64,000 nucleotides of DNA, taken from the NCBI GenBank assembly GCA_020002185.1, contig CM034534.1, positions 16,140,915-16,204,914 on the forward strand. Reading direction: 5' to 3'. The notes under the pieces are model-generated. The model saw nothing but the letters and a program-made list of their open reading frames with translations. It was not told the DNA's origin and made no database searches. This document shows positions 1 to 64,000 of the stretch, in pieces (the stretch's first letter is position 1; the number at the start of each line of letters is the position of its first letter). This DNA comes from Paraescarpia echinospica (lineage: Eukaryota; Annelida; Polychaeta; Sabellida; Siboglinidae). A program made the position numbers and the translations under genes.

Positions 1-490
1 CGCATTCAATACATCGTCAACTGCAATCTACTTGTTCGGCCGTTAAGCACTTTCTTAATATAAATGGCCACACCACCGCCTTTTTTTGGTTATCCCTGAC
101 TATGTGAAAAGCGTCATAACCATCAAAATTATAAAAAGGAGTGGTGTCTTTGTTCAACCATGTCCCACTGATAGCTATAATATCAAATTGTAATTTGAGA
201 GGTTTAAGAAAATCTTGAATTTCATAAAGACTAGCGCTTAGGCTTCTGTCATTGAAGTGTACCAAAGAGAGACCAACTTCGTTTTTTATACTTAGGTCAT
301 TGTTAAATTGCTGGTCAGTGTTATATTTACACAATGTTATGATATCATTATAATAGTTATTCTCCGTATCTACGTCCGTCTCATAATTACATGTAACGTG
401 TTCAGTATATTTAAAAGTCTCAAAGATATTTTCCATTACATCACAATTTGGTTCATAATCTATTGCAGTAATAAGGCAGTACATTAACAT
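1..490 (-). mobile_element. LINE (non-LTR retrotransposon) ORF2 fragment, endonuclease N-terminus
   Basis: The minus strand encodes the start of an APE-type endonuclease domain. Readable motifs are a degenerate 'FNDRSLSASLYEIQDFL' (family form N-x-RSL), 'FDIIAISGTWLN' (usually 'ITETWL') and 'YNFDGYDAFHIVRD' followed by a basic, Gly-rich stretch. After 'DNQKK' the frame slips at the T-run at 81-87: the other frame gives the expected GGGVAIYI-like strand. The Gly in 'SGTWLN' replaces the Glu that binds metal in active enzymes. The copy is therefore frameshifted and very probably dead. It continues off the left edge of the window. Jockey, CR1 or RTEX clade cannot be decided from this length. Confidence 0.7.
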
Positions 491-599
491 GTATTGTATC
501 CTAAACGACTAATCATACTTCAATGTGTTTAAAGAGTGACATCTCTGCTAGCCAACACACACGCATGCACACAAAAACATAAACGCGCGCACACACGCG

Positions 600-606
600 A
601 GCGTGT

Positions 607-661
<55 letters not shown>

Positions 662-662
662 G
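600..662. repeat. (CA)n microsatellite
   Basis: An uninterrupted run of about 25 CA dinucleotides, preceded by CG/CA-rich sequence (550-600). The reading frame across it is simple-sequence translation, not a gene. Confidence 0.95.
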
Positions 663-742
663 CAAAATCAGCCTTACTGATGCATCGTTATCATTGCAAC
701 ACTATTTTGTTGTCGCTCTCATTTTCGAATACTGTAAACTAA

Positions 743-1880
743 CGTCGTGTAGCTGCACATAACTGCCAATCAAAGTAATACATTTTCTATAAAAAAAAAA
801 ACGCGAGAGCAACTTGTAACTGATAGTCTATGAGACATCACAGTGAATTAATAGTTCTTTGTGAATACGTCGGCTTACTGCAGTCTCCGTCGAATGTTTC
901 TTCATACTTTCAACATTGGCTGAACTGACAAACTAGCCCCGTCTAGTGTCAAGTGTTGTTTGGAGAGTACAATCGCAGCAGCTGTGACATCGTACAAGGG
1001 AATATTATTAATTAATCTTACACAACGTTCGGTGTGTATCATTTGCTTGATATAACATCCCCTGATGATTCAATATAATATATATATAAGTATATTATAC
1101 TTACATAGTATATCTCTTCAATGAAAAATAAGATATTGGTTATGATCTACGATTCTGGAAATTTAGGCTTAGAGGATTATTAATTCAGGCTTTAAAAGAA
1201 ACTACGATAGCTATCATATGCACTCAAATAAACGCTTGTAATAATGAACTGCACTAGTTTGTAATTACAGACCATTAGATAACGTAGGAATTTAATGGAG
1301 TTGAACCTGATTTTCTTCAGCTTGAAAAACGATATTGTGCGTATGCAGAAACACCGCAATATTTCGTACATAAATAGTTATACTAAACGAACAGTAAATA
1401 TGCAACTTAACAGCTGGACTTCTTAGGAACAAACTCGTACAAGGAACGTTGAATCCGAAATACATATCAGTATTTTCGACGAATATTTAAACGACATACG
1501 AGTGTTGACAACTATAATGATGCAGCCAGACACAGTACCAATATAGCTATTCGCAGCAATTACTATAGCGGATTTTCATTTATTTTTATCGGAGTCGAAC
1601 GTAGAACCGGCTACTGTGCGATTGGTTGACGGTGTTTTGCTAGACGTCGGCGCTGGATTTGGAGTTGACCCCAATTTTGACCTTGGAGTTCGGCTTTGCA
1701 GTTGGCGTTCGGCGCTTAAGATTGCTAACGGTCTGTAATGTATGAGTTTTTGTTTGATGCATATTTATAAAACATGTATTTAACGGAACACGTGACCAAA
1801 CAATCCAGTACCTATAATGACCCACTGCCCATTACTCCCCGGTCTCCCCTAAATGTCATCACACTTGTTCACTGAGTTAT
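743..1880. other. No gene seen
   Basis: AT-rich sequence with no recognisable coding similarity on either strand. If the TRIM-RRM gene continues beyond its fifth exon, the next exon should be here or off the left edge; none was identified. Confidence 0.5.
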
Positions 1881-1906
1881 CTAGCTTCCTATTTTCTGAT
1901 ACTCAC

Positions 1907-2122
1907 CGTGTGCACTTTGAAATGTCACATATGCGACATGTCTGCCTATGTCAATCTGTATTCGGTCAACTTCTACAGATTGGCGCTTGTTATCGAAGAA
2001 AAATTCTAAGGCTTCTGGTGTTGTTAAGGGGTGCAATCCATGGACCTCAACGGTAAGTCTATCCCACACCTCCTTTGCAAGAAGAGACACGTCTATCGGT
2101 CTGTGTAGCATGCCCGCTGCAT
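1907..2122 (-). CDS. TRIM exon 5: RRM-like domain of PARP10/14 type
   Basis: 216 bases, acceptor TTATTTTGACAG, donor GTGAGT, entering and leaving in phase 1. It reads 'LTVEVHGLHPLTTPEALEFF', then 'FDNKRQSVEVDRIQID' and 'GRHVAYVTFQSAHG'. This is beta1 with the x-V-x-G-L turn, a helix, the 'F(E/D)NKR' loop, and an RNP1-like 'VAYVTF' strand. The 'EFFFDNKR' loop is typical of the RRMs that start PARP10/PARP14 and DTX3L-like proteins (family knowledge). What follows is not in the window or not recognised. Confidence 0.75.
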
Positions 2123-5100
2123 CTGTCAAAATAATAATAATAATAATGTAGAAAAGTGAAACTCATTAAATAGCTTCAGCTGAAACTATTTAATAAGTTT
2201 CACTTTTTTATGTCTATGTAAACGCAAAGATAACAATGACACATACAAATGTCCTTGGACGTACGCTGCAATTTTGAATACTTTTCATGTTACTACAGTA
2301 TTAAATCAATGCAACGCGCTGATTATAGCTTTGTTGCCGCATATGTTCGTGTCGAACTAGATAAAATGTTTGATTTTGTTGGTAAACTAAAAATCAACAT
2401 GATCAGCAAATATGAAACTAGTGTATGAAGTGTCATATACCTTACAATTTTATTTTCAATTATGATTGTTTGATTTATTAATTAATTAATGTATATTGTT
2501 TAGTAGTGTAATTAAAAAATACTTCTATAAATGTAGAATGACCACAATACATAGTAACAACTGTATGTGTTATAAGAATAAATAAAATAAGAAACAATGT
2601 AGAGGGATATACATATATAGGATAATTCTTCAGTATACCCCTTTCTTCTAACATTGTGAATTATTTAAATTACAATAAACTGTATTATTATGAGTTGGAA
2701 AAATAAACATATTGAAAATAGCACAGCGGCAAATTATATGCAATATTATTTGATCTACAAAATGTCTTATTTCAATATTTGAAATAATTGAAATACAATG
2801 TACACTGTAATAGAGTTTGCAGGAATAGGCTTGATTGAAAAGGGGTAAATAAAATATATCTGTAGTCAGATTAAACGCATACGCGTGTTTTATGATTTAC
2901 TGACGTGTTGAACTGTACATGTATATCGCACCAAACTACACAGACCTCGGGTACCAGCGATTCCGTCGACCGTCACCATGCATCCGACATTCAGACGTTG
3001 TTGACCTTCTTGAAACATCATCTCGAATGACAGGTCCGCACAGCACACGGAATCTTGACCCTCGGTCACAGTTTGCATGCGTTTGATAAGCTCGTCGTTC
3101 TTTGCAACTGTCACCATCCCGTTCTCTTCCATTGTAGATATGGCGGAGTCCTACGTGGACAAGAGGCAACACACTTAAAGTTAGAATAATGCAATTAGCA
3201 TGTATTGCGTCATGACATATTCTATTGTTTCAATGAAGTGTACATTAGTAATAGACACGTTGGCAACTAATTACATTTGCTATGTTGACGCTTTATTTTA
3301 CCGGTATATGGTTGCTTTAACCTGTCATAGAGGTAATCCTATTTGTATTCGTACTCCACCACCCCCAGTCTGATCCAGGGGCATGCCCCCTAGACCTTTG
3401 GGATTTGGCGTGCCCTCTACACCTTTATGAAAGTGCCCGACAGCTCTGGCGAGATACCGGAGTCGTGCTGTAACTCCTGCTCAGACCACAAAATATGAAT
3501 TTGGTTCGGCCGCCAGTGGAGGTTTACCTGGTGAGCTTCAAGGGGACCAATTGCCGATTTTTGCTCCCCCTAGACTACCCTCTCTGCCCACTCCCCCATC
3601 AACCAACATATATAGAACGTGCGTGATGATATTTACCAGCAACCCCTGAGTCTTGCTTATAAAGCATTCAACCGTCTTCAAGTCCTTCTCAAGTGGTCGG
3701 AGTGTCTTGTCACGTGTCTGTCGTAGTTCACGCAGCAGGTCTGTTTCTTGCTTATTGACACTTGCAATCATCTGCGAAGCTTTCCCTTTGATCATCGATT
3801 CTGTCTGTACGTGAAGCAAAGAAATAAAATGTAAAATATAATATATACACACACCACACACACCACACACACCACACACACACGCACGCATGCACAATTT
3901 AAAGAATCATTTTAAAAAGAGTCATTAAATGGTAATTTAATCATGAACCAGATGATCAGATCAACACATTGCAGGTCATCTAATAAAATCATGTGCTCTT
4001 CTAAAAAAGGGGTCATCTCGTAAAAAGAATGGGTGTTGGTGATGATGTGGTTATGATAATGATGATGATGACGGTGTTGTTGTGATGATGATGTTAGTAA
4101 TGATGGTGAAGACGGTGATAACGAGGATGATGGAATGATTATGATGATTATCAGGAGGAGGACGGTGAAGACAATAAAGGCGTCATCTTAGTGATGAATG
4201 TGATTACTATTATGACTATAATGATGACGACGACGTTATAATTACGATGCATTACGATGCTGAATACAACAATGACATCCTTAACCTCCTCCTCATCGAC
4301 AACCCCATGTCCACCCTTACGACGGCCGTGCTGACACCCAGTCGACGTTCACTAAAGGGTTCTCAAAACGAGTCAGCTGCTTATTTCTTGGTGAACACAT
4401 GGAACCCTTTCACATAACCTTCCAGATAACGTGGTAACTATATGTCGGCAAACAATAGGCCCCAATCAGGCAGTGTGATTTAGACGGGGGTTTACTACAG
4501 TACATCAGCCCTTAAGGCAGAATCCAGTGCCCCACAATGGCACATCATTAAACTGGCCAATGCCATGGCATGCAGCCTGTGTAGTGTCTACTAGGGTTGC
4601 AATCTCTTAAGATGGTCACCATGGTATTTGACGGTATTTGACGGTCGACCATGGTAGTTCATGGTCTACCGTCAAATACCATGGTCAAGTTACACGTGAC
4701 CATGTTTCACCATGGTCAACCATGTTAGACCATGGTCAAGATACACATGACCATGGTCGACCATGGTTAAATTACACGTAACTATTGTCAAGGTATACCG
4801 TGGTTGACCATGGTCAGGTTATGCATGACGGTCGACCATGGTTAATTCACATGATCATAACTGGCTGAGTTTCATATATATATATATATATATATGAAAC
4901 TCAGCTAGTCATATAATTTATATATATATATATAGCTAGCATGTTTTTTGTGTGTTGATATATATATGAAACTCAGTCAGTCATATATATATATATATAT
5001 AGCTAGCATGTTTTTGTGTGTTGATGATCTAAAGTTGATATGCAAGAGTTCAAAACAGCTTCACCTCCATTACAATTGTTTTGTTCGCCGTTTTTGTGGA

Positions 5101-8100
5101 AATCCTGAAGTTTTGGGGCTACAACAACTCTCAGCCAATCATGACACTCCATTCACTAGGCTGCTTTTTCCTACATCCTGGTTCTTCCCATTTGAAAATG
5201 TAACCAGTATAGTATGTGTAGAATATCTGAAGAAAATGCTCATCAAAGTTGAAAAAATGGAAAATTCTTACATCTTATAATACTAATAATAATAACTTTA
5301 TTTAGATACTAAAATCCAAAGTAGAACTATGTTCAGTAGTGTTTACAATATATAACAATTAAAACTGTACAACACAACTTTTCTCAGTCATATTCCCACT
5401 TACAATCTTTGTCTCACATCAGAATCACAAACAAACATGATATGTATATTGAAAGGTTCAGTTCAAATGATAATTCACACACACACGCACACGCACACAC
5501 ACACATATTTAACCAAATTGTAACCATAATAAAGATCCACATTCAGGTTAACACTAGGCAACTGGTTATTAAGACAATAACAGGTTAACCATGGTCACAT
5601 GGTAATTTTGACCACAGTCGAACATGGTCAAAATGACCACGGTCAATAACTATGGTAACTTGGTAAGTAATTTTGACCTGCATGCATGGTCGACCATGTT
5701 TTATTAAATGGCATCATGGTCAATGATCATCGTCAGTCATTTTCATGGTCAGTCATTTTGACCATGGTCGATCATGGTCAAAATGACTGACCATGGTCGA
5801 CCATGTTTTGTTGAATGGCATTGTTAAGAAAAAAATAAGTCTTTAAAAAAACAAATAAATGAATCCGATTGTTGATTAAAAAGACCTGACTAAACGTGTC
5901 AACACATTATGGATCATATCAAGACATTAAAAAGTTATTCTCATAAAATAATAAGGTTTTCTCAAAACAGTTGAACCGTTATTTCACGCACAAATTAATT
6001 GTTTCATTAAAAAGAACTGAATTCTGTGCTCTTTGGAGTGTGATCGTTGAATGTTCAAATATGTTCCATATTAGTCACGTAATTGTCAAGGTTGTTATTG
6101 TCATCGAAATTTTGAAGAGGTGTTCCATTTTGATACGAAAGAATGTGCCCGAAGATCGTGTGCAATTTCGTGACTATAGGTTTGCGCTGACCGCAGAATA
6201 CCGGTTCCTTGTACTGGTCCACAAATGCTGCAAGCCGGCAATTGTCATTTGGGGTTAAAACGTACTGTGAACCTAGGTGATTGAAATTAAACCAGTCCAT
6301 CTTCACGGGTATATGGAATGTGTAGTAGTTGCTCTGTGGGTTGTTCTCTACAGTGGGTGACTTTGCTCGTCTTCTCTCAACGTCCTGGGTCACACTGGTG
6401 GTGTTGTTGCAATAAACTATTAATTTTAGCAATTTGCCTTTCGGGCAGCGTCTCGAAATCGTTCCCTCCTTCTCTTAAACCGGTTCATGTTGTCACGCCG
6501 AGAATAGTTGTCCAACAAAGGACAAACTACATTTTTGCTTTTGCATCCGTAATAATTATCTCAAATGGACTCTTCCAGCCCAATTCTTCTTCCGGATCCT
6601 TGTTCAGGATGGCATTGTATAATGGTAGCTCGCGGACCCAATTAAATCACTTTTTTAAATCGTAGCAGTTCATACGCTTTTTTTCTAAACAGCCGATACA
6701 TCCCTTAGATTTTGAATGGCTTTGTGGATGGTACATGGCTAGTTATCAGAAAGTCCACTTATCAGTATTGTCATGGATCCCTGGAAGTTCGACCTTATCC
6801 AGAGTGCAATGTATATTTTCCTTTATTCTTGCTCTAATAATTAATGTTGTATATAATTATACATATGGGCCATTCTCGTGAAAAGTGTACAGTAACGGTA
6901 AAGTAACATGTCAAAAAGAAATGTTTAATTTGTTTTTAGCGAGGACTATTATTATCAAATGTGCTATTCACAAGAAGCAGCGCAACTTGATCTGATCTAT
7001 TATTAGATTTGTTTTAATATATTCATGGATAAAAAACAACGGTCTTTGAGTGGTTCACTGCGCGTGCATGAATATTCATTATACTCGGGCTGCATAATTA
7101 ATCATCCACGTGGCCAACAAGCTCAAAATGATTCGCGTAAACACAATTGTTTATTGTTTTTTTGCGCAGATAACAAATTATGCATAAACATGCAAGACAT
7201 AAGTAGCAGAGAAAGTACTTATGGGAAATTAATACGTTTTGATACGGTACCCCTCGAATGTATATAAGCTTACAAAGAATCCCTTTAATTAAATCAAGTG
7301 GCCGGCGGCTGGCCACTTCATTTCATGATGTGACACCTTATTATTTGATACGATCAGCTAGATAATATTTTCTGATCCCTGCATTTTTAATTATCCTTTA
7401 CCTGATTTGAGAAGAGAGCATTATTTTACTAAATGATCCCTTAATTTATTGTAACGATAAGTTGGTTTATTTGTAACGAATAGTTACACTTTTTAATATG
7501 ATTCCTTAACTTTGTTAAGAAGAACCTTTAAGTTAAGAGCCAATCAGGTCATTAATTTGTTAATGACTTCTTACACATTTTTTAATGATTCTTTTGAGAA
7601 GACGTGTTATTTTATGAGATAGCCCCATAATTTAATTAACTTTATTTCGAAAAGACCACTTGGTTTTGATGATCCCACAATGTGTTGATATGCATGATCA
7701 GTTAGTTCATTATTAAAATACCTCTTAATGTCTCCTTTTGAAAATATTCTTTAAATTGTGTTTGATATAATCCCTTAATTTCAGTCATATTTCAAGACAT
7801 TTAGGTTCCTGTTATCGTTTAGATTAACCTTTTAGTTGATTGAGATTACCCATAACTTCATGTTTTATGAGATTACCCCTTAATTGTTTCAGCTGTTCCA
7901 TATTTTATTATTTTCAGATTACCTTTTAATTTCTTACAGTATTACATTGCATTCTGAGATTTCCCAAGTTTCTTCTGGACCACGTGCGCTCGCGTCATTC
8001 TGTCTGTTTACGTTCTACATAATATGTCGCTTGACAGTTGTCAAATTCACGTGATGCATTGACTGGAAGAATTTAGAGGTGAAGGGAAAATCCCCAACAT

Positions 8101-9277
8101 CCGCATGTCCCATATCGGGGACTGGCGGCAATTGATAGAAATCACCGCAAGTCATCAGTTGGATGCCACTAAACCCAGCGTTGTTTCGGCGGACTTTGCG
8201 GCAGATGTTGTCCACTTGGTTGAATATCGTGAGACTTAATCTGTGCATAAAAAGCAAGATAATTATAGCATTTTGAAAGAATGTAACGTGTCATTTTATT
8301 ATATATATATAAATACCAAAGAATAATTTTTAGGTACGATAAAAACGACAATATTTACCCTCTTACTCTACCCTATCTCTTGAATCATCGATATATATCC
8401 AAACTGTAGCTATCCCCAGGTAATCGTTTATACTCTAAATAATATTAGAATGGCCCGTAAAACGTCACCTATTCGGTTTCTGCCCTATCTGAGTTTCTGC
8501 CTCATTACGATTATATAGGTGGATCTCATATTAAATACATCTTTAGTCAGGTATATCGGACACAATAAGCAAAGGACATCTACAAACTTGCAACAAAGTT
8601 TCAAAATAAAATGAGGCAAACAGGTTTTTGACATATATTTTGACAGCGAACGCAGACCAAGGTCCAAGTGACTACAGTGCACCATATCGGTGACGGTGAT
8701 GTAAACAACAGTAATATTTAAATGTATCGGGCGAAATTGTAAGCAACTATTCACCTTATTCATCACAGGAAAGTTAATGAACAGCCCATGGAGTTTATAC
8801 AGCGAATGCGTTGCGATTTGTCGCACATTGATGATTTTGAACACGATTTTATTAATCTACTTTATTTAATTGTTTTATCAATTTTAATGTACCTATTGTA
8901 CTTTTCAGCCTCAATGGCTGCCAAGGAAAATAAACTTATTATTATTATTATTAAACTTATTATTATTATTATTATTGATGAGGCAGAAACTGAGTGCTTC
9001 CGTCTGGCGGTGAAGTGATTAGCGTCTTACGAATATTATAAGTATTTCACTAAAAACAACTTATTTGAATTGTTAGTGACAACTGCATATTATGCTTGTG
9101 TAAGGCAGAAACCGAGTGGTTTTGTATACTGTTCGCACTCAAGGTGTCCACGTCGACGCGAGTTAACTGTAAGCTAATTATAACCGCGTTCGTTGACCGC
9201 ACCTGCAGTAGTCATTTATGCTATTTTCAGAATGTATTTCTTAGTAATATATATATATTTCTGTGTATATATGAATG

Positions 9278-9308
<31 letters not shown>

Positions 9309-9692
9309 CTGCGAGTGTGTGTGTGTATCAAAGTTATCCAAGAGTAGTCTTATCAGTTACGAATTAAAACACTTTACAACAACTTTACACACGCCACATA
9401 ATGATGCACATTTAGAAATCAACGACAAAAGGAATATTGCTATTTTTTGTAATTACGTACACTTTCATAAAAATTAATTGATCGCATAAATGTGTAATAT
9501 GCCGATACACATACCATATATATCTCATCAATAAGTAGAACGTCTGTAGATGTTATGCGCCACATAATGTCACCGAATGCCTCCTCATTCACAATTAACT
9601 CATGCAACTGTGGAGTAGTGAATCTGCCATCCTGATGAATAAAACATGTAATGATCTTTGCAGAGTATTTACATGACACCAGAACATATACC

Positions 9693-9727
<35 letters not shown>

Positions 9728-12700
9728 CGTGCGTGCGTGTGTGTGTACGCGTGTGTTCACGTGTGTACGCGTGTGTGGGCATACCACAAGTAAAGGAGGC
9801 TTGAACATGAATAACAAATCAATACACACCTGCACACCCGACCACTTGTGCAGTGTCATGACGTCACCATCAAACTGGGTCGTTGCTATTGCCGTGGAAG
9901 CTGTTACAGCTACGGTTTTCCCTAGTTTAATACATTCATGCTTTATTTTTTAAGGAGCGTCGTTTTCCCAGAGCCAGCTTGACCAGTGATAATGACATTA
10001 TGGCCATTGGTGCAAAGCGACATGGCAAGCTCCTCGGGTCTATTCTGAGTACACATGCCTGAGGGCGATGACTGAAAAAGGTATGTGAACTCGTCCTGCA
10101 AAGAAATGTTCTCATTATGCTAACATTATAACAAGTAAAGTGCCCAGATCATTGCAAAAATATATATTTAACAAAGTAAAATGGAATAGTTTAAGGTCAT
10201 TGAAGTTACGATCGCAAACCGACGTGTGATGTGGGAATTACGACAGCAAAACAATGTGCCACGTGGATATTACGACTGCAAAACACAATATCGTCATAAG
10301 CATGAAAAAGAGTTGCAGTTACCGTTATAACAAAACGTCGTACCGCGCCTGGTGTGATACTTTCACGAACAATGAAGGGGAGCATAATGAAGGCATAATT
10401 ATGTTCAGCTACACGTGTGTACCCTTCCCACGCAGAGCTATAGCAGAAATCGTATTTTTTACGTAATAAATGCAATTACTTAACAGTGTATTCCATGAAG
10501 TGTATAAATTACTCACCCAAACTTTATATCTTAGAGCGATTCACTCTATCCACGTCCTGTAGTGACAACGAACTGTCAGTGTTGGGGTTTGAAGTGGAGA
10601 GCGTCTCTTGGCGCGCGACTGCATTTATATAGGGGCGAATATTACGCATAGCAGGTGTGGCGAGAGAGCTTGCGACCGGGTTGGCTGCGTTCCTCGGGTC
10701 ATTTCAAGTATAGCTGTCAACCGCAATGTGTTGAAACGTGTGCGCGACTCATTAAAACACGTCTTTTTGTTATAAATACGAATCCGTTTGTTACGAAAAG
10801 TTGGTATTGTGACCACAATAGTTGAAACATTTATTTGTGATCTTCATAATCGGAGTTGGCGTCGCGATGGAGCAGTTCTGATGTTAAAAGGTGAGCGACT
10901 GGCTTGGGGTTGCCGCAACAGCTGCACACACTTATTAAAGTTTATAGTTATATATCATATATAGAACGTAAACAGACAGAACGACGCGAGCGCACATGTT
11001 CTGGACAGGTTAGTCGTTTTGAATTTCTCAGCCTCAATCACAAGTATTTAGTTAGGCGTATGAGGGTATAATCCTATAATTTGGTGTAGATTACTCCCGT
11101 CATTTGTTGCGCCTTTGCGGTGACCCTTTCTAATGACCCCCTTCTTCTCAGCCGCACTGTCTGATTCGGTCCTATTGTTTGCCGACATATAGCTACTGTG
11201 TTACCTTGGAAGTTATGTGAACGGGGTTTCATGTGTTCTTCCAGAAAACAAGCGGCTGACTCGTTCTGCGAATTCCTCTTAAGTATGTTCATCAGTGAAC
11301 GTCTGATCATTGACATCCTCATGACATGTTCACCCTTATAACCGCTAGCTATGGCCCATGCTGGATGCCAGCATGGCTAGCGGTTATAAGGGTGAACATG
11401 AGGATGTAAGTGATGATGAGGAGGAGATTAAGTTATTGTCCTCATCATCGTAATGATTATAAACATCATCGTCATCATCATCTTCGTCATCTCATCATAA
11501 TCATCGTAGTCATAATAATCATCACCTTCATCACTAAGACGACGCCTTGATCATGTTCGTCGTCCTCCTGATAATCACCGTAATCATTTACCATCCCCAT
11601 TATCACTGTCTTTATCATCACTACTAACATCATCATTATCGATCATCAACGACAACACCGTCATCATAATCATCACCATCATCAAGGCCACATCATCCAC
11701 AACACACATTCTTTTTACGAGATGATACCTTAATTTAATTACCTTTTTTTGACAAGACTACATGATTTTATTAGAAGATCTCACAATGTGTTGATATGAT
11801 CATCTAGTTAAATGATGACTCCTTTTAAATTATTCTTTATATTATTGTTGATATAATCCCTTACTTTTAGTCATATTTATAAATACTTGGTCAGTGTTTC
11901 CCCAGGGTAAAATGATGGGTGAAGTGGTAGGGGTGTGCAACGCGAGCGCCGCAGGCACGAAGCGTTGCTAAGGGGATCCAGGGGCATGTAATCGCATGAT
12001 TGATAAAAGTCAGTAATCATGATTGTTACATCGGGTTGAGAAGTGGTTTCCGCTTTACCACTGGTACTCAGTAGAGGTATGGTTTCCACTCTACCAGTGG
12101 TACTCAGTTGAGGTTTCCACTTGACCACTTGTACTTGGTTGTGGTGATGTTTGTCTTGCCCTAGCCTTAGGCCTTGTTACCATGCTGACATAGTCAGTAA
12201 AAAAGTAAAAGGTAAGTTCTTATATAGCGCAGTATCCACTTCTGAGGACTGGTCAAAGCGCTTTACACTTTACTCCTTGGCAGACCTGTTCAGTCGACCA
12301 CCATCTCGACTTCTCTAAGAAGCATCCAGTGGTATCATCTGAAGACTTTCATCATCACCTTTAAATGATTACAATATCATAATAGTATGGTAAATTGGTG
12401 GTTTATATTCCAAAGATTATGTTTTATTTGTTGCTAGCATATATGCAATTAATTAAACAGTCATTTCTGGAATGCCACAGAAGTATGTTCCTATTAATCG
12501 CAAGATCGTTTCTCAAAGTGTGTCCTTTTTATAAAACAGTACAAGTTGTTTAGTATATTCTATATTTCTGTGCAAACATATCATTGTCTAGCCCAAGTTA
12601 TTGTTTTGGGCAATAGGCATATGTTATGCGATGTGAACTTCAGTGATTTATATTCGTAAGTACTTCACTCAAATCAACTTTCTCAAAAGTTTGTTTGCAC

Positions 12701-15700
12701 AACTCTGTCGTAATATGTATATATATATATATTTAGCACAAAGATATATTACATATCACATTCCTTATTTTGCTAAAACACGGCATAGAACATTAGTTGA
12801 ATAGACTTGTGGGCACTTGTGTCGAAACCGGACCCACCTCTATTTCGCCGTTATAACTTGATAGCCGTTTTCTTTTTTTTCTTTTTTCCGTGTTCCACAT
12901 GTCTCCCAAACGCAGCTACTGTTTGGGCGCCATGTTACATGAATTTATAGTATGTCGAAACTCCGCAAGGTGTCACCATTGGAGACACCGGGGATCCCGC
13001 GGGAATATTCCGTGATTGGACAACTGACAAGTGAGGTCATTCACGTTGTTCGATGGAGTTAATACCAAGAGGTAAATCTTAACCGGCCCTGGGCAACGCT
13101 AAGACGACTAAACGATGTTGCTACAAATGTTCGATTTTGCAGGAATATAAGTGACTTTGTGGTGTCATTTCACGCCGCTCACCGACGCTGAATGTATCGC
13201 GAAAGAACGTAAAAATGGGCGCGCGAAATACCTACGAGGCAACAATTTCGGCATATTTTGGGCGAGGACCCCCTCGCTTGTCATATACCAGGGGAAACAC
13301 TGCTTGGTTTCCCATTATCTTATATATGAACCTTGCAGTTGATTGAGATTACCCTTATTTCTTAATCTTACTCTTTTGGTTATAATAACGTTTAGTATCA
13401 CTCATTAACATTGCATTTTTATATTTCCCCTAAGTTGTTTGAGATGATCCCTTAATTGGCTAACATGGCTAACCGTTATAAGGCAGGAATCGATCTGGAA
13501 AAAGTCATCACATATAGAACTATGTACCTTTGAAATCTGATGTTCCCCAAATCTGCTGATTAAATTTATATTAATTAATTTGCATGATAGTATGATCGCC
13601 TAAATAACCTCGACAATGTCAACATTGTATTTTATAATATTAAGCATGTAATCGTGTTATTCTTTAACTTGTTTTGAATTCTATTCTGGACTGCCTATGC
13701 AACGTATTTCTGGGAACAAAATATATAACCATCAACATCAAAGTGCTCAGAAATGTTGAGGTTTTTTTTTCAAAATCTGTAAAGTTACAAAACTAGATAC
13801 ATTCAGGATAGGAGTGCCCCATTTTCACTGGACTGGACATGCTAATACAATCTACAGCTTCACGGATAGGGAGATTCTAACTGCGAAATACGAAGCAGCA
13901 GTTTGTGACATTATGTGACAGCAATTCACATACGCGAGAGCACCAAGAAAAAATATTCAGAGACCCATGTTGATTAAACATAAAAAAACTCATTGATACA
14001 CCGATGAACAGATGTATGGAATAGCCTCACTCAGTCTGTGGTTGAGATTGCATCGGTGCAGTGTTTTGAGAGGAAATTTGTTTATAAGTTGTGGGAAAAT
14101 CATCCAATTAAATTAGCCCAATTAAATGATACTACACAATAAGAGTTGTACATGTAAGACTAGAACATAGCATTGTCTTTTACCAAAGTTTATGACCCTG
14201 GGTGAAGGGGGCATTTGTAATGAATATTTGTGAGCCTTGGTGATGGAGACATGATTTATAAACGGGTTACCGTTTATAAACATGCTTTTAAAATGTTTAT
14301 TTTTAGTTCATAATGTACTCCCATTGTAATATTTAGCAAACACACATGAATTTAAAAACGTGCATATAGTGTACATGTATGGATGGATATTATTTTGTAT
14401 AGATATAAACGGATTGCACTTTGTTCGGCAGAAGGTGAATGTTGATGATGGGCGATAATACAGTGTCAGTGGCAACAAACGCTGTTCACGGTGCTTGACT
14501 AAAGCTTATAAGCAATGTCAACGACAGGCAAAGAGTACGCAAAGTACAATGGTATTGATTAGACTGTTCTCAGTGCCCAGTCATCAATGTAAGATGTGAT
14601 TTAAATAACTCCCATCGGGCCATTGTTCTGTCTGTTGTCCGCGCAGGCGTTATCTGTGTTCGGGGGCAGACTGGAGCAAACCGCAGCGCTATTTAGGCCT
14701 CAAAAGGCACAATATTTTTTATAGCGTAAATATGCTTGGGATGATATGGAATGATTTAATTATCGCATCAATGTGTCAAAAGTATCGTTAATAATGGCAA
14801 ATCGAGGTGGATCCGGATTCTGCACAGGTGTCTGTCAATGTCTAGATTTCTCAGACACGTTTTTGTATGCGTCTTTTGGGCACATGCGGTAAAAAAAGTA
14901 TGCGGCATTCCAGCGTACAACGCGTCCTTGACGTGCTCCAAGGGAATCCCCGATAAGGGTAACCCGACGATGACGATGATAAGGTTAAGGATGTCATTGT
15001 TGTTGTCATGATCATCGTAATAATTATTACAGTCATCATCATCGTCATCTTATTCATAATCATAATTATCTTCATCACTAAGATGGCGCCTTCATGTTCC
15101 TCCTCCGTATCAACCCATTTTAAACATTTATAATACTCATAATCAGCGTCTTCCTCATCATTACTAACATCATTATCAACAACACCGCCATCATAATCAT
15201 TATCCTAACCATCATCATCACCATCGTTAAAACCATTATCATCAGCAGAATCATCATCATCATTAAGATGGCCCCTTAATTGTCTTCATCTTCTTCGTCA
15301 TCATCGTCGTCATCATCGTCTTCATCGTTTTTATTAAATTACTGGTCGTTATTACATCACTGGTCGATTATTACATTACTGGTCGTTGTTACATTACTGG
15401 TAACGTGTTACATTACTGGTCCTTGTTAGTACTTTACTGGTTGATTATTACATTACTGGTTGTAACAGATGATCAAACAGTGTCAACGTCAATTGATAAA
15501 TGTTCGAAATTGTGCCATCCTGCAAAAGTTATACAATATCGATGGTGGATTATATCTACGTTACCTATATACTCATGACCATGTCAGGTACCTTTGGAAA
15601 GCGTACTGTCTCCCTATACATACGTGATACCACGGGGAGCTATCAAGTATAGAGTGAAGGTCAAACAAGGTCAGCACCAAATGATGAATGTTCAAAACTA

Positions 15701-18595
15701 CGCCATTCCGCAAACGTTGTACAATTACAATGTTCGCACATCTACTTTGTCAACATAGACCAGGCCATGTTATTCACCTATGCGTATTGTATCCCCGTCA
15801 AAATGAGGCATGACATATGGAGTTGTAAAGGTGGTCTAACTGTGAAGTGAAGGTTGAAAGTGAAGGTTGAGCATCAAAAGACACATCAACCACGTTTGAT
15901 GAGTATTGCAGACACTTTTGTTGTTCCTCACATCATGAAGCACTTAGTTAACTCCAACAGTGTTGGCCTCGTTTGGGACACGTATCTCGTCAGCAGAATC
16001 AAATAATCCACAAGAGAGAAGCGTGGTAACGTGGTAACGGATGGAACTGGAAATACTTCCATCGCGATGTTACCAACAAACATGACCTATTTGCATTTAT
16101 CTCCAATAAGGTTGCAAAGATCCACTATCCAGGTTGAAAGGAAGTGTTTGACATTTCAGGCACCTCAGCTGTCATCAGTAGGTGCAACACTTACATGCTA
16201 CATCCAGTATGACCATGAGGAACCTGACACGCAACTGTTGAAAGTTATGCAAAATGATTTTGGAAAAGGGATAAAAACCATGCTTGATACGTAATGTAGA
16301 CACGTGTGCCCTTGTATTTCCGATCGTTAGGAGTTAAAACTTATGAGATTGTCACTTTTATATCCAATTGCATACATTTGGATAGCCTTTGGGACAGGCA
16401 ATAACATCCGTCATACTCTCGGAAAAACCCAGTCCACGTCTTTGCAAGTTTTCAATAGCATGGGAAACCTAAAGTTCATACCACAAAGGAACGACAGCAT
16501 TAATGCATTCATTTGGATCTGCATTCGCGACACTTCAACTCCTGGAATACATCACCATTGTCCTCTGTGGCTAGAGTTGCATCGAGAAAATGAAAGTGAT
16601 ATTCTGCCATAGAAATAATATCATTAAGATATTCCAACAACACAGGGAGCTCTATAGCGGTATTCAGGGTGTATAGCATAACAAGCTTTTTTCAGTTCGC
16701 TAATAAACCAGTGGGCTGGTCAACCATGCTCACTACTCCACGTTGTATCTCATTTTGACGAGGAGACAATATGCTTTCCAAAAATATATGACGTTTTATT
16801 TTGGCATTAAATAAAGTAGATATACAACCATTGTAATTTTAACGCGTTTACTTTTGATAGTGACCTTGTTTGACCTTGGATTCTGCAACATTTGGCTGTC
16901 TTACGACAGGCATCGTTGTGATGGGGCTTTCAAATGATATACCATAAATATGGAGTTTTGTAAGGGGAGTGGCATTTAAGTCGGTCTGTTAGATAGTGCC
17001 TACCGCTCGCCTATTCAGGAGACGTAAACGCAAATCGTGATGTTATATTGGTCAGGGCTATATTCATGCGACACATCTGTATACTATAATTTGTTCACTT
17101 ACGTAATCATAACCAGATACCCTGAAGACGCGTTTGGACACATCATTTTGACTGTTTGGATGTTTACAATTCGAGATATCCAGAAATGTATTATTACAGT
17201 TTTAATGGCGATAAATAATTCGCACATTAATGTGTTTATACAAACACGTTCAAGGGTTCCCGGGTGGCACCAGTCGGATTATTGACCTAGAAGGTTAGGT
17301 CTCAAAAATGCAAAAAAAAATCATCGTGCAGACCCCAATGCACGCTTCACAGGTCAACACCGGAACTAAGGAGTATATTTTAATAACTGGAAACGCGGAG
17401 GTCGCTTTTCTGCACCTTTGCTTAACCACAAATTTGACATTGTACTTAAAATGTATACATCATTCCACACACCTGTTCACATTTGTTGAAAACCAACAAT
17501 CGGAAGACGTCCAAGTCAGTCTTCATAAGTAACGCACGTTCTGTTTTATCGTGAATGATCTGATGAAGTGTACGGATGTTCTGCATCTGTTGCTTATGCA
17601 GCACTTCTGTTTCGGCGACAACGTGATCAGCGTGTTCGCCAATGATGCACAGTGTACATACATCAATCTTGCATGTCTGACAGAAGTAACGAATGACCTC
17701 ATCCGGGTGAATCTGAGCAAAGACGGTAACACGTATGTGAAAATCAATGCAACAGAACACTGATTGGCTTATGTAGTATGGCGCTCGCAATAAAAAAGAT
17801 TTGTATGTTTTGCAAAGATGGATATTTGTATTGCCATTCGGGATCCGTTGGGAAAATGTGTTATCTTAACATGTCCTATGGAAACTGTCATAGATTACAC
17901 ACAAGCGTTGAAAAACCACTTCAGCCCTCCTAAAAATGTATCACACCAATGATTATTGTTAATCATCACATCCGATAAAACCATTTGTTAAACCGATAAG
18001 TAAAATATCAGGTATAATGGTGGGCTATTATATGTGTCTTATACCTGTAAAAGCCACAGGCTCTAATATATTTCTACATTTCAAAATTCACACGCACCTT
18101 ACACTTCGTCCACGCTGACGTCAAACATTGTAGCGCTGGCTTGTCAACGACAACATGGTCCTTGAAGACTGGGTTAGCCACGTGCTTAAGCAAACATCCC
18201 TCGCAGTAATTTACATTGCATTTAATGCAGTACACCGTCGCAACGACCCTCGTTTTCAGCGACTGGCACGGATTACACAAACTACTTGAGGCACGGTTCT
18301 GTATAGCCATCTTTCGGAATGTGACTTCCATTGTTTTCATCCTGAAGTCATTATGTAACCCAGCAATGCCTGTCACCGGAATCGGTGTTACTTCTCGGCA
18401 TATGGGACAAGGTAGACAATTTGACGAGGATCGACCCTCTTGTTGGTTAGAGAGGTGATACTTCTGAAGACACTCCTCGCAGAAGCTGTGACCACATTGG
18501 AGAAGCTTCGGGTTGCAACATGATTCATAACAGATCATGCATTGGAGAAGTTCAATGAGTGAATCATCATCTTGTCGACTGGTCTGTGCAGCCAT
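1907..18595 (-). CDS. TRIM-type RING E3 ubiquitin ligase with C-terminal RRM-like domain (gene, at least 5 exons, 3' end not found)
   Basis: A minus-strand gene with exons 18595-18098, 17712-17473, 3804-3637, 3150-2946 and 2122-1907. Every junction has GT/AG and compatible phase (0, 0, 0, 1). The order is RING (about residues 19-66), B-box 1 (107-147), B-box 2 (165-196), coiled coil, linker, and an RRM-like domain. RING/B-box/coiled-coil proteins are E3 ubiquitin ligases that dimerise through the coiled coil; the C-terminal domain normally chooses the target. Here it is an RRM of the kind that opens PARP10/14-type proteins, which suggests RNA or PARP-pathway partners (inference). The start is the ATG at 18595, just before the RING, and a likely splice acceptor lies upstream at about 18,650. 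Intron 2 is 13.7 kb and filled with transposons. No stop codon was found after exon 5, so the gene continues left. The link across intron 2 rests on phase and on domain order, not on transcript evidence. Confidence 0.75.
2152..2211. repeat. Short foldback
   Basis: AAAAGTGAAACT, then a centre around AGCTTCAGCT, then AGTTTCACTTTT: an inverted repeat with arms of about 22 bp, 30 bases from the exon 5 acceptor of the TRIM gene. Probably a tiny MITE remnant. Confidence 0.7.
2946..3150 (-). CDS. TRIM exon 4: linker between coiled coil and RRM
   Basis: 68 codons plus one base. The acceptor is GTCCACGTAG; the proposed donor CGAG|GTCTGT is weak, but it gives exactly the phase that exon 5 needs. Translation includes 'VAKNDELIKRMQTV' and 'ADLSFEMMFQEGQQRLNVG', the type of segment found after the coiled coil in invertebrate RING/B-box proteins. 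No named domain. Confidence 0.65.
3637..3804 (-). CDS. TRIM exon 3: coiled coil
   Basis: 56 codons, acceptor CACGTACAG, donor GTAAAT, phase 0 to phase 0. Translation is strongly helical with heptad-like spacing: 'KGKASQMIASVNKQETDLL', then 'RELRQTRDKTLRPLEKDLK', the usual TRIM coiled-coil character. It lies 13.7 kb downstream of exon 2, beyond the transposon-rich intron. Assignment to the same gene rests on strand, order and phase. Confidence 0.72.
3841..3895. repeat. (CACA/CACC)n microsatellite
   Basis: Imperfect CA-rich simple repeat 37 bp upstream (in gene sense) of TRIM exon 3. Confidence 0.9.
3950..4560 (+). repeat. Dispersed repeat copy A, with GATGAT-rich core
   Basis: The block (outer part around 'CAACACATTGCAGGTCATC', GATGAT-rich core at 4025-4240, inner part around 'TATATGTCGGCAAACAATAG' at 4441-4460) is repeated in inverted orientation at about 11.07-11.88 kb and, for its core, again at 14.9-15.3 kb. 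Probably the end of a transposon. Confidence 0.75.
4598..4856. repeat. Cluster of palindromic ACCATGGT motifs (left)
   Basis: More than ten copies of (G)ACCATGGT(C) or close variants, spaced about 15-40 bp apart, interleaved with TACACGTGAC and GTCGACCATGG. Such subterminal motif clusters are typical binding-site arrays at transposon ends. A matching cluster lies at 5.59-5.82 kb. Confidence 0.8.
4870..5035. repeat. (TA)n with 70-bp imperfect tandem duplication
   Basis: 'GAAACTCAG(C/T)(T/C)AGTCATATA', then (TA)n, then 'TAGCTAGCATGTTTTT' and 'GTGTGTTGAT', present twice with slightly different TA lengths. Confidence 0.85.
5588..5818. repeat. Cluster of palindromic ACCATGGT motifs (right)
   Basis: Second cluster of the palindrome, with GACCATGGTCGATCATGG-type spacing. 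Together with the left cluster it brackets about 0.75 kb of otherwise featureless sequence (5.03-5.59 kb), probably the two ends of one non-autonomous element. Confidence 0.75.
6040..6665 (-). pseudogene. Decayed integrase-type transposon ORF
   Basis: Reading minus-strand frames together, about 6,540-6,660 gives a DDE-integrase C-terminal segment: 'WVRELPLYNAILNKD', then 'EELGWKSPFEI', then 'RDNMNRFKREGG', interrupted by stops and frame changes. The pattern (short N-x-T-x-H-like helix, then 'G.SPFE..YGRK') is that of Ty3/Ginger/KRBA2-type integrases common in invertebrates. The next minus-strand frame (6,055-6,432, 'FHIPVKMDWFNFNHLG') may be its continuation but is not recognised. Not functional. 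Confidence 0.5.
6670..7960. other. No gene; degenerate 'GATGATCCCTTAATT' repeats
   Basis: From about 7.33 kb the + strand holds a degenerate series built on a motif like 'GA(T/G)AT(G/T)A(C/T)CCCTTAATT' every 40-80 bp. Part of it (7,620-7,790) matches 11.75-11.88 kb, and a shorter stretch recurs at 13.34-13.46 kb. The GATGATCCC/ACAATGTGTTGATATG block ties it to the inverted repeats at 3.95 and 11.8 kb. Confidence 0.55.
7975..8018 (+). repeat. Inverted repeat, left copy (flanks PIF1 exons)
   Basis: The core GTGCGCTCGCGTC(A/G)TTCTG plus TCTGTTTACGTTCTA is present here and in reverse complement at 10,961-11,004, about 90% identical over 44 bp. The helicase coding similarity stops right at this repeat. 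Confidence 0.8.
9275..9330. repeat. (GT/GC)n microsatellite
   Basis: GTGTGTGTGTGC(GTGC)n run. Confidence 0.9.
9693..9778. repeat. (GT/GC)n microsatellite in the PIF1 intron
   Basis: (GT)n followed by (GC/GT) and GTGTACGC variants, inside the intron between PIF1 exons A and B. Confidence 0.9.
10961..11004 (-). repeat. Inverted repeat, right copy (flanks PIF1 exons)
   Basis: Reverse complement of 7,975-8,018. The pair encloses 3.0 kb that contains all recognised PIF1 exons, so it may mark the ends of the element or an older boundary. Confidence 0.8.
11070..11880 (-). repeat. Dispersed repeat copy B (inverted relative to copy A)
   Basis: Reverse complement of the block at 3,950-4,560, in the same order: 'CTATTGTTTGCCGACATATA' (11,171-11,190), then CATCATC-rich sequence (11,440-11,700), then 'CATTCTTTTTACGAGATGA' and 'CACAATGTGTTGATATGATC'. 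The two copies frame about 7 kb holding the integrase and PIF1 remnants. Confidence 0.75.
11333..11397. repeat. Nested palindrome
   Basis: ATGTTCACCCTTATAACCGC and TAGC are mirrored by GCTAGCGGTTATAAGGGTGA and ACAT, and between them sits a second palindrome, CATGCTGG-AT-GCCAGCATG. It lies inside repeat copy B and is absent from copy A, so it was inserted or formed there. Confidence 0.9.
11990..12135. repeat. About 45-bp degenerate tandem repeat
   Basis: 'GGTTTCCACT(C/T)TACCA(G/C)' and 'TGGTACTCAGT(A/T)GAGGT' recur two to three times. Confidence 0.7.
12206..12345 (-). mobile_element. SINE copy 1 (3' part only)
   Basis: Matches the tail and body of the tRNA-derived SINE seen complete at 48.9-49.2 kb: on + 'TTCTTATATAGCGCAGTATC', 'CAAAGCGCTTTACACTTTAC', 'ACCACCATCTCGACTT'. 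The tRNA-derived head is missing. The end 'AAAGCGC...CGCTATATAAGAA' (minus) resembles tails shared with L2/CR1-type LINEs. Confidence 0.75.
12350..12900. other. No gene seen
   Basis: AT-rich, no recognisable coding similarity; a short (TA)n at 12,717-12,731. Confidence 0.5.
12919..12932 (-). other. Possible tRNA-Lys primer binding site of a decayed LTR retrotransposon
   Basis: On the minus strand TGGCGCCCAAACAG follows ...TGTAACA. TGGCGCCCxAACAG is the form of a tRNA-Lys primer binding site directly after an LTR ending in CA. The LTR would then lie from 12,933 rightward; a TATATAAG on the minus strand at about 13,320-13,328 would fit its promoter. No gag/pol remnant or second LTR was seen, so this is tentative. 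Confidence 0.3.
13350..14840. other. No gene seen
   Basis: Low-complexity AT-rich sequence; 13,340-13,460 resembles the 'GATGATCCCTTAATT' family of 7.3-7.9 kb. No coding similarity. Confidence 0.5.
14890..15310 (-). repeat. Dispersed repeat copy C, CATCAT-rich
   Basis: Shares with copies A and B the series 'AAGGTTAAGGATGTCATTGT', 'CTTCATCACTAAGATGGCGC', 'TTACTAACATCATTATCAAC'. Same orientation as copy B. Confidence 0.7.
15338..15465. repeat. About 20-bp minisatellite, roughly 7 copies
   Basis: '(A)TTACATTACTGGTCGTT' and variants in tandem; each copy keeps TTACTGGT. Confidence 0.9.
15470..17000 (+). mobile_element. Decayed DNA transposon with long inverted repeats
   Basis: Left arms (about 15,470-15,660 and 15,661-15,840, two related tandem segments with 'GGTCAAACAAGGTCA', 'ACATCTACTTTGTC', 'GTATCCCCGTCAAAATGAG') are matched in reverse complement at 16,710-16,870 ('CTCATTTTGACGAGGAGACA', 'AAAGTAGATATACAACC', 'TGACCTTGTTTGACCTT'). 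Between them lies the remnant ORF at 15.9-16.6 kb. The arms plus ORF look like one degenerate element; the exact ends are unclear. Confidence 0.6.
15890..16612 (+). pseudogene. Remnant of a multicopy metazoan ORF (HEE(A/P)DT motif protein)
   Basis: Fragments in changing frames read 'VGLVWDTYLVSRIK', 'STREKRGNV', 'IQYDHEEPDTQLL', 'FGKGIKTML', 'PIAYIWIAFGTGNNIRH' and 'LGKTQSTSLQVFNSM'. The order matches a large uncharacterised protein family seen in many copies in cnidarian, mollusc and deuterostome genomes, with VWDTY, REKRG, C.HEEADTR and D-W-V-A-F-G-T-G motifs (from memory of the family). Expected segments such as the VDTDV and CDT motifs are lost or degraded, and there are stops and frameshifts. 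Conserved acidic residues suggest a nuclease-like fold (inference). Confidence 0.6.
17473..17712 (-). CDS. TRIM exon 2: B-box 2 and start of coiled coil
   Basis: 80 codons, acceptor TTTGCTCAG, donor GTGTGT, phase 0 on both sides. The exon opens 'IHPDEVIRYFCQTC', so joining it to exon 1 makes C-K-I-H, the C-x2-H that starts a B-box 2. The rest (C-x2-C, C-x2-C, 'GEHADH') is complete. The second half is helical and charged ('LHKQQMQNIRTLHQII'), the start of the coiled coil. Confidence 0.88.
18098..18595 (-). CDS. TRIM exon 1: RING finger and B-box 1
   Basis: 166 codons from ATG 18595. The RING is C3HC4: 'CMICYESC', then 'LLQCGHSFCEECL', closed by 'CPIC'. B-box 1 runs 'LCNPC' ... 'VYCIKC' ... 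'YCEGCLLKHV' ... 'FKDH'. The final codons are Cys-Lys, immediately followed by donor GTGCGT; that Cys is the first zinc ligand of B-box 2. All RING zinc ligands are intact, so E2 binding is expected. Confidence 0.88.
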
Positions 18596-18599
18596 GACG

Positions 18600-19020
18600 G
18601 TTTGACGGCGGTGTCGCTTGAACACTCGAAAGCAGGTGGGTAATGCTAACCTGAAGAAACATATTAGGAAACATAACACAGTACACACTTACACAAACTT
18701 TTGTGACTTGACTGGTGGGGTTTTGAACTTTTACGATAAAACATCATGAAATAAAAACTGAAGGAAAACTAGTACGTCATTTACCGTATGTAGCCCTAGG
18801 CAAAGTGTAGCTAAAGCTGCACTTGCGAGCACCAGCTGCAGCGTCACTGACAAAATAATCCTCAGTTCAAACTTCCGCACCTCACGCCTCCAACACACCA
18901 ACTGGAAAAAAACCCAGCACCGCTCGCCAACCCGTCTCCCGACTATGCCTCGCGCATGCATCAGTGCCCACTGGGTGCTTTTGGGTGAGATTTACGCGAG
19001 CCTGTGTTGCGCTATCGGAC
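18600..19020 (-). promoter_or_regulatory. Likely 5' UTR and promoter region of the TRIM-RRM gene
   Basis: Minus-strand acceptor TATGTTTCTTCAG before about 18,650 and a donor-like CATACG|GTAAATG at about 18,786 suggest a noncoding first exon. Sequence at 18,840-19,020 is CpG-richer than its surroundings and holds an NRF1-like GCGCATGC. No TATA box was identified. Confidence 0.35.
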
Positions 19021-19024
19021 CACT

Positions 19025-19860
19025 GAAGTTAGCACTCACTGCGTACGCATTGTTTATTTAGCGCATATTGTAAAACAAATGTGTTATACTACACATGTGG
19101 TGTGCTCAAATAACAGATGCTGAAATCTGAACATCGTGCAGCATTATAGACCTCCCCCTAACAAGAAGAGACCGCTGATGCATGGGCTGTAACAGAACTC
19201 GTAACATGCACTGTAACGGTGGATTGACTCAAAAAATTTGGTTACCCATGCGCGTCCAAACAACGAGGGAAAGGTTGTGTTTAACGGGGCCCTGAATAGA
19301 TTGCGCTATTCCATGGCAGGAGTATCTTGTCGGCCGACGCTTGGCATCTGCGGCTATTTATAGAGCAGTCTGGCGCAGGCGATATTTCGTGTACTACTCT
19401 ACTCGGTAACCCCCCCCCCTCCCTATTCCCGGTGTATCTGTGTTATGTTCATGCAGCCCTTTCTCTGTTTGTACTAAATTTACGCCAACTATTAGGTAGA
19501 TTGGTATTGGGCAATCAAATTTATTAACACAGGGATTGCCACTGTGCACATATAGTATATACAATAGTCAACATATTGTGCACAGCCAGGTACATCCAGA
19601 TTACAGATTGATAGACCACACATGTTATGTACGACACATTTTTGTACATATATAATAATCATACTTCTTCAATGTTGCTAGTAATTTACCAAAAAACCCT
19701 TGATTGCTGTTATATTAAATTACAGCATATACCGACTGTCATATGTTTACAGTATATAAAACACAAGGGGAAAGATACCCGGTGTGCAGACTGCACACCT
19801 TTCTATAGTACTGGCTACAGTAATTCCAACTTGATATATACAAAAGTGGGGGGTAAAACT
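19025..19860. other. No gene seen
   Basis: No coding similarity recognised; a run of C at 19,410-19,418 is the only notable feature. Confidence 0.5.
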
Positions 19861-19879
19861 CCCTGGCCTCCCATGTTCG

Positions 19880-21270
19880 CATGTGGTGGCCACCACCCCC
19901 ACTAAATGGTTTACTCCTTACATAAGCGTAGAAACTCTTGCTATCATTTTTTGTATATCATTCACCAATTTTTGCTCAAAAGTTTGTTTGGATTTTCGAA
20001 TTCCGGTTGTAGCTAGGTTGAGGGCCTCTTTGTAGTTGTTATAGTCTTCTATATTTCCATCTCCACATAATTTGTTTGTAAGAAATCTTTACTATAACTT
20101 CTTTTGATAGGTGTTTCTTCCTAGATCGTTTCCCTTGCTTTTTTTAGGGGAACAAATATTTCAATAATGCCCTCAATATCATCTTTCAAAATAGTCCAAC
20201 ATTATGTTGCTGTCTTGTCCTTCATTAAGTTAGTCCAATCTATGTGTGCTAAATATTTTCTCATCTGTTTATATTTGCGTTTGTTTCTCCTCCATCGCTT
20301 TTTACCAGTATTACCTGATTGTACTTTTATACTAAAATGGATCTGGTTAAGATCACTAGATCCCAAAGGTTCATGTCTTTTAACATTATGAACTAATTCG
20401 TTTTGAGGAGAGAACACCGAATCCAACACATTCCCACCTCTGGTTTGTTCCAAAACATGTAGGTTAAGGAAACTGTCCTGTATTAGAGGTAGAAACTGTT
20501 GGTCACCACCTCCATCATTCTCTAGTGATTTTCACTGAATATGTCCATGATTAAAATCACCCATTATAACACATTCCCCTTCACTCATCTCCTTTGTAGC
20601 ACTGTGCATTTTACATCATCTTCTTTTCTTATGTTAGGACTATGATAAACTAGTCCTATTGTTAATGTTGAGTTTCTGGTAACTATGTTGCACCAAATAA
20701 CTTCCTTGCAATCTGCTTCCCTTTTCATATGCCTGTATGGATTCTTTAATATACAGAATGACCCTGCCTCCCCTTCTCTCGTCTGTCCTTTCTAAACATG
20801 ACATTACCCGATAGAGCTAATTCAGCATCTAACATGTCTTTATGTGCCCATGATTCTGTGATGCTTATTATATCGGGGTCTATATCCGCTATCATGATGT
20901 TTCTCTTATTTACTATGCTTCTGGCATTTAAACATACACATCTAAGTTCATTTTTATGGATATTTGGTGAACCTTTCCTTGTAGATTGGTTTGTACTATT
21001 TCTTTGAGGTGGCTCTACGTATCCCCCCGTGCATCTAGTGTAAATACTCAACTGTACCTGTACCTTCACCTACGCACCTAATGAACTCGCTCCCTAGAAC
21101 TGCTGCTCCTTTTCCTGTCAGATGTAGCCCATCACTCATAAACAGATCTTCTCTCCCTACAAAGCTTGCCCACACGTCTACGAAGCCAACTCTTTCCTCC
21201 ATACATAACTTCTGTACCAGTGTGTCATGTCATCAGGTCTGGGGTCAATTACATTGCAATTACTATTACT
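19880..21270 (-). mobile_element. CR1-like LINE: SGNH-esterase end of ORF1 and endonuclease region of ORF2, degraded
   Basis: Minus strand. At 21,200-21,060 frames join to 'VDVWASFVGREDLFMSDGLH' and 'LTGKGAAVLGSEFIRCV', the C-terminus of an SGNH/GDSL hydrolase with its D-x-x-H block (DGLH), as in ORF1 of some CR1/L2 elements. ORF2 follows: 'RCVCLNARSIVNKRN', 'IDPDIISITESWAH', 'GNVMFRKDRREKGRQG', then (after frame changes) 'ECVIMGDFNHGHI', and 'LHVLEQTRGGNVLD', 'GSSDLNQIHFSI' (20,453-20,202), with 'SKSFYAYVRSK' near 19,920 at the link to the reverse transcriptase. 'TESW' keeps the catalytic Glu. The RT domain itself is absent, so the copy is 3'-truncated or rearranged, and multiple frameshifts make it inactive. 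Confidence 0.8.
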
Positions 21271-22620
21271 TTGTTTCATTCCTGTTACTATTACATGCTG
21301 AAGTCTTCCTGTTACTATCACTATTTCATTTGAAGCAATTACTGTTATTACATTTTTCATCGGAACATTTTATGGTATCATACTATGTATGCATAAATAC
21401 AATAAGTACAATTGTTTGACTCGCAGTCTCAAGAAGTTAAACAAGACAGGTGAATGAAAAGATCTAACTTGCCATTTAGTGATACCCATGCCCAAAGTAT
21501 TTGAAATAATATTTGAAAATATCAAGTACTTTCATCATCATTATTATATAGTATAAAAAATAATAAATATTTATAACAATATATATATATAGTATCTACC
21601 ATATTTAGTACAATCTACTAACTACATTGACTAAGGATAGAACATATATGTTCCATGTTATATTTACATACCACACTGGAATGAAAGACAAAAGCAAAAG
21701 TCAATGCCATACAACTTGGTGGATTATATTACAATCTAATTAAACCACATTGCTCTACTGCTGCTTGGTACTTGGTGGACAGTTGATTGTTGGCTCAAAT
21801 ACAACAGGATGTTTTTCACACCCACTGTGTACACCATGGGGGCAGTCACTAAACCCATAGGCTTACTTGAAAAGGGTAGTTTGCAAATTGGCACTTGGCA
21901 GAACTGGCTTCAAAGTGGTGAAAGCCCAGTTTAATCCCTTTAGTCAATGCAGCAGTCACACTGTACCAGTGTCTCTTGCTATGTAAACGCTCATACAACT
22001 CTAGAGTAAAACTTCACCATGGCCATGCTGAAGTTGACAAGGGGGAGCAACCATAAAACCTGGAGAAACTAATGGAATCTACAACCTACTCAAATGGAAT
22101 TGTTATGTAGTTGAAATTCGGTTTAAATGTTCAATAGTAATAAAAAAGTAATAGGTCAATTACTATTACATTGCTTCCTATTACTATTACATTTAGTTTT
22201 TGCTCAACCTATTATATTACTTCAATATTTGTAATAGTTAGTATTATTATTACATATTATTATTACTATTACCCCAGGCCTGCATGTCACCAAATACACT
22301 CTCATTTTATTTGTTATGTTATGTTTAAAAAAACAGTAAACCAATTAATTTTGCACAATACATGTTTGATGGCAAAAATCACAATTCAAAACTTTCATTT
22401 CATTCATAAAATTTTATTGCGAGTTATTGCAGTGGTAATCTCTTCATTTTGAGAGCTCTATTCAATGTTGATCAGTTCAGAGTCCACGGCAGGACTTTCG
22501 TGTAATGGAAAAGTTGCCACACACAAGTGCCAATTGTTAGGGGGCCTAGTCTTTAAACCCAAGAAACAATGTTCATTAAACACTCCCTAGCATAAGACTA
22601 GCTTCCCAAATGAATGTAGA
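21270..22620. other. No gene; short TATTACTATTAC-rich stretches
   Basis: GTAATAGTAA-like motifs cluster at 21,255-21,360 and, more densely and in both orientations, at 22,130-22,280. The rest of the interval is unrecognised AT-rich DNA. Confidence 0.55.
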
Positions 22621-22621
22621 A

Positions 22622-22663
22622 TAAAGACAGAACAAGAATGCAAGCATTCTTGTTCTGTCTTTA
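22622..22663. repeat. Near-perfect palindrome
   Basis: AAAGACAGAACAAGAATGC, AA, then its exact reverse complement: 20-bp perfect arms (counting the outer T-A pair) with a 2-bp spacer. Too small a loop for a miRNA precursor; a foldback-element remnant or a recent inverted duplication. Confidence 0.95.
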
Positions 22664-23067
22664 CTGTACTTATACATAGGATAATATGTCTGATCAATAA
22701 ACTAAATCGTACGGCATTACGTAAGTGTACATTACATACTGTTAGTGACCTACACCAGTTTGTTTGCCATTTGTCTGATGTTTTAGTTAGTCATGGGCAA
22801 TTTTTAGCTATACACGTAGTGCCAAAATGTCCCATCTGCAACAATTTCAGCTTTCCCATCCGCAACGATTTTTTTCACTAAAATTCCAGTAACTTGGTTA
22901 CTATTGTGTTGTTTTAAAATAGTTAACATATATTAATATCTAGGATTATTATTCAGTTATCTACTGATCTAAGTCAATAGGTAAAATGTATATTAACAAA
23001 AGAAAATGTTAAGGTACACCACCATCACCTAAGTGTGATGGCATTTTTTTATCCTGTCCACAATGCT

Positions 23068-23140
23068 TATATATATATACATATATATATAACATTATAC
23101 ATATATACATATAATTATATATATATATATATATATAATG
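23068..23140. repeat. (TA/TACA)n microsatellite
   Basis: TATATATACATATATATATA-type simple sequence. Confidence 0.9.
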
Positions 23141-23244
23141 TATTAGCCATATCAATTAATATTTACATAATTGTCTTACCTATAGTGTGCCTTATATGTA
23201 TTTGTAATAGTATGTTTCTATCGCAAATAGTAATAAATAGTAAT

Positions 23245-24720
23245 TGAGATATGAAGGGTTGAAGTCTCTGATTGTCCTGTCTGCAACAAAACGGATACTA
23301 CAGAATCGTGCGCTTGAACTTTGACTTTGAGCATCAATTAAGTTATATGACCATGCTTAGGTATTTTTTAGTTGTTTCTTGTGTTTTTAACTGTGTGATT
23401 GTGTAACAGCTAAATATTAGACAATAAAATCACACTGTCAAAACACAACAAGCAACTAAGAAAAATACTTTTTCTGAGTTTTATGTTAAGAAATATATAT
23501 ATATACATTGGCAGTTTCAAATAAACAATGAGTTGTGCATCATTTAAGTATAGGATTGCCATTTTAGGTCACTTTTCCGAATAACAGTAATAGCCCCTGT
23601 ACAACTCCCAAATGAAATACATGCAATGTTACAGGTAATGCAATGTCTGGAAGCAGCGTCTCAAAGATACGGAAATTGCCTAATTACCTCCAATTAACTA
23701 ACTGAATGATCAGAAATCCAAATTTGTGGTGCTTTCATCCATGCTGCTGATATTGTTATAAAACGCAATGCGTGCCTAGACAATCGGGAGGTCATACTAA
23801 TTCGACCTTCACCATATCAGCAAGATCAACAAGTTCCTGACAAGAATGACTGGAGGGTAATCATTGCGCTACGTCACACAGACTCATAGAAGTTAGATTG
23901 TTGCCAGTGTCACGTGTAGGATCTCAGAAGGGGAGACAGACGACAAACATATGAAGGAACTTCATCTGGGCAGTAGTCAAATTCACTATAGCAAAATGTC
24001 TTATCTTGTGTCACCCATGTCACTCCCCGAGTTGTATCTACCATTTCCTTCCTACAGTCATGTCCTCGAATCCCATACCGAGTCTCCATGTGTTGGTGGT
24101 CATTGAAATGATTCAAGAATGGAGATGGCGGAGAGGGAGTGAGAGAGGGAATGAGAGGGGGGAGAAATGGAGGGATAATGGGAAAGAGGGAGATTTATAT
24201 ATATATATACATTTTATTCCGATCGATCATGAATATAATATATACTTGTACAGTTAATACATGATAATTATAAGAATATAGGATGATAGATCTATGGAGA
24301 CCTGCACTAAGACCTAAAAGATCGCTGGCATGCAGGCCACCATAGCATATGACGAATATGTATTTATAGTATATTATAGTAATAGTTAAATAAAACACAA
24401 CAATTAAGTAAATAATATTTATTAAAGTACAAGAAAATTAGTAAACGTAATTAAAAACAATAGGAATTAATATAAGTGATTTACACTACTATATATATAT
24501 ATATCTAATTCCCACTAACCTATCTGTATATTACGTTGACCGATCAATCTTGATCATTAAACAACGGTTGGTTTATTGTTGGAGGAAACAAAAGAAAAAG
24601 AAGAAAAAGGAAATATACAAAAGACCAAAAGTATGAGAAGAGAGAAAAAATTTATAAAATAACTTTATCACTATAGCAATTAATACTAGCAGAACAATAC
24701 TAACTTGGACGTTATTACGT
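23245..24720. other. No gene seen
   Basis: AT-rich. A purine-rich tract (GGGAGAGAG type) at 24,120-24,190 and TA runs at 24,195 and 24,488 are the only features. Confidence 0.5.
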
Positions 24721-24721
24721 A

Positions 24722-24985
24722 GCCGAGCATCGGAACCGTGCGTACCAGTGATAAACGTCCGAGCACTAAACGCGCATGCGCCTATTGTGGCGTCTTTCCT
24801 GTGCACGGACGCGGAACAGCAAGCCGAGCATCGGAACCGCGTGTGTCAGTGATAAAGGTCCGAGCACTCAACACGCATACGTGTGCATGTTGTGGTGCTC
24901 AGACACGGCACATCGGAACTGTGCTCATCGGTGTTATAGGTCCGAGCACATTCCCGACCGCGCTGCGTTTCAGTTCTCCCTTTGT
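24722..24985. repeat. GC-rich direct repeat, about 100 bp, nearly 3 copies
   Basis: GCCGAGCATCGGAACCG...CAGTGATAAA(C/G)GTCCGAGCACT(A/C)AAC(G/A)CGCAT recurs at 24,722 and 24,823, and partially at 24,911. It is CpG-rich in an AT-rich region and contains a perfect NRF1-type GCGCATGCGC. A related segment (inverted CCGAGCATTGAACACGCATG) lies at 27,250-27,272. Confidence 0.8.
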
Positions 24986-25682
24986 CTCGGACTCATTACT
25001 TATCGTACTGCTTACTAAAATAGGTCTACCAACATATACTTTGAATATATACTATAATTATCTAGGTAATGCCGCCAGTCATTTGCACGACGCAACATGA
25101 TCATAAGAACAATTATGTGTTCAAATGATATAAAGAAAACTTTGTTTACTACTTTATGATGGAGTCTTCATAAATATATGCTATTAGAAAATTTGATGTT
25201 TCTTACAATATGTTCCAAATGGTGTTAGGATTTGACAGATATTGTAGTGCTACTGACATGATTATTTACAGTAATTTGCTTAGTGTTCCTGGTATTATAA
25301 CTTTTGACATATAGATTTACATGCCGGTTGTAGTTCTAAATTATCTTTTTACTGATGGTTCAAGTAGCAGCAATCTTTTACTTACTGGCCATATGTAACT
25401 ATTGTCAATATCACAACTACAGAATGCAGTAATGCATTTGTAAGTTGTGCAGAGTCTGCGAATAAAGCATATATTATAAATAAAATATACTTTTATTACA
25501 CCTGTAACCATAGTAATTTGCAAAAGCAATTGCTCAAAGCAATGTACAGTCTAATTACATGCACAATATAGCATACATAACTATGTAAATATAGACCCTA
25601 AGTGTGGGCATTAGTAGTTTTGTAAAATATGTATGTATTGTATGTATGTAAATAAAAAAGTCATTATTATTATTGTTCATGT

Positions 25683-25852
25683 TATTATGCGGGTGCGTGC
25701 CCAGGGAAGTTTTCTCATTGCCCGGAAACCCCCCCAAGAAATCCCACACTATATGGCAGTGTACAGTGAATGATGGCATGCAACATCCACCGTTACTGTG
25801 ATACCCATTTGGGAACCCCCCAATATATCAATCCTGGGTACGCCCCTGTTAT
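25683..25852. mobile_element. Small MITE with imperfect TIRs
   Basis: ATTATGCGGGTGCGTGCCCA at the left and, inverted, ATAACAGGGGCGTACCCAGG at the right, 170 bp overall. GGGGCGTACCCAGG-type ends are common on animal MITEs. Confidence 0.5.
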
Positions 25853-25859
25853 GTGTGTT

Positions 25860-26880
25860 ACATATAATGATATACTAGTTATAATGAGTTATGACAACAG
25901 CAGAGTAGAAACACCAGAAGAAGATTTTATTGAAACAATGCATACAGAGATGTGAAAGAACATGAAAAGTAATGTTATAAATACAATCACAGTTGCAGAA
26001 TAGCATCAGTGTCTAAGTACTGACACTAGAAACCCATTAGCCAGTTTAAATATATGTAAATACATTGCATATAAATAGTAATTGGTCTATCTAATATTTA
26101 CTTTAGGCTCATCTTAATTAACAATAAAATAATTGTAAAATATCAACTGAAAATATTAATTCAATTTTTAAAATGCCACTGGCTTAAGGTCGCAGATTCC
26201 ATTTGAAATGTTATATTTTAATTATCAGTCATTAAAAACTACTCGTCATAGATTAAAGTTGCATTCTGAGTTACACAACCATGTTTATGGTGTATGTACA
26301 ACCTAAACAATAATGTCAATATATACTTATTTGAGTATACTTGCTACCATATATGTCACTTTGGCATTTGATGTTATTTGATAAACTACGCTTTTGCAAA
26401 AAAATAAACAGAGCATGCATACGTAATTTTAATTTGGACAATTTTATCTTAGAATTACATATTGTGTGAACTAAAATGTATATGGAGTTGAGGAAAGTTA
26501 TGTATTGTATGGGGCATGACGATTCACTGGAAATTTGTATTTAAAAGATGAACGTTGTCAGAATGCAACTTTAACCTAATGTTGAATATATTCTGTCTAT
26601 ATCAAAAGAAGTTCAAAATGTCTTAATAATCAGTTTGCATGACGACAACCATGGTTTTAAAATGTCAAATAGCATTCAATATTATAAAAATACTTTTTAG
26701 TCAGCCAAATTAATTAATTGCACAACTTAATATATTATTGGTCAGAATTAGATTATAAAATGTGATTTTCATAGGATGTTCCACAAAACAATCCTTCAGC
26801 ATTTCAAAGAATTACAAGGAGTGCAACCCCTCATTTAATTGTTTATATTATTAAGAGTTGTCAACGTATAATTTTACAAA
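25860..26880. other. No gene; weak internal inverted repeat
   Basis: ATTAAAGTTGCATTCTGA at about 26,253-26,270 is inverted at 26,556-26,573 (TCAGAATGCAACTTTAAC). Possibly an old MITE. No coding similarity. Confidence 0.45.
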
Positions 26881-27290
26881 CACTCATGTCTAGCCAACAC
26901 CACTCGATCCCTCAAACAGGCCGAGATCACTACCACACAGCACAGTTCACCGAGACAGGTCGAGTTGATTAAGGCTAAGGCCGAGATCACCGAGAATCCA
27001 TCGAGGGGCCGAATGGCGAATCGAGTGGATAATATCGCTTAGCTTTGCCCATGCGGCCTGGGTATTGCGACGTCGACGCAACCAACTTTTTTGAAATCGC
27101 GTCGATACAGTTGCACGATTGTCGAACATTTTACTTGCTTCATTTTATTCTAAACTGTCGAACGTATCGCCAACGTTGATCCCAAATAAAACTACGTCAT
27201 GATCTACTGCCGTATTTAGCGGAAGCGAGAGCAAACACGTGATGACTGCGCATGCGTGTTCAATGCTCGGATCTTTAACGCTGAGGCACA

Positions 27291-30200
27291 TGGGGTAAGA
27301 CCACATTAAGGATTCGTCCGCCATTACCGACCGAAAGAGTGCCCTTGAAAATATCGTTTTGGTGTCATTTGTGAATTTTGTTCGAGCACTTTGGCATGGC
27401 ACATGTCAGTCCAGTGAATACTGAATGTACTACTACATTAGATCTTTCACGAGGTAGCAATAAACATACGCTATTCGCACAGTGGCTATTTTGCAGAACG
27501 CACCAATATTTCAAAATCCGTCACCAGATTGGGGCGAAATTGAGGGGTGTCAGGTTTGGGTGGATTTTTCTGAAAACTGAGGTATGAGAATTTTACGAGT
27601 TTTCCACAGCACTTGTGTGAATGGAGGTTAAATATGCTGTGAAATTTTCAAGAAAATTGTTCGTCAAATTTAGCAGGAAATGAAGGAAACGTTATAATGG
27701 CCGCCTATGTAAAATTTAAATGTGGTCTTACCCCAAATTAGAAATATGCCTGTTTTATCACAAAAACTGCCAAAATGTGATTTGAGCGACGGGTGATGGT
27801 TTTTTCGGCTGTATTTGGAAGTTGGTGTAGACCGGAATACTGTGCAGCTATTGCATACCATTAGTATTACATCTAAAAGAAGTTTTAAAAGTAATTAATA
27901 AGCCAGTTATTATGTGATATGCATGGAAAATAAAGTGATAATTTTGGTGGCGTGAAAGTTAAAAAGTACATTCCAAGCATGTTCTATGATACTGAGTACC
28001 ACGAAAGCTTGTGTAAAAAGTGTATATGTGTCAGGGTGTGGAGTTTCTTTTAAATCTCCATCATGTGCAACAATATTGACATATTTCCAGTAGGATGAAT
28101 TTCGCCTTAGTTATATCATTTATATTTTGTAAGCGACATCTATAAATGCGTGTTTCATAACCCCAATACTAACGTGGGTGTTTCTGCTGTTCCAACTTGT
28201 CCTTCCTAATTATATGGCACTTATACATATCATACTTGGATCGCACAATAAGCAATAATGGGCAAGCAGGCAACATTTTGATTCCACCCCCCCCCTAACG
28301 CGGCCCTAATTTTTGTGAAATGTTGGCCACCATAGGAAGCAAATTGTCCACACACTTCTACTAATCAGGCATCTAGCACCTATTTTTTATAGCAACATCC
28401 ATACACTAACTGAGACAAGAAAAACAATTGAGAATCTACATAAATATACCACGAATGTAACAGAGAATATCATAACAGTGTGTGACTCTCCAAATGTGCA
28501 GCGACCGCAATGATCCAAATTAGTTCATTTTTAGCCATAAAAATTAAAACTAGTCACCTAAGAGAAGGGTCATATGTTGAAATTGTGTACATGGACTGGC
28601 ATACTATCATTTTCAACGATCATGTGCTTTTCAGCTGTAATATAACCGAATCATACCGAAGTTTGCACAAGGCAAGGCAGCTTAAATTAATTGTAGGCTG
28701 ACGTCAACTACTCTGACAAGAAGCTGTTTTTACCACTGGTATTTTGTACGTTATATCCGTATATTTAACATCATAAATGTTTGTTAGTACCCTTGTAAGA
28801 ATTTGGCGATGTTTGAATAAAATATGATTAGGACAATGGACTCGTTGATGTACTTGGAGAGATACTGGGTGCCACAACTGTCAACAACCTTTATCACGTG
28901 TCTTGGATGTCCTTGTCAAACGTTTGTTTCTTTCTGAAATTAACTATTTTGCCAGTAGTATCTCTTGTTTCCAATAATGTGTGTACATCAGCGAAATATA
29001 TAGTGGCCAAGTAATTGACGTGTGGCGATGTTTGGACACTCTGTATCAAGCAGAGATCTGCGCCTGTGTAAAAGTATGGTTATTTTAAGGGGGGTTAGGA
29101 CAACAATTTGTGTGACGCATGATACACGTTCCACTTGGCATCTCAGTTTTGGTTTCATAATGTACTATGTATATACCTCAATTTACACCCAGCATTTTAG
29201 CCCGTTATCTACAATATAATTGTAGTTACCATCAAAAGACGCCTCTGTGCCTTTCAATATTGTGAATATTGTTGAAATGCCTGGCTTGTGCTTTTGACAC
29301 CTACTGGTGTCGTACACGAGTGACATATAGTTCATGATTGCATCAGATTATTTAGCATAGTTTGTGGGCATTACATAATAAAAAAATTCGTGAAGATTTG
29401 CAAAGTGCATGTCCAATAAAATGCTGCTTAAAATAATGATTTTGTGTATTTTTTGCAAAAGGATACATTTTATGAAAAATTACCAAAAAATATATTTCGT
29501 TAATATTCTATATATTTGATTCCCATATCGGTAAGATACTGTGTTGGCCTGTATGCTGTGCTCAGTACCATTCATACCAGGCAAACGTCGTATGTAATAT
29601 AAAGTACCGAATAAGCATGTTTAAACCAACTCAAGGCGCTGTTTAGCTTGGAGGTGTGCACAGTTTGATGACGCATATTTTAATTGTTACTGAGACAGTG
29701 TAAATTTCCCTTTGTGGTTAATCTAGTTATATGTATAGCTTGATATAAATCTAACTTTCGTGAAGATTTGGAAGATTCAGGAGATCTATTTGGGGTAAGA
29801 CCACATTAAGGATTCGTCCGCCATTACCGACCGAAAGAGTGCCCTTGAAAATATCGTTTTGGTGTCATTTGTGAATTTTGTTCGAGCACTTTGGCATGGC
29901 ACATGTCAGTCCAGTGAATACTGAATGTACTACTACATTAGATCTTTCACGAGGTAGCAATAAACATACGCTAGTCGCTCGCGTATTCGCACAGTGGCTA
30001 TTTTGCAGAACGCACCAATATTTCAAAATCCGTCACCAGATTGGGGCGAAATTGAGGGGTGTCAGGTTTGGGTGGATTTTTCTGAAAACTGAGGTATGAG
30101 AATTTTACGAGTTTTCCACAGCACTTGTGTGAATGGAGGTTAAATATGCTGTGAAATTTTCAAGAAAATTGTTCGTCAAATTTAGCAGGAAATGAAGGAA

Positions 30201-33200
30201 ACGTTATAATGGCCGCCTATGTAAAATTTAAATGTGGTCTTACCCCAAATTAGAAATACGCCCGTTTTATCACAAAAACTGCCAAACTGTGATTTGAGCG
30301 ACGGGTGATGGTTTTTCGGCTGTATTTGGAAGCTGGTGTAGACCAGAATATCGTGCAGCTATTGCATACTGTTAGTATTACATCTAAAAGAAGTTTTAAA
30401 AGTAATTAATAAGCCAGTTATTATGTGATATGCATGGAAAATAAAGTGATAATTTTGGTGGCGTGAAAGTTAAAAAGTACATTCCAAGCATGTTCTATGA
30501 TACTGAGTACCACGAAAGCTTGTGTAAAAAGTGTATATGTGTCAGGGTGTGGAGTTTCTTTTAAATCTCCATCATGTGCAACAATATTGACATATTTCCA
30601 GTAGGATGAATTTCGCCTTAGTTATATCATTTATATTTTGTAAGCGACATCTATAAATGCGTGTTTCATAACCCCAATACTAACGTGGGTGTTTCTGCTG
30701 TTCCAACTTGTCCTTCCTAATTATATGGCACTTATATATATCATACTTGGATCGCACAATAAGCAATAATGGGCAAGCAGGCAACATTTTGATTACCCCC
30801 CCCCTAACGCGGCCCTAATTTTAGTGAAATGTTGGCCACCATAGGAAGCAAGTTGTCCACACACTTCTACTAATCAGGCATCTAACACCTATTTTTTTAT
30901 AGCAACATCCATACACTAATTGAGACAAGAAAAACAATTGAGAATCTACATAAATATACCACGAATGTAACAGAGAATATCATAACAGTGTGTGACTCTC
31001 CAAATGTGCAGCGACCGCAATGATCCAAATTAGTTCATTTTTAGCCATAAAAATTAAAACTAGTCACCTAAGAGAAGGGTCATATGTTGAAATTGTGTAC
31101 ATGGACTGGCATACTATCATTTTCAACGATCATGTGCTTTTCAGCTGTAATATAACCGAATCATACCGAAGTTTGCACAAGGCAAGGCAGCTTAAATTAA
31201 TTGTAGGCTGACGTCAACTACTCTGACAAGAAGCTGTTTTTACCACTGGTATTTTGTACGTTATATCCGTATATTTAACATCATAAATGTTTGTTAGTAC
31301 CCTTGTAAGAATTTGGCGATGTTTGAATAAAATATGATTAGGGCAATGGACTCGTTGATGTACTTGGAGAGATACTGGGTGCCACAACTGTCAACAACCT
31401 TTATCACGTGTCTTGGATGTCCTTGTCAAACGTTTGTTTCTTTCTGAAATTAACTATTTTGCCAGTAGTATCTCTTGTTTCCAATAATGTGTGTACATCA
31501 GCGAAATATATAGTGGCCAAGTAATTGACGTGTGGCGATGTTTGGACACTCTGTATCAAGCAGAGATCTGCGCCTGTGTAAAAGTATGGTTATTTTAAGG
31601 GGGGTTAGGACAACAATTTGTGTGACGCATGATACACGTTCCACTTGGCATCTCAGTTTTGGTTTCATAATGTACTATGTATATACCTCAATTTACACCC
31701 AGCATTTTAGCCCGTTATCTACAATATAATTGTAGTTACCATCAAAAGACGCCTCTGTGCCTTTCAATATTGTGAATATTGTTGAAATGCCTGGCTTGTG
31801 CTTTTGACACCTACTGGTGTCGTACACGAGTGACATATAGTTCATGTTTGCATCAGATTATTTAGCATAGTTTGTAGGCATTACGTAATACAAAAATTCG
31901 TGAAGATTTGCAACGTGCATGTCCAATAAAATGCTGCTTAAAATAATGATTTTGTGTATTTTTTGCAAAAGAAAACATTTTATGAAAAATTACAAAAAAA
32001 TATATTTCGTTAATATTCTATATATTTTATTCCCATATCGGTAAGATACTGTGTTGGCCTGTATGCTGTGCTCAGTACCATTCATACCAGGCAAACGTCG
32101 TATGTAATATAAAGTACCGAATAAGCATGTTTAAACCAACTCAAGGCGCTGTTTAGCTTGGAGGTGTGCACAGTTTGATGACGCATATTTTAATTGTTAC
32201 TGAGACAGTGTAAATTTCCCTTTGTGGTTAATCTAGTTATATGTATAGCTTGATATAAATCTAACTTTCGTGAAGATTTGGAAGATTCAGGAGATCTATT
32301 TGGGGTAAGACCACATTAAGGATTCGTCCGCCATTACCGACCGAAAGAGTGCCCTTGAAAATATCGTTTTGGTGTCATTTGTGAATTTTGTTCGAGCACT
32401 TTGGCATGGCACATGTCAGTCCAGTGAATACTGAATGTACTACTACATTAGATCTTTCACGAGGTAGCAATAAACATACGCTATTCGCACAGTGGCTATT
32501 TTGCAGAACGCACCAATATTTCAAAATCCGTCACCAGATTGGGGCGAAATTGAGGGGTGTCAGGTTTGGGTGGATTTTTCTGAAAACTGAGGTATGAGAA
32601 TTTTACGAGTTTTCCGCAGCACTTGTATCAATGGAGGGTAAATATGCTGTGAAATTTTCAAGAAAATTGTTCGTCAAATTTAGCAGGAAATGAAGGAAAC
32701 GTTATAATGGCCGCCTATGTAAAATTTAAATGTGGTCTTACCCCAAATTAGAAATACGCCCGTTTTATCACAAAAACTGCCAAACTGTGATTTGAGCGAC
32801 GGGTGATGGTTTTTCGGCTGTATTTGGAAGCTGGTGTAGACCAGAATATCGTGCAGCTATTGCATACTGTTAGTATTACATCTAAAAGAAGTTTTAAAAG
32901 TAATTAATAAGCCAGTTATTATGTGATATGCATGGAAAATAAAGTGATAATTTTGGTGGCGTGAAAGTTAAAAAGTACATTCCAAGCATGTTCTATGATA
33001 CTGAGTACCACGAAAGCTTGTGTAAAAAGTGTATATGTGTCGGGGTGTGGAGTTTCTTTTAAATCTCCATCATGTGCAACAATATTGACATATTTCCAGT
33101 AGGATGAATTTCGCCTTAGTTATATCATTTATATTTTGTAAGCGACATCTATAAATGCGTGTTTCATAACCCCAATACTAACGTGGGTGTTTCTGCTGTT

Positions 33201-34724
33201 CCAACTTGTCCTTCCTAATTATATGGCACTTATACATATCATACTTGGATCGCACAATAAGCAATAATGGGCAAGCAGGCAACATTTTGATTCCACCCCC
33301 CCCCCCTAACGCGGCCCTAATTTTTGTGAAATGTTGGCCACCATAGGAAGCAAATTGTCCACACACTTCTACTAATCAGGCATCTAGCACCTATTTTTTA
33401 TAGCAACATCCATACACTAACTGAGACAAGAAAAACAATTGAGAATCTACATAAATATACCACGAATGTAACAGAGAATATCATAACAGTGTGTGACTCC
33501 AAATGTGCAGCGACCGCAATGATCCAAATTAGTTCATTTTTAGCCATAAAAATTAAAACTGGTCACCTAAGAGAAGGGTCATATGTTGAAATTGTGTACA
33601 TGGACTGGCATGCTATCATTTTCAACGATCATGTGCTTTTCAGCTGTAATATAACCGAATCATACCAGAAGTTTGCAAGCGGGCAGCTTAAATTAATTGT
33701 AGGCTGACGTCAACTTCTCCTGACAAGAAGCTGAAATTTTTACCACTGGTATTTTGTACGTTATATCCGTATATTTAACATCGTCAAATGTTTGTTAATT
33801 GCCCTTGTAAGAATTTGGCGTGTTTGAATAAAATATGATTGAACAATGGACTCGTTGATGTACTTTGGAGGATACTGGGTGCCACAACTGTCAACAACCT
33901 TTATCACGTGTCTTGGATGTCCTTGTGAAACGTTTGTTTCTTTCTCAAATTAACTATTTTGCCAGTAGTATCTCTTGTTTCCAATAATGTGTGTACATCA
34001 GCGAAAAATATAGTGGCCAAGTAATTGACGTGTGGCGATGTTTGGACACTCTGTATCAGGCAGAGATCTGCGCCTGTGTAAAAGTATGGTTATTTTAAGG
34101 GGGGTTAGGACAACAATTTGTGTGACGCATGATACACGTTCCACTTGGCATCTCAGTTTTGGTTTCATAATGTACTATGTATATACCTCAATTTACACCC
34201 AGCATTTTAGCCCGTTATCTACAATATAATTGTAGTTACCATCAAAGACGCCTCTGTGCCTGTATTGTGAGTATTGTTGAAATACTACAACGTGCTTTTT
34301 GTTACCTACTGGTGTCGTACGAGTGACATATAGTTCATGATTGCATCAGATTATTTAGCATAGTTTGTAGGCATTACATAATAAAAAAAATTCGTGAAGA
34401 TTTTGGTATTAGCCGATGCTGTAAAATAATGATTTTTGTGTATTTTTGAGGATACATTTTATGAAAAATTACAAAAAAATATATTTCGTTAATATTCTAT
34501 ATATTTTATTCCCATATCGGTAAGATACTGTGTTGGCCTGTATACTGTGCTCAGTACCATTCATACCAGGCAAACGTCGTATGTAATATAAAGTACCGAA
34601 TAAGCATGTTTAAACCAACTCAAGACGCTGTTTAGCTCGGAGGTGTGCACAGTTTGATGACGCATATTTTAATTGTTACTGAGGCAGTGTAAATTTCCCT
34701 TTGTGGTTAATCTAGTTATATGTA
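27291..34724 (+). repeat. Tandem array of a 2.5-kb unit, three copies, running into the assembly gap
   Basis: Units start at 27,291, 29,791 and 32,301 (periods 2,500 and 2,510). Units 1 and 2 look nearly identical by eye; unit 3 diverges in its last third (33,660-34,430, small indels). Unit 2 has a 12-bp insertion (GTCGCTCGCGTA) at about 29,974. Each unit starts with TGGGGTAAGACCACATT. The first unit begins exactly at this sequence, with unrelated DNA before it. No long ORF or known protein; the short frames repeated in each unit decay in unit 3, so they are not conserved as coding. Copy number is unknown because the array meets the N run. Confidence 0.95.
27292..27734. mobile_element. TIR-bounded MITE-like segment inside tandem unit 1
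   Basis: GGGGTAAGACCACATT at the left is exactly inverted at the right (AATGTGGTCTTACCCC); 443 bp. Equivalent segments are at 29,792-30,246 and 32,302-32,744; in those the inverted match extends to ATTTGGGG...CCCCAAAT. Confidence 0.8.
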
Positions 34725-35724
34725 NNNNNNNNNNNNNNNNNNNNNNNNNNNNNNNNNNNNNNNNNNNNNNNNNNNNNNNNNNNNNNNNNNNNNNNNNNNN
34801 NNNNNNNNNNNNNNNNNNNNNNNNNNNNNNNNNNNNNNNNNNNNNNNNNNNNNNNNNNNNNNNNNNNNNNNNNNNNNNNNNNNNNNNNNNNNNNNNNNNN
34901 NNNNNNNNNNNNNNNNNNNNNNNNNNNNNNNNNNNNNNNNNNNNNNNNNNNNNNNNNNNNNNNNNNNNNNNNNNNNNNNNNNNNNNNNNNNNNNNNNNNN
35001 NNNNNNNNNNNNNNNNNNNNNNNNNNNNNNNNNNNNNNNNNNNNNNNNNNNNNNNNNNNNNNNNNNNNNNNNNNNNNNNNNNNNNNNNNNNNNNNNNNNN
35101 NNNNNNNNNNNNNNNNNNNNNNNNNNNNNNNNNNNNNNNNNNNNNNNNNNNNNNNNNNNNNNNNNNNNNNNNNNNNNNNNNNNNNNNNNNNNNNNNNNNN
35201 NNNNNNNNNNNNNNNNNNNNNNNNNNNNNNNNNNNNNNNNNNNNNNNNNNNNNNNNNNNNNNNNNNNNNNNNNNNNNNNNNNNNNNNNNNNNNNNNNNNN
35301 NNNNNNNNNNNNNNNNNNNNNNNNNNNNNNNNNNNNNNNNNNNNNNNNNNNNNNNNNNNNNNNNNNNNNNNNNNNNNNNNNNNNNNNNNNNNNNNNNNNN
35401 NNNNNNNNNNNNNNNNNNNNNNNNNNNNNNNNNNNNNNNNNNNNNNNNNNNNNNNNNNNNNNNNNNNNNNNNNNNNNNNNNNNNNNNNNNNNNNNNNNNN
35501 NNNNNNNNNNNNNNNNNNNNNNNNNNNNNNNNNNNNNNNNNNNNNNNNNNNNNNNNNNNNNNNNNNNNNNNNNNNNNNNNNNNNNNNNNNNNNNNNNNNN
35601 NNNNNNNNNNNNNNNNNNNNNNNNNNNNNNNNNNNNNNNNNNNNNNNNNNNNNNNNNNNNNNNNNNNNNNNNNNNNNNNNNNNNNNNNNNNNNNNNNNNN
35701 NNNNNNNNNNNNNNNNNNNNNNNN
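34725..35724. other. Assembly gap, 1000 N
   Basis: Exactly 1000 unspecified bases, a placeholder rather than a measured length. It sits between the third copy of the 2.5-kb array and a hAT element, so both are truncated by it. Confidence 1.
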
Positions 35725-36245
35725 CGGTTTCGTGGCTTCGTTTGAAGCATGCCAAAGTTAGAGAAAATTCTCCCGATTGTTGCAGAATTAGCAGGCAATA
35801 TGAGCAGTCGCATTGCAAGATTGCACAGCTCTTCTCCAACTTCATTGGTATTAGCACTCTTCAAACATTTCCACCAAACAGCCCTAGACATGGATGTCAC
35901 ACATGACTCATTCAAGAATGATGATGGAAATGGGGAGGTCTTTGTATGGAAAGCCAGTATCGGTGGAAGCAATGTTGGTTGCTGCATGTTTAGCAGTTGT
36001 CTGGCGATTTCCTGTTGTTCTGTCGATAGTTTCTGGCCCATGTATTCTATCCTGTCAAGGTGATAAACATCGGTAGTTGCCTGTTTAATCATACAGTTGT
36101 TGAGATTAGTCCTTAGTCGGTCAGCCTGTGCACTCACAAGTGCCTGACATTGTTGGCATTGGGCTTTCTTCACCTTGCCGTCTTCTTCAATTGTACGAAA
36201 AAATTGCCATATATTGTCAGCCGGGCTTCCACCTCTGCCACTCAT
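35725..36245 (-). pseudogene. hAT transposase with internal deletion (BED finger joined to dimerisation domain)
   Basis: From ATG 36245: 'SGRGGSPADNIWQFFRTI' and 'VKKAQCQQCQALVSA' (a BED-like zinc-finger start, with a Cys pair), some 90 residues of linker, then 'EVGEELCNLAMRLLIL', 'PANSATIGRIFSNFG' and 'MLQTKPRN', the hAT C-terminal dimerisation domain ('P.NSA..ERIFS'). A full hAT transposase has several hundred residues of RNase H-like DDE domain between these parts; here it is missing. The E of 'ERIFS' is G. The frame is open up to the gap. An internally deleted, non-autonomous copy. Confidence 0.85.
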
Positions 36246-36949
36246 GATGCTAACTGACCAGTGCTTCATGAACAGAATGCCTGACAGAATGTGTATGTCT
36301 AGTCTGGTCTACTGATACTGGGGTACATGGCTTCCCAGCAGAGGATCCCAACAGACTACAAGTTCAAACATTAAGTTGGAGCTGATGTTGAGCTCATGGA
36401 GACAATGGCTACAGCTGTTTGTAGGTTCTTAGCCAGTTAGATTGTCATTGTCCCTTAGTCTAAATGCCAAGGCATTGTGTGGCTGGCAATGTCACAATTA
36501 ATGTTTGTTGAGAGGGTGCAGTAGAACCTGCCAGAGCTCCTCATTTCCTTTGTTCCTTAAACAGATTGCAAATTGGCACCTGACAATACTGGTCAGACTG
36601 TCTGACTTCAGTCACCATACTTCTTTAGCAGTACTTGGCACTGTCCCTTGTGAGAGTGACAATGATATTTATTTACTAACTGATCAATTACTCTTTCATC
36701 TCATTGACTTCATGCTTTAAACAAATACAAGGATACACCTGAACTAGTAACTAGTCAACCTGTTTGCTTTAGATGGATATTAACTATCTTTCTAAATGGA
36801 CTAGGTTTAATTACATAAACTAGCCAATGTAATATCAGTTATGGACTTATTCCCAGATATTACCGGTAAATACCAGATTTACCGGTAAATACCGGTTTTT
36901 CTCACTGCCCTGTCTAAAACCGTTTTTTCCCGGAAATGTGCCAACCCTG
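35725..36949 (-). mobile_element. Non-autonomous hAT element, 5' end defined, 3' end in the gap
   Basis: The minus-strand end reads CAGGGTTGGCACATTTCCGG, a classic hAT terminus, ending at 36,949. Subterminal TACCGGTAAATACCGGT repeats lie at 36,862-36,896. The deleted transposase ORF is inside. The other terminus and target duplication are lost in the N run. Confidence 0.8.
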
Positions 36950-36959
36950 CGGCCTGTAA

Positions 36960-38020
36960 TCAAATATTCATTTAAATGAAAGTGTTCTTTTCGCATTTAG
37001 CACGTGCAAATTGCAATCTAACATAAAAAGTCCAACTAAACTGTTAATTTTGCATACATTAAGACTCTATGCACAACTGTAACACTCTTTTTACAGTCAG
37101 GACGTCACTTTCACATCAAGCTGACCCTAGTCTCGCTTAACCGACTCTCGCCTGGCTGCGTGACTTCGCCAGAATGATAGTCTGGCTCTGAATGGCCCTT
37201 TTGAATGTTATGCCATGAGAGCTGCCACCTAGTGATTAAAAGGCATTAAACTACGAAAAAAGTTTACTGTCGGTTTATTTTGTGTGTGGCATGCTTCAGT
37301 ATAAGTTTAATGTTGAATAGTTGTTATAGTATAGTATTATCTGATAAAAGTGTATCCTTAGTGAATTGGTTATTTCATATTTGGCCTGAGAACCAATTAT
37401 CGTCGCTACTCGAATCTGGGGTAAAGCCCCCTACCGGTAACAATGGCTGGAGCTTAATAATCCAGGCCGTTGTGACGAGCCAATGCTGCCACCTCACGGT
37501 GCCTGGATAATCGAGGTTAAGCTGACCCTAATATCTGTCATGACACTCAAGGGCAGTGTAACTAATTAAGCACATTAGCCACATACATTTTATTTCCACA
37601 TTAACATACATAATTTTTTAATTGTATTCCAAATTAATGTGGAAAAACCGCAACTTCAGTCTGCTGAAGAAGGCCGTGCAAGGTGGCCGAAATATACAGA
37701 TCACAAACAACTAAGTTGTGTTGGTCTAGTATCCTAGTCTTGCTTCACAAAATGTTTGGTTATTTCAACTGCTTCACAATTAAATGTGATAATTTTGTTG
37801 TAGTACACTTTTAATTATCACATTTTGGTGTCCTTCTTTTATAACAATTTAAGTTTAATTTTGTCTTTACAAAGATACTATTGCTTTGATGTGCATAACA
37901 TTATCCCTGCTATATACACCACTTAAAATATATCAAATGACAGCATAAACACATTTCCTCTACTCCAACATTTGTATGCACTATGCAGTAAATTCTAAAC
38001 TTCGTCCGGAAAATCTCTCC
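36960..38020. other. No gene; possible Penelope-like 3' fragment near 37.66 kb
   Basis: Mostly unrecognised. CTGAAGAAGGCC...GGCCGAAAT at 37,662-37,692 has the hammerhead-like core arrangement (CUGAnGA, stem, GAAA) seen at Penelope-like element ends, but the flanking stems do not form convincingly. The remaining PARP catalytic exons would be expected in this stretch and were not found. Confidence 0.35.
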
Positions 38021-38029
38021 AGCATTGAG

Positions 38030-39083
38030 AACATACTCGTATACAAACCATTCTTGCCACAGTAGCTGCGGTTGAAGCCACCAGTGTTGAGAACATACTC
38101 GTATACAAACCATTCTTGCCACAGTAGCTGCAGTTGAAGCCACCAGTGTTGAGAACATACTCGTATACAAACCATTCTTGCCACAGTAGCTGCGGTTGAA
38201 GCCACCAGTGTTGAGAACATACTCGTATACAAACCATTCTTGCCACAGTAGCTGCGGTTGAAGCCACCAGTGTTGAGAACATACTCGTATACAAACCATT
38301 CTTGCCACAGTAGCTGCGGTTGAAGCCACCAGTGTTGAGAACATACTCGTATACAAACCATTCTTGCCACAGTAGCTGCGGTTGAAGCCACCAGTGTTGA
38401 GAACATACTCGTATACAAACCATTCTTGCCACAGTAGCTGCGGTTGAAGCCACCAGTGTTGAGAACTTACTCGTATACAAACCATTCTTGCCACAGTAGC
38501 TGCGGTTGAAGCCACCAGTGTTGAGAACTTACTCGTATACAAACCATTCTTGCCACAGTAGCTGCGGTTGAAGCCACCAGTGTTGAGAACATACTCGTAT
38601 ACAAACCATTCTTGCCACAGTAGCTGCGGTTGAAGCCACCAGTGTTGAGAACATACTCGTATACAAACCATTCTTGCCACAGTAGCTGCGGTTGAAGCCA
38701 CCAGTGTTGAGAACATACTCGTATACAAACCATTCTTGCCACAGTAGCTGCGGTTGAAGCCACCAGTGTTGAGAACATACTCGTATACAAACCATTCTTG
38801 CCACAGTAGCTGCGGTTGAAGCCACCAGTGTTGAGAACATACTCGTATACAAACCATTCTTGCCACAGTAGCTGCGGTTGAAGCCACCAGTGTTGAGAAC
38901 ATACTCGTATACAAACCATTCTTGCCACAGTAGCTGCGGTTGAAGCCACCAGTGTTGAGAACTTACTCGTATACAAACCATTCTTGCCACAGTAGCTGCG
39001 GTTGAAGCCACCAGTGTTGAGAACATACTCGTATACAAACCATTCTTGCCACAGTAGCTGCGGTTGAAGCCACCAGTGTTGAT
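38030..39083 (-). repeat. 62-bp tandem array, 17 copies, seeded at a PARP exon 3' end
   Basis: On the minus strand each unit is 40 bases of coding exon (encoding NTGGFNRSYCGKN plus one base) and 22 bases of the following intron (GTTTGTATACGAGTATGTTC plus TC). The rightmost copy is the true exon end. Units are almost identical; three (near 38,466, 38,528 and 38,962) have GTAAGT in place of GTATGT. 62 is not a multiple of 3, and the unit is open in all three minus frames apart from those variants. The long reading frames here are an artefact of this. Confidence 0.97.
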
Positions 39084-39218
39084 GCTTGTCACCGCATCTT
39101 CACTTGTCCCGTGCCAGAGACTGCGCTCAATGACAGCCGATTCCCCACAGCGTTTCTTCACGTCCTGTTTGTGCACCATGTACTTAAGATAGATGCTTGG
39201 ATTTTGAATTCTCTCAAT
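39041..39218 (-). CDS. PARP14-like: PARP14-like exon: ART domain, NAD-binding His strand
   Basis: 59 codons plus one base: 'IERIQNPSIYLKYMVHKQDV', 'VIERSLWHGTSEDAV', 'INTGGFNRSYCGKN'. The H-G-T is the first residue group of the H-Y-E/hydrophobic catalytic triad; the other residues would be in later exons. Acceptor TTGTTTCAG. The preferred donor AATG|GTTTGT restores the family 'GKNA'; GTATGT 12 bases on is an in-phase alternative. The exon end is multiplied 17-fold in the 62-bp array. Confidence 0.9.
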
Positions 39219-42200
39219 CTGAAACAACAACAACTGTTGTTTATAGGACATCATCCTTGCAAGTCAGGGGTGGTAGATGATTACACTCTCCCTGGCAGAT
39301 ACAATGTGCAGAAGTTTGCTGTACACTTGTACTTTGTTTTGTCTATCCTAGTGCATGACTGCGTGTGTGTGAGTGTGTGTGTGCGCGCGTGCATGCGAAT
39401 GCATGCATGTGTCGTGATTCTGACCGTAGGAACAAAGAGCAAACACCCATGCTCCATATCAAAGGGAAACTCCAGGAAATCCCAATAATTACCATTCGGA
39501 ACATACTGTGGTAGTGCACATTCTATTAATTATTTCTACCTTCTGAACATTACATGTAACATCAGCCTTAACTACGGGGTAGAATAGCAATGAGATGATT
39601 GAATAAAAGGCTCAGCCAGACTTCACGTTTTGACAAGACAACATACCAGTAGGTATGAGTCGGCAATAGTCACCAGCACCCCTTGGCGTGTGAGAAGGAA
39701 AACCACCATAACAGCTGAATAAAAAAAATATGCATGGCGTTTGATGTTAAAATATGACCAATCTGAACATTTCAGGTGTACAAAATAGTAATGTTCATGT
39801 AGCAAATATATATCTCAACACAGTAGTCCTACAGTTTGCCATACTGAAGTTGGTCAAGCCAGCCAAAAGTAACTGCATAACGCTGTGGCATCAATGTCTG
39901 AACTGGACTCAAATTGTCTGGTCAAATAGCTGAGGAAGCAGTGACTGAATCATAACAGCTGAACTACATTTATGTTGACTAGGGACTGGCCATCTAGCAC
40001 TGTGCATGTGTTTGTGTACAGGCAAGCGTGTGTGTGTGCACGCATGTGTGTGCATGTATACATAAATATATCCTGTACATGTCTGTATATGCGTTAAGAA
40101 ACAAAGGTTTATACTAATTTGTTCACACCAGCAAACATGAAACACTGGTTATAAGAATATATATATATATATACATATCACTGCCGGCTGGACAGCATTC
40201 GCCAAACACCGCGACATCTTCAAAGGTAACTTGAAGAGACAAGTCTTCAACTCATGCGTACTTCCAGTGATGACATACAACGCGGAAACATGGGTACTCA
40301 CCATCCAGGCAAAGAACAAGCTAGCAGCCGCACAAACAAAGATGGAAAGAAGTATGTTAAACATGACATATAGGGAGAGAAAAACAAACATCTGGGTAAG
40401 GCAGAAGACAAAGGTCATAGACGTGATAGAACAAATCAGAAGACAGAAGTGGACCTGGGCAGGGCACATCAGCAGTCTACGAGATAACAGATGGACATCG
40501 CGTATCATAACCTGGAGACCTTACGAAGGGAAACGTCTAGAGGAAGACCGGCGAGACAGTGGAAAGATGAACTAGACGAGTACTGGAAGGGCGCCATCTG
40601 GCAGAGGATAGCGCAAGACAGGCAGATTTGGAAGCGACATGCTGAGGTCTTCGCCCAACCACGGGATCCTACGGCTGCACAATGATGATGATATGTATAC
40701 ACATGTATACTCCTAACAGCACCATATATGTATAAATAAAACAAATTGATATTAAGGCTGTAACTAAACTTATCCTGTAGCAACCACACAACAGAGCTGT
40801 TGAAAGCTACCAGTTGGGCTGGATACTCCACTAGTGTGTCCAGATAGTGATGCCTATAAACATAAACGATGCATCACACTCACTTTGTGGATGCACGTCA
40901 CATTCTTCTGTGCTGTACTCATCATGAACTTCTTCACCTCCTGGTATTCAATGCTGCCAGATGCCAGTTCTACCAACTTGACAAATTCCGATTCGTCCAT
41001 TGCAGACCAATTACAGGGCAGTTCCAAATTACCTAAAATAAATTATATTAATTATTTGGCAAACTGCATTAATCTGTGTTAGGCATATATGAGGTAACAT
41101 TTTATTCATAGTACCAAGATAGTGTTTATTCCAAGTTTTGTGCACTTCAGAGGACTGTTTCCAACTGTTTGAAAGTACAGAAACTCTGATTTCACTGGTT
41201 TCATTGTGAGCACAAGCTAGAGGGCTGGTGGAGACTCCTGGCTCATGTCCCTGTAAAGTGACACAATTAACCAGATTATAACACTAAACCCTTATCTTTC
41301 AGGATGCTGATGAATAACTTCACCATTAATAATGTGATGGTGCTGAACTTTTCAGCAATTAAGTTTCAATAGGTATGCTTCAGAAATAGCACTTTGTAAT
41401 TCAACAAAACTTTGTTTTTCAATTTTTGAAATCCTTGTGCTCCCATTTAAAGAATTTGGGAAAGCATGTAAGCAAGAGGTTAGAAGAGATACAGTTATTA
41501 TTACTAACATGATTTTATCATAAACAACCTGATTGTGTACCAATGCTAAACTATCAGGTTGATGACAAAACAGATACCTTTAAATGGTGTGTGACTGACA
41601 GCTCCATCTGGTGAAACAGGATGGGCATGAAACTGTTCTTGCAGGCCACAGCAGCTGCTTAGCAGCACTTCTTCAAATGCCTGAATCAGATAAACATATT
41701 TCTAAATCCCAGATAAAACTACATGATATAATACGCTGTGAAATCGGAAGTGTTTATTAGACCCAAATAAAAACAAAATGGTACAATTTTCAAAACAGAA
41801 ATCACAGCTCAATTATGAAATAATATGCTAGTTAGTTAAAATATATAACATAAAAATTGAACAATAATGAATTAAGGGTAGTCGCTGGTCCTAAAGTAAC
41901 TACCGGCCTTATTTTTGTTAAAAGTGATCGTATCTTCATAAAATTTGAGGATTACATTAGTGGGGTGAAGGTTGTTAAACATGTAAACAATTTGCTAATT
42001 TGCTTAATTGTTGCCATGATTTATGTGCCTATGGAACTATGCCCCACAGGAAAAAATATTCAGAGTAAATGTTAGCAAATAGTACCATACTATTGCAATA
42101 AGTTGTTTGTTGGAATGTTACTTTGCACAATAAGGTGGATTTGGGCAGCGACTTCACTTTTATGACCACAGTGAATTGTGCTGTTCACGTGAAGATTGTT

Positions 42201-45200
42201 TTTAAAATTCCCTAATTGGTTGACCCTTGTTTATAAACCTTTAAAATAAAGCTGTGACATCCAAAATTTCAATTCTCCATCTTGTGTAGTTTTTCTAAAA
42301 TAATTTTTTCCATTGTTATAAATGGTGAAGAATATCTTTATGAGAAAACGGCCAAAACAAAATAAGGACGTGATACGTTAAGCAGTACAGGTAGATATAC
42401 GTCATCTGATTATAGGTATTTGTAATCAGAATTTTGACAAATGCAATGTATTGGGAGGAATGTATAGTGTGTTAATCTATTGGAAAATAATGAAATCCCA
42501 AAATGACAAAAACAAATTTAGGCCCAGCAGCTACCCTTAATGTACGGAATAACCACGGACTGTCATGTTGCTGTAGATAAGCTAAAAAGGGTTCAGGGTG
42601 ACTGCCACTAAAGACCATTGTTGGTCGCCCTCGAAGCAGCCACCCCAAAATTGTAATTTTCAACAAGTTACATTTGGCTCACTTAAGATTTTCAAAAAAT
42701 AATAACCAATTGCATAGTTTCCAATGGAGTAAGGATTTTGACAAGTATTTCAATTATGTGGAGAACTATGTCAGGAACTTTGCTAATGTAACATATATAA
42801 TCAACATTATTCTGGTTAGGGTGGGTCTCACTGTCCCACACTCCTACCTATAAACAAACCTAACACTTTCCAAATGGAGCCACTGGATATACTACACACA
42901 CACACTGCCAACATTGTGAGTGGACAGGTGATTATTACAAAATTTCCACCAGTGAAAGAAATCTAAAATGTATTTTTCAAAATGTTGTATAAGCCAAATG
43001 GACACTAACAAATAACAATTTATGATTGTTGGAAATAAAGTGTATTTATAAAGATCCTCGTAGTGGCCCTGCAAGTACTTATCTGGTTCAATACGCATAT
43101 CACGTCTTCCTATACTTCTAAAATGGGCAGTAAGATAACATTGTCAAACCATCAAAATTAATCAAACTGTGGATATGCAACAGATTCATTCAGATTCAAA
43201 ATCATTTACTGCGGATGACTTACTTGTATGACTGAGACAAATGTTAACAGTAGGATGTCTGAGAAGCAATTCTGATTAAAATGTAGAATTGTGGATATGC
43301 GTCGGATTCGCAATTCTACAGTATTGTTTTTAATCAGAATTGCTACTCAGACAACCTACTGTTAACATTTGTCTCAGTCATACAACTAAGTCATCCGCAG
43401 TAAATGATCTTGAACTTAACACTGTAATGTTTCTGCAGACACCAAATGTTTTCCTAATAGTTAATGTACTTTTAGTTATGTTTTTTGTGCAAAACATACG
43501 TTGGTAATGCTATAAAACATACATTAAATAATGAGATTGGAGAAATAGAACATGCTTCAGTATCAAGATAACTTACAAAATAACTGTTTAAAAAGGGACA
43601 TAATGCAACATCAGGTATATATTGTCTTGAGGTGATATATAAATATATACTCTTTATATGTGCCCTGCATCAGCAAAGTGGATATTAAGTTTCAAAGTAG
43701 TGAAACACAGTTCTGTATCTGTTTAGAATCCACAGATGACGACCTTTAAAATTATACCTCATTTGTTGAAATATCTTCAGCTGTTTCTGATTTATTGCTA
43801 CAACTGATGCAAATCTTAAAACGGCAACGTTTTGAGCAATGAGTTCATTTTAACTCATATTATCCACAGATTATTGTTTTTTAATCTGTGCATTAATAAA
43901 TGCATGTATTTTTTATTATTTTTTATCAACTGTCAAGAAAAATACACTGGAAATTTAATTACTTGATTATAAGGTGTGCATTTCTGCCAAAATCACAAAA
44001 GTAATGAATAAAACAGCTACTTTTTGGCTTGTGGGCTGAATAGGCCTAGGTGACTTAATGCTCAGTTCGCTGTGACGAGTCACTCACAACATACCTGTGA
44101 CGTCTCATAATCTTTCGGATACACTACAAATCTCACATCCTTCACTGGTGTTTGCGGGTAGAGGTGGCTGAATTTGACGAGCTCTTCCAACATGATTGTA
44201 GCAACGAGGTGGGGTGGAAAATTCCTCTGGCCTGTGCCAATGGAGGGGAAGGCCACAGACGTGAAGTTCTTACTGTGAACCTCCATGAAGATGTTTGTCA
44301 TCAACCTCCTCAGAACCTACAACAAAAATCACTCACAGATTTAGAACAGTGGAATCAGCTCATACAAATATAACAAGCTGAGAGTAGCCCAGTGCTGAAA
44401 GCAAGAATCTACCAATGCCAGAAACATTTACGTAAGCACCAACACAAGTCATGAATAGTGATGAAATAAGGCCAAATGAATGACGTTTATTAAAGAGATT
44501 AAGTTAAAGAGAGAGAAATGTGGGCTCTACATCCCAAGGCCAGGCCTGTGACTGAGCCCATACTAGTCTCACATTTGTTGCTTCCAGGGTTATTTGTGTG
44601 AGTAATACATTTCAGTTCAATATTTCAATTATCAGAAAGCGTAGTATCAACAGAAAAGTTAAAACTTCAACAATTACTTGAAGGAACACCTAATAAAAAC
44701 TAAGACAATGTAAAGCACAGTTTTCGCATGGCAGCTAAGTGATAGTCAGAAGTAAGGTCAAATGTCAAGTCAAACCATTCGGTACACTTGTACGGGCTAC
44801 ACTCAAAGGACGACTTTCAGCACGGAACTACTCTCGGTCAGATACACCTCAAACTTGTCACTGACAACACAGCCATTTGCCGCAATACCGTGGTAACTTG
44901 CTGTTGTGCCTTGAAAATTAAACAATGGTCAAACTGATGTGTCCAGTACATCGCAGTTTGCGAAAGTGACAATTGAAATTTTGTGCATAACCTCAGTCAT
45001 GCTTAAACTTTGCCACTAAGGTTGATGACGGTTGTATAAGTGAATTACATTACTATTGCTGCACGACATCTCATAAATAAAATATTCCCTCATGCAGTTG
45101 TCACTTTAGAAATTTTGCCTTATGTTTTTATCACAAACACTTTTGTGGCAAGAATTTCAACAAATTGTATGACGGAATGCACGAACACAACGTGTGTTCA

Positions 45201-48200
45201 GCATCCATTTTGTAATGGCTTGATGGAGCTTCTGCTAAGCAACAGGTTGCGTGATGGATAGACCCATTAAGGATTCTGGTTTTTATGCTTCGGATGTCAA
45301 GGATACATATGCTATTATAATCATCTCATCAAGGTAAAAGCAGTACAGGTGATACCTCCTTGCACATGTCCGCTCTTTCAATCCAGTCGCAGCAAGCCCC
45401 GTGTATGACCACCTGACACCGCAGTCTTCCACCAGATGTCACCACAGTCTCGCCGTACTGGATACCTTCTGGTGCACTCCGGTGACATTCCTCCTCGAGA
45501 ATTTTCCCACCAGCCTTGAGGAGAGAACTAGAGAGAGCCCCATGTCTCAGGTGAAGCTTACGAGTTGGGGTGTTGACAATAGCATCCACCTGCGATGTTA
45601 CAGACAGCCATTTTAGAATATTTATTAGTGCTAGCATGCAGACGTATTACAATGATGTATCTCAGGTGAATTCTTATTGTAAATTTATGTTAAAAACTAG
45701 CAGCATTACCTGGCTTTGCACAGGAAAGACACTTTTCAGATCAAGCCGAATCTATGCAAATTGAACCTTAGGGAGCACTCCCAAATTCCTGGAATGTGCT
45801 ACACCCTCCAATCATTTGTACTCAAATCTGACCTTCATTTTTTTGTATAATTCGGAATGAAGAAATTTTACCCACTGCCAAATCAAATCTCCAACACATA
45901 AACCAGGGTGCACGGTGGATTTAGTTGACAGGTAGTCCGTCGGACTAGCTGACTCAGAAACAACTAGTCCTCATATTGTTTTACTAGTCCTTAAAAATCA
46001 ATCATACTGTTGTATTATATATCATATATGTGTGACAGTTATGGCACATATTAAAAGTGGTTTTATTTCATAAAGAAAACAAGCCGTTTCCCATTTCAAT
46101 TAAATGTTCAACTAAATGTGTCATTAATAGAAACAAATACATGTGATTTCGTAGATCCAATTGCAAAGTTATCAGAAGAAATGACTAGTTTAATCAGGGG
46201 CAGCAAACAGGAGTCGTGGACAAGGCGATGCCTGCAGAATTTTAAGCCTAACGGCGACAAAGGACCGACATTGTCGGACTAAGTTGCATCATTTGCCATA
46301 TACTTTTCCTTAGCGTTTTCTTTCCCGAAGCCGACTAAACAATCAGTAACATTGCTGGCGTTTGGTAATTTGCTAAAATAATCACCCAATGCGGGAGTAA
46401 CGCAAGCAACTACCATCACGACGTGATAGCACGTAACGATGTCTGTAAACCGCGCATGTATTTTTGTCCATGTCGCTCATCACTCATGGTCGCTAGGTGG
46501 CACTACCTATCCTACGCTAACCGGATGTAAACAGCCGCCATTTACATTCACTGCGTTCAGCAAGTTTCCCATCTGACGGTCGTATGGAATATTTAGCTGC
46601 CTGTAATAAAATGCTACCTTACTGTCTGGTTTTGTTTTAATCCATCACAACACCCAACTAGCGTATACAGAGCGTAAATTAATTTACATAATAACAGCTA
46701 GTCCGATGGGACTGCTCCACTAAACATGGACTAGTCCGATCACTGAAACTACTCGTCCGGGACGATCGGACCGGCCTTATTTCGCAGCCTGATAAACTGG
46801 CCGAAACCCCACAATGCAGTGTATTTCAAACTGGGCATAGCCTAGATTCCTCCTATCCACTGTCTTGTTAGATGATTATTGTAATATTATGAAAATCAAT
46901 AAGACTACACAATTATCACACCATGAGTTAAGTGTTAACTTATATCACCTGCCCATCTCTCCCCCTCTTGTTCTCTCTCTCTCTCCCCCCCTCCCCTCCC
47001 CTCCCTTCCCCTCCCTTCACTTCCCTTCCCTCCCCCCTTATTAGACAACATAGTCCCTTTCGTAACAAGATGAAAGACATACAAATCATTACAAATGCAT
47101 GTACCTGTTCATCAGCAATTGTTGACTTGTGCAGCGACAGGACAATACCCTCGCTAGTCTTCAGTGTGATGTCAGTGGGAGCGGAGTCCTTGAACATCAC
47201 CTCACTGAAAGCCTGGGCAATAAACCATTCATCATTGAATGCCTGCAGAATAATCATGCATCACAGAAAGCCTGGACAACAAACCATCCATCACAGACAG
47301 CCTGGACAATAAACCATTCATCACTGGAAGCCTGCACAATAATCATGCATCACAGAAAGCCTGGACAACAAACCATCCATCACAGAAAGCCTTGACAATA
47401 AACCATTCATCATTGGATGCCTGCACAATAAATCATTCTTCACTGAAAGCCTGGACAATAAACCATTCATCACAGAAAGCCTTGACAATAAACCATCCAT
47501 CACAGAAAGCCTTGACAATAAACCATTCATCATTGGATGCCTGCACAATAAATCATTCTTCACTGAAAGCCTGGACAATAAACCATTCATCACTGGAAGC
47601 CTGCACAATAATCATGCATCACAGAAAGCCTGGACAACAAACCATCCATCACTGAAAGCCTGGAAAATAAACCATTAATTGCAAGGACAAGACAAAATTC
47701 ATCACTGAACACCTCGACACAAATCCATTGATTGATCACTGAAAACCTAAACAATAAACCATTAATCACTGAAAACGTGGATAATAAACCATTCATCACT
47801 GAAAGCCTGAACAATAAACCATTCATCACTGAATGCCTGGAAAAAACAGTTCATTGCTCAAGGCCTGAACAAGAAACATTTCATTATTGAAAGTCTGAAT
47901 ACAAGACATACATCCATCACTGGAGGCTGAACAAGAAAGAATTTACCAATGATCAAGAAACAATTAATCACGGATTGCCTGAAAAACACACCAGTTGCAT
48001 GATGTGGGGCCTGTCATCTGTGGTATGATTTATATAGAGAGCCATGGATTTGTAAACTCTACACAAAAGGTGTGTCTCACAAAGAAAATATGCAAAAAAT
48101 CAAATACAACACCTAATTTGTTGTATGAATATTGTTGATCTTTGTATAACCTTATAACACAAAAGTCCACAAATGTGATACAAACACAATAAATCTGAAT

Positions 48201-51200
48201 ACCTTTCTGTAATTTCTGTTTAACTGTTTAATAAAAAAAAATACTTAATTGATAATAAAACAGTTTTATATAGTTAGCTCTTAGAAAGATAACTCATGCA
48301 GAAAAAGTGTGACCACTCTAATAATTATCATGACAATCACATGACACAAGGACAAATAGCACTTATAGAGTGCTGTACAGGAAAGCGATGCAGTTAAACA
48401 TTTTCCACACTAACTTGTATGTTTGGATGACTCGATGGGTGCAGCACAAACCGCACATCTCTCAGTTGTGTATTTGGGTACAGATGGCTGAACTTGACGA
48501 CCTCTTCCAGCATCGTCGAAGCAACAAAGTCCGGTGGAAATTTTCTGTAGCCAGAGCCAATGGCAGGGAACGCAATGGATGTCAAGTTCTTGTTGTGGAT
48601 CTCCAGTAAACTGTTGGCCACCAGTGATCTCAACACCTGTTCAACAACAAATACAGATGTTAGCATGATGGCAGAAACTACGAGGCGACCGTTTCACCAA
48701 GATGATGAGCTAGGAAAATACAGCATTAAGCAGAATTTATTGTTAAACTTAAGTTGCTTTTTAAGCTTGCAAAAAGTTGCTGCCGTATCGCGAGGATGCT
48801 GTTTCCATGAAACACAAGTAGTCATGTCTGATTGGCATGGGTTGGCAGTTTTCTGTGTACAAGATTACTATTATGGAACAAACTTGATTTTAAAGAGCAA
48901 AATTGGGCTTACTAGTTCTTATATAGTGCAGTGTCCAGTCCTAGGGACTGCTCAAAGCACTTAGCACATTACTCCCTGGCAGACACGTTCAATCGACCAC
49001 CATCTCGACTTATCTGGGAAGCATTCAGCCATGCTGCAATTAATGCGCAAAGACTAATTGTACACAAATATCCACAACTGTCTATAGCCAGGTACTCATT
49101 CATACAGCTGAGTGCACTGAAGCAATGTAGAGTAAACAAACTTTGCCAAGGTTCGACACCGCATTCGAACCCGGGTTCTCTCGGTCGAGAGACCGAAGCT
49201 CTTACCACTGCGCTAATGCGCTCCACGTGAATATTAGTAAATGGTCTCCTGGACCATTTACAAGAGGCATGCATGAAAATGACCACATATGAAATGAGGT
49301 GAGTGGAGAATCAGAAGAAAACATAACAACACCAATAGAGAAAAGGTAAGAATTGAGAAATACAACCAGTGCCTGATCACACAGAAAAACAAAGAAGAAA
49401 ATGGTTTGGCTGTTTAGGCCTCTTGGCTCAACTGAAAGGATGTGTGTGAATCAACCAGTGACAAAATATCAGGGGGCACAACTGGTTACATCAGTCTCAG
49501 CACCCCGGCATATCACCTTGTCAAAATGCTGGAGGTCAGCCGAGCCCAATACCCAGTCATCTCACTGACATTCTAGATGCAACAATTTAGGTTTGTGTCA
49601 ACCGTGGCTGATGTTACATGCAATTATTAGAAATGTACTGCTGCTTGATCATGTGAATGGTCAGACTGATAATTACATAAAAAGATGGTAAGTTCTTACA
49701 TAGCACAGTATCCAGTCCTCAGGACTGCTCGAAGCGCTTTACACTTTACTCCCTGGCAGATTTGTTCAATCGAACACCACCTCGACTTATCCGGGAAGCA
49801 TCCAGCCATGCTGCAATTAATGTGCAAAGACTATTCGTACACAAATATCCACCACTGTCTGTAGCCAGGTACTCATTCATACAGCTCGTGAACTGGAGCA
49901 AAGTATAGTGAATAAACTTGTCCAAGGTTTGACACCGCAGCACAGGATTCACACCACTGTGCTCCAGACTACATTGGAATTTCCTGGAGTTTCCCTTTGA
50001 TATGGGGCATGAGTGTTTGCGTTGTTGCCATGGTTACAATCGCAACCGACAAACACAACAACTAGGGCAAAATACAACTGTGTCAGTGAACTACCGTACA
50101 GTGCATAGGGTATAAGCCAGAATAGTGAAGACGACTACGTCCTCTGGGTTACGAGAAGGATGTCCTGTAACAATATGTGTGAATCGCCTCTGCAAAGGGG
50201 TATTAAGTCAGAAAACTTGAACAATGACATTGTAAGGTGGGCATTTCTGCCAAAATCAAAAAATTGATCTGACATGACCTACCCCCGGTAGACAGCTATT
50301 TTTTGCTCATTTGCAGAATAGGTCTGTGCAACTTAAGGGAGCCAGTCAGCTACTCTACCTGGAATTAGCTGGCTTAGTAATTTGCAACAAGAAGTCTGCT
50401 GTTATGAACAGGTGAAATCGGGAAACCATTCAACATCAAAGGGTATTGCAGTTATTTCAGCCCACCTCAACAGTAATGCAAATAGCACTTATTTTGAAAC
50501 TGGATGTTTTGTTTACAATTTCAACACGGTACGGTGTCGTATCAGTCAAATTACGAACGTTGTTGCGGGCAGTGTACCTTCAACATACAGTAGTTAGTAT
50601 AGTCGTAAGAACATTATATTAATTAATAAATGAAAAACCAGAAACAGACTGCCTTCTTTTAATACCTAATTCACCGTGGTAGGTCACACAATCTGCTAAC
50701 AAACGTCCATGTACGAGTGCCATGTACCTGTTGAGCCAAGGTCTTATTTTCCCTCCAGTTGCAGCAGGCGCCATGTACAACGTAGTCGCACTGCAGGTTG
50801 CCACCAGAGGTCAGCACGACCTCGCCGAACTCGATGCCGTTGGGAGCACATCTGGCGCACTCCTGCTGTAGTGAGGGACCTCCGATCTTGACCAGTGACT
50901 TTGACACGGCGCCGCTGCTGTTCAAATGAAGCTGACGCCCTGGTGTGTTTACAATTGCACCAACCTGTAAAAGATTTGCTGTGTAAAAACATTCAATTTC
51001 ATGAATATTTTTCGTGATAGTTCATTTCTATCTGAATTAGTTCTTTTAAACATATCCAATATGTGAGTTTTTACCTTGTAGAGGCTTTCATTGATGTGAC
51101 ACACCAACTTCTTCAGTACATATGACGTATGACGTCATCGTACATGTTTGTCATGCGTCACATGTACTGAAGAAGTTGGTGTGTCATATCAATGAGAGCC

Positions 51201-54200
51201 TCTACAAGGTAAAAATTAATGTATTGGATATGTCTAAAAGAACTCATTTACATAATTCAATTTCAATATAATTCAATGACTGTTAGACAACTAAACTATG
51301 CACATATCATTTGAGACATCTAATTAAAACTTTTAATTCTGACAATAATATTATACTTGGAGTGATACCCATTATAATTTTGTCTTAGTAGGAGCCACTA
51401 ACTCCAGTTTTGTTCTAAATTGAATTTGTTTTATGGTAAGGAACATTTACTTAACTATGGTTTTGATCATAATTATGTAACGCATATGTTATATATGTGA
51501 ACAATTGTATTTGTATTCATATAATTATAATACATGACATTCTTTATGTAAGTATGTATGTTTCTGTGTTATTATGCCATATGTAATATATGCTTGTGAA
51601 TTATTTTTGCTTGTTGGAGTAAACAAAACTTGTTCTTCTTGTTCTAATACAGTAGATTCAAATAATTAAAAGGGGTTTTATTGATCACTTTTCACAATGT
51701 TGCATTTTCTGGCACAGGAATTTTACTACTGGGTTATACAAACTTTGTATTGTGGACTTTTTGTTAACATGCACTTAATTTCTAGCAAAAATAATAACTA
51801 GCTTATGCTCGCCCAGAGCAACAAAGCAACGACAGCATTTAGCGCCACAACAGTATCTTGAACTTATGATGCGACGTGGGAAATATGTGATCATTTGTCC
51901 ACTGAAAACAGCATTATAGGTTATTTGCATTGTAATTTGGTAGATCAGATGCCAATGGTCCAAGGAAACAAATTAATATTATATATATATATAAGTATTA
52001 ATATATATATATATGGGTCGTTCTCTGAAACTGCACTCCACTGTGGGCCACGTCTTGTGATACATGCAACAAAACTACCTTCTTGTGTATTTTAAATGTT
52101 TTGCACCCTCATTGATTGAAATTGAAATGAGAGACAACAGAGATATCATAAAATAAAAATTATGCCTTTTTATGTTGTTTTATTGTGTTTTTGTGTGGAC
52201 ATCGATTCGAAAATGGCGTGCCGATTTGTGACATGAAAATGGGCATGTTGGGGATGTGCATTCAAGGACAAGACTGTAGACTGAAACACTCGAATTGTGC
52301 CTTTTAAAGCATCATTATACCAATATCTACCAAACAAGCTGCTCGATAATCTTTGCTGAGCAATAGTTCATGTAGATATTGCAATGTTTTGATCAGGATC
52401 AGCTACGTAACGCTTTGTGTCCGGACACACACTCTTTACTTCGGTGTGTAGCTTGGCGTATGAATACACTGGACTGACGCTATCAGCATGAGCATAACAA
52501 GCACACGTGTAGTCAACATGTTTTCAGAAGGACGGCTATAGTAGTTTGTTTTAACCGTTGAAATTTAATTTTGAAGTTGCCACTCCGGAACCGTGTCCGT
52601 TTTTGAGCGATACGTGCCAATCAGAAGTGTCAAAAGATGTGTATATTTGAAGCGAGTAAGGACTACATTTTTAGTAGAAGAAGGTCGCCTGTACTGACGG
52701 AAGAATATCAGTACACATTCTTTCAGATGATGCTGTGGGGTTGCCTTTGCGGAGCAATTTTTTTGTATGGTGTCTATTCGCGCGCGAAAGTTACGCGGCT
52801 GATGCCAGCGAGAGCAAACTGCTCAAAGGCATGTTTTGATGCAGATTTATGGACGTTTTCTTGTATTTTCTTGTTTCTAAATGATTGTTATGAAATTGTC
52901 TTCGCTTTACAATACTTTGTCAACGAACTACTTATCATTGCACAATTTTTTTTAAATGATCTGAGGACTGCCATTTTGGGTGTTCTCGGCAAGGACCATA
53001 CTTGCGACGATCAAAACTGTGTGACACCGGCTATACTGATTTCATTCCTAGAAATATTTAGTTATAGTGTAGTTAATTGATTTTTACGAGTTTTAAAGAA
53101 GCATGAAGCCTCCAACGAAAGGTTATAGTTAGATATGTTTGTCGATAGCCCTCGCCATTTGCTCCGTAACGAGGAAGCCGACTCATTCGCCATGACTAGT
53201 GTCTTTGTGACGAGGCTGATCTTACAGTGAGAAAATCGTGCTTTTTATAGTCCATTCCAGACCAGATAAGCACTTTATACCTTAAATAGTTTCGGACTTC
53301 GTTTCCAGCCGATTGCTGGATTGTTATCTCACCCACGTAACAGAGACCCAGCATTTTTCGCGTCTTTCTTTGTAATAAATCTACTTTTAACTGGATGTGC
53401 TTTTTATTATGAGAGAGAAACCGACATTGGGATTAAAGTTTTTTTCTCCACAAACAGTAAACACTGTGAACCTTTAATACGTGTATTGCAGCTTCTTGTG
53501 AAAGTGCTCTCAGCTCCGTCACCGAGACACCAGCACGTTTCAGTCGTGAGAGATTGAAGGGAAACTGTGTTAACTTGATTTGCTTGTTTTTCTGAGCTGT
53601 AACTGATAAACATGTGATGTAACAGGATCAGTGATTTTGACAGGAGATCATGAGGTTTATTTTTTACAACACCAACATTTCTGGCCTCCTATTTTTTAAG
53701 CCCCCTCTCCTGCGGCCCATCCTCAGCTAAATCCTTCTCCTGTGGGCCAGCTTCGGCCACCTCCTCCTGCGGCCCAGCCTCAGCCAGTCCACCCTCCTGT
53801 GGACCTGCCTCAGCCAGCTCCCAACCCAGCCAGAACCTCCTTCTGGAACTACCTCTCAGGTTGGGAGCTTTATCAAGGTGGAGCTACAGGGGAGGAACAG
53901 GAAGGTGCCAATTTATGGCAAAATACTTCACACTGATTCAGAATCAAAGGACTTAAAGGTGCTGTACTTGAAACAGCGTCCAGATTCAGGCAGGTCTGTC
54001 TGGGCCGATGAGGCCTGGCTTCCAGCTCACCACCCTGTGACTTGTGTGTCCCCTCCCACTCTTGCACCTGGTCGCGGGGTTGCGCTCATATTTTGAACAA
54101 GGTGTATTGAACACTCTGTAACAGTGTTTCATTCAAATGTCATATGATTGGCATTAATTTGTTTCTTTTTTGTTTTGTTTTTCTTTACAAATTAAACGAG

Positions 54201-57200
54201 GCTTGATTACATTTACATTGCAACCATTTGTTAGATTTTTATTTGTATTGTCTGTCACCTGTTACACAGCTGATACAAATTTATAAACAGATGGCAGTTC
54301 TTTAAAATTTATGAGTAATCATCTCAAACCTTTTGTGGGCATTCTTTGCTCCTTTATGTAGCTAATAATGATGTCACTATGCTGATAAACTTCATTCTTG
54401 TTGGACAAAATAGAAGTGTGTGAACAACAAATTATGATCGCTACGAACCAGTTCGTGAATAATGCACAAGTATGACTTCTAGACACTGCCTCAATGTAAC
54501 AGAATATTTGTATGCTATTTTTAGAGGTTACCAAAACATATCCTTGCAATTTAATAGACTCTGGGGTTCTCTTCAAGCTGTTTGTAAGAAACATTTTGTG
54601 TCCATGTTACACGGCAAAATTTCGTCATGGCCGACAACTTTCAAGTTTCTACTGCCAATATACTTTCCTGACTTATCTTTTTTCCTGCAGAACTACTTTC
54701 TATGACCATGTGTCTTTAAATAAAAAGCATTTCAGATTTTTTGGAGGAGTTTTATTTTTGGACGCCAGTGTCACACTTTGGGGCACAGTTTCAGAGAACG
54801 ACCCACATATATATATATATACATGAGGGGGTCGGTGCAGTATAGTGCTAACCCACTTTTTAAAAAATCAGTTAGATGCATTAACATAGTGCTAACTTGC
54901 TAAGCCACATATCTACAAACCCGCAAAGTTAGAAGTTACAAAGTATACTACAGAGGGCGCCACAATACTTGCATATTCTTGCCTCTAAACATAGGCAATG
55001 AAACCTTAAAAACTAAAACATGATTATCACAATCAACATGTTGTGGGTTAGCACTATACTGCTCCAACTCCCTCATATCTATGGTATATATTATATATAT
55101 ATATATTATATCTACACTGCTGAATCCCTCGGAAATAACTAAACCAAAGCCAATGGCACAATCAACCACAATTGTTAATAATTATGAGGGGATGTGCAAA
55201 AGTTACATCAAAGCAGCGGGGTTTTTTTGGGAGGAAATTATATTTGCAATTCTGCATGGAAAGCAGCTACAATTTCAGATTATTTTTTAAGTCAAGAGGA
55301 GTTAATTCAAGATTTTGGATGCAGCTACAAGAATGGGGCTTGCCCAGGTTGTACTTAGTCTTAGGCACAACAGGTTAGTTTTAGGACGAACAGTGTTAAA
55401 CAAGTCAGCTGTGCAGCTTGATACATCGCAAGGACGCACAAATCCTAAATTATTTTACCTGTTGTCGTGCGATTTCTGACTTGCACAGAGATATGACAAT
55501 GCCTTCCTTCGTCTTTACAGTGCCAGGGCCCACTACTTCAACTGTAACAAAAGAAGTGGCAGATATCTATGTTGTGTATTGGCAGCAGAGATATCTATGT
55601 CATGTATTGGCAGCAGAGATATCTATGTTATGTATTGGCTGCAGATATATCTATGTTATGTATTGGTTGCAGCAACAACAACTCCAGAAAACACACTCTA
55701 CAGTGATAGCAGCAAAACAAGACAATATTGCCTTAGAATAAGAGAATATTTTTTTAAAGAAAATATTTTCTTGAAATAAGAAATGTTTTCATGACAAGCT
55801 TCTTAAGCACCAACATATTTTCTGTTGTGGCTCCCTAGAAAATTGTTCTTGGTTTAAGATTTGGTCTTAAGACAAGGAAGCTATTTTAGCACGGAAATAA
55901 CTATTCTTTGAATGGGTGTATGCGTCATCGCAGTTGCAAACTAAATGTAGCTGTCTGTCAGGAGAAAGCAATTCTAGCAACTAGCTGATTTGACGATTGA
56001 TTTGCATGACAGACACGATTGGGAAACACAACACAAACACTTTTATTATTTTACATTTATAGATACTGAAATAAATGCCCCAGGATATCAAGATTTTTTG
56101 AGATTATCATTTATACTAGTTTACATCGGATATGGGGCAACAAATCACTCATTTATAGTGGTGCCATCTGGAGAACTGATCACCACTCAATTCTCATAGG
56201 TAGGAGAAAGACCCTCAAGAAAAGCAAAGCATATAAAAAATGCATAACTAAATAATTCTAAGTTTTGTTGTGTTTTCTGAAATACATCGCCAATTTGTAG
56301 ATCAGAGGCTGATGATCTAAGGAGGGTAATGAACATAAAAAGAGGTAAGTGGACCTCGTCACTCAGACAAGATGCACTTACAATGATCCAAAGTTAGTGT
56401 ATTAATATTATATTAATATGAAAGGAAGATACCCTATGATTACCTTTGTCCGAGTCTCCAGTCCCGCCTGACGACTTCTGGGATGCATTTTGTAAACCTG
56501 CACTCCCGTTAAGCAGGACTTCCTCAAAGGCCTAGGTCAGGGATACAAGTACAAATTAGGAAACAATACAATCACATCAACTTCTGGTGTCAATTAATGC
56601 ATAAAACATTACTTTACTCACACTGTTTAACGTGTTAAAACTGGATGTATGTAACCTGCCAGAGTAAAGTCTTCAGTAGTTTTTGATGTACTACTAAAAA
56701 TGAAGCAAACTTAACAAAACTGACATTTTGAGAAGAGTTGGTTTTAATATTGGTCTAGGTGCAAAATCAATGATCAGTGCAACCATACATGAAAGTATTT
56801 TATTAGTTTTGGCTTATTTGTCGAGTGAAATAAACTTCAAATAAGCGCCATTACTGTACGTGAAAATTGGATGCAACGTCAAACTTGAAGTCGACTTCAC
56901 ATCTCACATCGGCATCTACCAAAACACCATTAGCTAACCGCTCTGTAAGTGGTTCTACATTCAACTCCAATAAAAAATAAATGTAAGTCCATTACAGTTG
57001 GAAATTGAGGTGCACAGACACGTGGGATTTAGAACATTCACAGCTAACATAGTAAACATAAGACAAAGCCAAAAACGTTCATTAAACACATTTTGTTTCA
57101 CCACGACAGATGCAGCACAGCGCCTGGATGCATTACTGTAGTTGTCAACAAGTGACTTGTAGGTCTTCTAAAAACTTCTCAAATGTGCTGACTGATATTT

Positions 57201-60200
57201 CAAACTCAACTTTCTGTATACGTGTCTTCCTAAGAGGTTGAGTTGTCACAGTGCTCACTTATTTTTCAATCAATATAACTATTTACATACAAAATAATGT
57301 GGCGTTTGTGCATACATTGAATTTCAATTCTTGCGTATGAACACTGCGCCGAATGGCAGACCTGCGGTTGACCTTTGATTACATCACAAACGGTGTGACC
57401 TACCACCCAATAACTTGGAGTAACATTTTGATGTTGTGTAACTTTTTGCTGTGACGTTGCACTTAATCGGATTAGGTAATGGTGTCTATTATACTAATTA
57501 AACCTGTGAACAATTATGCCATACACATGCACACATCACTCGTAAAAAATAAGCAGTGTTCGCTATTTAAAGATTTAGCCCATGAAAAGTACGCAAAATA
57601 TTCAGAATATAAATAACTTGGTTGGCAATATATTGCAAGTCGGTTTAAAAGTTATACAGTTGAAGCAACAGGAAATTACATTTCACCTGTCACATGGTCT
57701 GAACTTACCCATAAGATCAGGTCAATGTTTGAGCATGCTACCTGGATTACAGGAAAGGAAATTTCACCTATCACATGGTCTGAACTTACCCATAAGATCT
57801 GGTCAAAGTTTGGGCATGCTACCTGGATTACAGGAATGGAAATTTCACCTGTCACATGGTCTGAAATTACCCACAAGATTTGGTCAAAGTTTGGGCATGC
57901 TACCTGGATTACAGGAAAGGAAATTTCACCTGGCACATGGTCTGAAATTACCCACAAGATCTGGTCAAAGTTTGGGCATGCTACCTGGATTACTGGAAAG
58001 GAAATTTCACCTGTCGCATGGTCTGAAATTACCAACAAAATGTGGTCAAAGTTTGGGTGCGTTACCTGGATTACTGGAAAGGAAATTTCACCTGTCTGAA
58101 CTCACCCACAGGATCTGGTCAATGTTTGGGTATGCTACACGGATGTCCCTCAGTTTTGTCTGTGGATTTTGACGGCTGAATTTCTGGAGTTCGTCCAGCA
58201 GAATTGTTGCTACAAGATGTGGCGGGATCCTCTTTCGCTGGCCTGTGCCTAGGGCAGGCAGCGTCACAGACTGCAGGCTGTGGTTGTGTGCAGTCTGGAA
58301 AATGTTCACCATCAATGTTCGCAGAATCTACAACAATATAAAGAGGTATGTTCTTATATAGCACAGTAACCAGTCCTCAGGACTGCTCAAAGCGCTTCAC
58401 ACTTTACTCCCTAGCAGACCTCTTCAATCGAAAACCACCTCGACTTCCCTTGGAAGCATTCAGCCACAGTGGAATTAATGCACGAAGACCAACTGTACAC
58501 AAATATCCATTACTGTCTATAGCCATGTACTCATTTGGCTTGGATATAGATAGTAGTGGATAACATGAATTTCCCTCCAAGGGACAATAAAGTACTGTCA
58601 TTGTCATTAATTACCTTTTATACAGTTGAGAGAACTGGAGCAACATAGAGTGAAATAACTTGCCCAAGGTGCGAAACAGCAGCAAGATTCAAACACTGAA
58701 TCTATTGATTGAGAGTCCGAAGCAGAAACCATAACAGCACAGCGCTCCACAATGTGACTTGCAAACAGTTATATACATGCATTATTGCATGGAAATGGTG
58801 TTTTTCCCAAGACGACAAAGTAACAAAAACAAATACCATCCATATCAGTAGCTACTGGTTTGAATATTGTAGAAGAATCGGGAAATATACAAGTACATTC
58901 ACTTCTTATTCTATTCTACTAGCTACGATGATATCCACTCAATGTTCCAAAACTTTTGTTTACAAATTAACATGCAATTTCAGAATGAGATGGTTGCATA
59001 TTATCTTGGGGAGGATATATCACCATTTACTGGATAACCCTCGGCAGAATTGATACATCCACAAACCATGTGGCATATATACAAACTATAAAATTACAAT
59101 TTTTGAAGGATACATCAACCGTCCACAATTGATCAGTGGACGGTATTCGTGGCTTGTAACAAAAACACACGCATATTATTGCAAAAAACTGATCAAAGCT
59201 GTGTAAGTTGAATCAAATGTATGTAGACTGCCCGGCAGTTACAGCGAACTGCAAACACATTTTCTTATGGTACAAAAGGTACATGCTTACAAATTTACAA
59301 TGTATTATTCCCATAACATTGGCTGGGCTCAGTAATATTCTTACTTCTTTCAAAGTGAATTTACCTTCTTTCCATGTTTGAACGAAATTTCAAAAAAGGC
59401 GTTTATCGTGTTTTGCCTTTTATATATATATATATATATGAAGGGTTCAGGGCAAATATATATACATATATATTACATTTAGTGTCTTGTACCTGTTTAC
59501 AGTTGTCAGCTCCATCAGACCATGAACAACAGGCTGCGTGGATGACATACTGACACTTCAGTTGCCCACCAGATGTCAGCACCACCTCGCCAATCTGAAC
59601 TCCATTTGGTGCAGTCGCTCTACACTCATTCTGGAGTGTTGTCCCTCCAACACTAAGGAGTGTATTAGAAACACTGCCCTGATTCAGCTGTAGGTCACAG
59701 CTGCAAGAGTTGACAATTGCGTGTACCTGAAAAATACCACGTTAACAGACTGAAAGTATTTCAAATATATATGACTTTATATATGTGTACAATATTTTGG
59801 TTAAGTAATGTGTCATTCAAGGTATAGAACTGTGTCTAAGTTTCATAAATAAATCCCTATATATTAACAGAAAATACTAAATGTTTAGGATCATGTGTGT
59901 GTACATGTGTGTGTGTGCACGCGCGTGTGTGGGTGTCTGTGTGTGTCTGTGCCTGTGTGCTTGTATGTATGCATATATGTGTAACTCTTCAAATTTACAT
60001 GTATTGCATACTTATTTTGAAGAACATTTAGGCAACATATCTTTCAAATATTTTTCGGCATACTTTTGCCCGCCACAAAATTAATGGTACCCTGTTTGTA
60101 AACAAGTGCGCATGCACATCTACATGATTACATAACATTCTGTGTTTCTAATATATGCATGCAGGTTTCTCAATGCACAAATAGTGAATTATTTAATGCG

Positions 60201-60329
60201 TGAAGAAAAAAAAATTGTCAGTTCCACGTACTTGTTCATATACGATATCAGCCTTGCACAGCGACAGTGTAATTCCCTCCGGCGTCTTCACTTGGATGAC
60301 CCTGTCAGCAGCGGAAGGCTGACTGCCCC
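39041..60329 (-). CDS. PARP14-like: PARP14-like mono-ADP-ribosyltransferase: three macro domains plus partial ART domain (13 exons, both ends missing)
   Basis: Exons (minus): 60329-60232, 59726-59493, 58327-58106, 56531-56444, 55541-55459, 50964-50728, 48636-48415, 47212-47105, 45589-45356, 44316-44095, 41680-41578, 41032-40884, 39218-39041. All junctions are GT-AG and all phases agree, giving one continuous frame. Each macro domain is built from a start exon, a 78-79-codon exon, a 74-codon exon and a short end exon. The ART domain follows directly; no WWE domain is seen. PARP14-type enzymes attach single ADP-ribose units and read ADP-ribose through their macro domains, in nuclear and cytoplasmic immune and stress signalling (family knowledge). 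The first exon starts with two bases of a codon, just like the exon after macro 1, so at least one more coding exon, perhaps another macro module, lies to the right. The catalytic domain stops after 'GKN'; the later exons were not found. Confidence 0.9.
40175..40690 (+). mobile_element. RTE-like LINE, 3' fragment (reverse-transcriptase C-terminus)
   Basis: Inserted antisense in the PARP14-like intron. Reads 'RQVFNSCVLPVMTYNAETWV' (thumb region, 'Y.AETW'), 'LAAAQTKMERSMLNMTYR', 'KTKVIDVIEQIRRQKWTWAG', 'HISSLRDNRW', then after a frameshift near 40,540 'RGRPARQWKDELDEYWKG', 'FAQPRDPTAAQ' and a stop at 40,683. It ends in a short (TGA/ATG)n tail typical of RTE elements. 5'-truncated; inactive. Confidence 0.88.
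40884..41032 (-). CDS. PARP14-like: PARP14-like exon: entry to the ART catalytic domain
   Basis: 149 bases: 'LELPCNWSAMDESEFVKLVE', then 'YQEVKKFMM', then 'VTCIHK'. This is the 'P..W..M....V.LV.L....EY..V...F' segment that precedes the IERIQN strand in PARP10/14/15. Acceptor ATTTATTTTAG, donor GTGAGT. Confidence 0.88.
41578..41680 (-). CDS. PARP14-like: PARP14-like exon: end of macro 3
   Basis: 34 codons plus one base: 'AFEEVLLSSCCGLQEQFHAH', then a Pro/Ser linker. Acceptor CTGATTCAG, donor GTATCT. Joins in phase 1 to the ART entry exon. Confidence 0.82.
41872..42540. mobile_element. Non-autonomous TTAA-type DNA transposon
   Basis: TTAAGGGTAGTCGCTGGTCC at the left, inverted at the right as GGCCCAGCAGCTACCCTTAA; 669 bp including the TTAA target sites. 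TTAA duplication with GGGTAG ends fits piggyBac or Kolobok. No transposase. Confidence 0.8.
42560..44080. other. Intronic sequence, one large foldback
   Basis: Apart from the foldback at 43.19-43.42 kb nothing is recognised. A block at 43,970-44,070 ('GCATTTCTGCCAAAATCA', 'GAATAGG') recurs at 50,215-50,340. Confidence 0.5.
43194..43415. repeat. Foldback element, arms of about 95 bp
   Basis: Left arm 'AAATCATTTACTGCGGATGA', 'GAGACAAATGTTAACAGTAG', 'GCAATTCTGATTAAAA'; the right arm is its reverse complement with few differences. Spacer about 20 bp. Confidence 0.9.
44095..44316 (-). CDS. PARP14-like: PARP14-like exon: macro 3, phosphate loop and helices
   Basis: 74 codons. 'FTSVAFPSIGTGQRNFPP', 'MLEELVKFSHLYPQTPV', 'DVRFVVYPKDYETSQ'. 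Acceptor TTTTTGTTGTAG, donor GTATGT. Confidence 0.9.
44330..45340. other. Intronic sequence, nothing recognised
   Basis: Intron between two macro 3 exons; no coding similarity or clear repeat ends. Confidence 0.5.
45356..45589 (-). CDS. PARP14-like: PARP14-like exon: macro 3, loop 1 and central strands
   Basis: 78 codons, phase 0/0. 'VDAIVNTPTRKLHLRHGA', 'LSSSLLKAGGKILEEECHR', 'IQYGETVVTSGGRLRC', 'VVIHGACCDW'. Acceptor TAACATCGCAG, donor GTATCA. Confidence 0.9.
45904..46791. mobile_element. Non-autonomous hAT-like element
   Basis: Ends CAGGGTGCACGGTGGATTTA (left) and, inverted, CAGGCTGCGAAATAAGGCC (right), with inner inverted TAGTCCG(T/A)CGGACTAG-type repeats. Flanked by direct ATAAAC (45,898-45,903 and 46,792-46,797). 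888 bp, no ORF. Confidence 0.75.
46940..47040 (-). other. G-rich polypurine tract downstream of a 5' splice site
   Basis: In gene sense GGGGGGAGGGAAGGGAAGTG and following (GGGGA)n/(GA)n. It starts 66 bases into the intron after the macro 3 linker exon. With more than four G-runs of at least three it could form a G-quadruplex in RNA, and G-runs near donors often enhance splicing (general knowledge). Confidence 0.85.
47105..47212 (-). CDS. PARP14-like: PARP14-like exon: end of macro 2 fused to start of macro 3
   Basis: 36 codons, phase 0/0: 'AFSEVMFKDSAP' (macro 2 end) and 'KTSEGIVLSLHKSTIADEQ' (macro 3 start). Between macros 1 and 2 these are two exons separated by a phase-1 intron, so an intron was lost here or gained there. 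Acceptor TTTATTGCCCAG is the seed of the 30-bp array. Confidence 0.88.
47195..47990 (-). repeat. 30-bp tandem array, about 25 copies, seeded at an exon 3' splice site
   Basis: Unit on +: CATCACTGAAAGCCTGGACA plus ATAAACCATT. In gene sense each unit carries TTTATTGTCCAG then GCTTTCAGTGA, i.e. the acceptor and first 11 exon bases of the macro 3 linker exon. Copies are close near the exon and decay with distance (from about 47,680). A 4-unit, 120-bp higher-order repeat occurs at 47,386-47,625. Confidence 0.95.
48000..48410. other. Intronic sequence, nothing recognised
   Basis: AT-rich stretch between the 30-bp array and the macro 2 helix exon. Confidence 0.5.
48415..48636 (-). CDS. PARP14-like: PARP14-like exon: macro 2, phosphate loop and helices
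   Basis: 74 codons. 'LTSIAFPAIGSGYRKFPP' (second ADP-ribose loop; G-S-G here), 'MLEEVVKFSHLYPNTQL', 'DVRFVLHPSSHPNIQ'. Acceptor TGAACAG, donor GTTAGT. Confidence 0.9.
48913..49230 (-). mobile_element. tRNA-derived SINE, full length (copy 2)
   Basis: Minus strand starts GGAGCGCATTAGCGCAGTGG (A box TAGCGCAGTGG) and carries the B box GGTTCGAATGC about 50 bases later, so the head is tRNA-like with an RNA polymerase III promoter. The tail GCACTATATAAGAAC resembles the 3' end of L2/CR1-type LINEs, the likely mobilising partner (inference). Confidence 0.85.
49688..49965 (-). mobile_element. SINE copy 3, head degraded
   Basis: Same family and orientation as the copy at 48.9 kb; the body and tail are well matched, while the tRNA-like head is reduced to about 'GGATTCACACCACTGTGCTC'. 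Confidence 0.8.
49975..50720. other. Intronic sequence, dispersed repeat fragments
   Basis: TTTCCTGGAGTTTCCCTTTG at 49,980-50,000 is an inverted match to 39,450-39,480. Otherwise nothing recognised. Confidence 0.5.
50728..50964 (-). CDS. PARP14-like: PARP14-like exon: macro 2, loop 1 and central strands
   Basis: 79 codons, phase 0/0. 'VGAIVNTPGRQLHLNSSGA', 'VSKSLVKIGGPSLQQECARC', 'IEFGEVVLTSGGNLQC', 'YVVHGACCNW'. Acceptor CTTTTACAG, donor GTACAT. GC-richer than its introns, as expected of coding sequence. Confidence 0.9.
51030..51262. repeat. Foldback element, arms of about 85-100 bp
   Basis: Left 'ACATATCCAATATGTGAG', 'TACCTTGTAGAGGCTTTCAT', 'CACACCAACTTCTTCAGTAC'; right arm is the reverse complement. 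The centre is ATGACGTATGACGTCATCGT, itself nearly palindromic with a CRE-like TGACGTCA. Confidence 0.92.
51270..52010. other. Intronic sequence, nothing recognised
   Basis: AT-rich; ends in (TA)n next to the 2.8-kb transposon. Confidence 0.5.
52637..53080 (+). CDS. Unrecognised transposon ORF fragment
   Basis: 147 codons, inside the 2.8-kb TIR element. Starts 'MCIFEASKDYIFSRRRSP', with a hydrophobic stretch 'MMLWGCLCGAIFLYGVYS' and several Cys. I do not recognise a domain and no catalytic motif is visible. It may be part of a decayed or spliced transposon protein; the stretch at 53,321-53,557 ('HPRNRDPAFFASFFVINLLL') follows in the same sense. Confidence 0.35.
   Translation: MCIFEASKDYIFSRRRSPVLTEEYQYTFFQMMLWGCLCGAIFLYGVYSRAKVTRLMPARANCSKACFDADLWTFSCIFLFLNDCYEIVFALQYFVNELLIIAQFFLNDLRTAILGVLGKDHTCDDQNCVTPAILISFLEIFSYSVVN
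53695..54096 (+). pseudogene. Proline-rich ORF with transposon-protein C-terminus
   Basis: One frame is a Pro/Ala/Gln repeat ('PPPPAAQPQPVHPPVDLPQP'), then the frame shifts to 'GSFIKVELQGRNRKVPIYG', 'DSKDLKVLYLKQR'-like sequence, 'VWADEAWLPAHHPVTCVSPP' and 'GRGVALIF' and stop. The 'V.YL..R.....W.....W.P....VT...PP.....G...F' ending recurs in uncharacterised proteins of invertebrate transposons (from memory). The frame change suggests an intron or decay. Confidence 0.45.
54823..55076. mobile_element. MITE, 254 bp, about 30-bp TIRs
   Basis: Starts ATGAGGGGGTCGGTGCAGTA plus TAGTGCTAACCCA; the right end is the inverted ATGAGGGAGTTGGAGCAGTA plus TAGTGCTAACCCAC. Lies in (TA)n 18 bp from the 2.8-kb element. 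Confidence 0.9.
55459..55541 (-). CDS. PARP14-like: PARP14-like exon: start of macro domain 2
   Basis: 'VGPGTVKTKEGIVISLCKSE', then 'IARQQ'. Acceptor TTTTGTTACAG, donor GTAAAA. 83 bases, phase 1 to 0, parallel to the exon at 60.3 kb. Confidence 0.82.
55564..55675. repeat. 28-bp tandem array, 4 copies, next to an acceptor
   Basis: TATCTATGTTATGTATTGGC plus AGCAGAGA, starting at 55,564, 55,592, 55,620 and 55,648. It ends 22 bp upstream (gene sense) of the macro 2 start exon. Unlike the other arrays it does not contain exon sequence. Confidence 0.93.
56444..56531 (-). CDS. PARP14-like: PARP14-like exon: end of macro 1
   Basis: 29 codons plus one base: 'AFEEVLLNGSAGLQ' then a Ser/Gly-rich linker. 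Acceptor CTGACCTAG, donor GTAATC. The AFEE helix closes the macro fold. Confidence 0.8.
56540..57680. other. Intronic sequence, nothing recognised
   Basis: No coding similarity; the 81-bp array begins at its right end. Confidence 0.5.
57691..58135 (-). repeat. 81-bp tandem array, 6 copies, seeded at the macro 1 exon 3' end
   Basis: Copies start at 57,691, 57,772, 57,853, 57,934 and 58,015, plus the exon-proximal one. On the minus strand each holds GTAGCATGCCCAAACTTTGA...TGG (33 bases like the exon end), donor GTAAGTTCAG, then TTTCCTTTCCTGTAATCCAG, a good 3' splice site, before the next copy. Each unit is thus a potential 33-base exon with its own acceptor and donor. 81 is 27 codons; both strands stay open. 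Confidence 0.95.
58106..58327 (-). CDS. PARP14-like: PARP14-like exon: macro 1, phosphate loop and last helices
   Basis: 74 codons (222 bases, the same length as its two paralogous exons). 'VTLPALGTGQRKRIPPHL' is the second ADP-ribose loop (P-A-x-G-T-G). The last part, 'RDIRVAYPNIDQILW', differs from the paralogues and is the seed of the 81-bp array. Donor GTGAGT at 58,105. Confidence 0.85.
58345..58750 (-). mobile_element. SINE copy 4, with a nested LINE-tail insertion
   Basis: Same family and orientation as at 48.9 kb. At about 58,540-58,622 it is interrupted by sequence containing TTTCCCTCCAAGGGACAATA plus AAGTACTGTCATTGTCATT, which looks like the 3' end of an L2/CR1-type LINE. The acceptor of the macro 1 helix exon is only about 20 bp away. 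Confidence 0.8.
58760..59480. other. Intronic sequence, nothing recognised
   Basis: A small hairpin CCGTCCAC...GTGGACGG at 59,128-59,152 and (TA)n at 59,419-59,440; no coding similarity. Confidence 0.5.
59493..59726 (-). CDS. PARP14-like: PARP14-like exon: macro 1, ADP-ribose loop 1 and central strands
   Basis: 78 codons, phase 0/0. 'VHAIVNSCSCDLQLNQGS', 'VSNTLLSVGG', 'APNGVQIGEVVLTSGG', 'CQYVIHAACCSW'. The Asn of the NAAN position is kept ('VNS'), but the GGGVA loop of active hydrolases is replaced by QGSVS, as in the reader-type macro domains of PARP14. Confidence 0.88.
59890..59965. repeat. (GT)n-rich microsatellite
   Basis: GTGTGTGTACATGTGTGTGT-type imperfect repeat. Confidence 0.9.
60232..60329 (-). 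CDS. PARP14-like: PARP14-like exon: start of macro domain 1
   Basis: Acceptor ATATCTAACAG, donor GTACGT. Reads 'IQVKTPEGITLSL' and 'CKADIVYEQ', the first two strands of a macro domain ('V.L.KGDI' position). Enters in phase 1, leaves in phase 0. Confidence 0.82.
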
Positions 60330-60339
60330 CTGTTAGATA

Positions 60340-61362
60340 TAACAACACCCAAAGTTAGGTAGTCACTTTACAATTTGTATTTTAGATTAAACTGTTGCAC
60401 CAATATGGTCAAACAACAGAACAGCAACTATAAATAACTGTACTCATGCAAATCCAGTTTTTAGTTTTCAAGGGTTGGAAAAAATAGAGATCTACAATGT
60501 ATGTATGTGGGGGCAGGGGGCTGGAGGTACTAATTAAATTAGTGATTTGTTCCCAACTTAAATTGGAAACCCGACTATAACTATTACATATATGAATACT
60601 GATTGGCACAAATTGTTGTTTTTTAGAGACATGGACTGGATTCTATGTGTGCATCACGTGCATGTTAGTACCTACATGAAGGTTAACATTTTTTGACTGG
60701 TAAAACTTTGATCCTGCATAAAGGCCTGATTAAAAATCACAATATATTTTGAAAAAGCAAACCTCCACTACCATATCCACTACAACATGGTAGGTCATTT
60801 GTATATTTTTTAAAGTAATTTTGGGAAAATCAGAAATCATCATACAAATTGTTAACCAGTTTAATTTTGCCTGATGACATTGCAGAATCAATTTAAAGTG
60901 ACCAATTCAGTGCGATGAAGGGTAAATGTTGGCCTGGCAATGGCGATGAAGGGTAAATGTTGGCCTGACAATTTAACAGATCTATGTCATGACTAAAGTA
61001 AATTCTTTAAACAATTTTAAACACAAATGTATACACTTTTTATTGAAATTACTGTGTATATATTATTTAGAGGCTATTTACACAAATGTTACATATTTGG
61101 ATACCAACGAATCATATTTGTGATTGGCCAAACCAGCTAAGTATGCCACTTTAAATGGAAGTAGTCGCTAGCTGATGCACCATGTCAAAGGGCTTTAGCA
61201 TTCGGCAGCATGGCTTGAGAATCAGTGAGAAATAATGACAGAATGATGAATAGTATTCGGTGCATGCTTCACGTGAGGCTGGTACTTCATGTATCTATTG
61301 ATAAATATTGATAATACTGCCTGTCAGCAAACTTGACAACGCAGATCAAGTGTATTGTATCA

Positions 61363-61399
<37 letters not shown>

Positions 61400-61560
61400 C
61401 ATATATTATTGATTATATACATGTAATTTATGAATGAACTGATGAAGTGTCAGCCTCATGTGATTGAAGCATACACAGAATATTAGGATTGTTCTGGCAC
61501 TGTCCCGCAAACCATTCTACTGATTACAGACTTCTTCTACTAATTGGCTAGGATAAAGTT
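60340..61560. other. No gene; one 31-bp tandem pair
   Basis: GCGATGAAGGGTAAATGTTG plus GCCTGGCAAT occurs twice at 60,914-60,973; (TA)n at 61,362-61,405. Upstream PARP14-like exons were looked for here and not found. Confidence 0.55.
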
Positions 61561-61566
61561 TCTGAC

Positions 61567-61716
61567 ATTGGAAAGTGTAGGACCTACTAGTGCACCGATC
61601 TTGAAATGCATCCCTAACCCAATTGTGTCACATGCTCGGTTGGATTGTTGAAGAATCGAACCACACGTGGCGTGATCGGGATGCGTTTCAAGATCGGTGC
61701 ACTTGACACTCTCCAA
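61567..61716. mobile_element. Foldback MITE, 150 bp
   Basis: TTGGAAAGTGTAGGACCTAC, GTGCACCGATCTTGAAATGC, ATCCC is mirrored by GGGATGCGTTTCAAGATCGG, TGCACTTGACACTCTCCAAT. Arms about 42 bp. Confidence 0.85.
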
Positions 61717-62423
61717 TAATGGGGTCAATACAGAGTTGGTTTTTCCATAGATTATAAGAAAACATGACCTATAAAATGTCTTAAACTTCTCACCTGCTGT
61801 TACCATCATCTCATTGACATGCTGATAGATTTTAACAAAAATTGCACACTTCTAGTTCTTATACATATGACACCCGTCAATATTTACAAATGCCGGCAAG
61901 CATTACTCCACAAACAGGTCACACAGGCAAATTGCTGCCAAATATCCTTCCGCTTATTCAAATCATCTAGAAATCCACCATTTTACAGTCAACACCTTCT
62001 ACAATCACACATGAAAATCTGCATACTCAAATGCCCTTATATCACAGCATGTGAATGTTGTAAAAAAATAATTTATCAAAAATACATTACACTTTTCTGT
62101 AACCAAGCAGGAAGTCTAACTAGAACATGACCCCTAATGTAGGCACTTCAACAACAAAATATCATGCTAGAACATTGGGAATGGGCTTAAATTAAAGGTA
62201 ATAGGTTAAGGATCACATAACTGTTTATTTTATTAAGATACCTTTAATAGATCAAAAGATATTGCGATTTTAAGACGGAAACAACTTTTTTATTTATACA
62301 TATATTTAAATACTGTCTTCAGGGCTTTCAAAGACATTGACAAGAGTAATAAATTTATAATATTTTTAGTACTAATTATAACCAAATTAATGCAATTAAT
62401 TAGTTAATTTTAGTTAAGTAGCA

Positions 62424-63150
62424 TGCAAAACTCAACAGACCAAAATGCTCCAATTAAAGGCCATAATGTCCATGATTATGAGAAGATTTTATACATATTA
62501 TACAATGTGTATAATCACATTAATAATGGTAATAAATATGCATTAAAAATAATTAAAAAATTATTATTATTTAATTAATTAGTCAATATTGGGTAATTAG
62601 CGCACAACCTCGACAGACCAAAACATATCAGTAAAAGGCCATAATGTCCATGCTATGAAGATATTTATACATATTATGCAATGTGTATAACCACATTAAT
62701 AATGGTAATAAATATACATTAACAAATCATTTAATAATTTATTTAATTAGTCAATATTGGCTAATTAGTGCGCAACCTCGACAAACCGACACATTTCAGT
62801 AAAAGGCCATAATGTCCATGATTATGAAGATATTTGTATAATTTATAAAAGCAGTAAACCACATTAATTATAGTAATAAATATGCATTAACCAGTTATTT
62901 CACATTAACAGTAACTTAATTAATAAGTTAATATTGGCTAATATTAGCACGCTAACGACTGACCACTACATTTCAATAAAAGGCTGAAATGTCCATAATT
63001 ATGAAGACAGTTATATAATTTATGCAATGTTTACCACCACATTAAACATTATAATAAATATACATTAACCAGTCATATATCATTAACAATAACTTTATTA
63101 ATAAGTAAATATTGGCTAAATAGCACACAAACTCAACAGATCAATACAGT
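62424..63150. repeat. About 176-bp AT-rich tandem satellite, 4 copies
   Basis: Each copy holds (C)TCAACAGACCAAAA, then AAAGGCCATAATGTCCAT, then ACCACATTAATAATGGTAAT, then TTAGTCAATATTGGCTAATT. Landmarks fall at about 62,431, 62,608, 62,776, 62,955 and 63,131. Copies are diverged. Confidence 0.9.
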
Positions 63151-63638
63151 AGTCATACTTCACTGTGTCTATGTATGACTGTGTCCTGACAGGTTGAATG
63201 AATGTTGCAGGCTCAGTACAGTCCAGTAATAAATTGTCACTGCTTCATAATGTAATGTTCTGCATTTCAACATGAACTTGATGAAGTAATGTTCATAAAT
63301 TGTTCACAGTATTCCGTTGCTGGACCCAAATGCGCCAAATGCAAGACTGCTTTCTGAGTTACTTCCCATGGGAGTCAAGTCATGAAGAAGAAGTCTGGTG
63401 TGCTCACAATGCAGTCTTTTTGTAATATTGGCAGTTGATTGTCTCATAGTTTAATGCCAGTAGACTGCAAGATCTGTGCAGCAAGGTTCATATTTAAGTA
63501 TCTTGTAAAATAACATTGTGTTCTTCGACATGATGTCTATAAGTAATGTTCATGTCACTGTCATGTTGATTGGACAGTGTTCAATGTAGATATCAGATAT
63601 ATTATCAGCCACATTAAATGTGTACCTATGCAGGCAGG

Positions 63639-63893
63639 TGATAGGTGTCATATTCAGACGACTCTGTGGCTTGGTACCTTCACAGGTAACTGTCAGACAC
63701 AGTTTTCAACGACGGATGCAACTTATTCGGGCAGGTGAAGTGTGTCACAGTATTAGGACCAGCAAGTGATGGGTGTCCTATTTAGACGACTCTGTGGCTT
63801 GGTACCTTCACAGTTCACTGTCAGACACAGTTTTGCACAACGGATTCAAGTTGTTCGGACAGGTGAAGTGCGTCACAGTACTAAGACCAGATC
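63639..63893. repeat. 127-bp direct duplication
   Basis: GTGAT(A/G)GGTGTC(A/C)TATT, then GACGACTCTGTGGCTTGGTA, then CAGACACAGTTTT occurs twice in tandem. Confidence 0.92.
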
Positions 63894-63949
63894 TATCATG
63901 AGCCAATATGTATGAAAAGGTAGTTTACCTTAGGAAGGAGAGCACATAC

Positions 63950-64000
63950 CGTGGATGGTCTATTTCAGCAAGTTCAAGATGTGCAAGCAGCTGCAGCAAA
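63950..64000 (-). CDS. Possible exon 3' end at the window edge
   Basis: One minus frame is open from the edge: 'LLQLLAHLELAEIDHPR', then donor-like ACG|GTATGT. It lies upstream of the PARP14-like gene on the same strand, so it could be one of its 5' exons or part of another gene. Too short to identify. Confidence 0.25.

Follow-up and report, generated by a model that had tools for sequence, protein, structure and literature searches.

Minisatellite arrays across three exon-intron boundaries of a PARP14/15-like gene in Paraescarpia echinospica

The window analysed here is a stretch of 64,000 nucleotides from the annelid Paraescarpia echinospica (contig CM034534.1, positions 16,140,915 to 16,204,914), whose genome comprises 1.08 Gb in 3,111 contigs. 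On its minus strand, 13 exons with AG/GT edges (Table 1) join into a single open frame of 725 aa without a stop, in which the Pfam Macro domain was detected in three stretches (221.3 bits). The PARP catalytic domain reached 24.1 bits in this protein, below the cut-off of 26.7 bits, and passed the cut-off with 85.7 bits when E14 was added from a second contig, C3077 (32,681 bp). The 13 exons of a PARP14-like gene proposed in the initial annotation were thereby confirmed. Judged from its domains, the gene would encode a PARP14/15-like mono-ADP-ribosyltransferase with three macro domains and an ADP-ribosyltransferase (ART) domain. Searches of the window by motif, by tblastn and with a profile from three relatives revealed no further ART exon; a gene truncated at its C-terminal ART exon was considered and rejected, because E14 is present in C3077. 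PARP14/15-like mono-ADP-ribosyltransferases likewise consist of macro domains followed by an ART domain, but their N-terminal part was not seen in the worm gene: no exons were found upstream of E1, and tblastn with the relatives detected no N-terminal RRM/WWE parts, which few of these relatives have, in the 40 kb that follow the right end of the window. In one protein comparison 8,000 candidates were scored; in another, among the best 120 of 351 proteins, the highest identities (48-57%) belonged to proteins of Lamellibrachia satsuma and Ridgeia piscesae. When this set was ranked by score, proteins of hemichordates and gastropods took the second to fourth places, and a lancelet protein stood far down (239 vs 513 bits).

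Table 1. Exons, tandem arrays and assembly gap at the locus (window positions unless a contig is named)
Feature	Position	Strand	Basis
Run of 1,000 N	34725..35724	.	
Array A: 62 bp, 17 units, 38 exon + 24 intron bases with E13 donor	38025..39078	-	TRF, unit anatomy
Array B: 30 bp, 24 units, E8 acceptor with 11 exon + 19 intron bases	47202..47992	-	TRF, core matching
Array C: 81 bp, 6 units, 33 exon + 48 intron bases, E3 donor region in each unit	57661..58138	-	TRF, unit anatomy
28-bp array: 3.8 copies, ends upstream of E5 acceptor without spanning it	55561..55666	-	TRF
E1, first recognised exon	60232..60329	-	frame, AG/GT
E2, macro domain 1	59493..59726	-	frame, AG/GT; Pfam Macro
E3, macro domain 1; donor duplicated by array C	58106..58327	-	frame, AG/GT; 222 bp like E7, E10
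E4	56444..56531	-	frame, AG/GT
E5	55459..55541	-	frame, AG/GT
E6, macro domain 2	50728..50964	-	frame, AG/GT; Pfam Macro
E7, macro domain 2	48415..48636	-	frame, AG/GT
E8; acceptor duplicated by array B	47105..47212	-	frame, AG/GT
E9, macro domain 3	45356..45589	-	frame, AG/GT; Pfam Macro
E10, macro domain 3	44095..44316	-	frame, AG/GT
E11	41578..41680	-	frame, AG/GT
E12, linker ahead of ART domain	40884..41032	-	frame, AG/GT
E13, first part of ART catalytic domain; donor duplicated by array A	39041..39218	-	frame, AG/GT; Pfam
E14, last ART exon, ends AYPKYLITFE, stop; absent from window	C3077:11262-10985		

Three tandem arrays with mutually unrelated sequences, referred to here as A, B and C, lie in the gene, each with the authentic exon edge at one end and the remaining copies outside the coding sequence. 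The right end of array A was placed at 39,082 by TRF, and its units are 99% identical. For array B, TRF reported 23.5 copies (47,202-47,897); the 24 units counted here are all places matching at least 17 of the 30 core bases. The first unit of array C is 73 bp long; 8 bp are missing from it, and for this reason the TRF call stops at 58,096, 9 bp away from the E3 donor. In this unit, the 33 bases of exon sequence match units 2-6 at 25, 30, 29, 29 and 28 places, and therefore array C extends into E3. The claim that unrelated arrays of 62, 30 and 81 bp duplicate a 5', a 3' and a 5' splice site, respectively, was thus borne out by the anatomy of the units together with independently fixed exon edges. 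The arrays had also been described as beginning at the exon edge; the junction is indeed duplicated, but the starts lie 38, 11 and 33 bp inside the exons. The 28-bp array is close to the E5 acceptor as described, at a distance of 19 bp rather than 22 bp. An array of 168-178-bp units (4.3 units) was also observed upstream of E1 (window 62,394-63,148).

The exon edges concerned could be established from comparison with other exons and proteins. E3, E7 and E10 occupy the same place in the three macro domains, and because each of them is 222 bp long, the edge of E3 is fixed independently of array C. The start of E8 (AFSEV) resembles, by eye, the starts of E4 and E11 (AFEEV). The edge of E13 is fixed because the downstream exon E14, which sits behind array A in C3077, gives a homologous junction: the sequence GKN-A-TMYGKGVYFA across E13-E14 resembles GKNATAYGQGVYFA in the Lamellibrachia protein P0004. 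The three arrays duplicate genuine splice junctions, and the exon edges are older than the arrays.

Arrays of this type are known in amphioxus under the name of mirages, for which the founding paper is Canestro et al. (2002), as cited in PMC3087553 and PMC3902484. According to the available parts of these two reports, mirages occur in Adh3, the globin genes BflGb6 and BflGb9, TnC and PGBD5, at 5' as well as 3' boundaries; they differ in length between alleles, and the mRNA seems to be normal. The BflGb6 mirage has 6 and 3 units in two haplotypes, and somatic instability was reported for that of Adh3. The amphioxus mirages and the worm arrays are alike in that a minisatellite unit carrying splice signals lies across a 5' or 3' exon-intron boundary, and, as far as those parts describe them, also in unit lengths that vary by locus and, if C3077 is the other haplotype, in allelic length differences. 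The worm differs in being an annelid, with three arrays in one gene and up to 32 units. The initial annotation knew of no description of the pattern, a view that can no longer be maintained, since the mirages in the portions seen of PMC3087553 and PMC3902484 match it at both boundary types. No multi-copy mirage-like case outside the lancelets was found in the literature searched, of which subscription journals mostly form no part. Large minisatellites within an intron are also present in another annelid, in intron 1 of earthworm metallothionein genes (PMC12783039); they differ in this placement, and splice-site-spanning units are not mentioned in the available text of that report. Within this literature, the pattern itself has already been described as mirages, and what is new is its occurrence in an annelid, as three arrays in one gene, two of them compared between contigs.

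Mirages were proposed as a source of new introns in the accessible part of PMC3087553, and the worm arrays could accordingly be read as steps of intron gain by tandem duplication. Published models make use of such duplications (PMC4974935 and PMC3087553, in the parts available), and acceptor-like (CAG/) and donor-like (/GT) sites are both present in the units of array C. In the potato RdRp gene, an intron was gained by one duplication across an intron-exon boundary, as described in the available part of PMC4974935, which also cites fission-yeast cases. The potato and yeast cases are similar to the worm arrays in that tandem duplication copies splice signals, with the boundary crossed in potato, whereas the worm arrays, compared with what that part tells of potato, have many copies, old introns and no sign of a new one. 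The edges of E3 and E13 are common to corresponding exons or homologues, which shows that these introns are old. Neither a new exon nor a new intron was seen, and intron gain is considered highly improbable here.

Contig C3077 allowed part of the locus to be compared with a second copy. It matches window positions 35,725-53,072 in four pieces that are 96.8-99.6% identical, and its first 1.5 kb match a 2.5-kb repeat to the left of the N gap of the window. Between these matches, where the window has the gap, lie 11.6 kb of C3077 that have no long match in the window and hold E14; as the match on the left lies within a repeat, 11.6 kb need not be the real length of the gap. Exons E6-E13 differ between window and C3077 at 11 of 1,453 bases, and E6-E14 of C3077 are open, with no premature stop. 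C3077 is probably the other haplotype of the window; it may also be a recent duplicate. A comparison of array lengths had been proposed in the initial annotation, and it revealed differences in both arrays that C3077 covers, A and B: 17 units of array A in the window against 9 in C3077, and 24 units of array B against 32, with identical array ends in both contigs. In mirages, end units should escape homogenisation. In array B, both contigs have in common the 14 units at the beginning (one base apart) and the three at the end, and differ in the interior; TRF also reported an 89-bp, three-unit period in this array. The units of array A are nearly uniform throughout in both contigs, and array C is too short for a judgement. 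Provided that C3077 is the other haplotype, the unit numbers of A and B differ between alleles. Such a change of length is ordinary minisatellite behaviour.

These data also bear on the idea that the arrays are assembly artefacts, as the N gap in the window and the near identity of the array A units might lead one to suppose. An artefact of one contig was ruled out for A and B, as C3077 has both arrays with the same ends and unit types at other unit numbers. The exact unit counts may nevertheless be wrong, and array C has no second copy here; as an account of the arrays, misassembly retains only a very slight probability.

The initial annotation considered it unlikely that arrays had fallen on splice junctions by chance. 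In a placement model in which each array arises from one unit seeded at random in 38,025-60,400, with at least 1 base demanded on each side of the edge, the probability is 2e-4 that the three largest arrays all span an edge, 6e-4 that three or all of the four strong arrays do so, and 5e-3 that at least three of all ten arrays (unit at least 15 bp) do so; with 8 bases demanded on each side, the same model gives 7e-5 to 9e-4. Strong arrays are frequent in this genome: by the same criteria, 4 lie in the 22.4 kb of the gene, 1 in the 34.7 kb of the left part of the window and 4 in 40 kb of the right flank, and 6 were found in eight 10-kb stretches picked arbitrarily (76,603 bases once N are excluded), 3 of the 6 in one stretch. 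At the density of these eight stretches, 0.12 edge-spanning arrays are expected in the gene, and 0.4-71 genes with three such arrays are expected by chance per 30,000 genes of this kind (point estimate 7.5), where 30,000 is an assumed gene number and most genes should be smaller than the PARP14/15-like one. The placement is unlikely for this gene alone (P 2e-4 to 5e-3); given the number of such genes expected, the chance argument holds for the gene by itself but does not extend to one selected from the genome at large. A separate array with a 21-bp unit and 125 units was recorded about 35.5 kb past the right end of the window (L017 5,525-8,153).

The low probabilities obtained for the gene (7e-5 to 5e-3, depending on the arrays and the overlap counted) would be explained by a mutational process at exon edges, such as transcription-linked slippage, R-loops or splice-junction repair, that seeds minisatellites preferentially, as perhaps in amphioxus, where mirages have been reported repeatedly, according to the parts of those papers available. 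This possibility was raised in the initial annotation, and several results speak against it. Locally repeated sequence contains 3 of the 26 edges (11.5%), the same share as the 11.5% found for 600 random positions in 39,300-63,000, a control that is harsh in that it counts every copy of long arrays. Within 1.5 kb of the other 23 edges, no duplication trace rose above background (scores 15-25, control median 19). Chance alone would give 0.4-71 such genes per 30,000 of this kind, and the window was chosen as striking. The GC skew on the coding strand is +0.106, +0.291 and -0.039 for arrays A, B and C, so that no skew common to the three points to R-loops, and the suggested link with R-loops is not supported. 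Preferential seeding at exon edges is therefore judged unlikely.

Another proposal is that the copies form selected splice-site clusters that lower or vary the expression of the ART enzyme, the copy number tuning the extent of mis-splicing. Splice-site scores were obtained with a rough matrix. By this matrix the E13 donor scores lowest among the 13 (2.8), and array A contains copies with GTATGT (4.4) and, in three copies, GTAAGT (7.2); altogether 33 donor-like sites were counted in array A (17 GTATGT/GTAAGT and 16 CTG/GTGGCT), the true donor itself being below the threshold. Array B has 34 acceptor-like sites, the true one included. Given the weak E13 donor, the sites in array A might really be used in splicing. 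None of 16 alternative donors checked in array C (of 19 listed) keeps the frame, and all 16 give a premature stop; in array B, 1 of 17 alternative acceptors (of 33 listed) keeps the frame, namely the nearest, which adds 10 aa; and in array A the frame is kept by 5 of 33 alternative sites, with the 16 CTG/GTGGCT sites left out, and the nearest adds 4 aa. Since few alternative sites keep the frame, splicing at the exon-proximal site is required for the normal protein, and use of the neighbouring site in arrays A and B could yield near-normal proteins.

That many array copies score as splice sites, that most of the alternative products checked are truncated or out of frame, that array A splits the ART domain and that the nearest alternative sites in A and B preserve the frame would all suit such a regulatory role. 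On the other hand, array A differs almost twofold and array B by a third between the contigs, a degree of variation that one would not expect a tuned device to allow freely, every alternative donor checked in array C leads to a stop, and amphioxus mirages were described, in the parts of the reports available, without disturbance of splicing. A selected splice-site cluster is accordingly regarded as very unlikely, and we think that the arrays probably have no selected function.

The arrays are best explained as mirages, that is, as minisatellites that grew from a unit lying by chance across an exon-intron boundary, and this reading is considered likely. It is indicated because the units hold exon and intron bases together with the splice site, because the exon-side array ends lie 11-38 bp inside exons with older edges, and because the unit numbers of A and B differ between contigs at fixed array ends. 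The first tandem duplication would have been produced by slippage between short direct repeats; in array A, the exon sequence TCAACACTGG agrees at 8 of 10 places with TCAATGCTGG from the far end of the array. Slippage or unequal exchange would account for the later growth and shrinkage of the arrays. A boundary-spanning duplication may be tolerated, as normal splicing is still possible at the copy that adjoins the intact exon; duplications within exons, by contrast, would be purged. Ordinary birth and turnover of minisatellites across exon edges, tolerated by the gene, is thus the best account. It is favoured because this genome has many minisatellites (6 strong arrays within the 76.6 kb sampled), because both contigs keep the exons open, because the introns are old (222-bp exons, homologous E13 junction), because most of the array sites would spoil the protein, and because amphioxus has the same class of arrays, for which length differences between alleles and seemingly normal mRNA are described in the available parts of PMC3087553 and PMC3902484. 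Against random seeding it must be counted that three of the four strong arrays on edges exceed the expectation (P 6e-4), and against neutral mirages that the E13 donor is weak and array A offers stronger copies.

The annelid case, with its length differences, suggests that mirages occur wherever minisatellites are common, and it adds a second group of animals for studying whether repeats are drawn to exon edges, whether the copies are spliced and whether they feed intron gain. In a wider version, minisatellites would be born preferentially on exon edges in vestimentiferans as in amphioxus, by a common process, and such genomes would keep producing polymorphic splice-site clusters, here altering the amount of an immune-type ADP-ribosyltransferase that is made; this version is held to be quite unlikely. 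Gene models may stop at mirage edges, as is hinted by two models of relatives, P0001 (Lamellibrachia satsuma) and P0007, which end, or continue into other sequence, at or just past the E13 edge.

Several other features were observed in the region. The 2.5-kb unit mentioned above is repeated about three times at window 27,291-34,724 and runs into the N gap at 34,725; it is 97-100% identical in four of five compared stretches, and the fifth has one copy at 73%. A second gene, whose zinc fingers are of the RING and B-box-like types, starts on the minus strand at window 17,446-18,688; its nearest protein is P0051 (74% identity over 52% of the query), and it may also include later reading frames near 3.8 and 2.1 kb. 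A frame cut by the N gap (window 35,726-36,308, minus strand) matches the hAT transposase C-terminal domain with 14.9 bits, below the cut-off. The E5-E6 intron contains, at window 52,015-54,804, an element that lies between AT runs and has terminal inverted repeats of 19 bp (GGGTCGTTCTCTGAAACTG); the first 1 kb of this element is also found in C3077. A short dispersed repeat at window 39,410-39,567 has dozens of matches (68-82%) on many contigs, and long palindromes at window 43,180-43,415 and 51,065-51,215 resemble, by eye only, miniature inverted-repeat elements.
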